This document shows positions 1 to 64,000 of a stretch of DNA of 64,000 nt, piece by piece. Source of the stretch: Qipengyuania spongiae (GTDB lineage: Bacteria > Pseudomonadota > Alphaproteobacteria > Sphingomonadales > Sphingomonadaceae); contig NZ_CP092471.1 of assembly GCF_026168555.1 (NCBI RefSeq), positions 2,738,501 through 2,802,500 on the forward strand, written 5' to 3'. Both the position numbers and the translations under genes were made by a program. Numbering within the stretch: the stretch's first letter is position 1; each line of letters opens with the position of its first letter. The notes under the pieces were generated by a model. That model was given only the letters and a program-made list of their open reading frames with translations, had not been told where the DNA came from and made no database searches.

Positions 1-100
1 GCCCGTCACCTATGTCGTGGTCGGCTGGCTCAAGCGGCGCGAGGGGGTGGAGATTTTCGACACGCAGACCGATTTCTCGCCCTTCGCCACCCGAGGCTGA
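1..100 (+). CDS. Queuosine precursor transporter (YhhQ/VUT family), C-terminal fragment
   Basis: Only the last 32 codons are in the window (frame from base 2, TGA at 98-100). The fragment contains VTYVVVGWLKRREGVEIFD followed by TDFSPF. An LKR-x-EGV-D-x-FD...TDFxPF ending is what I recall for the C-terminus of YhhQ/VUT-type inner-membrane transporters, which import queuosine precursors (preQ0/preQ1) for tRNA modification. It converges on virB11, whose stop codon lies 14 bases away. The identification rests on a short tail and is therefore tentative. Confidence 0.6.
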   Translation, partial: PVTYVVVGWLKRREGVEIFDTQTDFSPFATRG

Positions 101-114
101 CAGCCCGAAACCCG

Positions 115-1158
115 TCAGACGATATCGGCGCTGCGGGCGATCTGGGTGATGCCGCGCTTGCCCGCGCCGTCGCGGCCGAGCTGGACGATCACGTCGATGA
201 CGCTCGCGGCATAGGCGATGGTGTCGCTGCGGGTAAGGCCGATGCCGGTCTGCATGACCATGAGCGAAAGCTGTTCGAGTGCGCCGCGCAGGCTATTGGC
301 GTGCAAGGTGGAAAAGCTCCCCGGATGGCCGGTGTTGATCGCGCGCAGGAAGCTGACGCTCTCCGCGCCGCGCAATTCGCCGAGCACGATACGGTCCGGG
401 CGCAGACGGAGAGCGGCTTGCAACAGCTCGTTCGCGGTCACCTTCGCCTCGCCGAGTTCCCCCTTTACCGCGACGAGGCCGACGCCGTTCTCTCCCGGCA
501 GGCGCAACTCGGGCGTGTCCTCGACCAGTACGACGCGCTCATGGGCCGGAATCTCGCCGAGCATGGCGTTGAGGAAGGTCGTCTTGCCGGTGCTCGTGCC
601 GCCCGAGATCAGGATCGTCTGCCGCTGTCGGATCGCCTCGCGCAGAAAGGCGATCGGCTGGCCCTGCGGGTCGGGCATCGCCGCCTCGCCCGCCGCGGCG
701 AGCGGACCGGTGTCGTAGGCGTCGAGCGGCAGGTCCAGCCGCCGATGGCGACGGATCGCCATTGCCCAGTGGCGGCGTGCGGCGGGCGGACCGCAGAACT
801 GGATGCGCGCCCCGCCCTCGTGCCCGCGCGCAGGCAAGGTCGCGCCGAGCAGCGGATGCTCGCGATTGATGCCCTGATGGCTGACCCGCGCAACCTGCTC
901 GGCGAGCCGCTGGATCAACCGGTCGTCGATTTCGGGCCGCATATGCTTGCGCATTCCCGGTTCGGCCGCTTCCTCGATCCAGACTTCGCCGGGCCGGTTG
1001 ACGATGATCTCGGTTACCGTGTCGCGGTCGAGCCACTCGGCGAAGGGCGCGAGATAGGCGTCGAGATAGACGCTGCGTTCGCCCGGCAGATCGACCGGGG
1101 GCAGCTCATCCTCGCCGCCACCGACGGCAGGCGCAAAAGGGTGGATGTCGGCGCTCAT
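115..1158 (-). CDS. virB11: Type IV secretion ATPase VirB11
   Basis: This is the cytoplasmic hexameric traffic ATPase of a type IV secretion system (T4SS), 347 aa, a normal length for the family. The Walker A motif GGTSTGKTT lies at about residues 186-194, the Asp box VLVEDTPELRL at 210-220, the Walker B region around RPDRIVLGELRGAE at 253-266, and the His box GHPGSFSTLHAN at 277-288. All core motifs are intact. It is the last gene of the minus-strand operon and starts 16 bases after the virB10 stop codon. VirB11 family ATPases work with VirB4 in pilus biogenesis and substrate transfer. Confidence 0.95.
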   Translation of the reverse strand: MSADIHPFAPAVGGGEDELPPVDLPGERSVYLDAYLAPFAEWLDRDTVTEIIVNRPGEVWIEEAAEPGMRKHMRPEIDDRLIQRLAEQVARVSHQGINREHPLLGATLPARGHEGGARIQFCGPPAARRHWAMAIRRHRRLDLPLDAYDTGPLAAAGEAAMPDPQGQPIAFLREAIRQRQTILISGGTSTGKTTFLNAMLGEIPAHERVVLVEDTPELRLPGENGVGLVAVKGELGEAKVTANELLQAALRLRPDRIVLGELRGAESVSFLRAINTGHPGSFSTLHANSLRGALEQLSLMVMQTGIGLTRSDTIAYAASVIDVIVQLGRDGAGKRGITQIARSADIV

Positions 1159-1174
1159 CGGATCGCCCGTCCGC

Positions 1175-2320
1175 TCAGCTGACCTGCGTGAAGTCGAGGT
1201 CGCGGGCGGTGAAGATGCGGATCGGCTCGCCCTGGCGGACGCGCACGGTGGGGCCGCGCTGGCCGTCCTGCTGCGCCGCGGTCTGCGCCGCCGACTGGCT
1301 CGCCCCGCCGATCAGCACGCCGCTCGCCCCGCCGGTGGCAAGGCTGCCGAGCCCGCCGACGACCGAGAGCAGCATGGCCGAGCCGAAGCGGCGGAAGAAC
1401 CCGCCACCCGAAACCTCGCCCTGCAAGCCGGTCGTTCCATCGAAGCCGATAGCGGGCGAGGCGAGATTGACCGAGGCGCCGTCGGGACGGATCAACCGCG
1501 TCCAGATGACATAGGCGCGCTTCTGTCCGTTCTGGAGGCCGGACTGATACTGCCCGATCAGGCGGCTGGAGCGCGGGACAAGCACCTTGCTGCCATCGAA
1601 GCTGCGCACGTCCTGACTTACCACCGCGCGGACATAGCCGGGGACGTTGGTATCGATCGCCGTCTCCAGCACCGCCGGGATCAGCGTGCCCTGCGTGACG
1701 GTCGTCGAGGGATTGGTCATCGCCCTCGCCTGCGCCGGAGCGCCGCCAACGCCGCCGATGCGGCTGGCGAAATCGTTGGCCGAACTTCCGCCTTCGCCCG
1801 CCGGCTGCGCCACCGCGACCCCTTCGGCCGAAGCGGGCGAGCCGGCGAGGTTTGGCGCAGCACCGGAATCGAAGACCACCGTGGGGCTGGCATAGGGGTT
1901 GACGACGGGCGCCATCGCGGCTTGCGGCGGCGCGGAATAGACCGGGCTCGGCGCGGGATCGGCCTGCTGTACCATGCCGGCGGAATCGACCTGGGTCATC
2001 GCCTGATCCGGCACCATCGGCACGGTTTCGGCGACCACCGGCTGAGCGGGAGGGGCGACCTCGGGGTTACCGATGCCTTCGGGTTCGGCCAGCCTCGCCG
2101 AGCTCATGCTCCACAGCGTGACCGCACCGAGCGCCGCGACGATCGCGATCCCCGCGACCATGCCGGTCGCGCCGCTCTTGCCCCCCGGCCGGGCGACCAG
2201 CGGATAGGAATTGCGGCTGGCGAGATCGATCACCTCGTGATCTTCCTGCTCGCGCGGGTCGACATCGTTCGCGACGCCGGCGCCGACAGTCTTCGGCGGC
2301 ATCTTCATCGCCAGGCGCAT
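1175..2320 (-). CDS. virB10: Type IV secretion protein VirB10 (TrbI/VirB10 family)
   Basis: This is the inner-to-outer membrane bridging subunit of the T4SS core complex. The start at 2320 (MRLAMKMPPK) gives 381 aa and overlaps the virB9 stop as TGATG. A longer open frame upstream of it runs through virB9 and looks spurious. A short cytoplasmic N-terminus is followed by one membrane segment at about residues 53-73, then a Pro/Ala-rich periplasmic linker. The C-terminal beta-barrel domain carries the family signature around GSKVLVPRSSRLIGQ, and the protein ends ARDLDFTQVS. Context and domain order match VirB10 well. Confidence 0.93.
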   Translation of the reverse strand: MRLAMKMPPKTVGAGVANDVDPREQEDHEVIDLASRNSYPLVARPGGKSGATGMVAGIAIVAALGAVTLWSMSSARLAEPEGIGNPEVAPPAQPVVAETVPMVPDQAMTQVDSAGMVQQADPAPSPVYSAPPQAAMAPVVNPYASPTVVFDSGAAPNLAGSPASAEGVAVAQPAGEGGSSANDFASRIGGVGGAPAQARAMTNPSTTVTQGTLIPAVLETAIDTNVPGYVRAVVSQDVRSFDGSKVLVPRSSRLIGQYQSGLQNGQKRAYVIWTRLIRPDGASVNLASPAIGFDGTTGLQGEVSGGGFFRRFGSAMLLSVVGGLGSLATGGASGVLIGGASQSAAQTAAQQDGQRGPTVRVRQGEPIRIFTARDLDFTQVS

Positions 2321-3105
2321 CACTTCTTCTCCGCTGAAAGCGCGAACGACGCATCGCGCGCCGCGCTGGATGCGGGCCGCTGCGGCCCGCCATTGACCAT
2401 GGTCGCGCGATCCTCGCCCGATCTGAGGACGATTTCGCGCGGCACGCCGTCGATCACGATCGTGTCGCCGCGCACGGTGAAATTGACTGGACCCTCGGTG
2501 CCTTCCGGATTGGTGGTAAGGATCGCAGGAACCGGGCGGCCCGAAGGCCAAGTCATGAAGGTCGCCGTCCCGTCGTCGAAGACGCGGGTGGGGAGAAGGG
2601 TCTGGTCACCCGATCCGGACCAGGCGAAGTTGAGGTCGGAGGGATCGATGACGGCCAGCCCGTCCTCGGTCGCGGCGCGTTCGACCGCGCTGCGCTCGTC
2701 CGCCGCCAGTTGCTGGGCCTCGGGCGCGGGTTGGGGTTCGCCGGGATAGGTGAAGCTCATCACGTAGAGCGGGCGGCCGGTCGGCGTGGCGACGAGGTCG
2801 AACAGATAGGTCCGCTTGTTGGTGACCACGGTCATGTTGGTCGCCGCGCGCGGTTCGAGCGGCTTCACGAACAGCAGGTTGGCGCGCTTGTTCGGCGTCA
2901 CCTGCCACGCGGCGCTGTCGCCGATGGCGACGTTCTCGATGGATTCGTCCTCGGCGAAGCGGATCGTCGCCTGCACCTTGGGCTTGCCCTCGATGCGGAA
3001 GACGCGCGCCTCGTCATACTCGACCTCGACCAGTCGCGCGTCCTGCGCGATCGCGGGAATCGCGACCAGTGTCAGGGCCGAAGCGATTGCCAGATGGCGG
3101 ATCAT
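2320..3105 (-). CDS. virB9: Type IV secretion protein VirB9 (TrbG/CagX family)
   Basis: This is the outer-membrane-complex subunit of the T4SS, 261 aa, with a clear signal peptide (MIRHLAIASALTLVAIPAIA, cleaved before QDAR). The N-terminal half carries the usual DARLVEVEYDEARVFRI stretch. The C-terminal half contains TRVFDDGTATFMTWP and GDTIVIDGVPREIVLRSG, typical of the CagX/VirB9 C-terminal domain that meets VirB7 and VirB10. Its start overlaps the virB6 stop as ATGA and its stop overlaps the virB10 start. No VirB7 lipoprotein or VirB8 gene sits beside it, which is unusual for this position. Confidence 0.93.
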   Translation of the reverse strand: MIRHLAIASALTLVAIPAIAQDARLVEVEYDEARVFRIEGKPKVQATIRFAEDESIENVAIGDSAAWQVTPNKRANLLFVKPLEPRAATNMTVVTNKRTYLFDLVATPTGRPLYVMSFTYPGEPQPAPEAQQLAADERSAVERAATEDGLAVIDPSDLNFAWSGSGDQTLLPTRVFDDGTATFMTWPSGRPVPAILTTNPEGTEGPVNFTVRGDTIVIDGVPREIVLRSGEDRATMVNGGPQRPASSAARDASFALSAEKK

Positions 3106-4280
3106 TTCACTTTCTCCGTGGAGCGAGGAGCGGCGGCGCGGAAGCGGCTGCCGACGCCGGCCACCCGCGACGGGCCGCCTGTACTCGATTTCGCCTGAGC
3201 CGTGCCTGAAGACGTGGCGAAGACCTTCGTCGTGCGATGGATGTTCGCGCCGCCCGCGCTGGTGCCGCTGTCGTTCGCGGCCCCTGCGACGGCAGGAGCA
3301 GACACGTCGATGCGGCGGGCGGCGGCGAGGGTCTGGCTGGCCTGCTGGGCCTGCGCGGCGGGCGAATGCGCCGCCGGAGCGGGTGCGGGAGCGTGGCCAC
3401 GCGAGCCTCCCTCGTCCTTGTCACTCCTGGCGAGGCCGAACACGGTCCAGCCCGACACCATCGTCGCGGCGGTCTTGAGCACCAGGAACATCAGCGCGAC
3501 ATGGACCGCACCGACGAGGAAGAAGCCCATCGCCGCCTGCGGATCGGGCTGGCCGGGATTGGCGACCAGCGCCGACAGCAGCGGCACGGCGAGCTCGAGC
3601 ATCACGCTGCCGCCCAGCACCGCGAAGAGCGGCGCGAGCGCGAGCATGGTCAGCCCCTTGACCCAGCCCGTGAACAGGCCGCGGGTGCCGTTGAACAGCG
3701 CCATGACCACGAAGATCGGCCCCAGCGCCACCAGCACGGCGAGCGCGATCCGCGCGGTCACAAGCAGGCCGACCGTGCCGAGCAGGAACAGCATCGCGCC
3801 CATCCACATCATCCCCTGCGGCGAGAAGGCGGAGATGTCGCTCTGCTGCTGCCCGCTCGCCTCCTGAATGGCGAGGAAGACGACGTCGATCTTCTGCGCG
3901 AAGGTTCTGGTCGCCGAACCGCCGCTGCCGGTAAGAATGCCGGCGAGCCAGTCGGGCGCGCCGACCGCGAGGTTCCAGACGACGCTCTGATAGGCGACCC
4001 AGCTGGTCGCGAAGGTGATGACGAGGCCGACCGTGATCATGCGCGGGGTGAGCGCCCGCACGCCAAGTGTCGCACGGCCCGTCAGCAACTGGATGGCGAA
4101 GAACGCGACGTAGAGCGTCAGCAGGATGGTGAGCACGGTCGCCATCTGCCCGCCCGGCGCGAACAGCCGGCCGAACGCCTGACCCGTCACCTCGCCCGCG
4201 ACGCAATCCACCGCCGTCAGCGCGGCGGAAATACCCGAGCCCACCTGTTCGGCGGCTTGCTGGCACCCTTGCGTGTTCAT
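3102..4280 (-). CDS. virB6: Type IV secretion protein VirB6 (TrbL/VirB6 family)
   Basis: This polytopic inner-membrane channel subunit of the T4SS has 392 aa. Several hydrophobic segments lie between about residues 45 and 280 (for example VLTILLTLYVAFFAIQLL, MLFLLGTVGLLVTARIALAV and FFLVGAVHVALMFLVL). They are followed by a cytoplasmic tail of about 100 residues rich in Ala, Pro and Ser. The start overlaps the virB4 stop (ATGA) and the stop overlaps the virB9 start (ATGA), so translation is probably coupled. In most T4SS operons a virB8 gene would lie between virB6 and virB9. Here the two genes overlap directly. Confidence 0.9.
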   Translation of the reverse strand: MNTQGCQQAAEQVGSGISAALTAVDCVAGEVTGQAFGRLFAPGGQMATVLTILLTLYVAFFAIQLLTGRATLGVRALTPRMITVGLVITFATSWVAYQSVVWNLAVGAPDWLAGILTGSGGSATRTFAQKIDVVFLAIQEASGQQQSDISAFSPQGMMWMGAMLFLLGTVGLLVTARIALAVLVALGPIFVVMALFNGTRGLFTGWVKGLTMLALAPLFAVLGGSVMLELAVPLLSALVANPGQPDPQAAMGFFLVGAVHVALMFLVLKTAATMVSGWTVFGLARSDKDEGGSRGHAPAPAPAAHSPAAQAQQASQTLAAARRIDVSAPAVAGAANDSGTSAGGANIHRTTKVFATSSGTAQAKSSTGGPSRVAGVGSRFRAAAPRSTEKVK

Positions 4281-6721
4281 TCGGCGGCCAACCGGTCGCG
4301 CGGATCGATGCCGAGATCGTTGGCGCCCCCGTCATAAGCACCGCCCGGCCAGGCGCTGCCGGTGAGCGAGGGGAACCAGTCGGCGGGATCGTCGCCCACC
4401 GCCTCGCGCAGCAGGTCGAGCCGCCGGACCGAGCTCTCGCGACCGGAAAGCACGGTCAGCACCTCGGGCGCACCGGACAGGTCGAGCCGGACGACGACGC
4501 TGGCGTCGGGCTGGCGCACCAGGAAGCAGCGGCTGTGCGCCGGCAGCGTGCGGATCAGCGCCAGTTCGTGATCGGTCAGGCCGAAGCCGTCGCAATAATC
4601 CTCCGCCCGCGCGCGGCTGTTGGGCATGAACACCATCGTCGCGGTCTGTTCGACCAGCGCGGTGGAGATGCGGCTGTCGAGCGCGTCGCGCGCGCTCTGC
4701 GTAGCGAAACCAACCAGCGCGTTACGCTTGCGCAGCGTTTTCAGCCAGTCGCGGATGCGCGCGGCGAACACCTCGTCGTCGAGCGCCTTCCAGCCCTCGT
4801 CGATCAGGATCATGGTCGGATCGCCGTCGAGACGCTCCTCGATCCGGTGGAAGAGATACATCATCGTCGGCGTGCGCAGGCGCGGGTTCTCGAGCAGCGA
4901 GGTCATGTCGAAGCCGAGCGCGCGGGCCGACATGTCGAGCCGGTCGTCGGCATTGTCGAACAGCCAGGCGTGCTCGCCCTCATTGATCCACGCGGCCAGC
5001 CGGTCGGCAAGATCGCCGGGCTGCGGCCGGCGCGCGCCCGACAGCAATTCGCGGAAATGACGCAGACGGCGCAGCGATGCGTCGTTGGCGTAAGCCGCGT
5101 CGACCGCACCCGCGATCGTCGCCTCTTCTTCCGGCCCGTTCGCCTTCAGCAACACACCGAGCCAGTCGCGCAGGAACGCCTTGTTGCCCGGCGTATCGGG
5201 CAGGCTCAGCGGGTTGAAGCCGGTCGGCTCACCGCTGCGGATCGCGTCGTAATTGCCGCCGATTCCGCGCACGAACAGCTCCGCGCCGCGATCCTTGTCG
5301 AACAGGATGGTGCGAGGGCGGAACTTCTGCGCCTGCGCGGCGAGGAAGTTCATCACCACGGTCTTGCCCGAACCGCTCGGCCCGATGACCGAGAAATTGC
5401 CGAGATCGCCGTTGTGGAAGTTGAAGAAGAACGGCGTCGAGCTGGTGGTCTGGAGCAGCGTCACCGCCTCGCCCCAATGGTTGTTCTCCGCCTGGCCGAG
5501 CGCGAAGCCGTGCAGCGAACCGAAACTCGCCATATTGGCGCTGGAGATCAGCGCGCGGCGGACGAGGTAGCCTTCGTTGCCTGGAAACTGCCCCCAGAAG
5601 GCGGGTTCGAGATTGGTGTCCTCGCGCACGGCGATGGCGCCGGTATCGGCGATCGCGGCGGCGCAGGCGGCGGTCGCGTCGTCGAGCCTGGCGAGATCGC
5701 GCTCGCGGACCAGCACCGTCAGGTGATGATCGCCGAACCCTACCGCGCCGTTGCCGAGCTCGTCACGAGCGGCGAGCATGTCGGCGCGTTCGGCGGCGGC
5801 TTCCTCGTCGGCGCTGCGCAGGCGGCGGATGGCGAGGTCCATGCGCTCGCGCGCGGTCTGGCGTTCGGTCGGGGCGTAGCTCTCGCTCACCACCATCTCG
5901 AAGGGCAGGCGCAGCAGCGCGTCGAGCAGGCCGGGGCTGGTCGCCTCGGGATAGTCCTTGAGCCCGAGCATCGAGGAGAAATCGGGCGAGCCCGATCCCC
6001 GCTGCTCGATCGCGTCGATCCCGAAGCTGACCCGGCGATAGGGCAGCATGTGCCCGATATCGACCTCGTCCGCGGGCTTTCGCACCGGGCGCATCTCGCC
6101 ATTGTAGAGCGCGGAGAGCAGTTCGAGGATCTCGTTGTTCACATTGCCCTGTGGGCCCACATAGTCGCCCAGAACCTGCGCCCCGTAGGCCGAGAGCGAG
6201 GCCACCAGACCCTGCGCCGCCGCGCGGAGCGAGCGCAAATCCTTGGGATCGACCTCCGCCTCCTGCCCGCGTCGGCTCAGCTTCTTCTGCGCGCGCTCGA
6301 CGAGGCCCGCCTTGCCGCGCGCCGGGCGGCGGATCAGGGTGACGAACTGATCGTTGATGAACAGCGATCCCGAACCCAGCCGCTCCTTCCACCGCGCGTC
6401 GATGTGGCGGCTGAGCGGATCGGGAAACTGCGCGTCGAGATCGACCTCGACCCGGCGGCGGATCACGTGGTGGTAGAGCACGAACCGCGCATCGAGGGTC
6501 GAGCGCAGCATCACCTCGCGCGTGGCGGCATGGGCGTTCAGCGCCTCGCTGTCCTCGGTCTCGAACAGCAGGCCGGGCACCTGCAGCGCGGTCATCACGC
6601 TGCCGTCGCGCAGCAGCAATGTGCTTTCATCGACCAACCGGGCATAGGGCAGGCGGTCGCCGGCGCGCGCTTCCTTCGCGCCCCAGGCCGCCGCGCCCTT
6701 CCATTTCGCGCTACGCGGCAT
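4277..6721 (-). CDS. virB4: Type IV secretion ATPase VirB4
   Basis: This is the large AAA+ ATPase that powers T4SS assembly and pilus dynamics, 814 aa, a normal length. The N-terminal CagE/TrbE/VirB domain includes TALQVPGLLFETED. Walker A GPSGSGKTVVM lies near residue 446 and Walker B MILIDEGWKALDDE near residue 635, followed by the family segment LVGFATQSARDAL. The start overlaps the end of virB3 by 11 bases and the stop overlaps virB6. With VirB11 it makes two energy-providing ATPases. No VirD4 coupling ATPase is present in the window. Confidence 0.95.
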   Translation of the reverse strand: MPRSAKWKGAAAWGAKEARAGDRLPYARLVDESTLLLRDGSVMTALQVPGLLFETEDSEALNAHAATREVMLRSTLDARFVLYHHVIRRRVEVDLDAQFPDPLSRHIDARWKERLGSGSLFINDQFVTLIRRPARGKAGLVERAQKKLSRRGQEAEVDPKDLRSLRAAAQGLVASLSAYGAQVLGDYVGPQGNVNNEILELLSALYNGEMRPVRKPADEVDIGHMLPYRRVSFGIDAIEQRGSGSPDFSSMLGLKDYPEATSPGLLDALLRLPFEMVVSESYAPTERQTARERMDLAIRRLRSADEEAAAERADMLAARDELGNGAVGFGDHHLTVLVRERDLARLDDATAACAAAIADTGAIAVREDTNLEPAFWGQFPGNEGYLVRRALISSANMASFGSLHGFALGQAENNHWGEAVTLLQTTSSTPFFFNFHNGDLGNFSVIGPSGSGKTVVMNFLAAQAQKFRPRTILFDKDRGAELFVRGIGGNYDAIRSGEPTGFNPLSLPDTPGNKAFLRDWLGVLLKANGPEEEATIAGAVDAAYANDASLRRLRHFRELLSGARRPQPGDLADRLAAWINEGEHAWLFDNADDRLDMSARALGFDMTSLLENPRLRTPTMMYLFHRIEERLDGDPTMILIDEGWKALDDEVFAARIRDWLKTLRKRNALVGFATQSARDALDSRISTALVEQTATMVFMPNSRARAEDYCDGFGLTDHELALIRTLPAHSRCFLVRQPDASVVVRLDLSGAPEVLTVLSGRESSVRRLDLLREAVGDDPADWFPSLTGSAWPGGAYDGGANDLGIDPRDRLAAE

Positions 6722-6995
6722 AGCTGTTGCACCCCCAGCGATTGTAGTTCCGCACGCGCGGGCACTTGGAGACCTTGGTGATCCACAAGTCGAAGATGCG
6801 CGGTTCGCGCAGGCAGGCGAAATAGCCCACCCCGTGGATCGCCAGCGCGGTGGGCAGCGCCAGCCAGCTGCCGGTGATCAGGAACAGCTCGGTCGTCACC
6901 ATCCCGTTGATGATGAAGTAGTTGTACGTGACGCCCGCGAACATCTGCGGGCGGGTCAGCGCACGGTGGACGGGATGGCGGGCGAGCTGCGTCAT
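6711..6995 (-). CDS. virB3: Type IV secretion protein VirB3
   Basis: This 94-aa inner-membrane protein is required for T4SS pilus assembly, usually in association with VirB4. The N-terminus LARHPVHRALTRPQMFAGV is the conserved VirB3 signature, followed by two adjoining hydrophobic stretches (YNYFIINGMVTTELFLITG and WLALPTALAIHGVGYFA). It begins one base after the virB2 stop codon and overlaps virB4 by 11 bases. The small size, position and motif together make the assignment secure. Confidence 0.9.
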   Translation of the reverse strand: MTQLARHPVHRALTRPQMFAGVTYNYFIINGMVTTELFLITGSWLALPTALAIHGVGYFACLREPRIFDLWITKVSKCPRVRNYNRWGCNSYAA

Positions 6996-6996
6996 G

Positions 6997-7311
6997 TCAC
7001 ACTCCCGCGGTCGCGCCCTGGATGCCGGCGACGATCGAGGCAGCGCCGAACAGGATGAAGACGCCGATGATCACGGTCGCGCCGAAACGCCAGTTGAGAC
7101 GTCCGGTCAGCATCATGAAGCCGACCGCGGCCACCGCCATCACCGCGACGGCGGTGGCGACATTGCCGAGCAGCGTGCCCTGCAGCCAGCCGAGCGCGGC
7201 GACGATCGGGCCGGAACCGGCGGGGTCGGCGGCCTGCGCGAAGGCGGCGGTGGGCGATGCAAGAAGCACCAGAGCAGCGGCGCGGATAAACGAACGCATA
7301 TTCAACTTCAC
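6997..7311 (-). CDS. virB2: Type IV secretion major pilin VirB2 (TrbC/VirB2 family)
   Basis: This is a T4SS pilin precursor of 104 aa. An N-terminal signal peptide (MRSFIRAAALVLLASPTAAFA, if translation starts at the second Met) is followed by two hydrophobic helices, about GTLLGNVATAVAVMAVAAVG and FGATVIIGVFILFGAASIV, separated by a short polar loop (MMLTGRLNWR). This is the classic VirB2 layout. The start at 7311 overlaps the transglycosylase stop (ATGA). A start four codons downstream is also possible. Confidence 0.88.
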   Translation of the reverse strand: MKLNMRSFIRAAALVLLASPTAAFAQAADPAGSGPIVAALGWLQGTLLGNVATAVAVMAVAAVGFMMLTGRLNWRFGATVIIGVFILFGAASIVAGIQGATAGV

Positions 7312-7943
7312 TCCCGGGAATGATCGGACAGGCGGCCCATGATGGCCGCGACATAAAGCTGGGTTTCGCGGATGCGGGGCACGCCGCCGGATCGCTCGAC
7401 CCGGCCCGGACCTGCGTTGTAGGCGGCGAGCGCCTTCTCGACGTCGCCATCGAACCGGTCGAGCTGGGCGCGCAGGTAACGCGCCCCACCTTCGAGATTG
7501 GCGAAGGGATCGCGGGCATCGACGCCGAGGTCGCGCGCCGTTCCCGGCATCAGCTGGGCAAGCCCGCGCGCACCCACCGGCGAGACGGCATCGGCGCGCC
7601 AGCGGCTCTCCTGCCAGACCACCGCCTCAAGCAGCGAGGGGCTGACATCGAAGCGGGCGGCAAGCTCGGCGATCTTGGCCTTGTAGGCTTGCGGGACGGC
7701 GGCCGCGTGGAGATGGGGCTGGGCGACCATCCGGTCGGGAACCATCAGGTCCGCCGGAATTTCTTCGGTGGCAAGTTCCGCACCAATGGCCCCGGTCGGC
7801 GCGTCGACGGCAGGCACGGTCGCGCCCCCGGCGACCCAATGTGCCTCGCCCTGGTCGATCTGAAGAACATCGGCCTGTGCCGGCAGGGCCATCAGGCCGA
7901 TGCCAGCGAGCAGAATGGTGCGCAGGCCCGCGCTTAGAATCAT
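7308..7943 (-). CDS. Lytic transglycosylase, VirB1-like (SLT domain)
   Basis: This is a periplasmic murein hydrolase likely to open peptidoglycan for the secretion apparatus. The start at 7943 (MILSAGLRTILLAGIG) has a GGAGGG ribosome-binding site and gives 211 aa with a signal peptide ending near PAQA. A start 14 codons upstream is also open but has no better site. The SLT domain covers about residues 95-205, with catalytic Glu112 in VVWQESRW, GLAQLMP at 127-133 and AYNAGP at 174-179. It is the first gene of the operon, where virB1 commonly sits. Confidence 0.9.
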   Translation of the reverse strand: MILSAGLRTILLAGIGLMALPAQADVLQIDQGEAHWVAGGATVPAVDAPTGAIGAELATEEIPADLMVPDRMVAQPHLHAAAVPQAYKAKIAELAARFDVSPSLLEAVVWQESRWRADAVSPVGARGLAQLMPGTARDLGVDARDPFANLEGGARYLRAQLDRFDGDVEKALAAYNAGPGRVERSGGVPRIRETQLYVAAIMGRLSDHSRE

Positions 7944-8043
7944 CTGGCCCTCCAATCCGGCCCCATTGCCTCCCATACATGACATCGGAGTGACAAGGAA
8001 CTGAATGAGGGTCTACCGTTAGGCGGAAAAGGTTTCGTTAACC

Positions 8044-8058
8044 CTAACGTCGACTTAA
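8044..8058 (-). promoter_or_regulatory. Possible CtrA-type site upstream of the type IV secretion operon
   Basis: Read on the minus strand, this is TTAA, seven bases, then TTAG, one mismatch from the CtrA full site TTAA-N7-TTAA. It lies about 100 bases upstream of the first operon gene, and a further TTAAC follows a few bases on. CtrA controls many envelope and appendage genes in alphaproteobacteria. This is a motif match only. Confidence 0.25.
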
Positions 8059-8086
8059 AAAGAACGACTTGGCGCTGGTTTCCGGC

Positions 8087-8449
8087 TCAGCGGCTGGCGA
8101 CCAGAGTCTGGTCGGCGAACTCTCCGCGGTTCAGCATGGCGAGGCTGCGCGCGGCAATCCGCCGGGCCTTGATCCACTGCCCTTCGGTCGTTTCCAGGAA
8201 CAGCGTACCATCGGCCTGCATGGCAGCCTCGAAATAGCGCCGGGCCTGCTCGTTGTCTCCCTTGCGCGCGTGAGCGACGCCGAGATTGATGAGCCGCGCC
8301 GGATCGGTTTCTTCCAGGCGGTCATTCGTCATGATGGTGGCGATGGCGGCGGCGTCGCGTCCGGCGACGAGTTCCTCGGTCGCGACATCCATTGCGGGCG
8401 CCGCGGACTGTGCTGCCAGGGCGACGAGGGCGGATACCAGGATGCTCAT
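8087..8449 (-). CDS. Exported tetratricopeptide-like small protein, unknown function
   Basis: The predicted secreted protein has 120 aa. The N-terminus (MSILVSALVALAAQSAAPA) looks like a signal peptide, and a GGGAG-like site precedes the ATG. Residues about 50-85 (ARLINLGVAHARKGDNEQARRYFEAAM) form one clear TPR hairpin. The family is not one I can name. It is divergent from the lipoprotein/receptor genes, and a Pho-box-like repeat lies about 75 bases upstream, so it may share their regulation. The function is unknown. Confidence 0.75.
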   Translation of the reverse strand: MSILVSALVALAAQSAAPAMDVATEELVAGRDAAAIATIMTNDRLEETDPARLINLGVAHARKGDNEQARRYFEAAMQADGTLFLETTEGQWIKARRIAARSLAMLNRGEFADQTLVASR

Positions 8450-8521
8450 ATTTCCAATCTCCCAACTTTATCGATCAGGATAATGCGCGCCCTCCCGCTT
8501 CGCCGCAACAATTCTGTAACA

Positions 8522-8539
8522 TTGTCATTTTTCCGTCAT
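8522..8539 (+). promoter_or_regulatory. Pho-box-like direct repeat 1 (TTGTCAT-N4-CCGTCAT)
   Basis: Two 7-base half-sites, TTGTCAT and CCGTCAT, are separated by TTTT, giving an 11-base period. This is the architecture of PhoB operators (CTGTCAT-N4-CTGTCAT). The site lies between the divergent TPR gene and the lipoprotein gene. A PhoB-like regulator is encoded 5 kb away in the same cluster. Confidence 0.5.
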
Positions 8540-8592
8540 CCTCCCTCCTGCCGCCGGCACCGAGGTGAGGCGAGGCGTATCCTTTGTGGAAA

Positions 8593-8610
8593 CTGTAAGA
8601 GAAGTGTCAC
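8593..8610 (+). promoter_or_regulatory. Pho-box-like direct repeat 2 (CTGTAAG-N4-GTGTCAC)
   Basis: CTGTAAG and GTGTCAC are separated by AGAA, again with an 11-base period. A further single CTGTCAT lies at 8624-8630. The site is about 100 bases upstream of the lipoprotein start and is placed where a PhoB-type activator would contact RNA polymerase. Confidence 0.45.
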
Positions 8611-8705
8611 CGGCGAACACGAACTGTCATCTGGCGGGCCTAGCGGGCGATTCGCGAACCTGATCTCGCGTCCATTCCACCGGTTTTTTGAGGGGACCGC
8701 CGCTC

Positions 8706-10268
8706 GTGAAAAATGTCCATCGCTCGCTCGTCATCGGATGCTCCGCACTGGCCCTCGCCAGCTGCGGCGGCGACGAAATCGTCTCGCCCGGCACCTCGGG
8801 CGACATCGTCATCAACAACCCCGCCCCGGCACCGACCCCGGCCCCCACGCCCGCGCCGACCTCGTCGCTGGTCACGCCGGCGGCCGGCTGCCCGACCATC
8901 AACTCGACCGGTGGCTTGCGAGATGCGGGCACCATCACTGGCCCGACCGGCACCTACCGCGTCTGCGAACTGCCCGCGCTCGTCGATGCCGACGACACGC
9001 TGCCCTATATTGCCGGTCTGCTCTATTCTCTGCCGGGCCGGGTCGACATCGGCACCGATCGCGGCTTCGCCAGCACCGGCTCGAATGTCGAGCTGACCAT
9101 CCAGCCAGGCGTCACCGTCTTCGGCGGCACGGGCCGGTCCTTCCTGGTCGCCAATCGCGGCAACCAGCTGATCGCCAACGGCACCGCGACGCGCCCGATC
9201 GTCTTCACCAGTCGCGACAACGTGCTCGGCCTCACCAACGATTCCTCGATCGGCCAGTGGGGCGGCGTCGTCCTTCTCGGCCGTGCGCCGGTCGCCGACT
9301 GCCGCGTCGGCGGCGTCAACACCGCGGCCGCGCCCAACACCAACGCCAGCTGCGAACAGGAACTCGAGGGGGCGAACACCACGACCCTGTTCGGCGGCAG
9401 CAACTCCGCCGACAGCTCCGGCTCGCTGCGCTACGTCCAGATCCGCTATTCGGGCTTCAGCCTCGCGCCGGGCCGCGAGCTCCAGTCGCTGACCACCGGC
9501 GGCACCGGCACCGGCACGACGATCGACCACTTCCAGAGCTTCAACAGCTCGGATGACGGGATGGAGTTCTTCGGCGGCTCGGTGAACATGAAATACGTCG
9601 TGGCCGTGGGTGCAGATGACGACTCGATCGACGTCGATTCGGGTGCGCGGGCCAACATGCAGTATGTCGTGGCCGTCCAGCGCAGCGAAGGCGGCGACAA
9701 CATCATCGAGCTCGATTCGCCGAACGAGGCGGCGACCAACAGCGCCGCGATCCCGCAGACGATCCTCAACGTCGCCAACTTCACCTTCATCCAGCGCGCT
9801 TCGACGGCGACCCAGTCGATCCGGGCGCGCGGCGGCGCGAAGCTGAACCTCGTCAACGGCGTGATCAGCGCCGATGGCGATCCGTGCCTGCGTATCGACG
9901 ATCCGGAAACCTTCGCGGCCGATCCGGACTCCTTCTCGGTCGTCGGCGCGTGCAGTGCCTCGCGTCCGAACCGGGGCAACACCAACCCTTCCGACCAGCA
10001 GGTGCAGGACGATTTCATCGCGGATTCGTCGAACAACAATTCCGCCTTCACGCTCAGCCTGACGGGCGTGATCGTGAACGGCGCGAACGAGAACGCGGTC
10101 ACGGCCACCAACCCGACGACCATCTCGTCCTTCTTCGATGCGACGACCTATGTGGGGGCGGTGCGCAACGCGCAGGACACCTGGTATCGCGACTGGACCT
10201 GCAACTCGTCGATCCTCGATCTCGGCAGCGCCAACGGCATCTGCACCCGCATCCCGGTCTATTCCTGA
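8706..10268 (+). CDS. Beta-helix-like surface or periplasmic lipoprotein paired with a TonB-dependent receptor
   Basis: This is a predicted lipoprotein of 520 aa. The GTG at 8706 is chosen because it yields VKNVHRSLVIGCSALALASC, a signal peptide with lipobox LAS-C, and has AGGGG ten bases upstream. An in-frame TTG at 8688 is less likely. After the Cys comes a Pro/Ala/Thr linker. The rest is a repetitive Gly/Asn/Asp-rich body with turns such as SLRYVQIRYSGF, FNSSDDGMEFFGGS and GADDDSIDVDSGA, suggesting a right-handed parallel beta-helix. I do not recognise a catalytic motif. The receptor gene follows after a strong hairpin, so the two probably handle the same substrate. The substrate is unknown. 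The Pho-box-like repeats upstream hint at phosphate or a phosphorylated compound. Confidence 0.7.
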   Translation: MKNVHRSLVIGCSALALASCGGDEIVSPGTSGDIVINNPAPAPTPAPTPAPTSSLVTPAAGCPTINSTGGLRDAGTITGPTGTYRVCELPALVDADDTLPYIAGLLYSLPGRVDIGTDRGFASTGSNVELTIQPGVTVFGGTGRSFLVANRGNQLIANGTATRPIVFTSRDNVLGLTNDSSIGQWGGVVLLGRAPVADCRVGGVNTAAAPNTNASCEQELEGANTTTLFGGSNSADSSGSLRYVQIRYSGFSLAPGRELQSLTTGGTGTGTTIDHFQSFNSSDDGMEFFGGSVNMKYVVAVGADDDSIDVDSGARANMQYVVAVQRSEGGDNIIELDSPNEAATNSAAIPQTILNVANFTFIQRASTATQSIRARGGAKLNLVNGVISADGDPCLRIDDPETFAADPDSFSVVGACSASRPNRGNTNPSDQQVQDDFIADSSNNNSAFTLSLTGVIVNGANENAVTATNPTTISSFFDATTYVGAVRNAQDTWYRDWTCNSSILDLGSANGICTRIPVYS

Positions 10269-10277
10269 CGGACCTTG

Positions 10278-10318
10278 TCGCCGGGCGGGCCGCGATCGGC
10301 GCCCGCCCGGCGATCTTT
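10278..10318 (+). terminator. Strong hairpin between lipoprotein and receptor genes
   Basis: A perfect 13-bp stem (TCGCCGGGCGGGC with its complement at 10301-10313) has a loop of about ten bases and is followed by TCTTT. It could end the lipoprotein transcript or reduce read-through into the receptor gene, setting unequal amounts of the two proteins. Confidence 0.7.
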
Positions 10319-10362
10319 AGAACACAGTTCGCATTTTCGATATTCTTACGAGGGGCTTCACC

Positions 10363-13131
10363 ATGTCGAACGGCATGCGCGTTGCGGGAATTCTGCTACT
10401 GGGTACCGCGCTCACTTCACCTTCCCTGGCGTTCGCGCAGGAAATCCCGCCCGGCAACGACCCGAGCACCGAGCAGGCCGAAGAGGAAGCGCTGGGCCAG
10501 ATCGACCCGGCCGAGGACCTCGACGCCGGTCCCGAAATCTCGGTCCCCGGTGGCGACGTCATCATCGTCACCGGCCGCCGCACGCGAGATCCGCAGCGCA
10601 GTTCCGGCCAGGTGCTCAGCATCCTCTCGGCCGAGGACATCGCCCGCACTGGCGAAGGCGACATCGCCGGCGCCCTCACCCGCGTCACCGGGCTCTCGGT
10701 GGTCGGCAACGGCCGGGTCTTCGTGCGCGGCCTGGGCGATCGGTATTCGCTGGCCCTGCTGAACGGCCTTCCCCTGCCCAGCCCCGAACCGCTTAGCCGC
10801 GTGGTCCCGCTCGACATCTTCCCGACCAATGTCATCGCCTCCTCGCTGGTGCAGAAGACCTATTCCGCGAACTTTCCCGGCGAATTCGGCGGCGGCGTCA
10901 TTAACCTGACCACCCGCGCCGTGCCCGAGGAAAGCTTTCTGACGCTGAGCGCCGGCATCGGCCTCGACACCATCACATCGTTCAACGACGGCCTCACCTA
11001 TTTCGGATCGGACCTCGATCCGTTCGGCTTCGACAACGGCAATCGCGACATCCCCTCCAACCTCCAGGCCTTTCTCGACAGCGGCCAGCGGATCGAGGAC
11101 ACGCCGATCGCCACGCAGGAAGGCATCGCCGGGCAGATTTTCCCGCTCAATCTGGTGACATTGCAGAAGGACAACGGCCTTCCCCCCAATTTCTCCGGCA
11201 ACATCGCGGGCGGCACCTCGTTCGAGATCGGCGACGGCACCTATCTCGGCGTTCTGGCGACCGCGGGCATTTCCAATTCCTGGCGCAACCGCAACGTCCG
11301 CTCGCAGCAGGCGACGCAGGATCTCGCGACCCTGACCGAAGATTTCACCAACTTCATCACCGACAACAACGTGCTGGTGAACGGGTTGCTCAGCTTCGGC
11401 GTGGAAGCCGACGACTTTACCCTGCGGTGGACCAATCTCTACATCCGCGACACGTTGAAGACGGCGCGCCTCGCCACCGGAACCCGCTTTCTGCTCGGTG
11501 CCGACGGCTTCGATTTCATCAACCAGAACACTGCCTGGTTCGAACGCCAGCTGATCGACACGCAGCTGGTCGGCGAATTCGAGTTCGACCGCCTGTCGGT
11601 CGATTTGCGTGGCGGCTTCGCGCAGACCGACCGCGAGGCGCCGTTCGACGCGACGTTCTCGTACACGCGGACCAATGTGCCCGACGATACGCCGGACGTG
11701 ATCGATTCCATTGGCGAGCAGTTCGCGGTCTATCTCAATCGCGCATCGGACACCGGGCTCAGCCGCGTCTCTTTCGACGATCTGCGCGAAAAGCTGCGCT
11801 ATGCGGGGGCAGATTTCACCTACGAATTCTCCGACCGCTTCAACGCGACCATCGGAGGCGCCTACACCGACACCGACCGGCGTTCGTCGCGGCGAGAATT
11901 CCTGCCCTTCGCGCAGGTCTCGCCGGTCACTGTGACCGATGCGGACGGCAATCCCTTCACCTTCACACCCGATCCGCAGATCATCCCCATCATCGGTCTG
12001 CGGCGGCCGGGCGACATCATCAACGGCGCCTCGCTCGCCCTGCTCGACATCACGCTGGACGAGGCGAACCCCTTCCCGGTGTTCGACGCCGCGCTCGAAA
12101 TCTTTGGCGCTTACGGCAAGTTAACCTACGTCCCGGTCGATCCGCTGACGATCGAGGCGGGCGTGCGCTACGAGACGGCGGACCAGTCGGTCCAGCTCGA
12201 CCAGTCGGTGTTCGACACGCCGATCCTCGGCGCGACGCCGACCGCGCTCGACAACGACTATTTCCTGCCCGGCGTGACGGTGACCTATCTCGCCAGCGAC
12301 GACCTGCAATTCCGCCTCGCCGCCTCGCGCACACTCGCGCGTCCGCAATTCCGCGAGCTGGTCGAGCAGAACTATTTCGATCCCGAGAGCAACCGCACCT
12401 TCCGCGGCAACCCGTTCCTGATCGACAGCACGCTGTTCAATGCCGAGGCACGCGCGGAATACTATCTCGGTGGGCCGGACAAGATCAGCCTCGCGGCGTT
12501 CTACAAGAAGATCAACGACCCGATCGAGGCGTTCGTCATCAGCAGCGCCGGCGGCGGATTCCTGACCAGCTACGCCAACGCGCCGGAAGCGAAGCTGTTC
12601 GGGGCCGAGCTGGAAGGGCAATATTCCTTCGACCTGATGGATCTGGGGGATTTCTTCCTCACCCGCCAGTTCGTGGTCCGCGCGAACTACACCTACACCA
12701 ATTCGGAAATCGGCGTGCAGGCGGGCGACACCACCTTCGTGCCCCCCTCCGGCGCTGCGGACGCGACGCTCTATTTCGACGATGGCGACCGCCTTACCGG
12801 CCAGTCGGATCATGTCGCCAACCTCCAGCTCGGCCTGGAAGACACCGAGCGCACCTCGCAGCTCACGCTCTTGCTGAACTACGCCAGCGACCGGGTCACC
12901 AGCCGCGGCTTCCAGCAGCCCGACGTGATCGAGGACCCGGGCCTCACCGTCGACCTCGTGGGGCGTCAGGCCTTCACGGTGATGGGCAAGGAGATCGAGC
13001 TGGAGCTGGAAGCGCGCAACATCTTCGGGCGCGACAATTTCGAGTTTCAGGAGTTCAACGGCAACCGGATCGAGATCAACAGCTTCGAGGTCGGTCGCCG
13101 GTTCTCGGCCTCGCTGTCCGTCGATTTCTGA
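10363..13131 (+). CDS. TonB-dependent outer-membrane receptor
   Basis: This 922-aa receptor takes up an unidentified ligand across the outer membrane using TonB energy. It has a signal peptide (ending SLAFAQ) and an acidic linker, then a TonB-box-like DVIIVTGRR near residue 65. The plug domain contains FVRGLGDRYSLALLNGLP and FGGGVINLTTRA. A long beta-barrel closes with RRFSASLSVDF, and a terminal Phe is normal for outer-membrane insertion. GAGGGG precedes the ATG. It lies downstream of the beta-helix lipoprotein and upstream of a convergent PhoB-like regulator, forming a three-gene unit. The ligand cannot be read from sequence. Confidence 0.92.
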   Translation: MSNGMRVAGILLLGTALTSPSLAFAQEIPPGNDPSTEQAEEEALGQIDPAEDLDAGPEISVPGGDVIIVTGRRTRDPQRSSGQVLSILSAEDIARTGEGDIAGALTRVTGLSVVGNGRVFVRGLGDRYSLALLNGLPLPSPEPLSRVVPLDIFPTNVIASSLVQKTYSANFPGEFGGGVINLTTRAVPEESFLTLSAGIGLDTITSFNDGLTYFGSDLDPFGFDNGNRDIPSNLQAFLDSGQRIEDTPIATQEGIAGQIFPLNLVTLQKDNGLPPNFSGNIAGGTSFEIGDGTYLGVLATAGISNSWRNRNVRSQQATQDLATLTEDFTNFITDNNVLVNGLLSFGVEADDFTLRWTNLYIRDTLKTARLATGTRFLLGADGFDFINQNTAWFERQLIDTQLVGEFEFDRLSVDLRGGFAQTDREAPFDATFSYTRTNVPDDTPDVIDSIGEQFAVYLNRASDTGLSRVSFDDLREKLRYAGADFTYEFSDRFNATIGGAYTDTDRRSSRREFLPFAQVSPVTVTDADGNPFTFTPDPQIIPIIGLRRPGDIINGASLALLDITLDEANPFPVFDAALEIFGAYGKLTYVPVDPLTIEAGVRYETADQSVQLDQSVFDTPILGATPTALDNDYFLPGVTVTYLASDDLQFRLAASRTLARPQFRELVEQNYFDPESNRTFRGNPFLIDSTLFNAEARAEYYLGGPDKISLAAFYKKINDPIEAFVISSAGGGFLTSYANAPEAKLFGAELEGQYSFDLMDLGDFFLTRQFVVRANYTYTNSEIGVQAGDTTFVPPSGAADATLYFDDGDRLTGQSDHVANLQLGLEDTERTSQLTLLLNYASDRVTSRGFQQPDVIEDPGLTVDLVGRQAFTVMGKEIELELEARNIFGRDNFEFQEFNGNRIEINSFEVGRRFSASLSVDF

Positions 13132-13152
13132 TGCCCATCGAGGCGTAATCGC

Positions 13153-13185
13153 AGGGGCTGCGCCGACCGCGCGGCCCCTTTTTTC
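13153..13185 (+). terminator. Rho-independent terminator after the TonB-dependent receptor
   Basis: AGGGGC and GCCCCT arms enclose a GC-rich loop and are followed directly by a run of six T. It sits between the convergent receptor and regulator genes. Confidence 0.75.
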
Positions 13186-13200
13186 CGCCCGGCGACCAGG

Positions 13201-13875
13201 CTAGTCGCTGTCCCAGACATAGCCCATGGAGCGGACGGTACGCAGCTTGTGCCCCGCGCCCGCCGCCTTCAGCGCGCGGCGCAGCCGGCCGATCCAGACA
13301 TCCACCGTGCGCTCGTCGATCGGCGGGTCGAGCTTGCCCAGCCCGGCGATAAGCGCCCCGCGCGACAGCACGCGGTCGGGGTTCTCGACGAGGAAGCGCA
13401 GCAGGCGGAACTCGTTGGGCTGAAGCGCCAGCGGCTTGGCCTTCCAGCGCGCCTGCAACGCGCCGAGATCGATCGCGAGATCGCCTTCCACGATCATCTG
13501 CGTGACGCGGCGCTGGCCCTCGGGCGCATGGACGGCGAGCACGCGGTCGAGCACCTTGGTCCGGTCGAGCGGCGCGGCAACATAGTCGTCGGCCCCGGCG
13601 CGCAGGGCACGGCGCCTCTCGTCCTCCGCCTCCCCCTCCAGCACCATGGTGACATGCGCCTCGCCCAGCCGCCGGTCGGCGCGCAGGCGGCGGCACATCT
13701 CGAGGCCGGACAGCTCGTGCATCACCCAGTCGACGAAGATCCAGACCGGACCTTCGGCGAGCCGCGCGGGGCCATCGGCGGACAGACGCTCGAACACGTA
13801 GCGCCGGCCGTCATGCTCGAAATCCTCGAACGTCTCGACATCCTCGCTGGTCAGAAAAATCGTGACGGTTTCCAC
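13201..13875 (-). CDS. PhoB/OmpR-type winged-helix regulator with degenerate receiver domain
   Basis: This is a DNA-binding response-regulator homologue. GTG at 13875 gives 224 aa beginning VETVTIFLTSEDVETF. A longer in-frame start at 13950 would run through its own putative operator. In the receiver part the phospho-acceptor Asp is kept (IFVDWVM). Against PhoB, however, the first acidic-pocket residue is Ser, the switch Thr is replaced (VTMVLEGEAED) and the conserved Lys is Ala (ADDYVAAPL). The C-terminal winged helix (NEFRLLRFLVENPDRVLSR and DERTVDVWIGRLRRAL) closely resembles the PhoB recognition helix. No histidine kinase is adjacent. It may work without phosphorylation and control the neighbouring receptor and lipoprotein through 11-bp-period repeats. 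Confidence 0.85.
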   Translation of the reverse strand: METVTIFLTSEDVETFEDFEHDGRRYVFERLSADGPARLAEGPVWIFVDWVMHELSGLEMCRRLRADRRLGEAHVTMVLEGEAEDERRRALRAGADDYVAAPLDRTKVLDRVLAVHAPEGQRRVTQMIVEGDLAIDLGALQARWKAKPLALQPNEFRLLRFLVENPDRVLSRGALIAGLGKLDPPIDERTVDVWIGRLRRALKAAGAGHKLRTVRSMGYVWDSD

Positions 13876-13913
13876 ATCGCCCCCCGGTTTCCCAAAGCGG
13901 AATGGCGCGGTTG

Positions 13914-13931
13914 CGTGACGTCCATGTGACG
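13914..13931 (-). promoter_or_regulatory. Pho-box-like direct repeat before the regulator (CGTCACA-N4-CGTCACG)
   Basis: On the minus strand CGTCACA and CGTCACG are separated by TGGA, giving an 11-base period, about 40 bases upstream of the regulator start. A further TGTCACA-type word lies at 13945-13951 on the plus strand. It suggests autoregulation. Confidence 0.45.
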
Positions 13932-13963
13932 CCGCGCGAGCGAATGTCACAATCGGCTGGAAA

Positions 13964-14989
13964 CTATCGGTCGCCCTTCACGGACAGGCGCCATTCGGTG
14001 CTCGCCGTGCTTTCAACGCCGACCGGCGTCTTGGGCAGATAGGGCGCTTCGAGGCATTCGATCTCGTCCGCTGTCAATTCCAAATCCAGCGCCGCGAGCG
14101 CGGAGGCTATGTGGCCCCGGCGCGTCGCGCCGACGATCGGGGCGGTGACGCCCTTGGTGAAGTGCCAGGCTAGTGCCACGCTCGCCCGCTCGACCCCGCG
14201 CGCTTCGGCGATGACGCCGACCGCCTCGACCACCGCGCGGTCCGCGTCCACGTTCTGGCGATAGAGCGATTTGCCGAAGCCGTCGGTCTCGCTGCGGACC
14301 GTGCTCTGATCCCAGGCGCGCGCCAGCCGCCCGCGCGCCAGCGGGCTCCACGGGATCAGCGCCACGCCCTGATCGTGGCAGAGCGGGATCATCTCGCGCT
14401 CCTCCTCGCGGTAGAGGAGATTGAGGTGGTTCTGCATCGACACGAACGGCGTCCAGCCATTGGCCCGCGCGATCTCCTGCGCCTTGGCGAACTGCCAGGC
14501 ATACATCGAGGAGGCGCCGATATAGCGCGCCTTGCCTGCCTTCACGATGTCGTGCAGCGCCTCCATCGTCTCCGCGATCGGCGTGCTCTCGTCCCAGCGG
14601 TGGATCTGGTAGAGATCGACGTGATCCATCTTCAGCCGCCCCAGGCTGTCGTCGATCGCGTTGAACAGGCTCTTGCGCGACAGGCCCCCGGTATTGGGCG
14701 CGCGGCGCCAGGGCAGGAAGGCCTTGGTCGCGACCACGATCTCGTCGCGATGGGCGAATTCGGGCAGCAGCCTGCCGATCACCTCTTCCGACGCGCCGCC
14801 CGAATACATGTTGGCGGTGTCGAAGAAATTGATCCCGCTCTCGATCGCTTCGCGAATGAAGGGGCGGGAGCGATCCTCGTCCAGCACCCAGTCGCCGTGC
14901 CAGCCGCGCCGCGTGTCGCCATAGCTCATGCAGCCGAGGCAGAGCCGCGACACCTTGAGCCCGGTCGGTCCGAGATTGACGTAGTCCAT
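13964..14989 (-). CDS. Aldo/keto reductase
   Basis: This is a cytoplasmic NADPH-dependent aldo/keto reductase of 341 aa. The (beta/alpha)8 family tetrad is visible: Asp and Tyr in NFFDTANMYSGG, Lys in VVATKAFL and His in DLYQIHRWD. The N-terminus MDYVNLGPTGLKVSRLCLGC and the segment LIPWSPLARGRLAR are typical of the YajO/Tas-like subgroup. It begins 30 bases after the nitronate monooxygenase stop codon, so the two are probably cotranscribed. The regulator gene follows downstream on the same strand. The substrate is not predictable. Confidence 0.9.
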   Translation of the reverse strand: MDYVNLGPTGLKVSRLCLGCMSYGDTRRGWHGDWVLDEDRSRPFIREAIESGINFFDTANMYSGGASEEVIGRLLPEFAHRDEIVVATKAFLPWRRAPNTGGLSRKSLFNAIDDSLGRLKMDHVDLYQIHRWDESTPIAETMEALHDIVKAGKARYIGASSMYAWQFAKAQEIARANGWTPFVSMQNHLNLLYREEEREMIPLCHDQGVALIPWSPLARGRLARAWDQSTVRSETDGFGKSLYRQNVDADRAVVEAVGVIAEARGVERASVALAWHFTKGVTAPIVGATRRGHIASALAALDLELTADEIECLEAPYLPKTPVGVESTASTEWRLSVKGDR

Positions 14990-15019
14990 GATGTGCCGTC
15001 CCTGTCGCTCGTGCCTGCC

Positions 15020-15997
15020 TCAGCCCGCCTGAAATCGTGCGAGGCGTTCGGTGATGATCGCCTCGGCCTGAGCCATGATCCGGTCGATCAGTTCCTTGCA
15101 GGTCGGAACGTCGTCAATCAGCCCGGCAACCATGCCGCAGGACCACGCGCCCGCATCCATGTCGCCTTCGGTCATGATCCGCGGATAGACCCCGGCCACC
15201 TGTTCGATGATGTCTTCGAACTTCAGGTCGGCGCCCTTCTCCCGCTCGATCCGCAGCAGTTCCTCGACCGCCGGATTGGTCATTACCCTCTCGGTGTTGC
15301 GCAAGGGGCGCATGACCAGCCGCGTGTCGAGCTCACTCGCCGCGATGATCGCGCGCTTCACGTTCTCGTGCACCGTCGCTTCTTTCGTCGCGATGAAGCG
15401 CGTGCCCATATTCATGCCGTCCGCGCCCATTGCCAGCGCGGCGACGAGGCTGCGTCCGTCGGCCATGCCGCCGCTGGCGACGAAGGGAATTTCCAGCTCG
15501 TCCGCCGCGCGGGGCAGCAGGATCATGTTGGGAATGTCGTCCTCGCCCGGATGCCCGCCGCATTCGAAACCGTCGACGCTCACCGCGTCGCAGCCGATCG
15601 CCTGCGCTTTCAGGCTGTGCCGCACGCTGGTGCACTTGTGGATCACCTTGACCCCGGCGTCCTTGAAGAAGGGCAGGACCTGTGCCGGATTGTTGCCCGC
15701 GGTCTCCACGATCTTTACCCCGCCCTCGATGATCGCGCGGACCAGTCCGGGATAATCGGGCGCGTTGACCGTGGGCAGGAAGGTGAGGTTCACGCCGAAC
15801 GGCCTGTCGGTCATGTCCCGGCAACGCGCGATTTCGTCGGCGAGTTTTTCGGGCGTGCCCTGCGTCAGCCCGGTAATGATGCCCAGCCCGCCCGCATTGC
15901 TGACCGCCGCCGCCATCTCGGCAAGCCCGACATAGTGCATTCCGCCCTGGATGATCGGATGTTCGATGCCGAACATTTCGGTGATGCGGGTCTTCAT
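15020..15997 (-). CDS. Nitronate monooxygenase (2-nitropropane dioxygenase family)
   Basis: This is an FMN-dependent oxygenase that detoxifies alkyl nitronates, 325 aa. The start at 15997 (MKTRITEMFGIEHPIIQGGM) is chosen because AAGGAG lies just upstream. Typical features are the N-terminal HPIIQGGMHYVG, the repeated glycine strands of a TIM barrel, GFECGGHPGEDD carrying the putative catalytic His, and LAMGADGMNMGTRF for FMN phosphate binding. Some relatives act on other substrates, or serve as enoyl reductases in fatty-acid synthesis. The next gene, a thiolase-like protein, is divergent. Confidence 0.85.
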   Translation of the reverse strand: MKTRITEMFGIEHPIIQGGMHYVGLAEMAAAVSNAGGLGIITGLTQGTPEKLADEIARCRDMTDRPFGVNLTFLPTVNAPDYPGLVRAIIEGGVKIVETAGNNPAQVLPFFKDAGVKVIHKCTSVRHSLKAQAIGCDAVSVDGFECGGHPGEDDIPNMILLPRAADELEIPFVASGGMADGRSLVAALAMGADGMNMGTRFIATKEATVHENVKRAIIAASELDTRLVMRPLRNTERVMTNPAVEELLRIEREKGADLKFEDIIEQVAGVYPRIMTEGDMDAGAWSCGMVAGLIDDVPTCKELIDRIMAQAEAIITERLARFQAG

Positions 15998-16071
15998 GGG
16001 GGCGGCTCTCCTTTGCGTTCGCAATCGCGACGGGTATCGCGGGGTCGATGGATCGGCAAGGGAAGGCTCGG

Positions 16072-17573
16072 ATGGACGCGGAACGCACTCCGGTGATCGC
16101 GGGCGTCGGGCAGGTGAACGATCGCCCATCAGACCCGGCAGACGGGCTCGATCCGGTCGGTCTCATGGCCGAGGCGCTGCGGCGAGCCGATGCGGATGGC
16201 GGCGGCGACCTGCTCGCCGATTGCGACAGTCTCGCGGTGGTGAGGCAGATCGGCTGGCCGCAGCTCGACCGGGTCGATGGCGTTCTGGCCGAAAGGCTCG
16301 GGATCGCCCCCGCCCATCGCGAACAGACCGCCATGCCCAATGGCGACAGTCCCATCCGCCTGCTCCACGACGCCGCCAACCGCATCGGCGCGGGCGAGGC
16401 GCATATCTGCGCCATCGTGGGCGGCGAGGCGCTGCGTACCGCGGGGCAGCAGGCCGCACTGAAACGACGTGAGGGGGAGGAGAAGCCGAACGCGTTGCGC
16501 GATGCGAGCCATCGCAAGCGGCAAGGCTTCGCTCCGCGCCACGGGCTGACCGTGCCGGTCGATGTCTATCCGCTCTACGAGAACGCGCTGCGCCACGAAT
16601 ACGGTCAGACCCTGGCCGAGGGGCAGGCCGAGAGCGGCGCGCTGTGGGCGGGCATGAGCGAGGTCGCGGCGCGCGGCGATCACGCCTGGATCCGGCAGGC
16701 GATAAGCGCGCGGGAGGTGGTGACCCCTTCGGAAAGCAACCGCCCGATCGCCTTTCCCTACACCAAGCTGCAGGTCGCCAATGCCAGCGTCAATCAGGGC
16801 GCGGGGTTCATCGTCACCAGCCTTGCCGAGGCCCGGCGGCGCGGGATCGCGCAGGACCGGCTGGTCTTCGTCGGCCACGGCGCGGCGGCGCACGAGGATG
16901 CCGATTTCCTGAAACGCGCGGATTACCGGGGATCGCCAGGGCTCGAGGTCTCGATCCGCCGCACGCTGGCGCTGAACGGAGTGGAGCCCGGCGATCTCGA
17001 TCATGCCGAACTGTACTCCTGCTTCCCCTGCGTGCCCAAGATGGCGCGGCGGGTGCTGGGCTGGCCGATCGACCGGCCGATCACCGTCTTCGGCGGGCTC
17101 ACCTTCGGCGGCGGACCGATCGGCAATTACATGAGCCACGCTGTCGCCTGCATGGTGGAGGCACTGCGTCGCACACCCGGCAAGGGACTGCTCTTCGCCA
17201 ATGGCGGCTACGCGACCCACAACCACGCGATCCTCCTGTCCAGCACGCCGACCGGCGCCCGCTTCCCCCAGAACTACGATTTTCAGGCAGAAGCCGACAA
17301 TTTGCGCGCAAAAGTGCCCCGGATCGACGAGGAATATGCCGGAAACGTGACGCTCGAGACCTATACCGTTCACTATGCCCGCGACGGTTCGCCTCGTTTC
17401 GCCACCATCGTTGCCCGCACGCCCGAGGGCGCGAGGACGCTCGCCATCGTGCCCTCGACGGACCAAGCGGCGATCAAACGCCTGGAACGCGCGGATCGCG
17501 CGCTGTTCCGTTCCACCGGAACCATCACCCGTCCGGCCGGCAAGTCGGGCGTCTGGCGCTTTGCCGGGATGTT

Positions 17574-17589
<16 letters not shown>
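16072..17589 (+). CDS. Thiolase-like acetyl-CoA acetyltransferase family protein
   Basis: This thiolase-fold protein has 505 aa if translation starts at 16072 (MDAERTPVIAGVGQ). An in-frame ATG at 16048 is an alternative. Family features include ERTPVIAGVGQVNDRP, PVDVYPLYENALRHEYGQ, AELYSCFPCVPKMARRVLG, FGGLTFGGGPIGNYMSH and the C-terminal NGGYATHNHAILLSS. It belongs to the longer, poorly characterised acetyl-CoA acetyltransferase/SCP2-type group, so the exact substrate is unknown. Its final codons and stop lie inside the P1 helix region of the convergent RNase P RNA gene. Confidence 0.82.
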
Positions 17590-17999
<410 letters not shown>

Positions 18000-18005
18000 G
18001 GGTGC

Positions 18006-18770
18006 CTATCTAGTCCGGCCTTGGTCGCGATCCAAGAGCAATTGGAACAGGATCGCCCGAACCTCGCCGTCGATCTCGCCGTCGATCTTGCGCGGGCGCC
18101 AGCGGCGCTGGAACGCCTCGACCGCCTTGTGCCCATCAGTGATGTCGTAGCCGAAGCGTTCGAGCGCGAGGTAGAAGGCCGCATCGTTGTCGAACGGGTC
18201 GCCGCGCCGCAGCTTGGTGGGCGTCGGCAGGCAGAGCCCGTATTCGGCCAGCCGCTCCCACGGGAACAACTCGCCCGGATCGATCTTGCGCGCCGGCGCA
18301 ACGTCCGAATGGCCGACCACGTTGGCGCGTGGAATGTCGTATTGCTTGACGATCCGCGCGACCAGCGGGACCAGCGCCTCGAACTGCGCGTCGTTGAATT
18401 CGCGATAGCCATAGCGATGGCCCGGATGGTCGAGCTCAATCCCGATGCTGGCGGAATTCACGTCCTTGTGCCCGCGCCAGTAGGAGACGCCCGCGTGCCA
18501 GGCGCGCTTGTCTTCGGGCACCAGGCGGACGACCTCGCCCTGCTCGCCGATCAGGTAATGCGCCGACACCTTGGCTTCGGGATCGCAGAGGCGCTCGATG
18601 GCGAAACCCTTGTCCTCCATCTCGGTGTAGTGGATCACCACCATCGAGATCGGCTGGGTCCGTTCGTCGTGATTGGGGGAGAGAATCTCCCGGTCGACCA
18701 GCTCGTCCTTGCTCGCCGGCAGTGCCTGGCCGAGCCTGCCGAAGTCGCTGCCGCCCTCCCCCTCGCTCAT
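18006..18770 (-). CDS. N-acetylmuramoyl-L-alanine amidase (Amidase_2/AmiD type)
   Basis: This 254-aa enzyme cleaves the amide bond between MurNAc and L-Ala in peptidoglycan or its turnover products. The start at 18770 overlaps the chpT stop (ATGA). Zinc-ligand motifs are visible: MVVIHYTEM (His), RAWHAGVSYW (His) and NVVGHSDVAPARKIDPGELFPW (His and Lys/Asp region, partly quoted). No signal peptide is seen, so a cytoplasmic recycling role like AmpD is possible. The C-terminal FQRRWRPRKIDGEID resembles a small peptidoglycan-binding helix domain. It is translationally coupled to chpT and followed by rnpB. Confidence 0.9.
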   Translation of the reverse strand: MSEGEGGSDFGRLGQALPASKDELVDREILSPNHDERTQPISMVVIHYTEMEDKGFAIERLCDPEAKVSAHYLIGEQGEVVRLVPEDKRAWHAGVSYWRGHKDVNSASIGIELDHPGHRYGYREFNDAQFEALVPLVARIVKQYDIPRANVVGHSDVAPARKIDPGELFPWERLAEYGLCLPTPTKLRRGDPFDNDAAFYLALERFGYDITDGHKAVEAFQRRWRPRKIDGEIDGEVRAILFQLLLDRDQGRTR

Positions 18771-19426
18771 CCGATCAGGCCTTCGGGTTCGGGTAGGACC
18801 GCGCCAAGCACCAGCGCATCGTCCCCCCTGGCGTATTGCAGCCCGCCGCCGCATTCCTTCGCTAGCAGCGCGATCATGTGGGCCGCCGCGGTGCGGCTCG
18901 ACAGATCGGAAGCGGGCAGTGATCCGTCGAGCGCCTTGCCCACGATCTCGTCGAAGGCGATCCGGTCGCCGCTCGCGCGGACCACGAGCTCGCAGGCCCC
19001 GTCGCGCAGCTCCGCGCCGATGTCGAGCCGCCCGCCGCGCACCAGCGCGTCGATCGCGATCTGCGCGAAGTTGAGCAGCACCTTGACCGCAGGCTTGGAA
19101 AGAGTCGCATGGGACAGCGCCCATTGCACCTCGATCCGGCCCTTGTCGGCCACCAGCGCCTCGACCAGTTCCTTGGGCTCCTCGACCGAAACCCTCTCTC
19201 CGAAACCGCCCGCTGCCCCGAAGGCAAGACGGAAGAACTTGAGCTTGTTGGTCGAGACCGCAGCGCTCTGCTGGAGCAGTTCCATGCAGTTCTGCCGCAT
19301 TTCCCGATCGGTCTCGCTGGCAAGCAGTTCGAGCCCGTTGGACATCGCCCCGACCGGCGAAAGCATGTCGTGACACAGCCGCGAGCAGAGCATTGCGGCG
19401 AGTTCGGTGGAGGACACCTCGTTCAT
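18767..19426 (-). CDS. chpT: Histidine phosphotransferase ChpT
   Basis: ChpT shuttles phosphate from the hybrid kinase CckA to CtrA and CpdR in the alphaproteobacterial cell-cycle pathway. The 219-aa protein begins MNEVSSTELAAMLCSRLCHD. The phospho-accepting His is in LCHDMLSPVGAMSNGLELL, the diagnostic ChpT helix. The C-terminal half is a Bergerat-like, non-ATP-binding domain (KVLLNFAQIAIDALVRGG). The stop overlaps the start of the cell-wall amidase. A GTTAC direct repeat with a 9-base period lies about 30 bases upstream. Confidence 0.9.
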   Translation of the reverse strand: MNEVSSTELAAMLCSRLCHDMLSPVGAMSNGLELLASETDREMRQNCMELLQQSAAVSTNKLKFFRLAFGAAGGFGERVSVEEPKELVEALVADKGRIEVQWALSHATLSKPAVKVLLNFAQIAIDALVRGGRLDIGAELRDGACELVVRASGDRIAFDEIVGKALDGSLPASDLSSRTAAAHMIALLAKECGGGLQYARGDDALVLGAVLPEPEGLIG

Positions 19427-19451
19427 ATAGTAAGACGATTTCCTGAAGAGT

Positions 19452-19465
19452 GTTACGCGTGTTAC
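19452..19465. repeat. GTTAC direct repeat upstream of chpT
   Basis: GTTAC occurs at 19452-19456 and 19461-19465 (9-base period), embedded in an AGTGT...ACACT inverted pair. It lies in the otherwise empty 106-base gap between chpT and the JAMM gene and could be an operator. Confidence 0.3.
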
Positions 19466-19532
19466 ACTGTCCTAGACGCAATGACCGGCCGCGCGCCAGT
19501 GGCCATCACCGGCATTCCCGACGAGCGTGCTT

Positions 19533-19928
19533 CTAGCCGGGGCGGACCGTGTAGGAAAGCGCGCAGAAGCCGTCCGGCTCGTCGCGCCAGAAGGTCACAT
19601 TCCCGCTCGCGACGATCGCCCAGATCCGCCCGTCGCCCGATGCGCTCGCCCGATCGGTTTCGGAAGGAGCGGCACGGCCATTGGGATGCGAGTGGTAATA
19701 TCCCGCCACCTCCGCTCCGCCCTCGCGCGCGCTGCGATGCGCGTCGAGCAGGGCCTGCGGATCGATCTCGAAATGGCGGGACGGATCGGGATGGACGTTG
19801 GCGACTGGCTCCGCGCGCTCAACACGCTCTTTCGAACCGTAGAGTATGCCACAACACTCCTCGGGTGCGGCTCGGGTGGCATGGGCAATCATCGCCTCAA
19901 GCGCCTCGCTTGTCACGGTCAGGTCCAT
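19533..19928 (-). CDS. JAMM/MPN+ metallopeptidase (M67 family)
   Basis: This is a small zinc isopeptidase-like protein of 131 aa. The JAMM motif is intact: a Glu in APEECCGILYG, then GYYHSHPNGRAAPSETD, which supplies H-x-H-P and the S-x2-D spacing. Bacterial M67 enzymes remove C-terminal residues from ubiquitin-like sulfur carriers or act on peptide conjugates. No ThiS/MoaD-like partner is present here. It is divergent from the RluA gene with only 17 bases (or 5, with the earlier ATG) between start codons, so the promoters must overlap coding sequence. Confidence 0.85.
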   Translation of the reverse strand: MDLTVTSEALEAMIAHATRAAPEECCGILYGSKERVERAEPVANVHPDPSRHFEIDPQALLDAHRSAREGGAEVAGYYHSHPNGRAAPSETDRASASGDGRIWAIVASGNVTFWRDEPDGFCALSYTVRPG

Positions 19929-19945
19929 CGCCCATGGGCCTAGCG

Positions 19946-20890
19946 ATGTCCGAGCCTGAAATCATCACCGGGATCATCTCGTTCCCTGCCCGGCTCGACA
20001 AGGCGCTGGCCGAAGCGACCGATCTTTCGCGCGAGCGGATCAAGGCATTGCTGGCCGACGGGGCGATTCGCGTGGACGGTGCAGTTGCCAGCAGCGCCTC
20101 GGCGAAGATGCGCGGTGGCGAGGCCTTCGCCATCGCTCTGCCCCCGCCCGAGCCGCTCGATCTCGAGCCACAGGATATTCCGCTCGCCATCGTCTTCGAG
20201 GACGAACACCTGATCGTGGTCGACAAGCCCGCCGGCATGGTCGTCCACCCGGCGGCGGGAAACCGCGACGGGACGCTGGTCAACGCACTGCTGCATCATT
20301 GCCGGGGGCGGCTTTCGGGCATCAACGGGGTCGCCCGGCCCGGCATTGTTCACCGGATCGACAAGGACACGTCCGGGCTGCTGGTGGTCGCCAAGACCGA
20401 CGCCGCGCATGAGGGGCTGGCAACCCAGTTCGCCGCGCACACCATCCACCGCCGCTATCTCGCTGTCTGTGCGGGGCATCCCCACCCGGCACAGGGCACG
20501 ATCGACGCGCGGCTGGGTCGATCGGACCGTGACCGGAAGAAGATGGCTGTGCTCGATCCCGGCAGTTCGCGGGGCAAACGCGCCATCACGCATTACCGCG
20601 TGCTGGAGCGGCTGGACCACGCCACGCTGATTGAATGCCGGCTTGAAACCGGGCGCACGCACCAGGTCCGCGTTCACTGTCTGTCAATCGGTCATCCGCT
20701 ATTGGGAGATCCTGTCTACGGACGCACTCCCAAGGCGCTACGCTCCCTCCTCGCCGACCTCGGTTTCGAGCGGCAGGCCCTTCATGCGGCCGAGCTGGGT
20801 TTCGAGCATCCCGTCACCGGCGAGGCGGTCCGTTTCCGGGCTGAAATGCCCCCCGACATGCGGGAACTCATCGACGAAACCACTCGTTGA
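19946..20890 (+). CDS. RluA-family 23S rRNA pseudouridine synthase
   Basis: This enzyme isomerises uridines in rRNA (RluD/RluC-like), 314 aa from ATG at 19946. An earlier in-frame ATG at 19934 is also possible. An N-terminal S4 RNA-binding domain (RLDKALAEATDLSRERIKAL) is followed by the synthase domain. This contains VVDKPAGMVVHPAAG, the catalytic Asp motif HRIDKDTSGLLV and RTHQVRVH. The sequence most resembles RluD, which modifies helix 69, but specificity is inferred. rpoH follows downstream after about 120 bases. Confidence 0.9.
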   Translation: MSEPEIITGIISFPARLDKALAEATDLSRERIKALLADGAIRVDGAVASSASAKMRGGEAFAIALPPPEPLDLEPQDIPLAIVFEDEHLIVVDKPAGMVVHPAAGNRDGTLVNALLHHCRGRLSGINGVARPGIVHRIDKDTSGLLVVAKTDAAHEGLATQFAAHTIHRRYLAVCAGHPHPAQGTIDARLGRSDRDRKKMAVLDPGSSRGKRAITHYRVLERLDHATLIECRLETGRTHQVRVHCLSIGHPLLGDPVYGRTPKALRSLLADLGFERQALHAAELGFEHPVTGEAVRFRAEMPPDMRELIDETTR

Positions 20891-20952
20891 AATCGATGAA
20901 ACCCGCTTCAACGGCGGCGTCCGGTGGTTATACAGGAAAGAGCGGCTCAGCG

Positions 20953-20987
20953 CTGCGGATGCCCAGCCGGGGTCCGCGGCATCGCAG
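20953..20987 (+). promoter_or_regulatory. Stem-loop in the leader between rluA-type gene and rpoH
   Basis: CTGCGGATGCC pairs with GGCATCGCAG (one bulged base) around a GC-rich loop, ending 26 bases before the rpoH start codon. There is no T-run, so it is either a weak terminator for the upstream gene or an RNA structure in the rpoH leader. Confidence 0.35.
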
Positions 20988-21013
20988 TCGGCTGGAGAAA
21001 GGTCAGGGTTATC

Positions 21014-21919
21014 GTGAGCAACAACAAGTCTTTGAGCGTTCCGGCGCTCGGCGGAGAGCAGAGCCTCAATCGCTATCTCTCCGAGATCAAGAAATTCCCG
21101 GTGCTGACGGCCGAGCAGGAATACATGCTCGCCAAGCGCTACGAAGAGCACGAGGATTCCGAAGCTGCGGCGCAGCTCGTCACCTCGCACCTGCGCCTCG
21201 TCGCGAAGATCGCGATGGGTTATCGCGGCTACGGCCTGCCTGTCAGCGACCTCATTTCCGAAGGCAATGTCGGTCTGATGCAGGGCGTCAAGAAGTTCGA
21301 GGCCGATCGCGGCTTTCGCCTGGCGACCTATGCGATGTGGTGGATCAAGGCCTCGATCCAGGAATTCATCCTACGCAGCTGGAGCCTCGTCAAGATGGGC
21401 ACCACCGCCGCGCAGAAGAAGCTGTTCTTCAACCTTCGTCGGATGAAGAAGCAGCTCGAAGCCTACGAGGACAGCGACCTCCACCCCGACGATGTCGCCA
21501 AGATCGCCACCGACCTCGGCGTGCCGGAGCAGGAGGTGATCAACATGAACCGCCGCATGATGATGGGGGGCGACGGATCGCTCAATGTCAGCATGCGCAA
21601 CGGCGAAGAGGGTTCGGGCGAATGGCTCGACTGGCTGACCGATGATCGCCCCTTGCAGGATGAAACGGTGGCCGATGCCGAAGAGGCCGAGGTGCGCCAC
21701 GACATGCTGCTCGAAGCGATGGACAGCCTCAACGACCGCGAGAAGCACATCCTCACCGAACGCCGCCTGACGGAAAACCCGCAGACGCTCGAGGAATTGA
21801 GCCAGGTCTACGACGTCAGCCGCGAACGCATCCGTCAGATCGAGGTGCGCGCGTTCGAGAAGCTGCAAAAGGCGATGAAGACCATCGCCGGCGAGAGGCT
21901 GCTTCCGGGCATCGCCTGA
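21014..21919 (+). CDS. rpoH: RNA polymerase heat-shock sigma factor RpoH (sigma-32)
   Basis: This is the alternative sigma factor for heat-shock genes, 301 aa from a GTG start at 21014 with GAGAAAGG upstream. Region 2 is clear: LVTSHLRLVAKIAMGYRGYG, LISEGNVGLMQGVKKFE and RLATYAMWWIKASIQEFIL. Region 4 ends with SQVYDVSRERIRQIEVRAFEKL. The RpoH box is represented by RSWSLVKMGTTAAQKKLFFNL. Likely targets in the same window are clpP (promoter noted at 29753-29782) and possibly clpX. Alphaproteobacteria often have two rpoH copies, and I cannot tell which paralogue this is. Confidence 0.95.
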   Translation: MSNNKSLSVPALGGEQSLNRYLSEIKKFPVLTAEQEYMLAKRYEEHEDSEAAAQLVTSHLRLVAKIAMGYRGYGLPVSDLISEGNVGLMQGVKKFEADRGFRLATYAMWWIKASIQEFILRSWSLVKMGTTAAQKKLFFNLRRMKKQLEAYEDSDLHPDDVAKIATDLGVPEQEVINMNRRMMMGGDGSLNVSMRNGEEGSGEWLDWLTDDRPLQDETVADAEEAEVRHDMLLEAMDSLNDREKHILTERRLTENPQTLEELSQVYDVSRERIRQIEVRAFEKLQKAMKTIAGERLLPGIA

Positions 21920-21979
21920 TCTAGGAGTTTCGAAGCCGGTCGGCTCGCGCTGATCGCTACCGAAAACTCAAGGCACAAC

Positions 21980-22022
21980 AAGAAGGGGCCGCGAAGCGTT
22001 TGCTTCGCGGCCCCTTCTTTTG
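21980..22022. terminator. Bidirectional terminator between rpoH and the Oar-like receptor
   Basis: Long near-perfect arms (AAGAAGGGGCCGCGAAGC and complement) flank a short TTTG-type loop, with A-rich sequence before and T-rich sequence after. It serves two convergent genes. Confidence 0.9.
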
Positions 22023-22034
22023 CCATTTGTCCGA

Positions 22035-25000
22035 TTAGAAGCGGATCCGGGCGCCCACGCGGATGGCGTAAAGCGACTGGCGCGTCTGCAACTGCACCTG
22101 CGGGTCGCGGACGGTCGAGTACTGGTACTGCGCACAGGAATTGCCCGCCGCAGCGACACAGCTGACGCGAACGACCGCGGCGTTGTACGGGAATTCGACT
22201 TGGCGGAGCGTACCCCAATCGCTGTCGATCAGGTTCAGCACGTTCTCGATATCCGTGTAGAGTTCCAGCTTCGGACGCGAACCGAGCACGTTCGGAAGCG
22301 GGATTTCCTGACCGAAGTGCAGGTCGATCTTGAAGAAATCGGGCGAAGTCTGCGTGTTCTTCGGAATGATCGAACCACGGAACTTCTCGATGCCGAGATC
22401 GGTCACCAGCTGGTTGAAGGCCGCTTCGCTCGCCGCGCTGTCGAAGGTGACCAACGGATCGCCACCGGCGTTCGGAACGTAAAGCAGCTGGTTGCCGAGG
22501 TTGCCCACGGTGCCGAACACGGCGCCACGGTTGCCCGAATTGTCGAGCATCGTGACCGAATACGGACGACCCGAGCGGTATTCGCCGAACAGGCCGAGAT
22601 TGGTGTTGGCATCTCCGAAGAACGCGCGGTTGAAGTTCACGCCGAACTTCCAGGTATCGCGGAATTCGTAGATCGAACGACCGTAAGCCGCCACGTTCGG
22701 ATCGACGAAGGCGTTGTTGCCGTAGTTCGACGAGGAGGTCGAGCTGGTCAGAGCCGAGCGATCCTTGACGTCCGAGCGCGTGTAGCTGCCGAAGATATCG
22801 AGACCGAAATCGAAGTCCTTGGCGAAGCGGAACGTGCCGAAATAGCCGCGGCCGTCGCTGGTGTTGCCCAGCAGCAGGTCGCGGTTGTTGGCAGCCGTCG
22901 GCGTAATCGTGGAATAACGCGGACGACCGTCCGGCAGCGTGCCGGTCTGGACCGCACGAAGGTCGGTCCAGATATAACCGTCGATCGTGTTGTCGTAGAG
23001 GAACTGCACGCCGAACAGCCAGCCATCGCCGAGGAAGCCGAGATCGGCCTCGTAATCGGCCGAAAGCGAGGCCTTAAGCTTGTTGGCGATGTCGAGGTTC
23101 GGATCGATCGCGTCGGTCGGTGCATTCTGCAGACTGGCGACATTGGTCGTCAGGTAGTTGATGACCGACTGCGGGATGTCGCCGGTGACATTGTCGAGCG
23201 CGTCACAAGTACCCTGCGCGGCGCAGTTGGCCCGGGTGATCGTGACGTCGTTCGTCAGCTGGCCAGTGTTCGAGTAGACGTTCGACAGGAACACGTCCGG
23301 CGTGCCGCCGCCGAAGATGCCGACGCCGCCACGAACGATCAGGCGATCGGTCGCTTCCCAGTTGAACGCCGCGCGCGGCTGGAACAGGCCGCGACCGTTG
23401 AAGGTCGAACGGTTGCTGAAGCCGTTGCGGGCGAGGAAGTTGGCGTTGAGCGGCGGCAAATCGGTGTTGCCGTAGAGATCGTAACGGGCACCGGCGATGA
23501 GCTGCAGCGTGTCGGTCAGCTGCGACTCCACCTGGAAGCCGAAGTTGAACCCGTCCGTGCTGAACCGCGCCGCAGCGTCGTTGGGATCGTTCGAAGGAAC
23601 GGCGTTGGCATAGCGCAGCTGACTGGCCCGACGCGCCTGGAAGTCGGCGAGCGAGTCGAAGTAGAAGTCGCCCAGCGAACGCTGCAGGAACAGGTTGAAG
23701 ACGTCGGTCTTCGTGTAGCCGCCGATGAACTTGAGCTGCGTGGCGCCAAGGTCGGCACGCGCGGTCAAGTCGACCGAGAAGTTCTCCGTGTTGAGCTCGT
23801 TGGACTGACGGCTGACGTCCGGTCCGAAGAACAGGCGGGTGCCGCCGCAGGTGACCGCGTTGCCGCCCGAAGTGGCTTCGGTACACACGCCGAACTGCGG
23901 GAAATCGCGCCCGCCGAACGGGGTCTGGTTGCGGTTGTAGTCGCGATAGCTCGCCCGCAGCGTGGTCGAGAACACGTTCGACCAGGTCGAGTTCAGCTCG
24001 AACTGCCCCGAATTGATCTCCTCGTTCAGCTCGTAGCCGTTCGACTGGTAGCCGAGCGCGGGCGAGGTGCCGGTGAGGAAAGTGTTCTGCTGGAACTGGT
24101 TGGTGCCGACATTGCGGATGTAGGTCAGCACCGCACGGTGGTTGTCCGACAGATTGGCGTCCAGCTTGGCGACGAACTTCTCGTCGTCCTCGTTCGCATT
24201 GGCGATGAGGCCGAGCGTGTCGTAGCCATAGACGTTCTGCGCGGTCGCGCTGACCTGGTCGATCACGCCCTGCGTCAGGCCGGGAACCTGGTTGGCGAAT
24301 TGCGGGCCGAAGCCATTGTCGAACGGCGTGCCTTCCTTGGTCCGCTCGTAGGCGGCCATGAAGAACAGACGGTCCTGAAGGATCGGGCCGGACACCCAGC
24401 CGCCATACTGGTCGGACTTGAAGTCGAGATTGACGGTCGAGGTCTTGGCGGTGTCGCCGGTCAGACCGTCGCCGGTGTAGGAATAGAAGCCGCCACCGTG
24501 GAACATGTTGCCGCCGGACTTCAGCACGACGTTGATCGCGCCGCCCTGCAGATCGCCTTCCGAAACGTCGAACGGCGCCACCTTGACGGTGAACTGCTCG
24601 ATCGCGTCGAAGGGCACGGGGCCGCGATTGGTCGGCAGGCCGCCATTGTTGAGGCCGAAATCGTCCGACAACTGGATGCCGTCGACGCTGAAGCGGTTGA
24701 GGCGGCCGTTATTGCCCGCAATCTCGATCGTGCGGCTGTTGGTAAGGTCGATCGTCACCAGCGGATCGCGACGGGCGAGGTCGCGGATGTCGCGGTTGAT
24801 CGAGGCGGTGTTCTCGATGTCCTCTTCGGTCAGAACCGTGGTCGGTCCGTCCGCGGCGGAAAGGCGCGTCTGGATCGCGGCGCCGGTGACGACGATGACG
24901 TTGGCTTCACGAAGCGTGATCGGCAGGCGCAGCGGCTGGCCGGCCTGGAGGAAGATTTCCGAAACCGTCGAGGTCTCGTAACCCGGCGCATCGACCGTCA

Positions 25001-25247
25001 CTTCGAACGGGCCGCCGATGCGAAGCGCGTTGGCGGCGAAGTTGCCCGTCGCGTCGGTGGTGGTCGTCGACGTGGTGCCGGAGGGCTGGTGAACCACGGT
25101 CACGACAGCGCCGGCGACCGGCGTGGTGCCGTCTTCTACGGTGCCGCGGATGGACGAGGATGTCTCCTGCGCGTGGAGCGGAGCAGCCATGGGGGCGACA
25201 AGAGCGACGCTTGCAGCACCGGCTGCCAGCAGAAACTTGATGTTCAT
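22035..25247 (-). CDS. Oar-like TonB-dependent receptor with carboxypeptidase-regulatory-like domain
   Basis: This is a large outer-membrane receptor of 1070 aa. The start at 25247 (MNIKFLLAAGAASVALVAP) has TGAGG upstream and gives a signal peptide ending LHAQ. Residues about 33-115 form a CarboxypepD_reg-like fold (SIRGTVEDGTTPVAGAVVTV, ATGNFAANALRIGGPFEV). A plug domain with NRFSVDGIQLSDDFGLNNGG and a barrel ending GARIRF follow. This layout matches the Oar/OmpA-related TonB receptors implicated in protein, peptide or oligosaccharide uptake. It stands alone between a strong terminator and a 387-base divergent intergenic region. The ligand is unknown. Confidence 0.9.
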   Translation of the reverse strand: MNIKFLLAAGAASVALVAPMAAPLHAQETSSSIRGTVEDGTTPVAGAVVTVVHQPSGTTSTTTTDATGNFAANALRIGGPFEVTVDAPGYETSTVSEIFLQAGQPLRLPITLREANVIVVTGAAIQTRLSAADGPTTVLTEEDIENTASINRDIRDLARRDPLVTIDLTNSRTIEIAGNNGRLNRFSVDGIQLSDDFGLNNGGLPTNRGPVPFDAIEQFTVKVAPFDVSEGDLQGGAINVVLKSGGNMFHGGGFYSYTGDGLTGDTAKTSTVNLDFKSDQYGGWVSGPILQDRLFFMAAYERTKEGTPFDNGFGPQFANQVPGLTQGVIDQVSATAQNVYGYDTLGLIANANEDDEKFVAKLDANLSDNHRAVLTYIRNVGTNQFQQNTFLTGTSPALGYQSNGYELNEEINSGQFELNSTWSNVFSTTLRASYRDYNRNQTPFGGRDFPQFGVCTEATSGGNAVTCGGTRLFFGPDVSRQSNELNTENFSVDLTARADLGATQLKFIGGYTKTDVFNLFLQRSLGDFYFDSLADFQARRASQLRYANAVPSNDPNDAAARFSTDGFNFGFQVESQLTDTLQLIAGARYDLYGNTDLPPLNANFLARNGFSNRSTFNGRGLFQPRAAFNWEATDRLIVRGGVGIFGGGTPDVFLSNVYSNTGQLTNDVTITRANCAAQGTCDALDNVTGDIPQSVINYLTTNVASLQNAPTDAIDPNLDIANKLKASLSADYEADLGFLGDGWLFGVQFLYDNTIDGYIWTDLRAVQTGTLPDGRPRYSTITPTAANNRDLLLGNTSDGRGYFGTFRFAKDFDFGLDIFGSYTRSDVKDRSALTSSTSSSNYGNNAFVDPNVAAYGRSIYEFRDTWKFGVNFNRAFFGDANTNLGLFGEYRSGRPYSVTMLDNSGNRGAVFGTVGNLGNQLLYVPNAGGDPLVTFDSAASEAAFNQLVTDLGIEKFRGSIIPKNTQTSPDFFKIDLHFGQEIPLPNVLGSRPKLELYTDIENVLNLIDSDWGTLRQVEFPYNAAVVRVSCVAAAGNSCAQYQYSTVRDPQVQLQTRQSLYAIRVGARIRF

Positions 25248-25634
25248 TTTGAAAACCTCAGGATCGCGAGATGTTTCCGGCGGTCTCGGCTTCGCGAATC
25301 GCACGCGACACCCGACCGGCCCGGGCCGCCCTCTACTCGGCTCGCCCCTAGGGTCCAGCCGGTTTTTGGTGACATTTCGGTTACAGAAAAGGGCGGTCGG
25401 CGACCGCTCACGATCCCGTTCTTCCAAAAATCGCGGAAATGGAACGATTTGACGCGCGACGATTTATGACGTGACGGTGACCTGGGTTCGCGGATGGGCT
25501 GCGCGCGGTTCGCGAATTCCGATCAATGCTGCACTGCGGCAACACTAACTTTGGTTAGGTTATGGTCCGCGGCCTTTCCGCTCCCCCCTTCGCAGTCGTT
25601 GCCCGACTTCCCCGATCCCGTTAGATCGCAGGCC
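25248..25634. other. 387-base divergent intergenic region, no gene seen
   Basis: This region separates the minus-strand receptor from plus-strand mtgA and should hold both promoters. No credible small gene or RNA gene was seen. The only notable word is the short inverted repeat CTAAC-TTTG-GTTAG at about 25544-25557, some 80 bases upstream of mtgA. Confidence 0.5.
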
Positions 25635-26303
25635 ATGGGTTTGCTTCTTCGTTTCGTTACGAAAGCTTTGTTCGGGCTGATTGTTCTCGCTCTGGCGCTG
25701 GTCGCGCTGTTCAAATTCGTGCCCGTACCCGTGACGGCGACGATGGTGATGGACCGCAACGGCATCACCAAGGACTGGGAACCGCTCGCCGATATCGACC
25801 GCAATCTCGTGCGCGCGGTCATCGCCGCCGAGGACGGGAAGTTCTGCAGCCATGACGGCTTCGACCGGGAAGCGATCGAGAACGCTTTTCGCCGCAACGC
25901 CGAAGGCGGGCGCATCCGCGGTGGATCGACGATCAGCCAGCAGACCGCCAAGAACGTCTTCCTGTGGCAGGGCGGCGGCTATTTTCGCAAGGGGCTCGAG
26001 GCCGGCTTCACTTTCCTGATCGAACAGATCTGGGGCAAGCGCCGGATCATGGAGGTCTATCTCAACGTCGCCGAGACGGGGATCGGGACCTATGGCGCGG
26101 AGGCCGGGGCCCAGCGCTATTTCGGGAAGTCCGCCGCCTCGCTGACCCCGCTGGAAGCTGCGCGGATGGCCGCCGCCCTGCCGTTGCCCAAGGAGCGCTC
26201 CGTCGTGAATCCGGGCGGCTGGCTGCGACGCCATGGCAATACCATATCTGCCCGCATCGGCGTGGTCGGGCGTGACCGGCTCGACGCCTGCATCTACGAG
26301 TGA
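25635..26303 (+). CDS. mtgA: Monofunctional biosynthetic peptidoglycan transglycosylase
   Basis: MtgA polymerises lipid II into glycan strands, without a transpeptidase domain. The 222-aa protein from ATG at 25635 has an N-terminal membrane anchor (FGLIVLALALVALFKFV). The GT51 domain follows with catalytic Glu in VIAAEDGKFCSHDGFD, then RGGSTISQQTAKNVFLW, KRRIMEVYLNVAETG and YFGKSAASLTPLEAA. The length is normal for MtgA. Its stop overlaps the start of the cation diffusion facilitator gene (GTGA), indicating coupling. Confidence 0.93.
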   Translation: MGLLLRFVTKALFGLIVLALALVALFKFVPVPVTATMVMDRNGITKDWEPLADIDRNLVRAVIAAEDGKFCSHDGFDREAIENAFRRNAEGGRIRGGSTISQQTAKNVFLWQGGGYFRKGLEAGFTFLIEQIWGKRRIMEVYLNVAETGIGTYGAEAGAQRYFGKSAASLTPLEAARMAAALPLPKERSVVNPGGWLRRHGNTISARIGVVGRDRLDACIYE

Positions 26304-27247
26304 GTTCGATGGGCGCTCACCATTCTTACGATCATTCGGCCGACCACCCGCATGCTGGCGGGCATTCCCACGGGCACGCACACGCACACGCCCCGAAGGA
26401 TTTTGGCCGCGCCTTCCTGGTCGGCGTGGTGCTGAACACCGGCTTCGTCGCGATCGAGGCCGTGTATGGCTGGATTTCGGGCTCGATGGCGCTGATTGCC
26501 GATGCGGGCCACAACCTGTCCGATGTTCTCGCACTGCTGCTCGCCTGGGGTGCCAGCGTCGCGGCCAAGCGCCCGCGCACGGAGCGCTTCACCTATGGCT
26601 ACAAGAGCTCGACCATCCTTGCGGCGCTCGCGAATGCCGGGCTGCTGCTGGTGGCGATCGGTGCGATCCTGTTCGAAACGCTGCGCCGCGTGGCCGAACC
26701 TGCCGCCGTACAGGGCGAGACGATGGCGATAGTCGCCGGGATCGGCATCGTCATCAATGCGGGGACTGCCGCCATGTTCATGCGCGGCCAGCACGACATC
26801 AATATACGCGGTGCTTTCCTGCACATGGCGGCGGACGCGCTGGTGAGCCTTGGCGTCGTCATTGCCGGGCTGGCGATCCTGTGGACCGGGGCGGCATGGA
26901 TCGATCCCGTGGTCAGCCTGCTGATCGTCGCCGTCATCGCATGGGGCACTTGGGGCCTGCTGAAAGACAGCGTGGCGATGAGCCTGCTGGCGGTGCCCAA
27001 GAGTGTCTCCGAAGCCGAAGTGGCCGATTACCTCCGGAGCCGTGACGGCGTGAAAGCGGTCCACGACCTCCATATCTGGCCGATGAGCACCACAGAAACC
27101 GCGCTGACCGCGCATCTCGTCATGCCCGGGGGGCACCCGGGCGATGCGTTTCTGCGCGAGATTGCCGACGAACTGGAGCATCACCACCGGATCGGCCACG
27201 TGACCCTCCAGGTCGAGCGCTCGCGCCATTGCGCGGGCGGTTGCTGA
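26300..27247 (+). CDS. Cation diffusion facilitator (CzcD/ZitB-like Zn/Co/Cd efflux)
   Basis: This 315-aa inner-membrane metal:proton antiporter starts with GTG at 26300, overlapping the mtgA stop. ATG at 26309 is an alternative. The N-terminus is His-rich (HPHAGGHSHGHAHAHAP), typical of zinc-handling members. Six membrane segments include the metal-site helices with DAGHNLSDVLAL and HMAADALVSLGV. A C-terminal cytoplasmic domain contains VHDLHIWPMSTTETALTAH. The protein ends RSRHCAGGC, a possible extra metal ligand pair. Its stop codon directly abuts the 3' end of the broken phosphatase gene on the other strand. Confidence 0.92.
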   Translation: MSSMGAHHSYDHSADHPHAGGHSHGHAHAHAPKDFGRAFLVGVVLNTGFVAIEAVYGWISGSMALIADAGHNLSDVLALLLAWGASVAAKRPRTERFTYGYKSSTILAALANAGLLLVAIGAILFETLRRVAEPAAVQGETMAIVAGIGIVINAGTAAMFMRGQHDINIRGAFLHMAADALVSLGVVIAGLAILWTGAAWIDPVVSLLIVAVIAWGTWGLLKDSVAMSLLAVPKSVSEAEVADYLRSRDGVKAVHDLHIWPMSTTETALTAHLVMPGGHPGDAFLREIADELEHHHRIGHVTLQVERSRHCAGGC

Positions 27248-27580
27248 TCAGGACAGGTGACGCGCCATCCTGGCGCGAAGGATGGCCACCAGCGCGCGCT
27301 GCATGAAGCGATATTCGTCCCGCTAGCCCGGCACCGCGATCGGGGCGCGCCGGGTCGCAAAGGAAAACCGGGCCTCAATGGCCCGGCGATGTCGCGCTTC
27401 CATCACGAAAATCCGGTCGGCCCATTCGAGCATTTCGGCATCGAGCGGCAGGTCGGAATCGGTGGCCAGCCCGGCCGAAAGCGCCGAAAGGCCCGGATGG
27501 TCGGCGAACAGCTGTTCCGCAGTCGGACTGCGATGCCGGTTCTTGCCGCAGACGAAGAGGTAGCGGCGGCCTCGGCTCAG
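27248..27580 (-). pseudogene. Broken low-molecular-weight protein tyrosine phosphatase-like gene
   Basis: The frame encodes RRYLFVCGKNRHRSPTAEQ near its start and EMLEWADRIFVMEARHRRA in the middle. These match the about 105-residue phosphatase-like family (LFVC-x-NRxRSPTAE, WADxIFVME). Two faults are visible. No ATG, GTG or TTG starts the frame: the only plausible initiator is CTG at 27580, which overlaps the clpX stop as CTGA, like a mutated ATGA. An in-frame TAG at 27323-27325 (codon 86) cuts off the family-like C-terminus DEYRFMQRALVAILRARM, which continues in the same frame to TGA at 27248. With both repaired the length would be 110 aa, exactly as expected. Confidence 0.7.
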
Positions 27581-28848
27581 GCCGCCTCTTCCTTCTTCTC
27601 GTCCTTCTTGCCGCCGTGAACCTGGATCGGCTCCTTGCGGCCTTCGACCACGTCCTTGTCGATCACGATCTCGGTCACCCCGTCCATGTCGGGCAGGTCG
27701 AACATCGTGTCGAGCAGGATGCCCTCGACGATCGAGCGCAGGCCCCGTGCGCCGGTCTTGCGAGCGATCGCCCGCTCGGCGATGGTGCGCAGCGCCTCGT
27801 CGTTGAAGGTCAGCTCGACATCCTCGAGCTCGAACAGCTTGGCGTATTGCTTGACCAGAGCGTTCTTCGGCTCGGTGAGGATCGTCACCAGCGCCTCGAC
27901 ATCGAGATCGCGCAGCGTGGCAATTACCGGCAGACGCCCGACGAATTCGGGAATCAGGCCGAACTTCAGCAGATCCTCGGGCTCGCCCTTCTCGAGCAGT
28001 TCGCCTACCCGGCGCTTGTCCGGATCGGCGACATGCGCGCCGAAGCCGATGCTGCGCTTCTGCAGCCGGTCGCCAATGATCTTTTCGAGGCCCGCGAACG
28101 CGCCGCCGCAGATGAAGAGGATGTTGGTCGTGTCGACCTGCAGGAATTCCTGCTGCGGATGCTTGCGCCCGCCCTGCGGCGGGACGGAAGCGGTGGTGCC
28201 TTCCATCAGCTTGAGCAGCGCCTGCTGCACGCCCTCGCCCGAGACGTCGCGCGTGATCGAGGGGTTTTCGGCCTTGCGCGTGATCTTGTCGATCTCGTCG
28301 ATATAGACGATGCCGTGCTGCGCCTTCTCGACATTGTAGTCGGACGCCTGGAGCAGCTTGAGAATGATGTTTTCCACATCCTCGCCGACATAGCCCGCTT
28401 CGGTCAGCGTGGTCGCATCGGCCATGGTGAAGGGCACATCGAAGGTGCGCGCCAGCGTCTGCGCGAGCAGGGTCTTGCCGCAGCCGGTGGGACCGACGAG
28501 CAGGATGTTCGACTTGGCAAGCTCGACATCGCCCGCCTTGCCACCGTGCTTCAGGCGTTTGTAGTGATTGTGCACCGCGACCGAGAGCACGCGCTTGGCG
28601 CGATCCTGACCGATCACGTAGTCGTTGAGCGTCTGGAAGATCTCGGCGGGCGTCGGAACGTCGTCTTCCTTCTTGCCGGTCAGCCCGGCCTTGGTCTCCT
28701 CGCGGATGATGTCGTTGCACAGTTCCACGCACTCGTCGCAGATGAACACGGTCGGTCCGGCGATAAGCTTGCGTACCTCGTGCTGGGACTTGCCGCAGAA
28801 GCTGCAATAGAGTGTCGATTTGCTGTCGGTGCCGCTCAACTTGGTCAT
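27577..28848 (-). CDS. clpX: ATP-dependent Clp protease ATP-binding subunit ClpX
   Basis: This AAA+ unfoldase feeds substrates to ClpP, 423 aa, full length. The N-terminal zinc-binding domain has [18 protein letters not shown] and [10 protein letters not shown]. Walker A is [15 protein letters not shown] and Walker B is [10 protein letters not shown]. The pore loop GYVGED and the sensor region ([15 protein letters not shown], containing the IGF-equivalent ClpP-contact context) are present. A lysine/glutamate-rich tail ([10 protein letters not shown]) ends the protein. clpP lies upstream on the same strand, 177 bases away, the standard order. In alphaproteobacteria ClpXP degrades CtrA, linking this gene to the ChpT pathway elsewhere in the window. 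Confidence 0.97.
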
Positions 28849-29025
28849 TTCCTGTTACGCCCTGCGATTCCCGGCCGAATATCGACCCGGATAGAGCACT
28901 GTTGGTTAAATTCCACCCTAGCGCAACCGCATTGCCGCAAGCTGAAGCGGCAAGGTTGCCGAATTGCTACGGTGAGCCGTCGCCGGTCCCGGACGCTCCG
29001 AAAGCACCGGGACGCGGCGCTGGGA

Positions 29026-29724
29026 TCATTCCGGCGCGCCGCCGGATCCCTCGGCCTCGCCCGGCTCTTCGTTTTCCGGACGGGTTTCGAACACCTTGTC
29101 GACGATGCCGAACTTCATCGCTTCGTCGGCTTCGAGGAAGGTGTCGCGATCCATCGCCTTCTCGATGTCGCTGAGGCTCTGGCCGGTATATTTGACGTAG
29201 AGATCGTTCATCCGCTTGCGGATGCGCAGTATCTCGCGCGCCTGGATCTCGATGTCGGACGCCATGCCGCGCGCACCGCCCGAAGGCTGGTGAACCATGA
29301 TCCGGGCGTTCGGCAGGGCGATGCGCATCCCCGGCTCGCCCGCGGCGAGAAGGAAGCTGCCCATGCTCGCGGCCTGGCCGATGCAGACGGTCGAGACGCG
29401 CGGCTTGATGTATTGCATCGTGTCATGGATCGCCATGCCGGCCGTCACCACGCCGCCCGGCGAGTTGATGTACATGCTGATCGGCTTGGAGGGGTTCTCA
29501 CTTTCGAGGAACAGCAGCTGCGCGGTCGCCAAGCTGGCCATCCCGTCTTCCACCTGGCCCGTGATGAAGATGATGCGTTCGCGCAGGAGGCGGCTGAAGA
29601 TGTCGAAGCTGCGTTCGCCGCGGCTGGTCTGCTCGACGACCACCGGCACCAGAGCGCCGGTTACCGGATCCCGGGTGAATTGCCCCTGAGTTCCGTGCCC
29701 TTCGCCGTTGAACAGATCGATCAT
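29026..29724 (-). CDS. clpP: ATP-dependent Clp protease proteolytic subunit ClpP
   Basis: This is the serine peptidase subunit of ClpXP/ClpAP. The start at 29724 ([14 protein letters not shown]) has an AGAGGGA site and gives 232 aa. A longer in-frame start upstream is unlikely. The catalytic triad is visible: Ser in [13 protein letters not shown], His in [14 protein letters not shown] and Asp in the [13 protein letters not shown] region. MYINSPGG forms the substrate-binding strand. The C-terminal tail ([16 protein letters not shown]) is acidic and slightly longer than usual. A sigma-32-like promoter lies just upstream. Confidence 0.97.
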
Positions 29725-29752
29725 AAATTCCCTCTTGTCCGTGATGAGCGCC

Positions 29753-29782
29753 CTATGTCGCCCTTCCTGCCTGCAATTCAAG
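29753..29782 (-). promoter_or_regulatory. Candidate sigma-32 promoter of clpP
   Basis: On the minus strand a -35 element CTTGAAT (29776-29782) is followed after 15 bases by CGACATAG (29753-29760), resembling the heat-shock pattern CTTGAAA-N13-15-CCCCATNT. It lies about 30 bases before the clpP start codon. rpoH is in the same window. Confidence 0.45.
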
Positions 29783-29964
29783 AGGCGGGAAGGGGATGTC
29801 CCAAACCGCTCGCTCTCCACTTTCACACATCACGGTAATGGGTTTCGATCAACAACCCGAAAACCCTTTCGTCGGAACGGGACGCCGTTCGGTCGAGCTG
29901 CGATTACACCTGTGCACAGAAGCCGCCACCGCCTTTTTCAGACCAACGATCGACCGGAGTTTAC

Positions 29965-32076
29965 ATGTCTTTTCTGCGCGCGGCGTTTCTGCTTTCAGGC
30001 GCATTGTTCGCCGGCGTCGCGGGCCCTCTTCGCGCGCAGGAGGCCGAGCAACCCGATGCGAACACGAGCGCGCCGACCGCAAACACGGAAGACGGCGTGC
30101 CGGCGGGTCGCGGGCGGTCCTTCGATCCCGCCTATTTCGCGCAATACGGCCCGCGCAACGCCCTCGACATGGTCAGCCAGATTCCCGGCTTTACGATTTC
30201 GAACGATGGCGGGGGTCAACGGGGCCTTGGACAGGCCAATCAGAACGTCCTCGTCAACGGCGAGCGCTTCTCGAGCAAGTCGGACAGCATCAGGGACCAG
30301 TTGCAGCGCATCGCCGCAAGCGAGGTGGTCCGGATCGATCTGGTCGACGGAACCACCCTCGACATTCCGGGGCTGACCGGACAGGTCGCCAACGTCATCG
30401 TCGCCGAAGGCGGCGGCGGGTCCGGCCAGTTCCGCTACCGCGCGGGGTTCCGCGCGCACAACACCCAGCCACAGCTCTATGGCGGTGAGGTCTCGTGGAA
30501 GGCGCGAGCAGGCGCGCTGGAATACACGGTCTCGCTCAAGAACGACAACGATCGCTTCGGCGCCGATGGCCCGATCACTCTGACCGATGGTACCGGCGCG
30601 CTGATCGAAACGCAGGACACCCGGTTTTCCGGCGGCTTCGACAATCCGATCCTTGCGGCGAACCTTACCTACCGCCCCTCGGATACAGTGCTCGCCAATC
30701 TGAACCTGCGTTATGGCCGGGACTATTATTTCCGCGACGATCCGGAGATCGGCTTTCCCGTGATCGGTGCTGTCCGCACCCGGCTGGCGACGGTGCGGGA
30801 GCGCGGGCCCGAATACGAGGTCGGCGGCGATGTAGAATTCCCGCTCGGCCCGGGCCGCCTCAAGTTGATCGGACTGGAACGCTTCGAGAAGGACATCTTC
30901 GAAAGCGTCGTCGTCGATGGCTTCAGCGACGGATCAGCCTCCGTTGGCAGCCGCTTTACCCAGACCAACGATATCGGCGAGCGGATCGGGCGGTTCGAAT
31001 ATGGCTGGCGAATGTTCTCGGCCGACTGGCAGCTCGCGGGCGAGGCGGCGTTCAACCGGCTCGACCGGACATCGGGCCTGTTCGATCTGGCGACCGACGG
31101 CGAGTTCGTCGCGGTGCCCTTCCCAGCCGGTACCGGCGGCGTGACCGAGGACCGTTACGAGACGATCCTTTCCTTCAGCAAACAGCTGACGGGCAAGCTC
31201 GCCTTTCAGGCGACGGCGGGCGGTGAATATTCGAAGATCGAGCAGACCGGATCGGCGGCGAATTCGCGCAGCTTCCAGCGCCCCAAGGGCTCCGCCTCGC
31301 TCGCTTGGCGGCCGGCCGCCAATTTCGATGCCTCGCTCAAGCTCAGCCGATCGGTGGGCCAGCTTTCCTTCGGCAATTTCCTCGCCAGCGTCGCGCTCAA
31401 CGACGAGAACCAGAACGCAGGCAACAACGCGCTGGAGCCTTCGCAGAACTGGAAGCTGGAATTCCAGGCGAACAGGCGTTTCGGACCCTGGGGTTCGGTG
31501 ACGTTCGAGCTGGAACGGACCTGGTTCGAGGATTTCATCGATTTCTTTCCGCTGATCGCCGGGGGCGAAGCGCGCGGCAATGTCGGCGATGCCGATGCGA
31601 CCGTGCTCGAGACGAACGCGACCGTCAAATTCGACCCCGTCGGATGGATCGGCGCGCAGCTCGATCTTCGCGCGGCCATCATCGACACCAGCGTGATCGA
31701 TCCCTTCACCGGAGAGGCACGGTTCTTCTCGAACAACACCATCGACTTCCTCGAGCTCGATTTCCGTCACGACATTTCGCAGAGCCAGTGGGCCTACGGG
31801 GCGAGCTACTTTACCAATCGGAACGCTTTCTATTCCCGGCGTTTCGAAATCGGCCGCAATCAGGAAGGTCCCGGCTTCCTCGACCTGTTCGTCGAGAACA
31901 AGGACGTGCTGGGTACGACCGTCAATTTCACGGTGGCCAATATCCTCGACGCCACGCAGAATTTCGAGCGGACGGTGTTTCTCGGCGACAGGCCCGATGC
32001 GCCGATCGCCTTCAGCGAAATCTCCCGTCGCCGGATCGGGCCGATCTTCCGCCTGACTGTCAGCGGTAATTTCTGA
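29965..32076 (+). CDS. TonB-dependent outer-membrane receptor
   Basis: This 703-aa receptor has a signal peptide MSFLRAAFLLSGALFAGVAG ending near LRAQ. The plug domain contains ALDMVSQIPGFTISNDGG, NVLVNGERFSSKSD and VVRIDLVDGTTLDIPG. A beta-barrel follows and ends RLTVSGNF with the usual terminal Phe. The plug N-terminus is shorter than in the other two receptors of the window and no obvious TonB box was found. The gene is divergent from clpP and is followed after 41 bases by an exported amidase, which may process the imported ligand. The ligand is unknown. Confidence 0.88.
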   Translation: MSFLRAAFLLSGALFAGVAGPLRAQEAEQPDANTSAPTANTEDGVPAGRGRSFDPAYFAQYGPRNALDMVSQIPGFTISNDGGGQRGLGQANQNVLVNGERFSSKSDSIRDQLQRIAASEVVRIDLVDGTTLDIPGLTGQVANVIVAEGGGGSGQFRYRAGFRAHNTQPQLYGGEVSWKARAGALEYTVSLKNDNDRFGADGPITLTDGTGALIETQDTRFSGGFDNPILAANLTYRPSDTVLANLNLRYGRDYYFRDDPEIGFPVIGAVRTRLATVRERGPEYEVGGDVEFPLGPGRLKLIGLERFEKDIFESVVVDGFSDGSASVGSRFTQTNDIGERIGRFEYGWRMFSADWQLAGEAAFNRLDRTSGLFDLATDGEFVAVPFPAGTGGVTEDRYETILSFSKQLTGKLAFQATAGGEYSKIEQTGSAANSRSFQRPKGSASLAWRPAANFDASLKLSRSVGQLSFGNFLASVALNDENQNAGNNALEPSQNWKLEFQANRRFGPWGSVTFELERTWFEDFIDFFPLIAGGEARGNVGDADATVLETNATVKFDPVGWIGAQLDLRAAIIDTSVIDPFTGEARFFSNNTIDFLELDFRHDISQSQWAYGASYFTNRNAFYSRRFEIGRNQEGPGFLDLFVENKDVLGTTVNFTVANILDATQNFERTVFLGDRPDAPIAFSEISRRRIGPIFRLTVSGNF

Positions 32077-32117
32077 CAGGGCTTTGCATCGCCTTCGCGC
32101 AGTGCCAATTACGGCGC

Positions 32118-33710
32118 ATGATCGCACGCATCGCATTGCTCGCCGGCATCGCCGCTTTCGCTGTTCCCGCTTCGGCCCAAATGTCGGCGCAAGAGGCCGA
32201 TGCGCCTCCGCCGACCACGCGGAACATTCCGATCCCGTCCGGTTTCGAGATACCGCGCAGCCCGATGGAAGCCGAGGCAATCGGCCAGGTGGTAAAGATC
32301 CGGCGATACGACGAGGGTCCAGACGGTCTCAATTCCGTGATCGCCCTGGCGCCGGATGTGCAGCAGCAGGTTCGTGCGGCAGAGGCGGCGGGGCTGCCGC
32401 TCGGCGGTCGGACGGTGCTGGTAAAGGATAATATCGAGACGCGCGAACTGCCGACCACTGCAGGCAGCCTCGCCCTCGAAGGCAACATGACCCGACGCGA
32501 CGCTCCGCTGATCGCCAATTTGCGCGCGGCGGGTGGCGTCGTCATGGGCAAGGCGAACTTGTCGGAATGGGCCAATATTCGTGACGACAATTCGACCAGC
32601 GGCTGGAGCGCCGTGGGCGGCCTCACCCGCAATCCCCACGCGATCGACCGCAACACCTGCGGCTCGTCCTCGGGCAGCGGCGCTGCGGTGGCGGCAGGCT
32701 TCGCCTGGGCGGCGATCGGGACCGAGACCAACGGATCGATCACCTGCCCCGCCAGCATCAACGGCGTCGTCGGTTTCAAGCCCAGCGTCGGTCTCGTCAG
32801 CCGCACCCATGTCGTGCCGATCTCGAATACGCAGGACACCCCCGGCCCGATGGCGCGCAGCGTGAAGGACGCCGCGCTGCTTCTCGGAGCGATCGTGGGC
32901 GAGGACAGCGCCGATCCCGCGACGCTGGACGTTCCGGGCCGGGTGCGGGACTATGCCGCGGGGCTCGACGACTATTCGCTGCGAGGCGTTCGCATCGGGG
33001 TCATGCGCGACCAGATCGGCGATCGCGAGGATCTCGAAGGGGTTTTCGAAACGGCCCTCGCCGACATGAAGAGGGCGGGCGCGGTGCTGGTCGATATCGA
33101 ATTCGAGCCGAATGCCGAAATGTACGGCGCCAGTTTTGCCGTCCTCATGTACGAACTGCGCGAAGAGATGGGCAAATATCTCGCCGGCCTTCCCGCCTTC
33201 GCGGGAGAGGACACGCCGCGCACCCTTGCCGATCTGATCGCGTTCAACGAGGCTCATGCCGATACCGAACTGCGCTGGTTCGGTCAGGACCTCTTCAAGC
33301 AGGCCGAGGAAACCACAGACCGCACCGCCTATGAGGAGGCCCGCGCCAAGGCGATCCGTATCGCGGGCGAGGACACGCTCGACAAGCTGCTAGCGGACAA
33401 CGACGTCCGCTTCCTCGTCGTCCCGACGCGGGGCCCGGCGTGGATGAGCGATCTGGTCAACGGCGACAGCTTCAACGGCTCCATCGGTTTCGGCAGCCCC
33501 TCCGCGATTGCCGGCTACCCTCACCTCACCGTGCCGATGGGCGCGATCGAGGGACTGCCGGTGGGTCTCAGCATCCTGGGCGCCAAATGGGACGATCACG
33601 CAGTGCTGAAGGCGGGCGCCGCCTACGAACGCGCGCGCAGCGCCGAGCTCGCCGATCCGCGATTCCAGCGCTGGCTGCCGCAAGGCCGCGCCGGTCCGGC
33701 CGCCAACTGA
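32118..33710 (+). CDS. Exported amidase (amidase signature family)
   Basis: This amidase-signature enzyme hydrolyses an amide bond in an unknown substrate, 530 aa. The signal peptide MIARIALLAGIAAFAVPASAQ suggests a periplasmic location. The Ser-cisSer-Lys triad is present: Lys in GRTVLVKDNIET, and the serine-rich motif NTCGSSSGSGAAVAAGFAW with the nucleophile in GTETNGSITCPASINGVVG. It follows a TonB-dependent receptor on the same strand by 41 bases, so receptor and enzyme may form an uptake-and-hydrolysis unit. The Na+/H+ antiporter gene begins 12 bases downstream. Confidence 0.9.
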   Translation: MIARIALLAGIAAFAVPASAQMSAQEADAPPPTTRNIPIPSGFEIPRSPMEAEAIGQVVKIRRYDEGPDGLNSVIALAPDVQQQVRAAEAAGLPLGGRTVLVKDNIETRELPTTAGSLALEGNMTRRDAPLIANLRAAGGVVMGKANLSEWANIRDDNSTSGWSAVGGLTRNPHAIDRNTCGSSSGSGAAVAAGFAWAAIGTETNGSITCPASINGVVGFKPSVGLVSRTHVVPISNTQDTPGPMARSVKDAALLLGAIVGEDSADPATLDVPGRVRDYAAGLDDYSLRGVRIGVMRDQIGDREDLEGVFETALADMKRAGAVLVDIEFEPNAEMYGASFAVLMYELREEMGKYLAGLPAFAGEDTPRTLADLIAFNEAHADTELRWFGQDLFKQAEETTDRTAYEEARAKAIRIAGEDTLDKLLADNDVRFLVVPTRGPAWMSDLVNGDSFNGSIGFGSPSAIAGYPHLTVPMGAIEGLPVGLSILGAKWDDHAVLKAGAAYERARSAELADPRFQRWLPQGRAGPAAN

Positions 33711-33722
33711 TCGCCGGGCTGG

Positions 33723-35084
33723 ATGCTCTCTTTCCTGGATCTCGACCCGCGAATTCTCTCCCTGACCATTTTCGGGCTCGGCATGATGCTCGCGGTGAGT
33801 CTCGAAAAGCTGCTTGCCCGCTACTGGCTCTCTCTCCCGATCCTCTATGTCGCGGTGGGGTTCGCCCTCGGTTCGCTGCCGCTCGGCTTTCCGCATCTCA
33901 ATCCGGCAATCGACGGCTTCGATTCGACGGCGCTCGAATATACGACCGAGTTCATCGTCATCGTTTCGCTGATGGCGGCGGGGATCGCGATCGACCGGCC
34001 GGTCAACTGGCACAATTGGCGCCAGATCTGGCCCCTGCTGCTGATCGCCATGCCGCTGACCATCGGCCTGGTCGCGTTTCTGGGCTGGTGGGCGATCGGC
34101 CTCGCCCCGGCGAGCGCCATTCTGCTCGGCGCGGCGCTCGCCCCGACCGACCCGGTCCTCGCGCGAAGCGTCCAAGTCGGCCCGCCGGGCGAGGGACAGC
34201 GCCACGACGTCCGTTTCAGCCTGACTGCCGAAGCAGGTCTCAATGATGGCATGGCCTTCCCCTTCACCTATCTCGGCATTGCGGCGGTCGGCATGACCTC
34301 GCTTGGCGCCTGGACATGGGAGTGGGCGGCATTCGACCTCGTCTACCGCATCGCTGCCGGATGTCTCGTCGGCTGGGCAGTCGGGCGACTGGGTGCGTGG
34401 TACGTGTTCGAGCGCGAGGCCGACGCCCCGATCGAAGAAATTGACGAGGGTAGCGAGACTAAGCAGCCTCAATATTCGACGAGTGAGGGACTAATCGTGC
34501 TCGGCACGCTGCTGCTGGCCTACGGTCTGAGCGAGATCGTGCAGGGGTACGGCTTCATCGCGGTCTTCGTCGGCGCGGTAACGGCGCGGCAGAGCGAGAT
34601 CCGCAGCCGCTATCACAAGATCAGCCACCATTTCATCGACCAGATCGAACAGATCGTGCTGGTCGCGGTGCTGTTCGGCTTCGGCCTGATGCTGTCCAGC
34701 GGCGTACTCTCCCCGCTGACCTGGCCGGCGGCACTGGTCGGTTTCGCGCTCGTCTTCGTGATCAGACCCCTGTCCGGAATCCTGTCCGAATCGCTCACGC
34801 TGCTGCCGTGGAAGGGCAAGCTCGCGGTCGCCTTTCTCGGCGTGCGCGGCATGGGCTCGATCTATTATCTGGCCTACGGACAGAACAGCGCCGCGTTTTC
34901 CGGCCTGCCCTTGCTATGGGCGACGGCGAGCTTCACGATCCTTGTCTCGATCGTCGTTCACGGCATCCTGTCCGGTCCGTTCATCACCTATGTCGAAAGC
35001 TGCCGTGGGCACATCAACACCGACTGCGCGGACGAATTGCTCGACTGGAAGCTGCCGAAGCGCGCCGACGGCGCGGCCGACTGA
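33723..35084 (+). CDS. Na+(K+)/H+ antiporter, NhaP/CPA1-like
   Basis: This inner-membrane cation:proton exchanger has 453 aa and about a dozen hydrophobic segments. The ion-binding region of the family is clear: LGAALAPTDPVLARSVQVGP, followed by HDVRFSLTAEAGLNDGMAF with the conserved acidic residues of the ND-type motif. A short charged loop (EREADAPIEEIDEGSETKQ) splits the protein near its middle. It starts 12 bases after the amidase stop and is probably cotranscribed with it, without an obvious functional link. It converges on trigger factor across a strong hairpin. Confidence 0.88.
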   Translation: MLSFLDLDPRILSLTIFGLGMMLAVSLEKLLARYWLSLPILYVAVGFALGSLPLGFPHLNPAIDGFDSTALEYTTEFIVIVSLMAAGIAIDRPVNWHNWRQIWPLLLIAMPLTIGLVAFLGWWAIGLAPASAILLGAALAPTDPVLARSVQVGPPGEGQRHDVRFSLTAEAGLNDGMAFPFTYLGIAAVGMTSLGAWTWEWAAFDLVYRIAAGCLVGWAVGRLGAWYVFEREADAPIEEIDEGSETKQPQYSTSEGLIVLGTLLLAYGLSEIVQGYGFIAVFVGAVTARQSEIRSRYHKISHHFIDQIEQIVLVAVLFGFGLMLSSGVLSPLTWPAALVGFALVFVIRPLSGILSESLTLLPWKGKLAVAFLGVRGMGSIYYLAYGQNSAAFSGLPLLWATASFTILVSIVVHGILSGPFITYVESCRGHINTDCADELLDWKLPKRADGAAD

Positions 35085-35130
35085 CGGGCCGCCGGGCGGG
35101 AGGCGTCCGAACCGACGGATCGCGAATACG

Positions 35131-35168
35131 AAATCGCCCGCCCTCTTTGCGGGAGGACGGGCGATCTT
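35131..35168. terminator. Bidirectional terminator between antiporter and trigger factor
   Basis: ATCGCCCG (35133-35140) pairs with CGGGCGAT (35158-35165), with further pairing of CCTC and GAGG inside. It lies between two convergent genes. Confidence 0.75.
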
Positions 35169-35188
35169 CGATAGTTCAGATCGGAGCC

Positions 35189-36787
35189 TCAGCTCTTCTT
35201 GGCGGGCGCCTTCTTGGCGGCGGCTTTCTTGGGAGGAGCCTTCTTCGCTTCCGGCTCGGCATCGGCCTTCTTCGTGGCAGCCTTCTTTGCCGGAGTCTTC
35301 TTGGCAGCAGGCTTCTTCTCGGCCTTGTCCGCGTCCTTGGTGTCCGCGTCTTTCTTATCGGCGCCCTTCTTGTCGGTATCGTCCTTCTTCGACGCGGCTT
35401 TCTTCTTGGCGGGCGCCTTCTTTGCCGGTGCCTTCTTCTTGGCAGCTTCGGCCTCCTGCTCGTCGGCCTCGATCGCCGCCTCGAGCTCCTCGCGCGTCAC
35501 TTCGCGGTCGCTGATCTCGGCCTTGTCGAAGAGGAAGTCGACGACCTTGTCCTCGTAGAGCGGGGCACGCAGTTGGGCCGCGGCCATCGGTTCGGACTGG
35601 ACGTACTGGACGAAACGCTCGCGATCCTCGGCGCGGTACTGCTGCGCAGCCTGCTGGATCAGCATCTGCATTTCCTGGTTCGAGACCTGGACGTTGTTGC
35701 TCTGCCCGATCTCCGAGAGCAGCAGGCCGAGGCGCACGCGGCGTTCCGCGATGCGGCGATAATCGTCGCGCTCGCTCTCGATTTCCTTCATCTCGGCTTC
35801 GGGATCCTCGGCCCGGGACGCTTCCTGCTCGAGCTGCTGCCAGATCTGCTGGAACTCGGCATCGACCATGCCTTCGGGCACGGGGAAGTCGTGGCCCGCG
35901 GCGAGCTTGTCGAGCAGCTGGCGCTTCATCTGCGTGCGGGTCAGGCCAGCGGTTTCCTGTTCGAGCTGGCCGCGCAGCAATTCCTTGAGCTTGTCGAGGC
36001 TCTCGAGACCGAGATTCGTAGCGAATTCGTCGTCGATCTTGCCTTCGGTCTCGACCTTCACCTGCTTCACGGTAATGTCGAACTCGGCATCCTTGCCGGC
36101 CAGATGCTGCGCCTGGTAATCTTCGGGGAAAGTGACGGTGATGGTCTTCTCGTCGCCCGTCTTGACGCCCTTGAGCTGCTCCTCGAAGCCCGGAATGAAG
36201 GTGCCCGAGCCGAGCACCAGCGGCGCGTCCTCGGCCTTGCCGCCTTCGAACTCCACGCCGTCAAGCTTGCCGACGAAATCGATGATCAGCTGGTCGCCGT
36301 CGGACGCCTTCTTGCTCTTGGCCGCGTCCTTGTAGCTCTTGTTCTGGCCGGCGATGCGTTCCAGCGCCTCGTCCACCTGGCTCTCGTCCACGGGGACGGT
36401 CAGCCGCTCGAGCGCCAGCCCGTCGGTGTCGGGCGCCTCGATCTCGGGTAGGATTTCGAGCTCGACGGTGAGTTCGGCGTCCTTGCCTTCCTCGTAACCC
36501 TCACCGAGTTCGATCTTGGGCTGCATCGCGGGGCGCAGCTCCTTGTCCTTCATCAGCTGGTCGACCGATTCGCGGATCGTGTCGTTCATCGCCTGCGCAT
36601 GGATCTGCTCGCCGTGCATCTTGCGGACGAGGTTGGCCGGCACCTTGCCGGGGCGGAAGCCGGGCATGCGCACCTGCGGCGCGATCTTCTTGATTTCGCC
36701 GCTCACGCGCGCGTCGATCTCGCTTGCCGGAATGGTGACGGTGTAGGCGCGCTTGAGACCGCTGTTGGTCGTTTCCTTGATGTCCAT
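35189..36787 (-). CDS. tig: Trigger factor with lysine/alanine-rich C-terminal tail
   Basis: This is the ribosome-bound chaperone and peptidyl-prolyl isomerase. The start at 36787 (MDIKETTNSGLKRAYTVTIP) gives 532 aa, about 90-100 longer than the E. coli protein. The N-terminal ribosome-docking signature is MPGFRPGKVPANLVRKMHG. The FKBP-type domain follows with DQLIIDFVGKLDGVEF and GTFIPGFEEQLKG, then the C-terminal chaperone arms. The last 85 or so residues (35189-35446) are a low-complexity K/A/P/D tail made of AKKAPAKK-like repeats, resembling histone-H1-like tails. tRNA-Leu lies 59 bases upstream on the same strand. Confidence 0.95.
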   Translation of the reverse strand: MDIKETTNSGLKRAYTVTIPASEIDARVSGEIKKIAPQVRMPGFRPGKVPANLVRKMHGEQIHAQAMNDTIRESVDQLMKDKELRPAMQPKIELGEGYEEGKDAELTVELEILPEIEAPDTDGLALERLTVPVDESQVDEALERIAGQNKSYKDAAKSKKASDGDQLIIDFVGKLDGVEFEGGKAEDAPLVLGSGTFIPGFEEQLKGVKTGDEKTITVTFPEDYQAQHLAGKDAEFDITVKQVKVETEGKIDDEFATNLGLESLDKLKELLRGQLEQETAGLTRTQMKRQLLDKLAAGHDFPVPEGMVDAEFQQIWQQLEQEASRAEDPEAEMKEIESERDDYRRIAERRVRLGLLLSEIGQSNNVQVSNQEMQMLIQQAAQQYRAEDRERFVQYVQSEPMAAAQLRAPLYEDKVVDFLFDKAEISDREVTREELEAAIEADEQEAEAAKKKAPAKKAPAKKKAASKKDDTDKKGADKKDADTKDADKAEKKPAAKKTPAKKAATKKADAEPEAKKAPPKKAAAKKAPAKKS

Positions 36788-36846
36788 GGACTTGCTGACT
36801 TCCGCTGGTTCGAATTCGTTTGCTGCCCGGGGCAGGAGGGCGGTTC

Positions 36847-36931
36847 TGGTGCGGGCGAAGGGACTCGAACCCCCACATCTTTCGATACTGGTACCTAAAA
36901 CCAGCGCGTCTACCAATTCCGCCACGCCCGC
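36847..36931 (-). tRNA. tRNA-Leu (anticodon UAG)
   Basis: The 85-nt tRNA includes an encoded CCA. Acceptor arms GCGGGCG and CGCCCGC pair. The anticodon arm is CTGGT-TTTAGGT-ACCAG with anticodon TAG, and a long class II variable arm is present, as expected for tRNA-Leu. The T arm contains GGTTCGAGTCC. It is on the same strand as tig and may be cotranscribed with it. No integrase or duplicated attachment sequence accompanies it. Confidence 0.95.
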
Positions 36932-37082
36932 AACCCGAACGAAGCCGCGCGGCAGCCGGGGCCACCGCGCGTCAGGTGCGACGAGCCTCTAATGCGAAGC
37001 GTTCAAAAGGGCAAGCGCGGCGGCGAACGGTGGAACGCCGATGCGTCTCGGTCGGTTGTTGGAGAGAAAGGCGAGCATTGTC

Positions 37083-37313
37083 ATGAGCGATTACGACATA
37101 CCGAAAACGCCTCCGGCTACACCCCCCGTGGTCGATCCGCCGGTCGAACCCAAGACCGCAGCGGAAATGGAAGCAGAGGGCGAAACCGAGGGCGAGGTTC
37201 TCGGGCATCGTAGCGATCCCAGCGAGATCGATACCGAACGCTCTAACGAATTGACGAGGCGCGACAAACTGGACGGTGCGGGCGAAATGATGCTCGACCT
37301 TCCCCCCGACTGA
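37083..37313 (+). CDS. Small acidic, proline-rich protein, probably disordered
   Basis: This 76-aa protein begins MSDYDIPKTPPATPPVVDPP (37083). A longer frame from 37041 is possible but lacks a better site. The N-terminal third is rich in Pro and Thr. The rest is acidic (EMEAEGETEGEV) and ends with RRDKLDGAGEMMLDLPPD. No domain is recognised and no membrane segment is present. It is followed closely by another small Pro-rich gene and by the DUF3297 gene, all on the plus strand. The function is unknown. Confidence 0.6.
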   Translation: MSDYDIPKTPPATPPVVDPPVEPKTAAEMEAEGETEGEVLGHRSDPSEIDTERSNELTRRDKLDGAGEMMLDLPPD

Positions 37314-37324
37314 GGAGACCCAGA

Positions 37325-37513
37325 ATGGCTACGCAACCCGACCCCTCCCCCGACACCATCGATCCCGGCGCACCGAGCGAGATGCCGCCCGACAGCCTGC
37401 CCGGCTCGCCAGACGAGGCGCCGATGCAGGAACCGCCGGGCTTCGATCCGCCGCAGCCCGATATCGACAATCCGGGGCGGGGTCCGATGGAAACGCCGCC
37501 CCCGCCGGATTGA
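37325..37513 (+). CDS. Small proline/aspartate-rich protein, probably disordered
   Basis: This 62-aa protein is composed almost wholly of P, D, E, G, S and M (for example GSPDEAPMQEPPGFDPPQPD). GAGGAG lies seven bases before the ATG, a good ribosome-binding site, and the frame begins 11 bases after the preceding small gene. No fold is predicted from sequence. Its tandem arrangement with the preceding protein of similar composition suggests a shared, unknown role. Confidence 0.6.
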   Translation: MATQPDPSPDTIDPGAPSEMPPDSLPGSPDEAPMQEPPGFDPPQPDIDNPGRGPMETPPPPD

Positions 37514-37552
37514 TCTTGCCGGTTCGCTCATCCGAACTTACAGGCCGCGCGC

Positions 37553-37837
37553 ATGAGCGAAGACACCAAGACCGACCTTCCCCCGCACCGGCTTTCCGTC
37601 AATCCGGGGAGCGAGCATTTCGATGCAGACGTCCTGCAACGGGGCGTCGGCATCCGCTTCAAGGGCAAGCAGCGCACCGATATCGAGGAATACTCGATCG
37701 ACGAGAACTGGGTGCGGGTGCAAGCGGGCAAGACCGTCGACCGCAAGGGTCGGCCGCTCACGCTGAAACTCACCGGACCGGTCGAAGCCTGGTACGAGGA
37801 TCTCGGCGAAGACGCACCGGTCGCCAAGGCCGGTTGA
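37553..37837 (+). CDS. DUF3297 family protein
   Basis: This 94-aa cytoplasmic protein of unknown function is widespread in proteobacteria. It shows the family pattern LPPHRLSVNPGSEHFDADVL, then GVGIRFKGKQRTDIEEYSI and LTLKLTGPVEAWYEDLGED. It follows two small disordered proteins and precedes der by 120 bases. No catalytic residue is evident. A homologue structure would be needed to propose a role. Confidence 0.88.
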   Translation: MSEDTKTDLPPHRLSVNPGSEHFDADVLQRGVGIRFKGKQRTDIEEYSIDENWVRVQAGKTVDRKGRPLTLKLTGPVEAWYEDLGEDAPVAKAG

Positions 37838-37957
37838 TATTTCCGACAGCCGGGCGGCCTTCTGTCGGTTGTCCGGCTACGGCTTCTGCGACCTCGCGCT
37901 TGCCAAAGCGGCACGCAGCCTCCAACTGCGCGGGCGGAAACGCATGAGACCGCACCC

Positions 37958-39379
37958 GTGAAACCGACCGTCATCATCATCGGCCGCCCCAATGTGGGCA
38001 AGTCCACGCTGTTCAACCGGCTTGTGGGCAAGAAGCTCGCGCTTGTCGATGACCAGCCCGGCGTCACGCGCGATCGCCGCATAGGCGATGCCAGCATCGC
38101 GGGTCTCGAATTCACCGTGGTCGATACCGCCGGGTGGGAGGACGAGGATCCCGACACCCTCCCCGGCCGGATGCGCGCGCAAACCGAGGTTTCGCTCGAA
38201 GGCGCTGACGCGGCTATGTTCGTGGTCGATGCGCGCAGCGGCCTCACCCCGCTCGACGAGGAGATCGGCCGCTGGCTGCGCGGGCAGAGCGTGCCCGTGG
38301 TCCTGGTCGTCAACAAGGCCGAGGGCGCCGCGGGCGAGAGCGGAGTGCTGGAAAGCTACTCGCTCGGTCTCGGTGAGCCGATCCCGATTTCCGCCGAGCA
38401 TGGCGAAGGCGTGGCCGACCTGTTCCAGGGGCTCTGGCCCGTCATCGGCGAAAAGGCCGAAGGCGCCGACGCGGCTGCGACCGAACAAGACGCCGATGAA
38501 GACGACGAGGAAGGCCCTCTCGGTCCGCTGAAGCTCGCCATCGTCGGCCGGCCCAATGCGGGAAAATCCACGCTGATCAACCGGCTGCTGGGCGAAAACC
38601 GCCTGCTGACCGGACCGGAGGCGGGGATCACCCGCGATTCGATCGCGATCGACTGGCAATGGACCGCACCGGGCGGCGAAACGCGCGAGATTCGGCTGAT
38701 CGACACGGCGGGAATGCGCAAGAAGGCCAAGGTGCAGGACAAGCTCGAGCGTCTGTCCGTCGCCGACGCACGCCGCGCGGTCGATTTCGCCGAAGTTGTC
38801 GTGCTCCTCCTCGATGCGACCAAGGGTCTCGAGCATCAGGACCTCAAGATCGCCGACATGGTCCTTCAGGAAGGCCGCGCCCTGATGGTCGCGATCAACA
38901 AGTGGGACGTGGCCGAGAATGCGAGTTCGCTGTTCAACGGCATTCGCGGTGCGCTCGACGAAGGGTTGTCGCAGGTTCGCGGGCTCCCGCTGCTCGCGGT
39001 CAGCGCCAAGACCGGCAAGGGTCTCGACACGCTCCTGAAGGCTGCTTTCGAAATTCGCGAGAGCTGGTCCAAGCGCGTGCCGACCGCTGCGCTCAACCGC
39101 TGGTTCGACGATGCGCTGGATGCCAATCCGCCGCCGGCACCCGGTGGGCGGCGGATCAAGCTGCGCTACATCACCCAGGCCGGGACGCGTCCGCCGCGCT
39201 TCGTGGTGTTCGGCACCCGGCTCGACGATCTGCCCAAGAGCTACGAGCGCTATCTCGTCAACGGCATCCGCGCCAAGCTCGGCTTCGATGCGGTGCCGGT
39301 GCGTGTCGTGCTCAAGAGCCCTAAGAACCCCTACAACGCGAACAAGGGCGGCGGCGGCAATTACAGCGGGGGGCGGTGA
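37958..39379 (+). CDS. der: Ribosome biogenesis GTPase Der (EngA)
   Basis: This tandem-domain GTPase is needed for 50S subunit assembly, 473 aa from a GTG start. GTPase domain 1 has G1 GRPNVGKSTLFN, G3 DTAGWEDED and G4 NKAEG (NKxE in place of the usual NKxD, common in domain 1). GTPase domain 2 has G1 GRPNAGKSTLINR, G3 DTAGM and G4 NKWD. A KH-like C-terminal domain (PPRFVVFGTRLDDLPKSYER) follows. An acidic linker (EQDADEDDEEG) separates the two G domains. The stop overlaps the DUF2721 start as TGATG. Confidence 0.96.
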   Translation: MKPTVIIIGRPNVGKSTLFNRLVGKKLALVDDQPGVTRDRRIGDASIAGLEFTVVDTAGWEDEDPDTLPGRMRAQTEVSLEGADAAMFVVDARSGLTPLDEEIGRWLRGQSVPVVLVVNKAEGAAGESGVLESYSLGLGEPIPISAEHGEGVADLFQGLWPVIGEKAEGADAAATEQDADEDDEEGPLGPLKLAIVGRPNAGKSTLINRLLGENRLLTGPEAGITRDSIAIDWQWTAPGGETREIRLIDTAGMRKKAKVQDKLERLSVADARRAVDFAEVVVLLLDATKGLEHQDLKIADMVLQEGRALMVAINKWDVAENASSLFNGIRGALDEGLSQVRGLPLLAVSAKTGKGLDTLLKAAFEIRESWSKRVPTAALNRWFDDALDANPPPAPGGRRIKLRYITQAGTRPPRFVVFGTRLDDLPKSYERYLVNGIRAKLGFDAVPVRVVLKSPKNPYNANKGGGGNYSGGR

Positions 39380-39858
39380 TGGTGCTCGATATCCTCTCCG
39401 TCGCGCCGCCACTGGCGGTCGAACTCATCCAGCGCACGTCGAGCGCGGTGCGAGTGCAGCACATCCTGCAACTGAGCCTTGCGCCGGTGTTCCTGCTCGC
39501 CGGGATCGGCGCGATCATGAACGTGATGGTCAGCCGTCTGATCTGGATCGGCGGACGGATCGACCTGATCGACAACCGCGCCAACGACAATCCGCGCCGC
39601 ACGGACGTGTCCGAGCGGGCCTGGCTTCTGAAGCGCCGCCAGCTCGCGCAGACTGCCGTGATGTGCGGCACCGGTTCCGCCGTGCTGATCAGTCTGGTGG
39701 TCATGCTGCTGTTCGTCAGCGCATGGATCGAGGCGCAGATCGGCACCATCATCGCCATTGCCTGGATCGCCACCATGGCCCTGCTGATCGTCGGACTGGC
39801 ACTGTTCTTCCGCGAGGCGATGCTCGCGCGGCGGCCCGTCGGCAGCCGTCGTTCCTAG
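39379..39858 (+). CDS. DUF2721 family membrane protein
   Basis: This inner-membrane protein of 159 aa starts at ATG 39379, overlapping the der stop. GTG three bases earlier is an alternative. Hydrophobic segments are HILQLSLAPVFLLAGIGAIMNVM, AVLISLVVMLLFVSAWI and IIAIAWIATMALLIVGLALFF (partly quoted). The cytoplasmic stretch GRIDLIDNRANDNPRRTD...RRRQLA between them matches DUF2721. The function of the family is unknown. Translational coupling to der is likely. Confidence 0.82.
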   Translation: MVLDILSVAPPLAVELIQRTSSAVRVQHILQLSLAPVFLLAGIGAIMNVMVSRLIWIGGRIDLIDNRANDNPRRTDVSERAWLLKRRQLAQTAVMCGTGSAVLISLVVMLLFVSAWIEAQIGTIIAIAWIATMALLIVGLALFFREAMLARRPVGSRRS

Positions 39859-39991
39859 AACATTGGCCCAGGGTTTCGGACGGAATTTCGGCGTTCAGCG
39901 CCGAGCCGTTCTCGGCTCACGATTCCGCGTGCCTCGTGTCGCTGAATATTCACCCGGCGCTCCCCATTAAGGCTTCAGGAGGAGTACCAAG

Positions 39992-40198
39992 ATGACCGCC
40001 AGCCGCCTGACCGTTCGCATCCACGACGACGCCGAAGCGAGCGAGATAGTGTACGACACAGCGGATATCCGCACCGCCCTGGCAGTCGCCGAAATCAATG
40101 CCGTCCACGGGCGCGCCGACATCATGCAGGGCCGCCGGGTGATCGCCCGGCTCGCCAAGCGTGGCGAGAACCGGGCGAATTTCTGGGAAGTGTTCTAA
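39992..40198 (+). CDS. Small conserved-looking protein, unknown function
   Basis: This 68-aa protein begins MTASRLTVRIHDDAEASEIV, with a near-perfect AGGAGGAG site eight bases upstream, so it is very probably translated. It appears as a mixed alpha/beta soluble protein with the central helix DIRTALAVAEINAVHGRADI. No named family is recognised. It sits between the DUF2721 gene and the convergent bacterioferritin gene. Confidence 0.7.
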   Translation: MTASRLTVRIHDDAEASEIVYDTADIRTALAVAEINAVHGRADIMQGRRVIARLAKRGENRANFWEVF

Positions 40199-40207
40199 AG
40201 CTGGCGC

Positions 40208-40708
40208 CTAGTCGACGTCCCCGCCATTGCCCTCGCCAGCGGCGGCGCTGTTGAGTTGGACGTAATTCTCGATCCCCATCCGGACGATCATGTCGAATTG
40301 CTTTTCGAGGAAGTCGACATGCTCTTCCTCGTTGCGCAGGATATCCTCGAACAGCTGGCCCGAGGTGAAGTCGCGCACTCCCTGACAATATTCCGCCGCT
40401 TCGCGCAGAAGCGGAATCGCCTCCATTTCGAGCGCCAGATCCGCCTCGAGTATCTCGCGTACCGACTCGCCGACCTTGAGCTTGTGCAACGCCTGGAAAT
40501 TGGGAAGCCCGTCAAGGAAGAGAATGCGATCGGCCAGGCGATCGGCGTGGACCATCTCCTCGATCGATTCCTTGCGCTCGTATTCGGCGAGCTTGTAGAT
40601 GCCCCAATTGTCGAGCACGCGGTAATGCAACCAGTACTGGTTGATCGCGGTCAGCTCGTTCGTGAGCGCCTTGTTGAGATATTCGATGACCTTGCCGTCG
40701 CCCTTCAT
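40208..40708 (-). CDS. bfr: Bacterioferritin
   Basis: This haem-containing ferritin stores iron as a 24-mer, 166 aa. Ferroxidase ligands are in NELTAINQYWLHYRVLDNWG, ERKESIEEMVHADRL (Glu, His) and the late RNEEEHVDFLEKQ. The haem-ligand Met is in EEMVHAD, so haem binding should be intact. The C-terminal extension AAAGEGNGGDVD is slightly longer than in E. coli. bfd lies upstream on the same strand, separated by a 122-base gap with a hairpin. Confidence 0.95.
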   Translation of the reverse strand: MKGDGKVIEYLNKALTNELTAINQYWLHYRVLDNWGIYKLAEYERKESIEEMVHADRLADRILFLDGLPNFQALHKLKVGESVREILEADLALEMEAIPLLREAAEYCQGVRDFTSGQLFEDILRNEEEHVDFLEKQFDMIVRMGIENYVQLNSAAAGEGNGGDVD

Positions 40709-40784
40709 CGCGCGCTCCTGCGATCCTGTAAGATGGGCGATCTATGCGCGAGGCGTTCGGTCCTGACAAGGGCTGCACGCCGAA

Positions 40785-40806
40785 AAATGGCGGAATTCCG
40801 CCATTT
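40785..40806 (-). terminator. 22-base perfect palindrome followed by T-run (bfd terminator)
   Basis: Nine-base arms AAATGGCGG and CCGCCATTT flank AATT. On the minus strand the hairpin is followed by TT, making a TTTTT tract with the arm. It probably ends the bfd transcript, but a perfect palindrome between bfd and bfr could also be a protein-binding operator. A weaker Fur-like word lies at about 40805-40826. Confidence 0.55.
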
Positions 40807-40830
40807 GAAAGAGATTTTCAATAGCGCGCG

Positions 40831-41025
40831 TCAGGCCGCAACGTGAGTCGGAACATAGGCGGCCGCACGCTCTTCGGCGACGATCTCGTCTGCCTCGCAC
40901 AAGCAGGTGCCGCAACTTGGCTGCTTGCCCAGCGCCGCATAACAGGCTTCCGCATCGCCCGGGCAACGGCGAGCCACGTTCCGTAGCTCCGTTTCCCTGA
41001 TCGCGTTGCAGATGCAGATATACAT
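40831..41025 (-). CDS. bfd: Bacterioferritin-associated ferredoxin
   Basis: Bfd donates electrons to bacterioferritin to release stored iron. The start at 41025 (MYICICNAIRETEL) has an AGGAG upstream and gives 64 aa. The four [2Fe-2S] cysteines are visible in YICICNAI and QPSCGTCLCEAD, with an additional Cys in RRCPGDAEACY. A good Fur-box match about 45 bases upstream implies induction under iron limitation. bfr follows on the same strand. Confidence 0.93.
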   Translation of the reverse strand: MYICICNAIRETELRNVARRCPGDAEACYAALGKQPSCGTCLCEADEIVAEERAAAYVPTHVAA

Positions 41026-41069
41026 ACGCCTAGCGCTCCTCTGAAATTGACTCGCAAGAGCGGATTTAG

Positions 41070-41090
41070 TGCGAAGTATTCTCAATAGCA
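41070..41090. promoter_or_regulatory. Fur box upstream of bfd
   Basis: The near-palindromic 21 bases (TGCGAAGTATTCTCAATAGC plus A) agree closely with the proteobacterial Fur-box form TGCGAATGATTCTCAATTGC. It is centred about 55 bases upstream of the bfd start, just past the DUF418 stop codon. Confidence 0.65.
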
Positions 41091-41094
41091 ACCC

Positions 41095-42384
41095 TTACCG
41101 CAATAGGGGAAAGACCCGCTGATACGTAAGACACCGCCACAGCCATTCGAGCGGACCATAGCGAAAGCGGTCGAGCCAAGGTTTCGACCAAGCCAGCATC
41201 AGCACCCAGGCAACAAGCATGACCATATATAGCTCGCCGCGCGTGAACTCGCCGAACAAGCCGCCAGCCCAGCCGTGAAACACCATCATCATCACAGCCG
41301 ACGTGCCCAGATAGTTTGTGAAGGCCGCCCTTCCCGCGGCTTTCACCCGCACAGCCAGCCAACCCCTAGCCGCCGCGCACCAGACAGCCAGCAGCGTCGC
41401 GTAACCCAGAGTCGTCATCAGGTTTGGAAAATGGGACCAGCCCGTGAAGGCCGCCATCGTGCCGTAATAGCTGAAACCACCCTCGGCCACGCGCTGGGCG
41501 ATCCACAGATTCGCGAGCGCCCCGGTCAGCCATGAAGCCGCTCCCCAGAACAGAAATCTTCCGCCCGCGATGGCGCCTGAGAAAAGGCCGAAGCGGTAGA
41601 GCGCCATGCCGATCAGCATCAGAGGCAGCGTTTCGGTCCAGAGCGTTATCAGTGCGTTGCTGAGATCCCCGACATGTTCCGCAAAACGATGCGCGACTAG
41701 CCCCGAATAGTCCCCCGACCGGACAAGTTGCGCGTCGACGAGGGCTTCGCTGAGTTCGTGCTGCTTGCCTTCGGCCATGGTGACACGCATTTCCTGCGCG
41801 GCCTCCGGCGTCCCGGGAAACGATCCATCGGCCGCCGCCTGCAAAGAAAAAGCAAGGCCCAGATACAGCAGCCCGCCCAGCACATAGCCGATGAGACCAA
41901 GGGCCAGCTGCTTCTCTTCGCTCAACCTTACGAATAGCAACGCGACGAGACCGGACGCGGCGTAAAGGAACAGAATGTCCCCCTCCCAGATCAGGAAATA
42001 GTGGATCAGGCCGAACAGGCCGAGAAACAGCAGCCGGCGGACCTGCAGCGCTCGTGCCGCACCCCTCGCCCAGGCCCTTTCCATGAAGAGGTAGAGGCCC
42101 GCACCGAACAGCAGGGTGAAGAGCCCGCGCATCTTGCCGTCGATCAGCACGAATTGCGCGATCCACATCGCGTTCTCCGCGGTGCCGTGGGGCGTCAGGA
42201 ACGCGCCCGGATAGATGTAAGCGCTGAACGGCTGACCGAACGCGACGATGTTCGCGACGAGGATGCCCATGACGGCGATACCGCGAATGAAGTCGAGGCT
42301 CGCAATCCGGTCCGCCGAAGGACCTGTCGGCGCGAACTGCCCGGGCTGGTCGGGCGTGCCCGCCGGCACTCGAGTTGCACTCAT
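41095..42384 (-). CDS. DUF418 family membrane protein (YeiB-like)
   Basis: This 429-aa polytopic inner-membrane protein has about ten hydrophobic segments. The N-terminal signature IASLDFIRGIAVMGILVANI and the loop DGKMRGLFTLLFGAGLYLF are characteristic of YeiB/DUF418 proteins, distant relatives of membrane acyltransferases. The C-terminal part contains NYLGTSAVMMMVFHGWAGG and LYMVMLVAWVLMLAWSKPWL. The substrate is unknown. Its stop codon is five bases from the Fur box of bfd, on the same strand. Confidence 0.87.
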   Translation of the reverse strand: MSATRVPAGTPDQPGQFAPTGPSADRIASLDFIRGIAVMGILVANIVAFGQPFSAYIYPGAFLTPHGTAENAMWIAQFVLIDGKMRGLFTLLFGAGLYLFMERAWARGAARALQVRRLLFLGLFGLIHYFLIWEGDILFLYAASGLVALLFVRLSEEKQLALGLIGYVLGGLLYLGLAFSLQAAADGSFPGTPEAAQEMRVTMAEGKQHELSEALVDAQLVRSGDYSGLVAHRFAEHVGDLSNALITLWTETLPLMLIGMALYRFGLFSGAIAGGRFLFWGAASWLTGALANLWIAQRVAEGGFSYYGTMAAFTGWSHFPNLMTTLGYATLLAVWCAAARGWLAVRVKAAGRAAFTNYLGTSAVMMMVFHGWAGGLFGEFTRGELYMVMLVAWVLMLAWSKPWLDRFRYGPLEWLWRCLTYQRVFPLLR

Positions 42385-42455
42385 TCAGGTCTCTCCCGTC
42401 GCCCGCGCGTTAGGCGCACGCGAAGCGAGTAGGAAAGCGTTATCTGCGTGTCCGC

Positions 42456-43544
42456 CTATCGCGTGACCAGGCAATCCTGTCCGCTTGCCTTCAGAGCGGC
42501 ACAGGCCCGCGTCGCTTCCGTCTGTGTGGCGAAGCCGCCTGCAAGGAGCTTGGTCAGCCGACCGGCCGGTTCCTTAAGCTTCGTCGCACCGGAAAGCGCT
42601 GAGCGGGCGGCCAGCCGGTCCCACAGCCGATCCGCATTGCTCGCGACCCCGAAGGCGCCGAGCTGGATTTTCCACGGACCGTCCCGGCGTTCCACTGGCG
42701 CGCGCGGCGCTGTTGACGCGAGGGCAGGTGCCGGTTGTGCCGCCAACGGGCCCGGCGTCGAAAGGGGTGCCGCTTTCGGAGCGGCTATAGTGTAGTCGGC
42801 CCCTGCTCGCTGCATATCGGACGCCCGCGCCACGACGACCCGCTCGGGTATCGGCGGAGATGCGGCCGCGTTCGCAGTCTGTCGCTGCGGTCTTTCGCGC
42901 GGGGTCGCCATCTGCTCGGGTGTGCCGCCGGTGGCGAGATCGGCAGCGGCGAGATCGCTGGCCCGCGCCGCTTCGGCCTCGCTCTTCAGAGTCCCTGCAA
43001 GAAGCTGCGCCTCCTGCCGCTGCGCGAGCGGAATGTATTCGTCCATCTGTGTGATCGCGCCGCGCGCCTGCGGCAGGCCTGCCGAATTGGCGAGCGTCGC
43101 CAGCGCGTAGGCGCGCACCCAGTCCTTTTCGACCAGATCGCCGTTGAAATGCGCGATACCCAACAGATATTGCGCGCGCGGATCGCCCCGCTCCGCCGCC
43201 GCCTTCACGTAAGGCAGAGCTTCCCTGTGCCTCCCGTCCTGAAACACCAGCAACCCGTAATTGTCGGCCGCTTTCGCGTGACCCTGATTGGCGGCGAGCA
43301 GATAGAGCGCCTCGGCTTGGCGAGCGTCCGCCTCTACGCCGCGACCCAGGCGATAGGCCTGAGCAAGGTTGAACTGCGCGTCGGGATCGCCGTCGGCCGC
43401 GGGCTGCGACCATTCGCGCACCGCCATGGCATAATCGCCCGCACTCCAGGCATCGACTCCGGCCTTCACGTCCGCCGCCACGGGCGCCGCCAGCGCGGCA
43501 AGGGCGCCCGCCGCGAGGAAAGTGGAAATCGTCTTGCCGTTCAT
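42456..43544 (-). CDS. Sel1-repeat and SPOR-domain protein
   Basis: This is a predicted periplasmic protein of 362 aa. The start at 43544 (MNGKTISTFLAAGALAALAA) has GGAG upstream and gives a signal peptide ending VAAD. Sel1-like repeats run over about residues 30-150 (DAQFNLAQAYRLGRGVEADA, AQYLLGIAHFNGDLVEKD). After a Pro/Ala linker comes a C-terminal SPOR domain (GPWKIQLGAFGVASNADRLW to DCLVTR). SPOR domains bind denuded septal peptidoglycan. It is divergent from the ParA gene, and a second SPOR protein ends that cluster. Confidence 0.85.
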   Translation of the reverse strand: MNGKTISTFLAAGALAALAAPVAADVKAGVDAWSAGDYAMAVREWSQPAADGDPDAQFNLAQAYRLGRGVEADARQAEALYLLAANQGHAKAADNYGLLVFQDGRHREALPYVKAAAERGDPRAQYLLGIAHFNGDLVEKDWVRAYALATLANSAGLPQARGAITQMDEYIPLAQRQEAQLLAGTLKSEAEAARASDLAAADLATGGTPEQMATPRERPQRQTANAAASPPIPERVVVARASDMQRAGADYTIAAPKAAPLSTPGPLAAQPAPALASTAPRAPVERRDGPWKIQLGAFGVASNADRLWDRLAARSALSGATKLKEPAGRLTKLLAGGFATQTEATRACAALKASGQDCLVTR

Positions 43545-43779
43545 GGTCCTGCTCCCCGAAACGATAGATCGGCGCGCCGGCGCCGGTTCCTGGGCAGACC
43601 TATAGTAAACCACCCGTTAGCAAAAGATTGCCGACCGGCCCGTTTGCCGCGCAGGCGTCGATTTGGTTCCGCCGTTTAACTCAAAATTAGGGGTAGTCTG
43701 CGAATTCCCTCTCCAGAACCGCTCCATGACGGGGCGATCGGTTACGAGCTCAAGGGCGTTTCAGCAGGGGGACAAGGCC

Positions 43780-44496
43780 GTGCGAGTACTGGCTTTGGCA
43801 TCGCAAAAAGGCGGATCGGGCAAGACGACCCTTTCCGGACATCTCGCCGTTCAGGCACAGCGCGCCGGGGCCGGGCCGGTCGTGCTGATCGACATCGACC
43901 CGCAAGGCTCGCTCGCCGACTGGTGGAACGAGCGCGAGGCCGAATATCCCGCCTTCGCCCAGACCACCGTGTCCCGCCTCGCCAGCGACCTGCAGGTCCT
44001 GCGCCAGCAGGGCTTCAAGCTGGCCGTCATCGACACCCCGCCCGCGATCACCATGGCGATCCAGTCGGTGATCGGTGTGGCCGAACTGATCGTGGTACCC
44101 ACCCGCCCCAGCCCGCACGATCTGCGCGCCGTGGGGGCGACGGTCGACCTGTGCGAACGCGCCGGCAAGCCGCTGGTCTTCGTCGTCAACGCCGCCACGC
44201 CCAAGGCCCGCATCACCTCGGAAGCGGCCGTGGCGCTGAGCCAGCACGGCACTGTCGCTCCGATCACGCTCCACCACCGCACCGATTTCGCCGCCTCGAT
44301 GATCGACGGTCGGACGGTGATGGAGGTCGACCCCGATAGCCGCAGCGCGGCCGAGGTCGCCGCCTTGTGGAAATACATGTCGGACCGGCTGGAAAAGAAC
44401 TTCCGTCGCACGATCTTTGCCGCGCCGAATTCGCAGGCGGCGATGGTCGGCATGCATCGTCCCGCGGGCGGCTTCGGCCGCCGCGTGGCCCAGTAA
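43780..44496 (+). CDS. ParA family ATPase (orphan)
   Basis: This deviant-Walker ATPase has 238 aa from a GTG at 43780 with AGGGGGAC upstream. A start at 43726 is possible. Motifs are the P-loop LASQKGGSGKTTLSGHLA (deviant Walker A with the signature Lys), Walker A' VVLIDIDPQGSLADWW and Walker B LAVIDTPPAI. No parB or parS-like repeat is adjacent. Instead a ribbon-helix-helix-type protein and a SPOR lipoprotein follow, so the ATPase may position a complex at the division site or pole rather than segregate DNA. The C-terminus is basic and Gly-rich (MHRPAGGFGRRVAQ). Confidence 0.88.
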   Translation: MRVLALASQKGGSGKTTLSGHLAVQAQRAGAGPVVLIDIDPQGSLADWWNEREAEYPAFAQTTVSRLASDLQVLRQQGFKLAVIDTPPAITMAIQSVIGVAELIVVPTRPSPHDLRAVGATVDLCERAGKPLVFVVNAATPKARITSEAAVALSQHGTVAPITLHHRTDFAASMIDGRTVMEVDPDSRSAAEVAALWKYMSDRLEKNFRRTIFAAPNSQAAMVGMHRPAGGFGRRVAQ

Positions 44497-44525
44497 CCCA
44501 AGAGAGGCTTCGGGAGACCGCGGAC

Positions 44526-45026
44526 ATGAGCGAGACCAGCTTCGCTTCCCTTTCCTCGACGCTGCTCGCCCGCAAGGGCGGCGCGAAGCCGGCCATGCGC
44601 CCGCAGAACATCATGGGTCCGATCGACGGGAAGGACGCCGCCGCCAGCCTTGAGGATCTCGGCTGGGACGACATGGGCGACGAGATTGCGGATCAAGACC
44701 GGACCAAGGGCGATCTGGTCGTGCTGAAGCGCGAAACCGACGCTCCCGGTCCGGTGATCAGTCCGGTGCGCGAGACGATCGATCGCATCGCGCAAAAACT
44801 CGAATCGACTTCCCGGACCATCGCCAGACCAACTGCGAAATCCAGCCAGCGCCCGCGCCGCGCAGCCTTCACTCTGCGGCTCGATCCGGAACGCCATCTC
44901 AGGCTTCGGCTCGCCAGCACCGTGCAGGGCAAAAGCGCGCAGGTTTTGATGACCCAGGCGCTCGACGCAATGCTCGCCGGAATGCCCGAAATCGACCAAC
45001 TCGCCGCGCAGGTTTCGCGCGACTGA
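44526..45026 (+). CDS. Ribbon-helix-helix-like partner of ParA, unknown function
   Basis: This 166-aa protein begins MSETSFASLSSTLLARKGGA. The N-terminal 100 residues are polar and probably flexible, and a short acidic patch (SLEDLGWDDMGDEIAD) may be a docking motif. The C-terminal 60 residues (RRAAFTLRLDPERHLRLRLA, then GKSAQVLMTQALDAML) have the strand-helix-helix pattern of MetJ/Arc DNA-binding proteins. It lies 29 bases after parA and one base before the next gene's possible start. A DNA-binding adaptor for the ParA protein is inferred, not shown. Confidence 0.65.
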   Translation: MSETSFASLSSTLLARKGGAKPAMRPQNIMGPIDGKDAAASLEDLGWDDMGDEIADQDRTKGDLVVLKRETDAPGPVISPVRETIDRIAQKLESTSRTIARPTAKSSQRPRRAAFTLRLDPERHLRLRLASTVQGKSAQVLMTQALDAMLAGMPEIDQLAAQVSRD

Positions 45027-45063
45027 CATGAACGCACCGCCTGCACCGATGGGAGAAGGCCAG

Positions 45064-46401
45064 ATGAGCTCCAACAAGAACAACAAGCGCTTCGTGAGCC
45101 TGGCGCTCGGCACCGCACTGACCACGCTCGCTTTGGCCGGATGCAGCGCCAAGGTCGCGCCGCCCGCCTCAGCATCGGCCGCCGCGGCCCAGACAGCTAT
45201 CGCGAAGGGCAAGACCTCGGCAGCCGTCGAATTCGCCGAAGCCGCCGTTCTGGCATCGCCCCGCGACGCGGCAGGCCGCGCGCTGCTCGGCGCAACCTAC
45301 GTCAGGGCCGGGCGCTTCCTGTCCGCTGCAACGACGCTGGGTGAAGCTATCGAACTGGGTGACACCTCGCCGCGCACGATCATCACCTACGCACTCGCTC
45401 AGATCGCCGCAGGCCAGCCGAACGAGGCGCTGGTGACGCTCGACCGCTGGGAAGCCGCGCTCGACCCGGCCGATCTCGGTCTCGCGGTCGCGCTGGCAGG
45501 ACGTCCGCAGCAGGGCGTCCACGTGCTCGGCAACGCACTGCGCGACGGGCACAATACCGTGAAGGTCCGCCAGAACCTCGCCTATGCCTTCGCCCTGATG
45601 GGCGACTGGCAGTCCGCTCGGCTGATGGCAGCGCAGGACGTTCCCGCCGACGAGGTCGGGGACCGTCTCGGCCATTGGGCGCAGATGGCTCTGCCGGAAA
45701 TGTTCCAGCAGCGGGTCGCCGATCTCCTCGGCACCACGATTGCCGCCGATCCGGGCCAGCCGATGCAGCTCGCGCTCGCCAACCATCCGAGCCACGGCAT
45801 GATGGTTGCCGAGGCGGCCGAAATTGCGGAAGATGCGCCCGCGCTCGTGGCGGCCGCCGAACTACCGGCGGTCGAAGCGGACGAGCCTTCCCTCGCACAG
45901 GCTGTGGTGCCCGCAGTGGAAGCCGAGGCCTATCGCAACGGCCCGGCGGTCGTCCGCTTCGTTCCCCGGGAGTTCGTCCAGTCCGTGCCGGCCGCGCGCA
46001 GCGAAACGCGCCAAGCCATGGCGCAGCGTCCCGCAACACAACCACAGCCCCAGCGCGCCGCAACCGCGACGCCGCGCCCGAGCGACGCGTCCGGTTTCGC
46101 AATGAAGCCCGGTGACTACCGCGTCCAGCTCGGTTCCTACTTCTCGATGTCGGATGCGCAGGCGGCGTGGAAGCTCTTCACCAAGCGTCACCCCGAGCTC
46201 GAAGGAGCCGAGAAGATCATCACCAAGGCGAACGTGAAGGGCAAGATGTACTACCGTGTCGCCGCGGGCGGTTTCGCGCAAAGCTCGGCCCAGCATATGT
46301 GTTCGATGGTCAAGCAGGGCGGCGGCGGTTGCCTCGCCTATGCCGCGAACAGGCCGCTGCCCGGCACGATCGAGACCGACACGCGGGTCGCGCGCCGCTG
46401 A
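45064..46401 (+). CDS. TPR and SPOR-domain lipoprotein
   Basis: This is a predicted lipoprotein of 445 aa. ATG at 45064 is chosen for its GGAGAAGG site. An in-frame ATG at 45028 is one base after the preceding stop. The lipobox is LALAGC. TPR-like helices cover about residues 35-190 (AAVEFAEAAVLASPRDAAGR, VKVRQNLAYAFALMGDW). After a Pro/Gln/Ala linker a SPOR domain begins at GDYRVQLGSYFSMSDAQAAW and ends CSMVKQGGGGCLAYAAN. It is the third gene of the ParA cluster. Septal peptidoglycan binding is inferred from SPOR. Confidence 0.85.
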   Translation: MSSNKNNKRFVSLALGTALTTLALAGCSAKVAPPASASAAAAQTAIAKGKTSAAVEFAEAAVLASPRDAAGRALLGATYVRAGRFLSAATTLGEAIELGDTSPRTIITYALAQIAAGQPNEALVTLDRWEAALDPADLGLAVALAGRPQQGVHVLGNALRDGHNTVKVRQNLAYAFALMGDWQSARLMAAQDVPADEVGDRLGHWAQMALPEMFQQRVADLLGTTIAADPGQPMQLALANHPSHGMMVAEAAEIAEDAPALVAAAELPAVEADEPSLAQAVVPAVEAEAYRNGPAVVRFVPREFVQSVPAARSETRQAMAQRPATQPQPQRAATATPRPSDASGFAMKPGDYRVQLGSYFSMSDAQAAWKLFTKRHPELEGAEKIITKANVKGKMYYRVAAGGFAQSSAQHMCSMVKQGGGGCLAYAANRPLPGTIETDTRVARR

Positions 46402-46426
46402 TCGTCTCAATCGTCGGAATCGATAG

Positions 46427-46452
46427 GACCCCTTCCCTCACCGGGAGGGGTC
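46427..46452. terminator. Hairpin between SPOR lipoprotein gene and pyrC'
   Basis: GACCCCTTCCC pairs with GGGAGGGGTC (one bulged T) between two convergent genes. The T-run is weak (TCGTCTT). Confidence 0.6.
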
Positions 46453-46464
46453 TCGTCTTGGCGG

Positions 46465-47694
46465 TCAAAGCCCGACCGGCACGCCCCCCTTGTAAAGCGC
46501 GGTGACGCGCCCCTGCGTCGGCTGACCGTCGAACGGCGTATTGCCGGCCGTCGCGGCCATCATGCGGCTGTCGATCACCCATGGCTTCTCCGGGTCGACC
46601 AGGGCGATATCGCCCTCGTAGCCGGACAGAAGCGCCCCCGCCCGCACGCCCAGCAATCGTGCGGGCGCACCCGCAAGCAGGGAGAACGCTCGCGCAATGT
46701 TGATCACGCCGTCGCGCACCAGCGTCAGCGTCATGGCGAGCAGCGATTCCGCCCCTGCCATGCCAGGTGCCGCATCGGCGAAGGGCAGGCGCTTGTCTTC
46801 CGGGCCACGCGGATCATGGCCCGAGGCGATCACGTCGATTGTCCCGTCTCCGATCGCCTCGATCACCGCCTGCCGATCCTCTTCCGAGCGCAGAGGCGGC
46901 GACAGGCGCATGAAACTGCGAAACTCCGCCGTCGCAAGGTCGGACAGCATAAAATGCGCCGGAGTAACGCCCGCCGTCACAGCGACGCCGCGCAGCTTGG
47001 CCTGGCGGATCAGATCGAGCCCGCCTTGCGTGGTCACCTGCCGGAAATGGATGCGTGCGCCCGCCAGCTCGGCCAGCGCGAGGTCGCGCGAAATGGCGAG
47101 CGCTTCGGCCTCCACCGGCGCTCCCGCCAGACCGAGCCGCGTGGCCATCTCACCCGCCGTCGCCACCGCGCCGCGCACAAGGCCGGCGTCTTCGGCATGG
47201 GCAATCACTACCATGTCGAGCATCGCGGCATATTGAAGCAGACGCAGCATCGTGCCGCTGTCACCGATCCAACTGCGGCCGGTCGCCACGGCGCGGGCGC
47301 CTGCCTCGCGCATCAGAGCGATCTCCGCCAGAGCGTCGCCCTCCAGTCCGCGCGTCGCCGCTGCCAAGGGATGAACCCAAAGATCGGGCTTGCCGCTCTT
47401 GGCGATATAGGCGACCCGGCTCGGCAGATCGAGCGGCGGCGACTGATCGGGCATCAGCGCGGCGCGCGTGATCCCACCAAAACGAAAGGCCGGCTTGTCG
47501 ATCTTGAACACGCCGAGATCGACGAGACCCGGCGCCACCAGCCTACCGCGCACATCCACGATGTCGTCGCCCTTGCGTGGCTCGGCATCGACCGACGCAA
47601 TCCGCCCGTCCTCGAGCCGCAGCACGCCCTCGCGCACACCGTCGGGCAGGACCAGCCGCCCGTCGGTGATCGCGATGGGGCGCACCTGCTTCAT
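46465..47694 (-). CDS. Dihydroorotase-like protein PyrC', probably inactive
   Basis: This is a homologue of dihydroorotase that in several bacteria serves as a structural partner of aspartate carbamoyltransferase. ATG at 47694 overlaps the pyrB stop (ATGA) and gives 409 aa. The position after [16 protein letters not shown], where active enzymes have the metal-binding HxH, reads GVFKID, so two zinc ligands are missing. Later residues such as VIAHAED and [13 protein letters not shown] resemble the family. A separate active pyrC is expected elsewhere in the genome. Coupling to pyrB supports a role as a complex partner. Confidence 0.85.
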
Positions 47695-48710
47695 TCCGCC
47701 CATCCCTCAACACCGCGCGCGCCGCGGGTCAGCACGTCGAGACAGGCCATGCGAATCGCGACGCCCATCTCGACCTGCCGGGTGATGATCGAGCGGTCGA
47801 TCATGTCGGCAACGTCGCTGTCGATCTCGACGCCGCGGTTCATCGGACCTGGATGCATGACCAGCGCATCGGGTGCGGCATTGTCGAGCCGCTCCCGCGT
47901 CAGCCCGTACAGATGGTGATATTCCCGTGCGCTGGGAATGAACTGCCCTTCCATCCGCTCGGTCTGGAGCCGCAGCATCATCACCACGTCTGCGCCGCGA
48001 AGCGCTGCGTCGAAATCATGGAACACTTCGGCACCCATCGCTGCGATCCCCACCGGCATCAGCGCCGGCGGCGCACACAGGCGAACGGTCGCGCCGAGCG
48101 CCTGGAGGCAAAGCAGATTGGAGCGCGCGACACGGCTGTGCAGGATGTCGCCGCAGATCGTTACGGTCAGGCCGGTGAAATCATCACTCGGGTCGCCGCG
48201 ATCGGCCAATGCCTCGCGCAGGGCGAGCGCGTCGAGCAGCGCCTGCGTCGGATGTTCGTGGCTGCCGTCCCCGGCATTGAGAACGGGGCAATCGACCTTG
48301 TCGGCGATCAGCTGGGTTGCGCCGCTCGACGCGTGGCGGATCACGATGGCATCGGCGCGCATCGCGTTTAGCGTGATCGCCGTGTCGATCAGGGTCTCCC
48401 CCTTCTTCACGCTCGATTGCGCGGCGTGCATGTTGACGACATCGGCGCCGAGCCGCTTGCCCGCGATCTCGAAACTCAGCAGCGTGCGCGTGGAATTCTC
48501 GAAGAAGGCATTGATGATCGTCAACCCGGCGAGCGCATCGTGATGCTTGTTGCGCCGACGGTTCAGTTCGACCCACTGTTCCGCCTCGTCGAGGAGGAAC
48601 AGGATCTCGTGCCGCTCCAGCCTGCCGATCCCGGTCAGGTCGCGATGCGGGAAGGCCAACCGGCCCGCGGGATAGCGGCCGGAGGCGGTCGAGGCGCGCG
48701 GCGATGTCAC
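47691..48710 (-). CDS. pyrB: Aspartate carbamoyltransferase catalytic subunit
   Basis: PyrB makes N-carbamoyl-L-aspartate, the first committed step of pyrimidine synthesis. The carbamoyl-phosphate loop is [13 protein letters not shown], with [28 protein letters not shown] and [13 protein letters not shown] also present. GTG at 48710 ([10 protein letters not shown]) gives 339 aa. Starts at 48773 and 48761 are open but would add a non-homologous leader. It is coupled to the inactive PyrC' gene downstream. No PyrI-like regulatory subunit is seen. The divergent sppA gene starts about 110 bases away. Confidence 0.95.
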
Positions 48711-48817
48711 TTGGGCGGAGGCCCTAGTCGAGCCAAATCGGCCGCTCAAGCACATTTGCATGGCCTCCCGCACCGTAGCGCCCTAGACGGGCGCCAACGG
48801 AAGTAACGGAGGTGGGA

Positions 48818-50689
48818 ATGCGGTTTGCACGTGGCGTCTGGCGTCTGCTGGTGGGCATCAAGGACGGGCTGGTGCTCGTCTTCATGCTGCTCTTCTTCGC
48901 CGCGCTCTTCGCGATCCTGACCGCCCGCCCCTCGCCCGCACAGGTTCGCGAGGGCGCGCTTCTGCTCGCTCTGGACGGTCAAGTGGTCGAGGAGCAATCA
49001 AGCATCGATCCCTTCCAGGCGCTGCTAGCGGCAGAGGCGCCCGTGCGCGAATACCAGGCGCGCGATCTGGTGCGCGCGATCGACGCGGCGGCGACCGACG
49101 ACCGGATCACGGCGGTCGTGCTCGATCTCGACCGTTTCCTCGGCGGCGGGCAGGTCCACTTGCAGACTATTGGCGAGGCGCTCGACCGGGTGCGCGCGGC
49201 GGACAAACCGGTGCTCGCCTTCGCGACCGCCTATTACGACGATTCCCTCCTCCTCGCATCTCATGCGAGCGAGGTCTGGCTGGACCCGCTCGGGGGCGCG
49301 GTGATTGCCGGCCCGGGCGGCCACCGCCCCTATTTCGGCGGCCTGCTCGACCGGCTGAACGTCAATGCCCGCATCTACCGCGTCGGCACCTACAAGAGCG
49401 CTGTCGAACCCTACACCCGCAGTTCGATGTCCGAGGAATCGCGCGAGAACTACACCGCGCTCTATGGCGCGCTGTGGGGCGAGTGGCAGGCGCATGTGAA
49501 GAAGGCGCGGCCCGGCATCGACCTTGCCGCCACCCGCGATCCGGTTGCCGCGGTACAGGCCGCGAACGGCGATCTCGCCACAGCCGCGCGCAATGCCGGT
49601 TTTGTAGACACGCTCGGCAGCCGCTCTGACTTCGATGCTCGGGTGCAGGCACTCGTCGGCGAGGACAGCTGGAGCAGCGAGCCGGGTGCATTCCCTTCGA
49701 CCGGCTACGACGCTTGGCTCGCCGATCTCGGCGAGGCGACGGGCGGCAGCGGCATCGGCGTAGTGACCATCGCGGGCGAGATCGTCGACGGCGATGCCGG
49801 GCCGGGCACCGCCGGCGGCACCCGTATCGCGGACCTGCTCGACGATGCGCTAGACGACGATCTCAAGGCGCTCGTGGTGCGTGTTGATTCCCCCGGCGGA
49901 TCGGTGCTGGCGAGCGAGGAGATCAGCCGCGCGATCCTGCGCCACAAGGCGAAGGGCATACCGGTGGTCGTCTCGATGGCCAATGTCGCGGCCTCGGGCG
50001 GTTACTGGGTCTCGACCCCGGCCGACCGCATCTTCGCCGAGCCCGAGACCATCACCGGCTCGATCGGCATCTTTGCCATTCTTCCCACGTTCGAGCAGCT
50101 GGCGGCGGACTGGGGCGTCGGCTTCGACGGCGTACGCACGACCCCGCTTTCCGGCCAGCCAGACCTCATCGGCGGCCTGACGCCCGAGGTCGACACCATT
50201 CTCCAGGCCTCGATCGAGGACGGATATCGCGATTTCCTCTCCCGCGTATCCGAGGCGCGCAACCTCACAACGGAAGAGGTCGACCGCATCGGTCAGGGCC
50301 GGGTGTGGGACGGCGGCGCGGCGCGGCAAATCGGGCTGGTCGACCAATATGGCGGCCTCGACGAGGCGCTGGCCTGGGCGGCGAACCGGGCCAAGTTGGG
50401 CCAAGGCGACTGGCACCCGGTCTTCCTCGGCACTGAGGACCGCAGCGCCTACGACACGCTGCTTCGGCAGATGCTCCTGCCCGAAGATGCGGACGCACGG
50501 CCCGATGTCACAGCCCTGTTCGCTCGCAAGGAAGAGAACGCAGTCCGTTCGTTGCTCGCGGATGCAGAACGGCTGATGCAGGTGAAGGGGATGCAGGCGC
50601 TCTGCCTGGAATGCCCCGATACCTCACCCTCCGTCTCCCGGCGCAGCGAGAGCTGGCTGGCGATGCTGGCGCGGTTCTTCGCCGGATGA
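48818..50689 (+). CDS. sppA: Signal peptide peptidase SppA, 67 kDa type
   Basis: This membrane-bound S49 serine protease degrades released signal peptides. ATG at 48818 with GGAGG upstream gives 623 aa, the double-domain (67K) form. One N-terminal membrane anchor lies at about residues 15-35 (LVLVFMLLFFAALFAIL). The catalytic Lys is in YRVGTYKSAVEPYTR in the first half and the nucleophilic Ser in ANVAASGGYWVSTPAD in the second. PETITGSIGIFAILPTFEQL also matches. A hairpin follows the gene. Confidence 0.93.
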   Translation: MRFARGVWRLLVGIKDGLVLVFMLLFFAALFAILTARPSPAQVREGALLLALDGQVVEEQSSIDPFQALLAAEAPVREYQARDLVRAIDAAATDDRITAVVLDLDRFLGGGQVHLQTIGEALDRVRAADKPVLAFATAYYDDSLLLASHASEVWLDPLGGAVIAGPGGHRPYFGGLLDRLNVNARIYRVGTYKSAVEPYTRSSMSEESRENYTALYGALWGEWQAHVKKARPGIDLAATRDPVAAVQAANGDLATAARNAGFVDTLGSRSDFDARVQALVGEDSWSSEPGAFPSTGYDAWLADLGEATGGSGIGVVTIAGEIVDGDAGPGTAGGTRIADLLDDALDDDLKALVVRVDSPGGSVLASEEISRAILRHKAKGIPVVVSMANVAASGGYWVSTPADRIFAEPETITGSIGIFAILPTFEQLAADWGVGFDGVRTTPLSGQPDLIGGLTPEVDTILQASIEDGYRDFLSRVSEARNLTTEEVDRIGQGRVWDGGAARQIGLVDQYGGLDEALAWAANRAKLGQGDWHPVFLGTEDRSAYDTLLRQMLLPEDADARPDVTALFARKEENAVRSLLADAERLMQVKGMQALCLECPDTSPSVSRRSESWLAMLARFFAG

Positions 50690-50697
50690 ACCATGCA

Positions 50698-50733
50698 GGT
50701 GCGGCGAGGAGAAAATCGATCCTTCGCCGCACC
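50698..50733 (+). terminator. Hairpin after sppA
   Basis: GGTGCGGCGA (50698-50707) pairs perfectly with TCGCCGCACC (50724-50733). No T-run follows, so termination efficiency is uncertain. Confidence 0.5.
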
Positions 50734-50811
50734 AACCCATTGCCATCACGCGATTGGCGGCGTATTGGCGCGCCCCTGCCCCGATGTCGACCACCCGGTC
50801 CATCGGCGAGC

Positions 50812-50886
50812 GGGCGCGTAGCTCAGTGGTAGAGCACACCCTTCACACGGGTGGGGTCGCAAGTTCAATCCTTGCCGCGCCCACCA
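50812..50886 (+). tRNA. tRNA-Val (anticodon CAC)
   Basis: The 75-nt tRNA has an encoded CCA. Acceptor GGGCGCG pairs with CGCGCCC. The anticodon arm is CACCC-TTCACAC-GGGTG, giving anticodon CAC. The T arm is GCAAG-TTCAATC-CTTGC. All stems are intact. Confidence 0.95.
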
Positions 50887-50955
50887 TTCTCTTCGGAAGA
50901 CATTCGCAGCGGCCAGTTTTCGGCTGACGCACAGTCTCGCCATGCAAGGGGCTGC

Positions 50956-51029
50956 TGGAGCGGGTGAAGGGAATCGAACCCTCGTCGTCAGCTTGGGAAG
51001 CTGCTGCTCTACCATTGAGCTACACCCGC
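50956..51029 (-). tRNA. tRNA-Gly (anticodon CCC)
   Basis: The 74-nt tRNA has an encoded CCA. Acceptor GCGGGTG pairs with CACCCGC. The anticodon loop TTCCCAA gives anticodon CCC, and the T arm is GAGGG-TTCGATT-CCCTT. The base pair closing the anticodon stem is a G-A mismatch. It is convergent with tRNA-Val across 69 bases. Confidence 0.93.
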
Positions 51030-51142
51030 TTGGTGCAGGTCCGCCGATGCATCGGGACAATGCGCCGGTCAACATGGTTTTTCGCGCGCGGCTTCGCTAG
51101 GCCGCGGGCGAAGGGAACTGCGGGAATGGGAGAGGCAGGCAC

Positions 51143-52357
51143 GTGATCAGCAACGACAGGATCATTCTCGGCCTTCTGGCCGCCCTTCTGGCCTTCGTGT
51201 TCGCGACACGCGACCGGCCGGCGTGGCAGCGTTTATACGTCTTCGTGCCGATCATCCTGGTCTGCTATCTGGTACCCAGCCTGATGACGACCTTCGGCCT
51301 GATCGACGTCTCCGAGAGCAGGTTGTGGGACATCTCCAGGGATTACTTCCTGCCCGCCGCGCTGTTCCTGATGACGCTCTCGATCGACATCAAGGGTATT
51401 CTCGGCCTCGGCAGCAAGGCGATCGTGATGTTCCTCACCGCGACGCTCGGCATCGTGCTGGGCGGGCCGCTCGCGCTGTGGATCGTGGCGCAGTTCGAAC
51501 CCTCGATCATTGGCAGCGGCGACACCGCCGCTTGGCGCGGCCTTGCGACGCTGGCGGGAAGCTGGATCGGCGGCGGCGCGAACCAGACGGCGATGCTCGA
51601 GGTCTATGGCTATCCGCTCGAGAATTTCGCCGCCCTGCTCGCGGTCGACATCATCGTCGCCGAGATCTGGATGATCTTCCTCCTCTATGGTGCGGGCGCG
51701 CACGAGCGGGTCGATCGCTGGCTCGGCGCCGACAGTTCCTCGATCGCCCGGTTGCGTGACAGCATGGCCGCCTACTCCGCGAAGATCGAACGGGTGGCGA
51801 GTGCGAACGATTACGTCCTGCTGTTCGGCGTCGCTTTCGCGGTGGTCGGGCTGTCGCATTTCCTCGGCGGGCTGCTCGGCGGGGTCTTCGCCGACCTTCA
51901 GGGCGAGGACGCCACGCTCGCGAGCGAGTTCTTCTGGGTCGTCGTGATCGCCACGACCGCGGGCCTGCTGACCAGCTTCACCCGTGCCCGCGAGCTTGAA
52001 GGGATCGGCGCGAGCAAGTTCGGCGTGCTCTTCATCTTCCTGCTGGTGGCAGTGATCGGCACGCGGATGGACGTGACCAAGATCATGGACGCACCCGCCT
52101 TCATGGCGATCGGCGCGATCTGGATGGCGTTCCACATCGTCCTGCTCCTGGTCGTCGCCAAGATCATCAAGGCGCCGTTCTTCTTCGTGGCGGTCGGGAG
52201 CAAGGCCAATGTCGGCGGCGCGGCTTCGGCCCCGGTGGTGGCGGCCGCCTTCCACCCCGCGCTGGCGCCGGTCGGCGTGCTGCTGGCCGTGCTCGGCTAC
52301 GCGCTGGGCACCTACGGCGCCATCCTTTGCGCCCAGATGATGGCCGGTGTGAGCTAG
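51143..52357 (+). CDS. DUF819 family membrane protein (YjcL-like)
   Basis: This polytopic inner-membrane protein has 404 aa from a GTG start. About ten membrane segments are present. The family-typical glycine-rich re-entrant-like stretches are LATLAGSWIGGGANQTAML and FFVAVGSKANVGGAASAPVV, which look like internal repeats of a transporter (both contain an S-x-GG/N-x-GGAA pattern). The substrate is unknown. It precedes mmsA by 70 bases on the same strand, but no functional link is evident. Confidence 0.85.
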   Translation: MISNDRIILGLLAALLAFVFATRDRPAWQRLYVFVPIILVCYLVPSLMTTFGLIDVSESRLWDISRDYFLPAALFLMTLSIDIKGILGLGSKAIVMFLTATLGIVLGGPLALWIVAQFEPSIIGSGDTAAWRGLATLAGSWIGGGANQTAMLEVYGYPLENFAALLAVDIIVAEIWMIFLLYGAGAHERVDRWLGADSSSIARLRDSMAAYSAKIERVASANDYVLLFGVAFAVVGLSHFLGGLLGGVFADLQGEDATLASEFFWVVVIATTAGLLTSFTRARELEGIGASKFGVLFIFLLVAVIGTRMDVTKIMDAPAFMAIGAIWMAFHIVLLLVVAKIIKAPFFFVAVGSKANVGGAASAPVVAAAFHPALAPVGVLLAVLGYALGTYGAILCAQMMAGVS

Positions 52358-52427
52358 CTCGACGAAGCGCGCATTGATTTTGGACCCTGCCGGCGCCTAG
52401 GGCGTTGGCAGAGCAGAAAGGTATTTC

Positions 52428-53930
52428 ATGCGCACAGTAGATCATTTCATTTCCGGCGGGGCTGGCGGCTCTGCATCTCGCACGCACAAGATCTGGAACC
52501 CGTCGACCGGCGAGGTTCAGGCCGAGGTGCCGCTGGGCGACGCCGCCCTGCTGGCCCGCGCCGTCGAAACCGCCAAGAAGGTCCAGCCCGAATGGGCAGC
52601 GACCAATCCCCAGCGCCGCGCGCGGGTGATGTTCGAGTTCAAGCGGCTGGTCGAGCAGAACAAGCAGCAGCTCGCCGAACTGCTGGCGAGCGAGCACGGC
52701 AAGGTGGTCGATGATGCCCATGGCGACGTGCAGCGCGGTCTCGAAGTGATCGAATATGCCTGCGGCATTCCGCAGGCGCTGAAGGGCGAGTACACGCAAG
52801 GCGCGGGGCCGGGCATCGACGTCTATTCGATGCGCCAGCCGCTCGGCATCGGGGCGGGCATCACCCCGTTCAACTTCCCCGCGATGATCCCGATGTGGAT
52901 GTTCGGCATGGCGATCGCTGCCGGCAACGCCTTCATCCTCAAGCCTTCGGAGCGTGATCCCAGCGTCCCGGTGCGCCTTGCCGAACTGTTCGTGGAAGCG
53001 GGCGCGCCCGAGGGGCTGCTGCAAGTCGTCCATGGCGACAAGGAGATGGTCGATGCGATCATCGACCATGACGACATCGCCGCGATCAGCTTTGTCGGAT
53101 CAAGCGACATCGCGCAGTACATCTATTCGCGCGGCACGGCGAACGGCAAGCGCGTGCAGGCCTTCGGCGGCGCGAAGAACCACGGCATCGTCATGCCGGA
53201 TGCCGATCTCGATCAGGTGGTGAATGATCTTGCTGGCGCCGCCTTCGGTTCTGCCGGCGAGCGCTGCATGGCGCTGCCGGTCGTCGTACCGGTAGGCGAG
53301 GACACAGCCGATCGCCTCCGGGAAAAGCTTATCCCCGCGATCAACGCCCTGCGTGTCGGCGTCTCCAACGATCCCGACGCGCATTACGGTCCGGTCGTCA
53401 CGCCCGAACACAAGGCCCGCATCGAGGAATGGATCGACACCGCCGAGAAGGAAGGGGCCGAAGTCGTGATCGACGGGCGCGGCTTCTCGCTGCAAGGCCA
53501 TGAGAAGGGCTTCTTCGTGGGCCCCACTCTGCTCGACAAGGTGACCACGAAGATGGAGAGCTACCAGGAGGAAATCTTCGGTCCGGTTCTCCAGATCGTC
53601 CGCGCCAAGGATTTCGAGGAGGCGGTTCGTCTGCCGAGCGAACATCAATACGGCAACGGCGTCGCCATCTTCACCCGGAACGGCCATGCTGCGCGCGAAT
53701 TCGCGCATCGCGTGAATGTGGGCATGGTCGGCATCAACGTGCCGATCCCGGTTCCGGTTAGCTATCACAGCTTCGGCGGATGGAAGCGCTCCGGCTTTGG
53801 CGACATCGACCAGTACGGGCAGGAAGGCCTGCGCTTCTGGACCAAGACCAAAAAGGTAACACAGCGCTGGCCCGACGGTACCGCCGATCCGGACAACAAG
53901 GACGCCTTCATCATCCCGACCATGGGATAA
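52428..53930 (+). CDS. mmsA: Methylmalonate-semialdehyde dehydrogenase (CoA-acylating)
   Basis: MmsA converts (methyl)malonate semialdehyde plus CoA to propionyl- or acetyl-CoA in valine and thymine breakdown. The 500-aa aldehyde dehydrogenase has the catalytic Cys in FGSAGERCMALPVV, where the MmsA-type M-A-L-P context follows the Cys. The NAD site region is GITPFNFPAMIPMWMFGMAI, and FEFKRLVEQNK and the C-terminal FWTKTKKVTQRWP also match. It begins the valine-degradation set that ends with mmsB 5 kb downstream, though two small lipoprotein genes intervene. Confidence 0.95.
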   Translation: MRTVDHFISGGAGGSASRTHKIWNPSTGEVQAEVPLGDAALLARAVETAKKVQPEWAATNPQRRARVMFEFKRLVEQNKQQLAELLASEHGKVVDDAHGDVQRGLEVIEYACGIPQALKGEYTQGAGPGIDVYSMRQPLGIGAGITPFNFPAMIPMWMFGMAIAAGNAFILKPSERDPSVPVRLAELFVEAGAPEGLLQVVHGDKEMVDAIIDHDDIAAISFVGSSDIAQYIYSRGTANGKRVQAFGGAKNHGIVMPDADLDQVVNDLAGAAFGSAGERCMALPVVVPVGEDTADRLREKLIPAINALRVGVSNDPDAHYGPVVTPEHKARIEEWIDTAEKEGAEVVIDGRGFSLQGHEKGFFVGPTLLDKVTTKMESYQEEIFGPVLQIVRAKDFEEAVRLPSEHQYGNGVAIFTRNGHAAREFAHRVNVGMVGINVPIPVPVSYHSFGGWKRSGFGDIDQYGQEGLRFWTKTKKVTQRWPDGTADPDNKDAFIIPTMG

Positions 53931-53976
53931 GGCGAAGCGCGGGAAACAGGTCGGAGGGCGGCGCGTTGAGGCGGGT

Positions 53977-54450
53977 ATGACGAAGATTTTTCGCCTCATA
54001 CCCGCCCTTTCTCTCACAATGGTCGCGGCCGCGTGTTCCGATCCCGGAACTAACGATGCCGAGACAGCGCCGGTGGAGACTGCCATCCCGGTGGAGCCGG
54101 ATGGCGGTATCGGTGACGGCGCGGGGCCACCGGTAGCATCCCGAGACACGATTCCAGCCAGTTTTCGCGGGGTATGGGATATTGCAGATGGAACCTGCAA
54201 TCCCGCATCCGACCTTCGGATGGATATCCGCGATGACGAAATCGAATTCTACGAATCGCTGGGCAAGGTGATGTCAGTCGAGGTCGAGAACCCGGACACG
54301 ATCGTCGTCTCACTCGCCATGTCCGGGGAAGGCGAGACTTGGAACGTCGCCAGCCGCTATGTCCTCAGCGAGGGCGGTGCGGTCCTGACACCGTTCGAAA
54401 CCGAGACCAATCCGCAATATCAGCCCATCCCCCGCAAGAGGTGTTCCTAA
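53977..54450 (+). CDS. Small lipoprotein, unknown function
   Basis: This 157-aa protein has a signal sequence MTKIFRLIPALSLTMVAAAC and lipobox VAAAC. A Pro/Glu/Thr-rich linker of about 40 residues leads to a compact domain containing RGVWDIADGTCNPASDLRMD and ending RKRCS. The two cysteines could form a disulfide. No named family is recognised. Its stop overlaps the next start as TAATG, so the two are translated together. Confidence 0.72.
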   Translation: MTKIFRLIPALSLTMVAAACSDPGTNDAETAPVETAIPVEPDGGIGDGAGPPVASRDTIPASFRGVWDIADGTCNPASDLRMDIRDDEIEFYESLGKVMSVEVENPDTIVVSLAMSGEGETWNVASRYVLSEGGAVLTPFETETNPQYQPIPRKRCS

Positions 54451-54758
54451 TGATCCGTATGCTCGTTCCCGCCGTCGCCGGCGCAACCCTCGCTGCCTGC
54501 GCCACCACGCCCGCCGATACGCCGATCGAGGATCGCGAGGCCGGTTCGGGTGGCGATGCCTGCAATGCGCAAGCCGGCCAACGCTTCGTCGGCCAGATGG
54601 CCAACGCCGACACCGGCGCACAAATCTTGGCCGCCACCGGCGCGCGGACCCTGCGGTGGGGGCCGCCGGGCGCAGTTTTCACGATGGATTTCCGTGCGGA
54701 CAGGGTCAACGTGATGTATGATGACGGGGTCAGGATCACCGAAATCCGTTGCGGCTGA
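54450..54758 (+). CDS. Peptidase inhibitor I78 family lipoprotein
   Basis: This 102-aa protein has lipobox LAAC (MIRMLVPAVAGATLAAC). It is followed by the I78 inhibitor pattern: DACNAQAGQRFVGQ, an Arg-rich turn RTLRWGPPG, TMDFRADRVNVMYDD and a terminal RCG. Members are small serine-protease inhibitors. A periplasmic protective role is inferred from the lipid anchor. It overlaps the preceding lipoprotein gene by one base of TAATG. Confidence 0.82.
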   Translation: MIRMLVPAVAGATLAACATTPADTPIEDREAGSGGDACNAQAGQRFVGQMANADTGAQILAATGARTLRWGPPGAVFTMDFRADRVNVMYDDGVRITEIRCG

Positions 54759-54894
54759 CGACCCGCGTGCGGGGTGGCGCCAAAGCCGACCCCGCCTACC
54801 ATTATGGCGAACCCTTATCGGGACGGGGCGAACCGGTTGGCCATCGGCCCACACCCCTTTCCACCATACTGAACCGGCGCTAGGGCTCGCTCCC

Positions 54895-56040
54895 ATGACA
54901 GGACAATTCCAGCTTACCGACGACCAGCTCGCGATTCAGGAAATGGCGCAGCGGTTCACCGCCGACAACATCACTCCCCATGCCGGCGAGTGGGACGAGA
55001 CATCTCATTTCCCGCGTGACGTCATCAAGCAAACTGCCGAGCTCGGCTTCGGCGCGATATACGTTTCCGAGGAATCAGGCGGCATCGGTCTCGGCCGGCT
55101 CGAGGCGGCGCTAATCATGGAGGCGATGGCATATGGCTGCCCCACCACCAGCGCCTTCATCTCGATCCATAACATGGCGAGCTGGATGATCGACCGTTTC
55201 GGCGGCGAGGAGGTTAAGACGAAGTACCTTCCCGACCTCGTCACCATGGAAAAGATCGCCAGCTACTGCCTCACCGAGCCGGGCAGCGGGTCGGATGCGG
55301 CCGGCCTCAAGACGCAGGCCGTGCTGGATGGCGATCACTACGTATTGAACGGCACCAAGCAGTTCATTTCCGGCGGCGGCGTGAACGATGTCTATGTGAC
55401 CATGGTCCGCACCGGCGAGCACAAGACGAAGGGCATCACCTGCCTCGTGATCGACAAGGATACGCCGGGCGTTTCCTTCGGCAAGCCGGAGAAGAAGCTC
55501 GGCTGGAACGCCAGCCCGACCGCGCAGGTGATCTTCGAGGATGCAAGGGTCCCGGTCGCCAATCGCGTCGGCGCGGAGGGGGATGGATTCCGCTTCGCCA
55601 TGATGGGGCTCGACGGCGGACGGCTGAACATCGGCGCCTGTTCGCTCGGCGGAGCGCAACGCTGTCTCGACGAGGCGGTGGCCTATACAAAGGACCGCAA
55701 GCAGTTCGACACGCCGATCGCCGATTTCCAGAACACCCAGTTCATGCTCGCCGACATGGCGACCGATCTGGAAGCTGCGCGCGCCCTTCTCTATCTCGCG
55801 GCCGCGAAGGTGACCGACAACGCCCCCGACAAGAGCAGGTTCTCGGCCATGGCCAAGCGCCTCGCCACCGACAATGGCAGCAAGATCGTCAACGATGCGC
55901 TGCAACTGTTCGGCGGCTACGGCTATCTCAAGGAATACCCGATCGAACGCTTCTGGCGCGATCTGCGCGTGCATTCGATCCTCGAAGGGACCAACCAGGT
56001 CATGCGCATGATCGTGGGCCGGGACCTGTTGCGGCAGTAA
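54895..56040 (+). CDS. Acyl-CoA dehydrogenase, probably isobutyryl-CoA dehydrogenase
   Basis: This FAD-dependent enzyme converts isobutyryl-CoA to methacrylyl-CoA, 381 aa from ATG at 54895. Family motifs are YCLTEPGSGSDAAGLKT, GLDGGRLNIGACSLGGAQ, QLFGGYGYLKEYPIERFWRD and the catalytic-base-containing HSILEGTNQVMRMIVGRD (Glu in ILEGT). Specificity is inferred from the following 3-hydroxyisobutyryl-CoA hydrolase, enoyl-CoA hydratase and mmsB genes. Only five bases separate it from the hydrolase gene. Confidence 0.92.
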   Translation: MTGQFQLTDDQLAIQEMAQRFTADNITPHAGEWDETSHFPRDVIKQTAELGFGAIYVSEESGGIGLGRLEAALIMEAMAYGCPTTSAFISIHNMASWMIDRFGGEEVKTKYLPDLVTMEKIASYCLTEPGSGSDAAGLKTQAVLDGDHYVLNGTKQFISGGGVNDVYVTMVRTGEHKTKGITCLVIDKDTPGVSFGKPEKKLGWNASPTAQVIFEDARVPVANRVGAEGDGFRFAMMGLDGGRLNIGACSLGGAQRCLDEAVAYTKDRKQFDTPIADFQNTQFMLADMATDLEAARALLYLAAAKVTDNAPDKSRFSAMAKRLATDNGSKIVNDALQLFGGYGYLKEYPIERFWRDLRVHSILEGTNQVMRMIVGRDLLRQ

Positions 56041-56045
56041 AGACT

Positions 56046-57098
56046 ATGAGCACAGACGAAATCCTGATCCACACCCATGGCCGGGTCGGCCATATATCCT
56101 TGAACCGTCCCAAGGCTCTCCACGCGCTGACGCTCGACATGTGTCACGCGATGAGCGCGGCGCTGTCCGAATGGGCTGAGGACGACACCATCGAGGCCGT
56201 TATCCTCGACCACGCGGAAGGACGCGGTTTCTGCGCGGGCGGCGACATCAACCTGCTGCGTGAATCCGCGCTCAATGATGGTGGGGCAGCGGGCCGCGAG
56301 TTCTTCCACGACGAATACCGGCTCAACCACCAGCTTTTCGAATATCCCAAGCCCATCGTCGCTTTCATGGACGGCATCACCATGGGCGGCGGGGTCGGCA
56401 TCGCCCTGCCTTGCAAGTATCGCGTCGCGACCGAGAATACGCGCTTCGCCATGCCGGAAACGGGCATCGGCCTGTTCCCCGATGTGGGCGGCGGCTGGCA
56501 CCTCTCGCGTCTCGGCGGGCGGCTCGGACAATTCCTCGCGCTGACAGGTGCGCGGCTCGACGGGGCGGAGTGCTTGTGGGCGGGCCTCGCCACCCATTAC
56601 CTCCCCTCCGATCTCGTGGCGGAGGCGAAGTCGCGCATTCTCGACAAGCCGGGCCGGATCGCGGGCGTCCTCTCCGAAATGGTCGGCAGCGCACCCAAGG
56701 CGCGGATCGAGGAGAACGCCGACAAGATCGCCCGCCACTTCGCCTCCGACCGCTACGAGGACATCCTCGCCAGTCTCGAGGCGGCAGACACCGATTGGGC
56801 GCAGAAGGAACGTGATACCCTCGGCACCAAGAGCCCGCAGACCTGCAAGGTGGCGCTGCGGCAGCTGAAGGAAAGCGCCGAACTGGACAGTTTCGCCGAC
56901 AATATGCGGATGGAATACCGCATCGCCAGCCGCGTACTGGTCCGCCCGGACTTCGCCGAAGGCGTCCGCGCGGTGATCGTCGACAAGACCAACGACCCCA
57001 AATGGAACCCGCCCACACCCGAAGAGGTGAGCGAGGACCTGCTCGACAGCATCTTTGCCCCGCTTCCCGATAACGAGGAATGGACACCGCTGCCCTAG
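56046..57098 (+). CDS. 3-hydroxyisobutyryl-CoA hydrolase (enoyl-CoA hydratase/isomerase superfamily)
   Basis: This enzyme releases 3-hydroxyisobutyrate from its CoA ester in valine degradation, 350 aa. That length is longer than crotonases and typical of the hydrolase subgroup. Signatures are GRGFCAGGDINLLRES, FMDGITMGGGVGIALPC and the hydrolase-specific MPETGIGLFPDVGGGWHLSR (Glu and Asp catalytic positions), with the C-terminal half ending in DKTNDPKWNPPTPEEV. It lies between the acyl-CoA dehydrogenase and enoyl-CoA hydratase genes. Confidence 0.93.
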   Translation: MSTDEILIHTHGRVGHISLNRPKALHALTLDMCHAMSAALSEWAEDDTIEAVILDHAEGRGFCAGGDINLLRESALNDGGAAGREFFHDEYRLNHQLFEYPKPIVAFMDGITMGGGVGIALPCKYRVATENTRFAMPETGIGLFPDVGGGWHLSRLGGRLGQFLALTGARLDGAECLWAGLATHYLPSDLVAEAKSRILDKPGRIAGVLSEMVGSAPKARIEENADKIARHFASDRYEDILASLEAADTDWAQKERDTLGTKSPQTCKVALRQLKESAELDSFADNMRMEYRIASRVLVRPDFAEGVRAVIVDKTNDPKWNPPTPEEVSEDLLDSIFAPLPDNEEWTPLP

Positions 57099-57116
57099 CC
57101 GCAATCCGGAGCATTT

Positions 57117-57911
57117 ATGACCTACGAAACCATCACTGTCGAAACCGACGCGCAGGGCAGCAAGGGCGTCACGCTGATCACGCTCAACCGGCCCAAGGCG
57201 CTGAACGCGCTGAACTCGCAGGTTCTGGACGAGCTGATCGAAGCCTTTGCCGCCTATCAAAGTGATGCCAGCCAGCTATGCGCGGTGCTGACCGGATCGG
57301 GCGAAAAGGCCTTCGCCGCCGGTGCCGACATCAAGGAAATGAGCGAGAAGGAAGCGGCCGACTTCTATCTGGACGATTTCTTCGCGCCCTGGACCAGCGA
57401 GATCGTCAAGAAGACCCGCAAGCCGTGGATCGCGGCGGTCAACGGTTTCGCACTGGGTGGCGGGTGCGAGCTTGCCATGATGGCGGACTTCATCATCGCC
57501 AGCGAGAACGCCAAATTCGGTCAGCCCGAGATCAATCTCGGCGTCGCGCCTGGCATGGGCGGCAGCCAGCGCCTGACCAAAGCGATCGGCAAGTCCAAGG
57601 CGATGGAGATGTGCCTGACCGGCCGGATGATGGGCGCCGAGGAAGCCGAGCGCAGCAATCTGGTGGCCCGCGTCGTTCCCCATGACGACCTGCTCGCCGA
57701 TGCCCTGAAAACCGCAGCGACGATCGCCAGCAAGCCGCCGATGGCCGCTATCGCGAACAAGGAAATGGTCAACGCCGCTTTCGAAACATCGCTCGATCAG
57801 GGCCTGATCGTCGAACGCCGCATCTTCCAGATCCTCGCCGCGAGCGAGGACAAGGCGGAAGGAATGGCGGCCTTCGTCGAAAAGCGCGAGGGCAAGTGGA
57901 AGGGCCGGTAG
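57117..57911 (+). CDS. Enoyl-CoA hydratase
   Basis: This crotonase of 264 aa probably hydrates methacrylyl-CoA in the valine pathway. It has [17 protein letters not shown], the oxyanion-hole segments [16 protein letters not shown] and [16 protein letters not shown], and both catalytic glutamates in [19 protein letters not shown] and in [10 protein letters not shown]. It closely resembles short-chain enoyl-CoA hydratases that also serve fatty-acid oxidation. It is in the middle of the operon, 18 bases after the hydrolase gene. Confidence 0.93.
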
Positions 57912-57913
57912 GG

Positions 57914-58264
57914 GTGAAGCCCTTTTACCTCTTCCTTATGCTCCTGTGGGGGGCGCTCGCCTTCTACACCGGCTACGTGGTGCTGCATCACGGGCTGAAC
58001 CTGTTTCCGGATTTTTTCGGCGACATGGCGGAATGGACGTGGCCCGGGCAGTTTAACCTCGACTTCGCGATGATGCTGTTCCTGTCCGCCAGCTGGACTG
58101 TCTGGCGCAACGGCTTCGTCCCGGGCGCTTGGGCGCTTGGCCTGGTTGCATTCTTCGGCGGGGCCGGCTTTCTCCTGCCCTATCTTACCTACCTCGCCTG
58201 GAAGCATGATGGCGATACGGGCGCCGTTCTGCTCGGCCGCAACATCAGGGAAACGACAATATGA
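57914..58264 (+). CDS. Small membrane protein within the valine operon, unknown function
   Basis: This 116-aa protein has a GTG start at 57914, two bases after the enoyl-CoA hydratase stop. Three hydrophobic segments are visible (FYLFLMLLWGALAFYTGYVV, FAMMLFLSASWTVW and WALGLVAFFGGAGFLLPYLT). The ends are charged. I do not recognise the family with confidence. Its stop overlaps the mmsB start as ATGA, so it is translated with the pathway enzymes. Confidence 0.7.
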   Translation: MKPFYLFLMLLWGALAFYTGYVVLHHGLNLFPDFFGDMAEWTWPGQFNLDFAMMLFLSASWTVWRNGFVPGAWALGLVAFFGGAGFLLPYLTYLAWKHDGDTGAVLLGRNIRETTI

Positions 58265-59133
58265 AAATCGCCTTCATCGGTCTTGGAAACATGGGCGGCG
58301 GGATGGCCGCGAACCTCGTCAAGGCGGGGCACGACGTGAACGCCTTCGATCTGTCGGAAGATGCCCTCGCGGCCGCGAAGTCGAACGGCTGCGCGACCTT
58401 CACCGACGCCGGCGAGGCAGTGCATGGTGTCGACGGCGTCGTCACCATGCTGCCGAACGGCGCAATCGTGAAGTCCGTTTACACCGACAGCGTCATCGGT
58501 AGGGCACCGGAGGGGGCGGTGCTGCTCGACTGTTCGACCATCGACGTCGCTACCGCCCGGGAGACTATCGCGGCCGCCGAAGCCGCGGGTTATGCGATGG
58601 TTGATGCACCCGTTTCCGGCGGGATCGCGGCGGCGAACGGCGGCACGCTCACCTTCATGGTCGGCGGCAGCGAAACCGCCTTCGACCGCGCCAAGCCCGT
58701 TCTCGAAGCGATGGGCAAGGCGGTGATCCATGCCGGCGATGCGGGCGCGGGCCAGACGGCCAAGATCTGCAACAACATGCTGCTTGCCATCACCATGATC
58801 GGCACGTCCGAAGCGATGAAAATGGCCGAGAAGCTCGGCCTCGATCCGCAGAAATTCTACGAGATCTCCAGCCAGTCGACCGGATACAACTGGCCGCTTA
58901 ACGACTATACCCCTCTGCCGGGCGTGGGTAAGGAAAGCCCCGCCGATCGGGACTATCAGGGCGGTTTTGCCACCGCGCTGATGCTCAAGGACCTGAGGCT
59001 CGCGATGGATGCCGCCGAAACGGCCGACGCCGCCGTGCCGCTGGGCTCGCGCGCCGCCTCGCTTTATGAGGACTTCGCCGGAGCGGGTAACGGCGGGCTC
59101 GATTTCTCGGCGATCATCAAGACCTATCGATAG
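58261..59133 (+). CDS. mmsB: 3-hydroxyisobutyrate dehydrogenase
   Basis: MmsB oxidises 3-hydroxyisobutyrate to methylmalonate semialdehyde with NAD, supplying MmsA. The 290-aa protein has the Rossmann fingerprint IAFIGLGNMGGGMAANLVKA, the substrate-binding stretch YAMVDAPVSGGIAAANGG and the catalytic Lys in GAGQTAKICNNMLLAITM. The length and motifs fit the family. It is the last gene of the valine set. Its 3' end overlaps the convergent Nmad3 gene by 17 bases. Confidence 0.95.
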   Translation: MKIAFIGLGNMGGGMAANLVKAGHDVNAFDLSEDALAAAKSNGCATFTDAGEAVHGVDGVVTMLPNGAIVKSVYTDSVIGRAPEGAVLLDCSTIDVATARETIAAAEAAGYAMVDAPVSGGIAAANGGTLTFMVGGSETAFDRAKPVLEAMGKAVIHAGDAGAGQTAKICNNMLLAITMIGTSEAMKMAEKLGLDPQKFYEISSQSTGYNWPLNDYTPLPGVGKESPADRDYQGGFATALMLKDLRLAMDAAETADAAVPLGSRAASLYEDFAGAGNGGLDFSAIIKTYR

Positions 59134-59842
59134 ACGCGATCATCCGCGCTAGCCATTCGCGTGGCGCTTGCCGCCGTCCTATGTCGGCAACGAATTCCTG
59201 TCCGCGGGCAACGCTTTGCAAACGGTGCTCGCCGAGCCATCGATCTGCCCTGTCGTGATAGCTGAGGCCGCCCCGCCGCAGCCATTCCGGCCGCCGCCAC
59301 AGTGACGGTGGCCCACCGGGCACGGTAAGTCTGAGATCATCTCCGGCATGGTGCGCCTGCCTTCCCTCTCCGCGATAGACGGTGTCGTTTGTCCCATGCA
59401 GTGCCAGAGCATGAGGATGCCGATGCGCGATAAGATCTTCCGGCACGCCGCCTGTCAGATCGATGATCTTCGCAATCTGCAGATACCCGAAAATGCGGTG
59501 ATGCGGTTCACCGGTCCGCTCGTCGCGAAACAGACCGAAGAACAGGAACACGTCGCTCACGCCTACGCCTCGATTGGCGAGATGAGTCTGCGCCGCGCCA
59601 CACTGGCCGAACAGGCAGACGCCGTTTTCGAGGAACATCGGATCGTGATGGCACCGATCATTGCTGCCGATCCGCCCGCGGCTGGCCTGCGCCGCCAGAG
59701 CACCGAGACCGAGCTCGCCATAGGTGGTGCCCGAACCCTTCGCCGCCGGAATGGGCAGGCTGACCGGCGCACCGCCGACGATGGGCGAGGGGCCGCCGCC
59801 CGCCGCGCTGTCGAAACCCTTCCTGCTGAACACGATCCGCAT
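59117..59842 (-). CDS. Nmad3-family putative nucleotide modification protein
   Basis: This 241-aa protein from ATG at 59842 begins MRIVFSRKGFDSAAGGGPSP and continues with VSLPIPAAKGSGTTYGEL, CHHDPMF, LFGQCGAAQTHLANRGVG and DVFLFFGLFRDE. These match what I recall of the nucleotide-modification-associated domain 3 family, proposed from comparative genomics to act with base-modifying systems in phages and bacteria. The RKG-x-D and CHxDP residues look catalytic or metal/nucleotide-binding, but no biochemistry is known to me. Nothing in the window looks like a partner restriction or modification gene. A divergent nucleotidyltransferase gene begins 77 bases away. Confidence 0.72.
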   Translation of the reverse strand: MRIVFSRKGFDSAAGGGPSPIVGGAPVSLPIPAAKGSGTTYGELGLGALAAQASRGRIGSNDRCHHDPMFLENGVCLFGQCGAAQTHLANRGVGVSDVFLFFGLFRDERTGEPHHRIFGYLQIAKIIDLTGGVPEDLIAHRHPHALALHGTNDTVYRGEGRQAHHAGDDLRLTVPGGPPSLWRRPEWLRRGGLSYHDRADRWLGEHRLQSVARGQEFVADIGRRQAPREWLARMIASIDRS

Positions 59843-59919
59843 CGGCCGATCCCGCTGCGGCATAGGGGCCCGGATGACAAGGCTTTGCCAACATTGCGTT
59901 ATCGCATTAGAGCGCGCCG

Positions 59920-60714
59920 ATGACCGTCAAAGTCACTGCCCTCGTCATGGCCGGGAAGCGCTCGGGCACCATCGATCCGCTCGCCGCCCGCGCAGGCGTC
60001 AGCCAGAAGAGCGTCGTGCCGGTATACGGCAAGCCGATGATCGAACACGTGACCGACGCGCTTGCGGCCTGTGGCCGGGTTGCCGAAATTCGCATCGTCG
60101 CGCACGAGCCGGACGAAATCGCAGCAATTCCCTCGATCGCACGATTGCAGGCACAGGGTCGCCTCGCATTCCGGCCAGGCGCTTTCAATCTGGTCGACAG
60201 TGTCTTCTCCGGGGCGGAAGACGCGACTTTCCCGCTGCTGATCACCACTTCGGACAACTGCCTCGTCACGGCAGAAGGGTACGCCGAATTCGTGGACAAG
60301 TGCCTCGCTGCAAATGCCGGGGCGGCTGTGGCACTGGCGAGCAAGGAAGACGTGATTGCCGCCGATCCGGAGGGACAGAAGAAGTTCTACGAATTTTCCG
60401 ATGGCGGCTATTCGAACTGCAACACTTACTGGATCGGCAGTCAGGATGCGCTCTCGGCGGCGGAAATCCTGCGCAGCGGCGGGCAGTTCGTGAAATATCC
60501 CGGCCGCATCGCCAAGGCATTCGGTTTCGTGAACCTCGTGCGCTTCTATTTCGGATGGGGCGACAAGGAGAGGCTGTTCGCGCAGATTTCACGCCGCTTC
60601 GGGTACAAGCTCGTGCCGGTGGTGCTGTCGAACGGCGAATTCGCTATCGATGTCGACGAGCCGCGTTCCTTCGCCATCACCGAAAAGCTGCTCGCGCCGC
60701 GCAAGGCCGGCTGA
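59920..60714 (+). CDS. MobA-like nucleotidyltransferase
   Basis: This 264-aa protein has an N-terminal NTP-transferase fold. It contains VTALVMAGKRSGTIDPLAAR, the phosphate-binding context, and VVPVYGKPMIEHVTDAL, with a central PLLITTSDNCLVTAEG and a late FAIDVDEPRSFAI typical of sugar- or alcohol-phosphate nucleotidyltransferases. The substrate is unknown. A polysaccharide flippase gene follows after 20 bases, suggesting activation of a sugar or polyol for a surface glycan or lipid. Confidence 0.8.
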   Translation: MTVKVTALVMAGKRSGTIDPLAARAGVSQKSVVPVYGKPMIEHVTDALAACGRVAEIRIVAHEPDEIAAIPSIARLQAQGRLAFRPGAFNLVDSVFSGAEDATFPLLITTSDNCLVTAEGYAEFVDKCLAANAGAAVALASKEDVIAADPEGQKKFYEFSDGGYSNCNTYWIGSQDALSAAEILRSGGQFVKYPGRIAKAFGFVNLVRFYFGWGDKERLFAQISRRFGYKLVPVVLSNGEFAIDVDEPRSFAITEKLLAPRKAG

Positions 60715-60734
60715 CCGCTTTTGGCGACACGCGC

Positions 60735-61997
60735 ATGAAACGCCTGTTCGGCAATATCGGCTGGCTGCTCGGCGGACGTGGTTTCAACGCGGTGCTCAGC
60801 CTTGTCTATTTGGCGCTGGCTACGCGCACGCTCGGCCTCGACGGGTTCGGCCACTTCGCTCTGATCGTCGCTCTGGGGCAAACAGTCACGGGCATCGCGA
60901 ATTTTCAGACGTGGCAGTTCGTCGTTCGCTGGGGGGCCGAGGATAAAGGGGCGCAGCGCGCGGTCGGGTTTGCCATCGCGCTCGATCTGCTTTCCATTCT
61001 TGTCGGGGCGCTGATGTCGGCCCTCTTGGTCTGGAGCATCCAGTTCTGGCTACCCCTGCCCGATGAGCTGCTTCCCCTCGCTTTCGGCTTTTGCGTTGTG
61101 TCCCTTCTGTCGATCCGGACGACCCCGACCGGGGTCCTGCGCCTTCACTTCGCTTATGGCCGCGCGACCGCGGCCGAGGCGGTTCAGCCGGCCATCCGCG
61201 CTGTCGGTGCCGGTCTGGCGGCCCTCCTGATGCCCACGGTTACCGGTTTCATCCTCGCCTGGGCGGCAGCGGAGGTGGGGGTCGCGCTTGCCATCTGGTT
61301 GACCGCGGCGAAGATCGAGCCAGTCGACTGGAAGGAGGTCAGCCTGAAGCGCCTGCCCCGCGAGAAGCCAGGGGCGTGGAAATTCGTCTGGGCGATCAAT
61401 TTTACTGGCAGCCTTAATATCGGCGGCAAGCAGGTCATGCTGCTGCTGGTCGGTGCATTGGGGGGAGAGGCGCTGGCCGGGGGCTTCCGAGTGGCAAGTC
61501 AGCTTGGCCAGGCATTGGTCCAGCTCGCCCAAGCCGTTTCCAAGGCGGTCTATCCCGAACTGGTCCATGCGCGCGACGCCGCTCACGATATGGCCCGGCG
61601 CATAGCAAACATCGCACTCGTCGCCGGAGTGATCGCCGTGATCGCCGCGATCGTCCTCGGCCGTCCAGGTCTCGCCCTTATCGCCGGTCCGGAGTTCAGC
61701 GGCGTCTATTGGGCCATGGTGATCCTGGCCATAGCCGGCGCATTCGAGCTCGTCGGCGCCAGTCTGGAATCGCTGCTGGTCAGCGCCGGCAAGGCACACA
61801 CCGCGTTCTTAATCCGTGCGGTTCCCACTCTGCTCGCCTTCGTTCTGCTGCAGACGTCGATCGACTGGATGGGCCTCAAGGGAGCAGGATTCGCCGTTCT
61901 GGGTTCCAGCGCCCTGTCGGTGCTGGGCTTCTGGGTCGCGATCATCTCGCTCCAGCAGATCCGTATCACGGTCGACGACGCGGCGACCCGGCTCTAG
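60735..61997 (+). CDS. Polysaccharide flippase (Wzx/MATE-like, lipopolysaccharide biosynthesis)
   Basis: This 420-aa integral membrane protein from ATG at 60735 (MKRLFGNIGWLLGGRGFNAV) has about 12 membrane segments. It has the MurJ/Wzx-type start and the repeated hydrophobic blocks of MOP-superfamily exporters (FGHFALIVALGQTVTGIANF, FVWAINFTGSLNIGGKQVML). It probably flips a lipid-linked glycan. It is preceded by a nucleotidyltransferase, but no glycosyltransferase is adjacent, so the complete pathway is not in the window. Confidence 0.85.
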   Translation: MKRLFGNIGWLLGGRGFNAVLSLVYLALATRTLGLDGFGHFALIVALGQTVTGIANFQTWQFVVRWGAEDKGAQRAVGFAIALDLLSILVGALMSALLVWSIQFWLPLPDELLPLAFGFCVVSLLSIRTTPTGVLRLHFAYGRATAAEAVQPAIRAVGAGLAALLMPTVTGFILAWAAAEVGVALAIWLTAAKIEPVDWKEVSLKRLPREKPGAWKFVWAINFTGSLNIGGKQVMLLLVGALGGEALAGGFRVASQLGQALVQLAQAVSKAVYPELVHARDAAHDMARRIANIALVAGVIAVIAAIVLGRPGLALIAGPEFSGVYWAMVILAIAGAFELVGASLESLLVSAGKAHTAFLIRAVPTLLAFVLLQTSIDWMGLKGAGFAVLGSSALSVLGFWVAIISLQQIRITVDDAATRL

Positions 61998-62007
61998 CAA
62001 ACCCGAA

Positions 62008-62040
62008 CGGCCGCGCCGTTGCCCTGCAATGGTGCGGCCG
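62008..62040. terminator. 15-bp hairpin between flippase gene and gcvPB
   Basis: CGGCCGCGCCGTTGC pairs with GCAATGGTGCGGCCG (two G-T pairs) around the loop CCT, between two convergent genes. There is no T-run. Confidence 0.6.
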
Positions 62041-62061
62041 CGCGTAAAGTCCCTTCCAACC

Positions 62062-63663
62062 TCAAACGAGGTTCGGGTCGTCCCAAGCGAGGACTGGCTT
62101 GCGCGCTGCCTGCGTTTCGTCGAGCCGACGACGCGGCGCATAATGCGGAGCCGTCTTGAGGCTCTCATCGCCGGCCTTGGCACGCTCCGCGACGCTGCGC
62201 AGCGCGCCGATGAACTGATCGAGCGCAGCCCTGCTTTCAGTCTCGGTGGGTTCGACCAGCATGGCGCCGTGGACGACCAGCGGGAAATACATGGTCATCG
62301 GGTGGAAGCCCTCGTCGATCAACCCCTTGGCCAAATCGAGCGTAGAGAGCCCTTCGGCAAAGCCTCTGTCGCCGAACAGCGCCTCGTGCATGCAGGGTCC
62401 GCTATCGCCGAACGGCGCATGGAGCACGTCCTCCAGGCTGCGCAGTATGTAATTGGCGTTGAGCACCGCATCCTCCGCCACCTGCCGCAGACCGTCCGCC
62501 CCATGGCTGAGGATATAGGTCAATGCGCGGGTGAACATGCCCATCTGGCCGTGGAAGGCGGTCATCCTGCCGAAGCTGTCCATGCTGCCGCCGAAGTGCT
62601 CCTGAGAGAATGCCTCGGCGCCTTCCTCCTCGATCAGGTGGACCACCCCGTCCTTGGTCCGCGCGGTGTAGGGCAGCGGCCCGTATGGGCTGAGTGCCTC
62701 GGACAGCACTACTGGCCCCGAGCCCGGACCACCGCCCCCGTGCGGGGTGGAGAATGTCTTGTGCAGGTTGATATGCATCGCATCGACACCAAGGTCGCCC
62801 GGCCGCACTTTGCCCACGATGGCGTTGAAGTTCGCCCCATCGCAATAGACGAACCCGCCCGCCGCGTGGACCGCATCGGAAATCGCCTTCATGTCTCGCT
62901 CGAACAATCCGCAGGTGTTGGGGTTGGTGATCATCACGCCTGCCACGTCCGGGCCGAGCCGCGCTTTCAGGGCTTCGAGATCGACGCGGCCATCCGCGGT
63001 CGCCGGAATATCCTCCACCCGGTAACCGGCGAAAGCGGCCGTCGCGGGGTTCGTACCGTGCGCGCTCTCAGGCACGAGGATCACCTCGCGCGCATCGCCC
63101 CGCGCTTCGAGAGCGGCGCGGATGCAGAGGATGCCGCACAATTCACCATGCGCACCCGCCTTGGGACTCATCGCGACACCATGCATTCCGGTCAGTTCGA
63201 TCAGCCAGTGCGCCAGCTCGTTGACGACTTCCAGCGCGCCGCGCACCGTATCGACTGGCTGTAGAGGATGCACGTCGGCGAAGCCGGGCATCCGCGCCAC
63301 CTTTTCGTTGAGGCGCGGATTGTGCTTCATGGTGCAGCTGCCGAGCGGAAAGAGCCCGAGATCGATGGCGTAGTTCTGGCGGCTGAGGCGCGTATAATGG
63401 CGCACGGTTTCCGGCTCCGACAGGCCGGGCAGGCCGATCGGCGCGCTGCGCTCCATTCCGCCCAGGCGGTTCGTGCCGCCCACCGGTTCCGGCAGGTCGA
63501 CGCCGGTGCTGCCGTTTCCGGCGATCTCGAAAATCAGCGGCTCTTCCAGCATCAGCGCGCGATTTCCCGTCACGGTGTCAGGTCCGCTCACGGCGTTGTG
63601 ACCTTCGACCGGAGTGCCCGGCTTCCAGCCGGACGCGTTTGGCGTTTTGGTGGGCGCGTTCAT
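62062..63663 (-). CDS. gcvPB: Glycine dehydrogenase (decarboxylating) subunit 2
   Basis: This is the PLP-binding half of the split P-protein of the glycine cleavage system, 533 aa. The PLP Lys is in INLHKTFSTPHGGGGPG. Also typical are SCTMKHNPRLNEKVARMPGF, GAHGELCGILCIRA and DGANFNAIVGKVRPGDLG. An N-terminal 40-residue extension is not unusual. The start overlaps the gcvPA stop as ATGA. gcvH and gcvT are expected upstream of gcvPA, outside the window. Confidence 0.96.
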   Translation of the reverse strand: MNAPTKTPNASGWKPGTPVEGHNAVSGPDTVTGNRALMLEEPLIFEIAGNGSTGVDLPEPVGGTNRLGGMERSAPIGLPGLSEPETVRHYTRLSRQNYAIDLGLFPLGSCTMKHNPRLNEKVARMPGFADVHPLQPVDTVRGALEVVNELAHWLIELTGMHGVAMSPKAGAHGELCGILCIRAALEARGDAREVILVPESAHGTNPATAAFAGYRVEDIPATADGRVDLEALKARLGPDVAGVMITNPNTCGLFERDMKAISDAVHAAGGFVYCDGANFNAIVGKVRPGDLGVDAMHINLHKTFSTPHGGGGPGSGPVVLSEALSPYGPLPYTARTKDGVVHLIEEEGAEAFSQEHFGGSMDSFGRMTAFHGQMGMFTRALTYILSHGADGLRQVAEDAVLNANYILRSLEDVLHAPFGDSGPCMHEALFGDRGFAEGLSTLDLAKGLIDEGFHPMTMYFPLVVHGAMLVEPTETESRAALDQFIGALRSVAERAKAGDESLKTAPHYAPRRRLDETQAARKPVLAWDDPNLV

Positions 63664-64000
63664 GCGAGCACTCCTTCCAGTGCGGAGGCAAGCGTTTCGA
63701 TATCCTCCTCGCTCGTCGTTTCGGTGACGGCGACCAGCAAACCGTCGGCGAGATCGGCATTGTTCGGGAACAAACGCCCCAGCGACACGCCGGCAAGGAT
63801 ATCGTCCCCGGTCAGTTTGCGGACCACATCGCGCGCATCGGTGCCGAGGCGCAGGGTGAATTCGTTAAAGAAACTGTCGTTGAGCACGCTCACGCCCGGG
63901 ACCTTGGCCAACCGGTCGGCGGCGAGACAGGCGAGGCGGTGGTTCTCCGCCGCCAGCGCCCGCAGGCCCTTCTCGCCCAGCAGCGTCATGTGGACGCTGA
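63660..64000 (-). CDS. gcvPA: Glycine dehydrogenase (decarboxylating) subunit 1, C-terminal part
   Basis: The gene runs off the window. The last 112 codons are present, ending at TGA 63660-63662. The visible sequence contains TLLGEKGLRALAAENHRLA, FNEFTLRLGTDARDVV and VSLGRLFPNNADLADGLLVA, the usual C-terminus of GcvPA. It is translationally coupled to gcvPB. The internal Met at 63989 is not the true start, because homologous residues (SVH) continue upstream. Confidence 0.93.
   Translation of the reverse strand, partial: SVHMTLLGEKGLRALAAENHRLACLAADRLAKVPGVSVLNDSFFNEFTLRLGTDARDVVRKLTGDDILAGVSLGRLFPNNADLADGLLVAVTETTSEEDIETLASALEGVLA

Follow-up and report, generated by a model that had tools for sequence, protein, structure and literature searches.

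What does a PhoB-type response regulator do once it has lost the residues for phosphorylation and kept those that read Pho boxes, and why is it held beside a surface lipoprotein and a TonB-dependent receptor? This question is raised by a locus of Qipengyuania spongiae, lying in a window (the whole stretch of DNA that was analysed) of 64,000 nucleotides on contig NZ_CP092471.1. In its excerpted text, PMC12632262 calls the activation and inactivation mechanisms of bacterial pseudo-receivers a mystery. The regulator family described here, for which we use the name ARR, offers a clean case, with its PhoB parent in the same genome, a likely site marked by conservation, and an element whose exact form occurs once per genome. 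Since both the parent and the marked, once-per-genome site are available, competition, heterodimers, and phosphorylation independence become directly testable. No published description of ARR was found in a literature search whose coverage left out most subscription journals.

Gene order and phosphate context

An earlier note on this DNA had described a lipoprotein and a TonB receptor converging on a PhoB-type regulator, and the three genes are present in convergent arrangement, as follows:

8706–10268, + strand: surface lipoprotein, all-beta (beta-helix-like), 520 aa, lipobox ...LASC; likened to elpS/cc0170 from the gene order of a Caulobacteraceae relative
10363–13131, + strand: TonB-dependent receptor (Pfam Plug and TonB_dep_Rec barrel), cc0171-like partner
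13201–13875, − strand: ARR, predicted PhoB-derived pseudo-receiver response regulator; start GTG at 13875 by homology

No Pfam or NCBIfam family matched the lipoprotein, and a PDB sequence search found no relative of it or of the receptor. Its AlphaFold2 model (pLDDT 86.2) was submitted to Foldseek, where the best PDB matches were beta-helical proteins with weak scores (best E 0.007).

Comparison with related genomes bore the arrangement out, the order lipoprotein, TonB receptor, and oppositely oriented ARR being found in 57 of 61 loci carrying ARR, with the ARR stop at most 500 bp from the receptor stop in 48 of these 57. The 57-locus set leaves out L061, L097, L098, and L102, which carry ARR while lipoprotein or receptor is absent from the examined stretch, and G182, whose regulator match spans 101 residues, was left out of the locus comparison. 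Given this synteny and the presence of ARR in about 62 genomes, a unit confined to one genome is ruled out. The lipoprotein is more widespread still and was found in 144 of 199 family genomes; about 86 lipoprotein-bearing genomes lack a syntenic ARR, absence meaning that the best match per genome was only at the level of canonical PhoB. We compared 40 of them, chosen for a lipoprotein without nearby ARR, and the receptor follows the lipoprotein in all 40 of these loci as well as in the 57 with ARR, so that the description of the three genes as a self-contained unit had to be given up. One of the 40 (L154, genome G181) showed a weak ARR-like match elsewhere in the genome.

In several taxa, pst/pho genes directly surround or adjoin the lipoprotein–receptor pair, and two Novosphingobium loci carry the canonical phoB downstream of the receptor. 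In one Phenylobacterium locus (L243, tested with Pfam), GspC-D-E-F genes follow a homologous pair, which gives the Caulobacter order of lipoprotein, TonB receptor, and adjacent T2SS genes known for ElpS (CC0170) and CC0171; the L243 lipoprotein matches that of the window at 43%. According to the sections available of PMC2996285, ElpS is induced by phosphate starvation in Caulobacter, while cc0171 is constitutive (data not shown in that source). The window pair resembles elpS/cc0171, likened by gene order rather than by ElpS sequence, but differs in that no T2SS genes were identified beside it and a regulator follows. Taken together, these neighbourhoods make it very likely that the lipoprotein–receptor–ARR locus is linked to phosphate, as had been proposed. 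A search of the own genome with profile TIGR00975 found no PstS; a pstS-like ORF was read in locus L103.

The claim that no sensor kinase is nearby held for the neighbours identified between 4.3 and 17.7 kb of the window (part of the ORFs were typed). In relatives of the Blastomonas type, three loci have phoR adjoining the regulator (L099, L100, and L192, the last two apparently from the same genome).

Residues of the regulator

The nearest NCBIfam family of ARR is the PhoB equivalog TIGR02154, with 137.5 bits against a curated cut-off of 296.2, whereas the canonical PhoB encoded elsewhere in the same genome exceeds this cut-off with 341 bits. The latter is also the best other match to ARR in its own genome (36%, E 6e-36; next 3e-13), and the top PDB sequence match of the ARR DNA-binding domain is PhoB (3T72, 1QQI, 1GXP); the predicted ARR model has a pLDDT of 88.6. 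We are confident that ARR is a pseudo-receiver paralogue of PhoB, a paralogy already suspected in the earlier note. In a regulator tree the outgroup branches were long, and ARR needed two changes instead of forming one clean clade.

Residues were counted in the 57 syntenic ARRs and compared with 11 canonical PhoBs. While the phospho-accepting Asp (D53) is retained in 56, T83 is replaced by Leu and K105 is lost in all 57 (Gly in 51), the T+1 position is acidic in 55, the second position of the acidic pair is still acidic in only 16, and the Phe at K+2 has become Leu, Val, Ile, or Ala throughout. The complete phosphorylation site of acidic pair, Asp, Thr, and Lys is thus missing, in agreement with the earlier reading of a kept Asp amid altered partners. 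E111, which we take to serve dimer contacts in PhoB, is found in 11/11 canonical PhoBs versus 1/57 ARRs; R115 (53/57), D100 (55/57), and D101 (54/57), presumably with a role in receiver dimers, are retained. ARR shares the missing active-site residues, and the lack of an adjacent partner kinase within the window, with the pseudo-receivers or atypical response regulators ChxR, HP1043, and GlnR, a class defined in the excerpted PMC12632262, according to which GlnR and RamR need an Asp that acts without phosphorylation. It differs from these in being PhoB-derived, its genome also encoding a canonical PhoB, and in being co-inherited with a composite element whose exact form occurs once per genome.

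In regard to DNA reading, the base contacts given for E. coli PhoB in part of PMC3973317 are largely preserved (R201 in 57, T194 in 54, V197 in 55, and R219 in 40 ARRs, with His in 15), and R193 and R203 are each retained in all 57, so that the set of residues by which PhoB touches the Pho box is present, and the proposed PhoB-like recognition helix is borne out at the residue level. H198, replaced by Trp in 56, and R200, by Gly or Lys in 51, could alter specificity. The contact residues of the sigma70 loop, in contrast, are lost: W184 and G185 are present in 11/11 canonical PhoBs, but are changed to Gly and Lys, respectively, in 54 ARRs each and in 53 together. E. coli PhoB mutants W184R, G185R, V190M, and D192G are described as being without activation (PMC3973317, same part). 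Judged by its residues, ARR is a regulator devoid of phosphorylation chemistry and of polymerase-contact residues, with those for DNA reading largely intact.

Half-site repeats and the 11-8-11 element

Sites and the divergent gene upstream were located as follows:

8087–8449, − strand: short TPR protein gene, divergent (TPR_2 at 26.3 bits, just under the cut-off of 27, and synteny)
8480–8508, − strand: putative TPR promoter TTGCGG-N17-CATTAT (similar TTGCAG-N17-CATTCT in relatives, by eye)
8503–8542, + strand: four-half-site element of 40 bp with spacing 11-8-11, containing the repeat at 8522–8539
8593–8610, + strand: repeat CTGTAAG-AGAA-GTGTCAC, read in the window
8625–8643, + strand: core lipoprotein promoter TGTCAT-N8-CCTAG (half-site TGTCAT at 8625–8630, −10-like CCTAG)
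13914–13931, − strand: Pho-box-like pair that precedes the ARR gene and reads CGTCACATGGACGTCACG on the − strand (CGTCACA-TGGA-CGTCACG)

The three Pho-box-like repeats reported earlier (8522–8539, 8593–8610, and 13914–13931) read exactly as given, and because homology places the ARR start at GTG 13875 rather than at 13950, the last one indeed precedes the ARR gene. Pairs of this kind are also frequent in relatives. GTMAY-N6-GTMAY occurs within 150 bp upstream of ARR in 55/57 loci, with 0/57 on the opposite strand and a shuffled rate of 0.0014, and G[TC][CA]A[CT]-N6-G[TC][CA]A[CT] in the 300 bp before the lipoprotein in 53/57, while neither pattern was found in the 150 bp before the receptor (0/57), the windows being unequal (150 bp for ARR and receptor, 300 bp for the lipoprotein). 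Lipoprotein promoters carry on average 6.33 half-sites on the lipoprotein strand versus 1.09 on the other strand and 1.16 after shuffling, and the repeats as a product of chance are ruled out by the shuffled and opposite-strand controls. As direct repeats of 11 bp with TGTCA-like cores, these sites correspond to those of PhoB, the PHO box being described as a pair of 11-nt units whose conserved core of 7 nt reads CTGTCAT in E. coli (PMC4415409, in excerpt). Such a pair is also present in 50% of the 40 lipoprotein promoters without ARR, so PhoB alone may use these sites.

Just downstream of 8593–8610, the half-site TGTCAT at 8625–8630, missed earlier, is aligned with a conserved −10-like CCTAG. 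TGTCAY-N8-C[CG]TA was found in 44/57 promoters with ARR versus 9/40 without (shuffled 0.0005 and 0.0008). In three loci of the same genus (L066, L069, and L071), TGCAAC-N5-GGTCAC was seen by eye 20 bp upstream of this core half-site.

The repeat TTGTCAT-TTTT-CCGTCAT (8522–8539) turned out to be half of the 8503–8542 element, which had also been missed and which differs from the PHO box in that two such pairs are offset by 8 instead of 11 within a longer half-site array. The element adjoins the divergent TPR gene, mostly some 150–300 bp before the lipoprotein start, and its outermost half-site is overlapped by the −35-like hexamer of the putative TPR promoter. In its exact form, it occurs once per genome, at the TPR/lipoprotein divergent promoter, in 28/30 genomes with ARR and in none of 30 without (the genomes of 30 of the 40 compared loci). 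Among TPR-adjacent loci, it was detected in 49/49 with ARR versus 2/10 without. A score cut-off of 15, our own choice, was exceeded in 2/40 loci without ARR (L151 and L161) and in the named locus L195, where no ARR was seen within about 8 kb on each side. Independent pairs for element and ARR (159 rows, 12 pairs) changed the same way in 7.9 and the opposite way in 0.2, with no difference in 3.8 (median p 0.008); this test contained 62 of 80 named loci after filters for downstream length and receptor and removal of near-duplicates. Smaller trees of 97 and 82 rows each gave a median p of 0.06. Of five named loci scored as element without ARR, four (L196, L207, L220, and L244) have stretches ending near the unit and fail the filters of the 159-row test.

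The TPR gene lies upstream of a lytic transglycosylase gene (SLT match) and VirB2/VirB4-like genes (VirB4-type match). At the lipoprotein, the element is absent in 6/57 loci with ARR; in two of these genomes (G006 and G153) it is located at a relocated TPR gene, and G095, without an ARR-level match, has a copy with one mismatch. A purely lipoprotein-directed operator was rejected, as in these three genomes the element has remained beside the TPR, lytic transglycosylase, and VirB2 genes after their relocation.

Possible roles of ARR

Since the lipoprotein is commoner than ARR and half-site pairs occur in promoters without it, the ancestral controller was more likely canonical PhoB. Phosphorylated PhoB would activate the lipoprotein promoter, with its Pho half-site, 8 bp, and CCTAG, and also the ARR gene via the latter's own Pho-box pair. 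ARR would then bind the Pho-box array without phosphorylation, above all the 11-8-11 element between lipoprotein and TPR gene, and, once on the DNA, compete with phosphorylated PhoB or modulate it in an incoherent feed-forward loop, with possible repression of the TPR operon. Binding to the 11-8-11 array is probable. As ARR lacks sigma-contact residues and the half-sites run in reverse over the −35-like hexamer of the TPR gene, a competitor or modulator is the most likely form of action compared with a PhoB-type activator, though our confidence that ARR modulates or antagonizes rather than activates stays somewhat below even. For the whole reading, a phosphorylation-blind ARR on Pho boxes here and at its own gene that probably modulates phosphorylated PhoB, we see an even chance on sequence grounds. 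At a single promoter region, ARR may act as a brake on PhoB or fine-tune its action, and the earlier idea that ARR hijacks part of the Pho regulon is possible. A more far-reaching version is tentative and rather doubtful: a PhoB duplicate under PhoB control may have become a dedicated, phosphorylation-blind anti-activator with a G185R-like loop and a co-evolved 11-8-11 operator, serving as feed-forward brake or timer of the surface phosphate-scavenging module and the divergent TPR/VirB operon. If true, the modulator reading would account for a surface phosphate-acquisition module under control separate from that of the remaining Pho regulon.

It is highly improbable that ARR functions like any ordinary PhoB, with PhoR or acetyl phosphate still phosphorylating its Asp. 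The Asp in 56/57 and the adjacent phoR of the Blastomonas-type loci would fit, but the universal loss of Thr and Lys, the acidic T+1 position, and the eroded acidic pair speak against it, and Asp can persist for dimer formation, as in GlnR and RamR (PMC12632262, in excerpt). That canonical PhoB alone binds all boxes, with ARR regulating something else or being non-functional, is improbable to a lesser degree; this is what the pairs without nearby ARR, the half-site pairs in half of their promoters, and the two Novosphingobium loci would suggest. Against it stand a residue pattern fixed across many genera, the box before the ARR gene and the kept position of ARR, and the 11-8-11 element that tracks it. 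The modulator reading has to be weighed above all against a phosphorylation-independent activator of the lipoprotein–receptor pair acting from the Pho-box array, comparable to ChxR, HP1043, and GlnR, which we regard as possible yet unlikely. The half-sites face the lipoprotein, the retained R115, D100, and D101 would suit receiver dimers, and the K+2 substitutions fall into the class tied to active-like CheY in the available text of PMC12632262. However, E111 is nearly always gone, the element is mostly remote from the lipoprotein start and overlaps the TPR −35-like hexamer, and the W184-G185 loop, at which single replacements abolish activation by E. coli PhoB, has become Gly-Lys. In regard to this loop, activators of the OmpR family need not use W184-G185, as none of the five paralogues aligned from the own genome has a Trp at position 184.

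Organisation and conservation of the unit

The genome carrying the window (G000:C1:2738501-2802500) has a size of 2.93 Mb. The lipoprotein, TonB receptor, and convergent PhoB-type regulator reported in the earlier note were confirmed and are here called the unit:

8706–10268, + strand: lipoprotein
10363–13131, + strand: TonB receptor
13201–13875, − strand: OmpR/PhoB-type regulator (ARR), convergent to the receptor; start set by homology

A search for ARR in 199 genomes of the family led to 60 further loci with ARR-type matches, giving 61 compared loci including the window, 57 of which displayed the order lipoprotein, receptor, and convergent regulator. In 48 of these 57 syntenic loci the stops of ARR and receptor lay less than 500 bp apart, and in six more than 1 kb; of these six, L054 is artefactual, its receptor match being split in two pieces. 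The lipoprotein was found in 144 of the 199 genomes, and 40 loci possessing it were picked from genomes without a syntenic ARR (ARR−). The receptor adjoined the lipoprotein in all 40, including L154, whose genome (G181) contains a weak ARR-like match at another place, and L165, where the contig ends within the receptor. The claim of a self-contained unit was thus not upheld. Residues about 280–313 of the lipoprotein (window 9545–9646, +) form a strongly conserved acidic stretch in the beta-helix, NSSDDG-E-FFGG ... GADDDS-D-D-G, possibly a metal- or ligand-binding site.

ARR as a relative of PhoB

Elsewhere in its own genome, ARR is closest to the canonical PhoB, with 36% identity and E 6e-36 (3e-13 for the next match). 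This PhoB passes the PhoB family cut-off and, as read from ORFs and their order, lies in a phoR-porin-pstS-C-A-B-phoU-phoB neighbourhood. Among the 57 syntenic ARR orthologues, the phospho-Asp is retained in 56, while Thr is replaced by Leu and Lys is lost in all (Gly 51, Ala 3, Glu 2, Gln 1); T+1 is Glu or Asp in 55 and K+2 is Leu, Val, Ile, or Ala in 57. The two acidic-pair positions, where the alignment is uncertain, are acidic in 28 (Asp 25, Glu 3) and 16 (Glu 12, Asp 4), respectively. The DNA-reading residues of PhoB are largely retained, with near-fixed differences at H198 (Trp in 56/57) and R200 (Gly or Lys in 51/57). The predicted structure is confident (pLDDT 88.6), and its DNA-binding half overlays DNA-bound PhoB 1GXP with a target TM of 0.88. 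A phosphorylation-blind PhoB paralogue is supported, and ARR belongs with the pseudo-receiver response regulators, an already known kind.

Half-sites and the 40-bp element

The three Pho-box-like repeats noticed earlier in the window are real. EM analysis of 57 promoters each revealed TGCAAc-AAAAA-TGTaAc-AtTGT upstream of the lipoprotein (log-likelihood gain 834 vs 82 shuffled) and GTCAC-N6-GTCACAT upstream of the regulator (663 vs 74), with one shuffled run per promoter set. Lipoprotein promoters carried on average 6.33 half-sites (TGTCA-type cores) on the lipoprotein strand, compared to 1.09 on the opposite strand and 1.16 after shuffling. Half-site pairs spaced at 11, 8, 9, and 22 bp occurred in 88%, 63%, 32%, and 9% of ARR+ and in 50%, 7%, 7%, and 53% of ARR− lipoprotein promoters, respectively, all being near 0 in shuffled sequence. 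In the 150 bp upstream of the regulator a pair was present in 55/57 loci (misses L075 and L089); over the same distance upstream of the receptor none was found (0/57). A core TGTCAY-N8-C[CG]TA was identified in 44/57 ARR+ and 9/40 ARR− lipoprotein promoters, its looser form in 49/57 and 20/40. A further exact match to TGTNACNNNNNTGTCAY (TGTCACTCCGATGTCAT) lies at the lytic transglycosylase ORF start (7979–7995, −).

The element at 8503–8542 consists of two 11-bp pairs with an 8-bp offset (11-8-11). Scores of at least 15 were reached in 51/57 ARR+ (leave-one-out), 2/40 ARR−, and 0/57 shuffled promoters; among named loci it was present in 22/24 called ARR+ and 5/53 called ARR−, four of the latter five on stretches ending near the unit. 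As an exact pattern it was found in 28 of 30 ARR+ genomes (absent from G099 and G011), single copy each and upstream of the lipoprotein by visual comparison of coordinates, so that this pseudo-receiver is found in an unusually testable setting, its exact target element occurring once in a genome. Thirty ARR− genomes gave no exact and five one-mismatch matches. When 32 further genomes, mostly ARR+, were searched with two mismatches allowed, 21 of them had a single exact match; the many looser matches are probably due to chance.

The element adjoins a divergent short TPR gene upstream of lytic transglycosylase and VirB2/VirB4-like genes; this cluster (4277–8449, −) is kept beside the lipoprotein in many relatives. 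Where the TPR gene is relocated (G006, G153), the exact element travels with it, and G095 (L279), without an ARR-level match, retains a one-mismatch element at its TPR gene, possibly having lost ARR recently. At TPR-adjacent loci, the element occurred in 49/49 ARR+ versus 2/10 ARR− (Fisher p 2e-8, ignoring shared descent), or 65/66 versus 3/16 with named loci included. Independent-pairs tests on lipoprotein trees gave 4.7 pairs differing the same way, 0.0 opposite, and 2.3 without difference (97 rows, 7 pairs; median p 0.06), 5.2, 0.0, and 2.8 for TPR-adjacent loci (82 rows, 8 pairs; median p 0.06), and 7.9, 0.2, and 3.8 for 159 rows (12 pairs; median p 0.008, range 0.004–0.125). Since ARR− neighbours often carry other arrays at the same place, such as a run of five half-sites spaced exactly 11 bp apart in L172 or a spacing of 9 in L152, L153, and L157, the half-site array is older or wider than ARR; it is the 8-bp geometry, not the array as such, that tracks ARR.

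Phosphate link and proposed mode of action

In Blastomonas marina (L192) the pho cluster encloses the unit (phoB-phoU-pstB-A-C-S-porin, lipoprotein-receptor-regulator, phoR). Two Novosphingobium loci (L232, L252) have canonical phoB-phoU-pstB-A-C downstream of the receptor; upstream of the lipoprotein lie pst genes in L201, L206, L218, and L248 and phoB in L186 and L245. A loose pho-neighbour screen selected 17/180 loci, some by a generic kinase or ATPase match alone (L059, L153, L205); in most of the 180, the window's included, pho genes are not adjacent. In L099, L100, and L192 the unit sits between phoR and porin-pst genes, and the regulator is more divergent (43–46%). A Phenylobacterium locus (L243) shows the homologous pair followed by GspC-D-E-F genes, as in the elpS-cc0171-gsp order of Caulobacter. 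Excerpts of PMC2996285 describe ElpS as a surface lipoprotein produced upon phosphate starvation and cc0171 as expressed in both rich and poor media (data not shown there), and the PhoB regulon of Caulobacter, as excerpted from PMC11208175, takes in the T2SS and various TonB receptors. A link of the unit to phosphate is thus supported; together with the phosphorylation-blind paralogue, this part of the earlier interpretation stands.

Anatomy, conservation, residue pattern, and co-inheritance of unit and element are established at the sequence level. In the genome carrying the window, the porin promoter beside the canonical phoB reads TGTCAC-N5-CGAAAA-N5-CGTCAT, so that sites of PhoB and ARR look alike. 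PhoB~P would drive the ARR gene as well as the core promoter of the lipoprotein, and ARR, needing no phosphorylation, may bind half-sites of this type and so compete with PhoB~P or modulate it. Alternatively, ARR could itself be an activator. W184 and G185, present in all 11 canonical PhoBs compared, are replaced by Gly and Lys, each in 54/57 ARRs and both together in 53/57; W184R and G185R are among the PhoB mutants abolishing activation according to PMC3973317, and excerpts of PMC1885438 name both residues as required for association with sigma70. The other two named activation residues, V190 and D192, do not distinguish the ARRs from these canonical PhoBs. This Gly-Lys loop, together with half-sites overlying the TPR −35-like hexamer in reverse orientation, disfavours PhoB-style activation; as other OmpR-family regulators activate through other contacts, we retain an activator role as unlikely, though not negligible. 

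A further TonB-receptor-like gene (22035–25427, −) probably starts near 25247, and ~120 bp upstream of that start, at 25369–25385 (−), lies an exact Pho-box-like pair, TGTAACCGAAATGTCAC, with CCCTAG downstream; the gene is a candidate for a second Pho-regulated receptor in the window.
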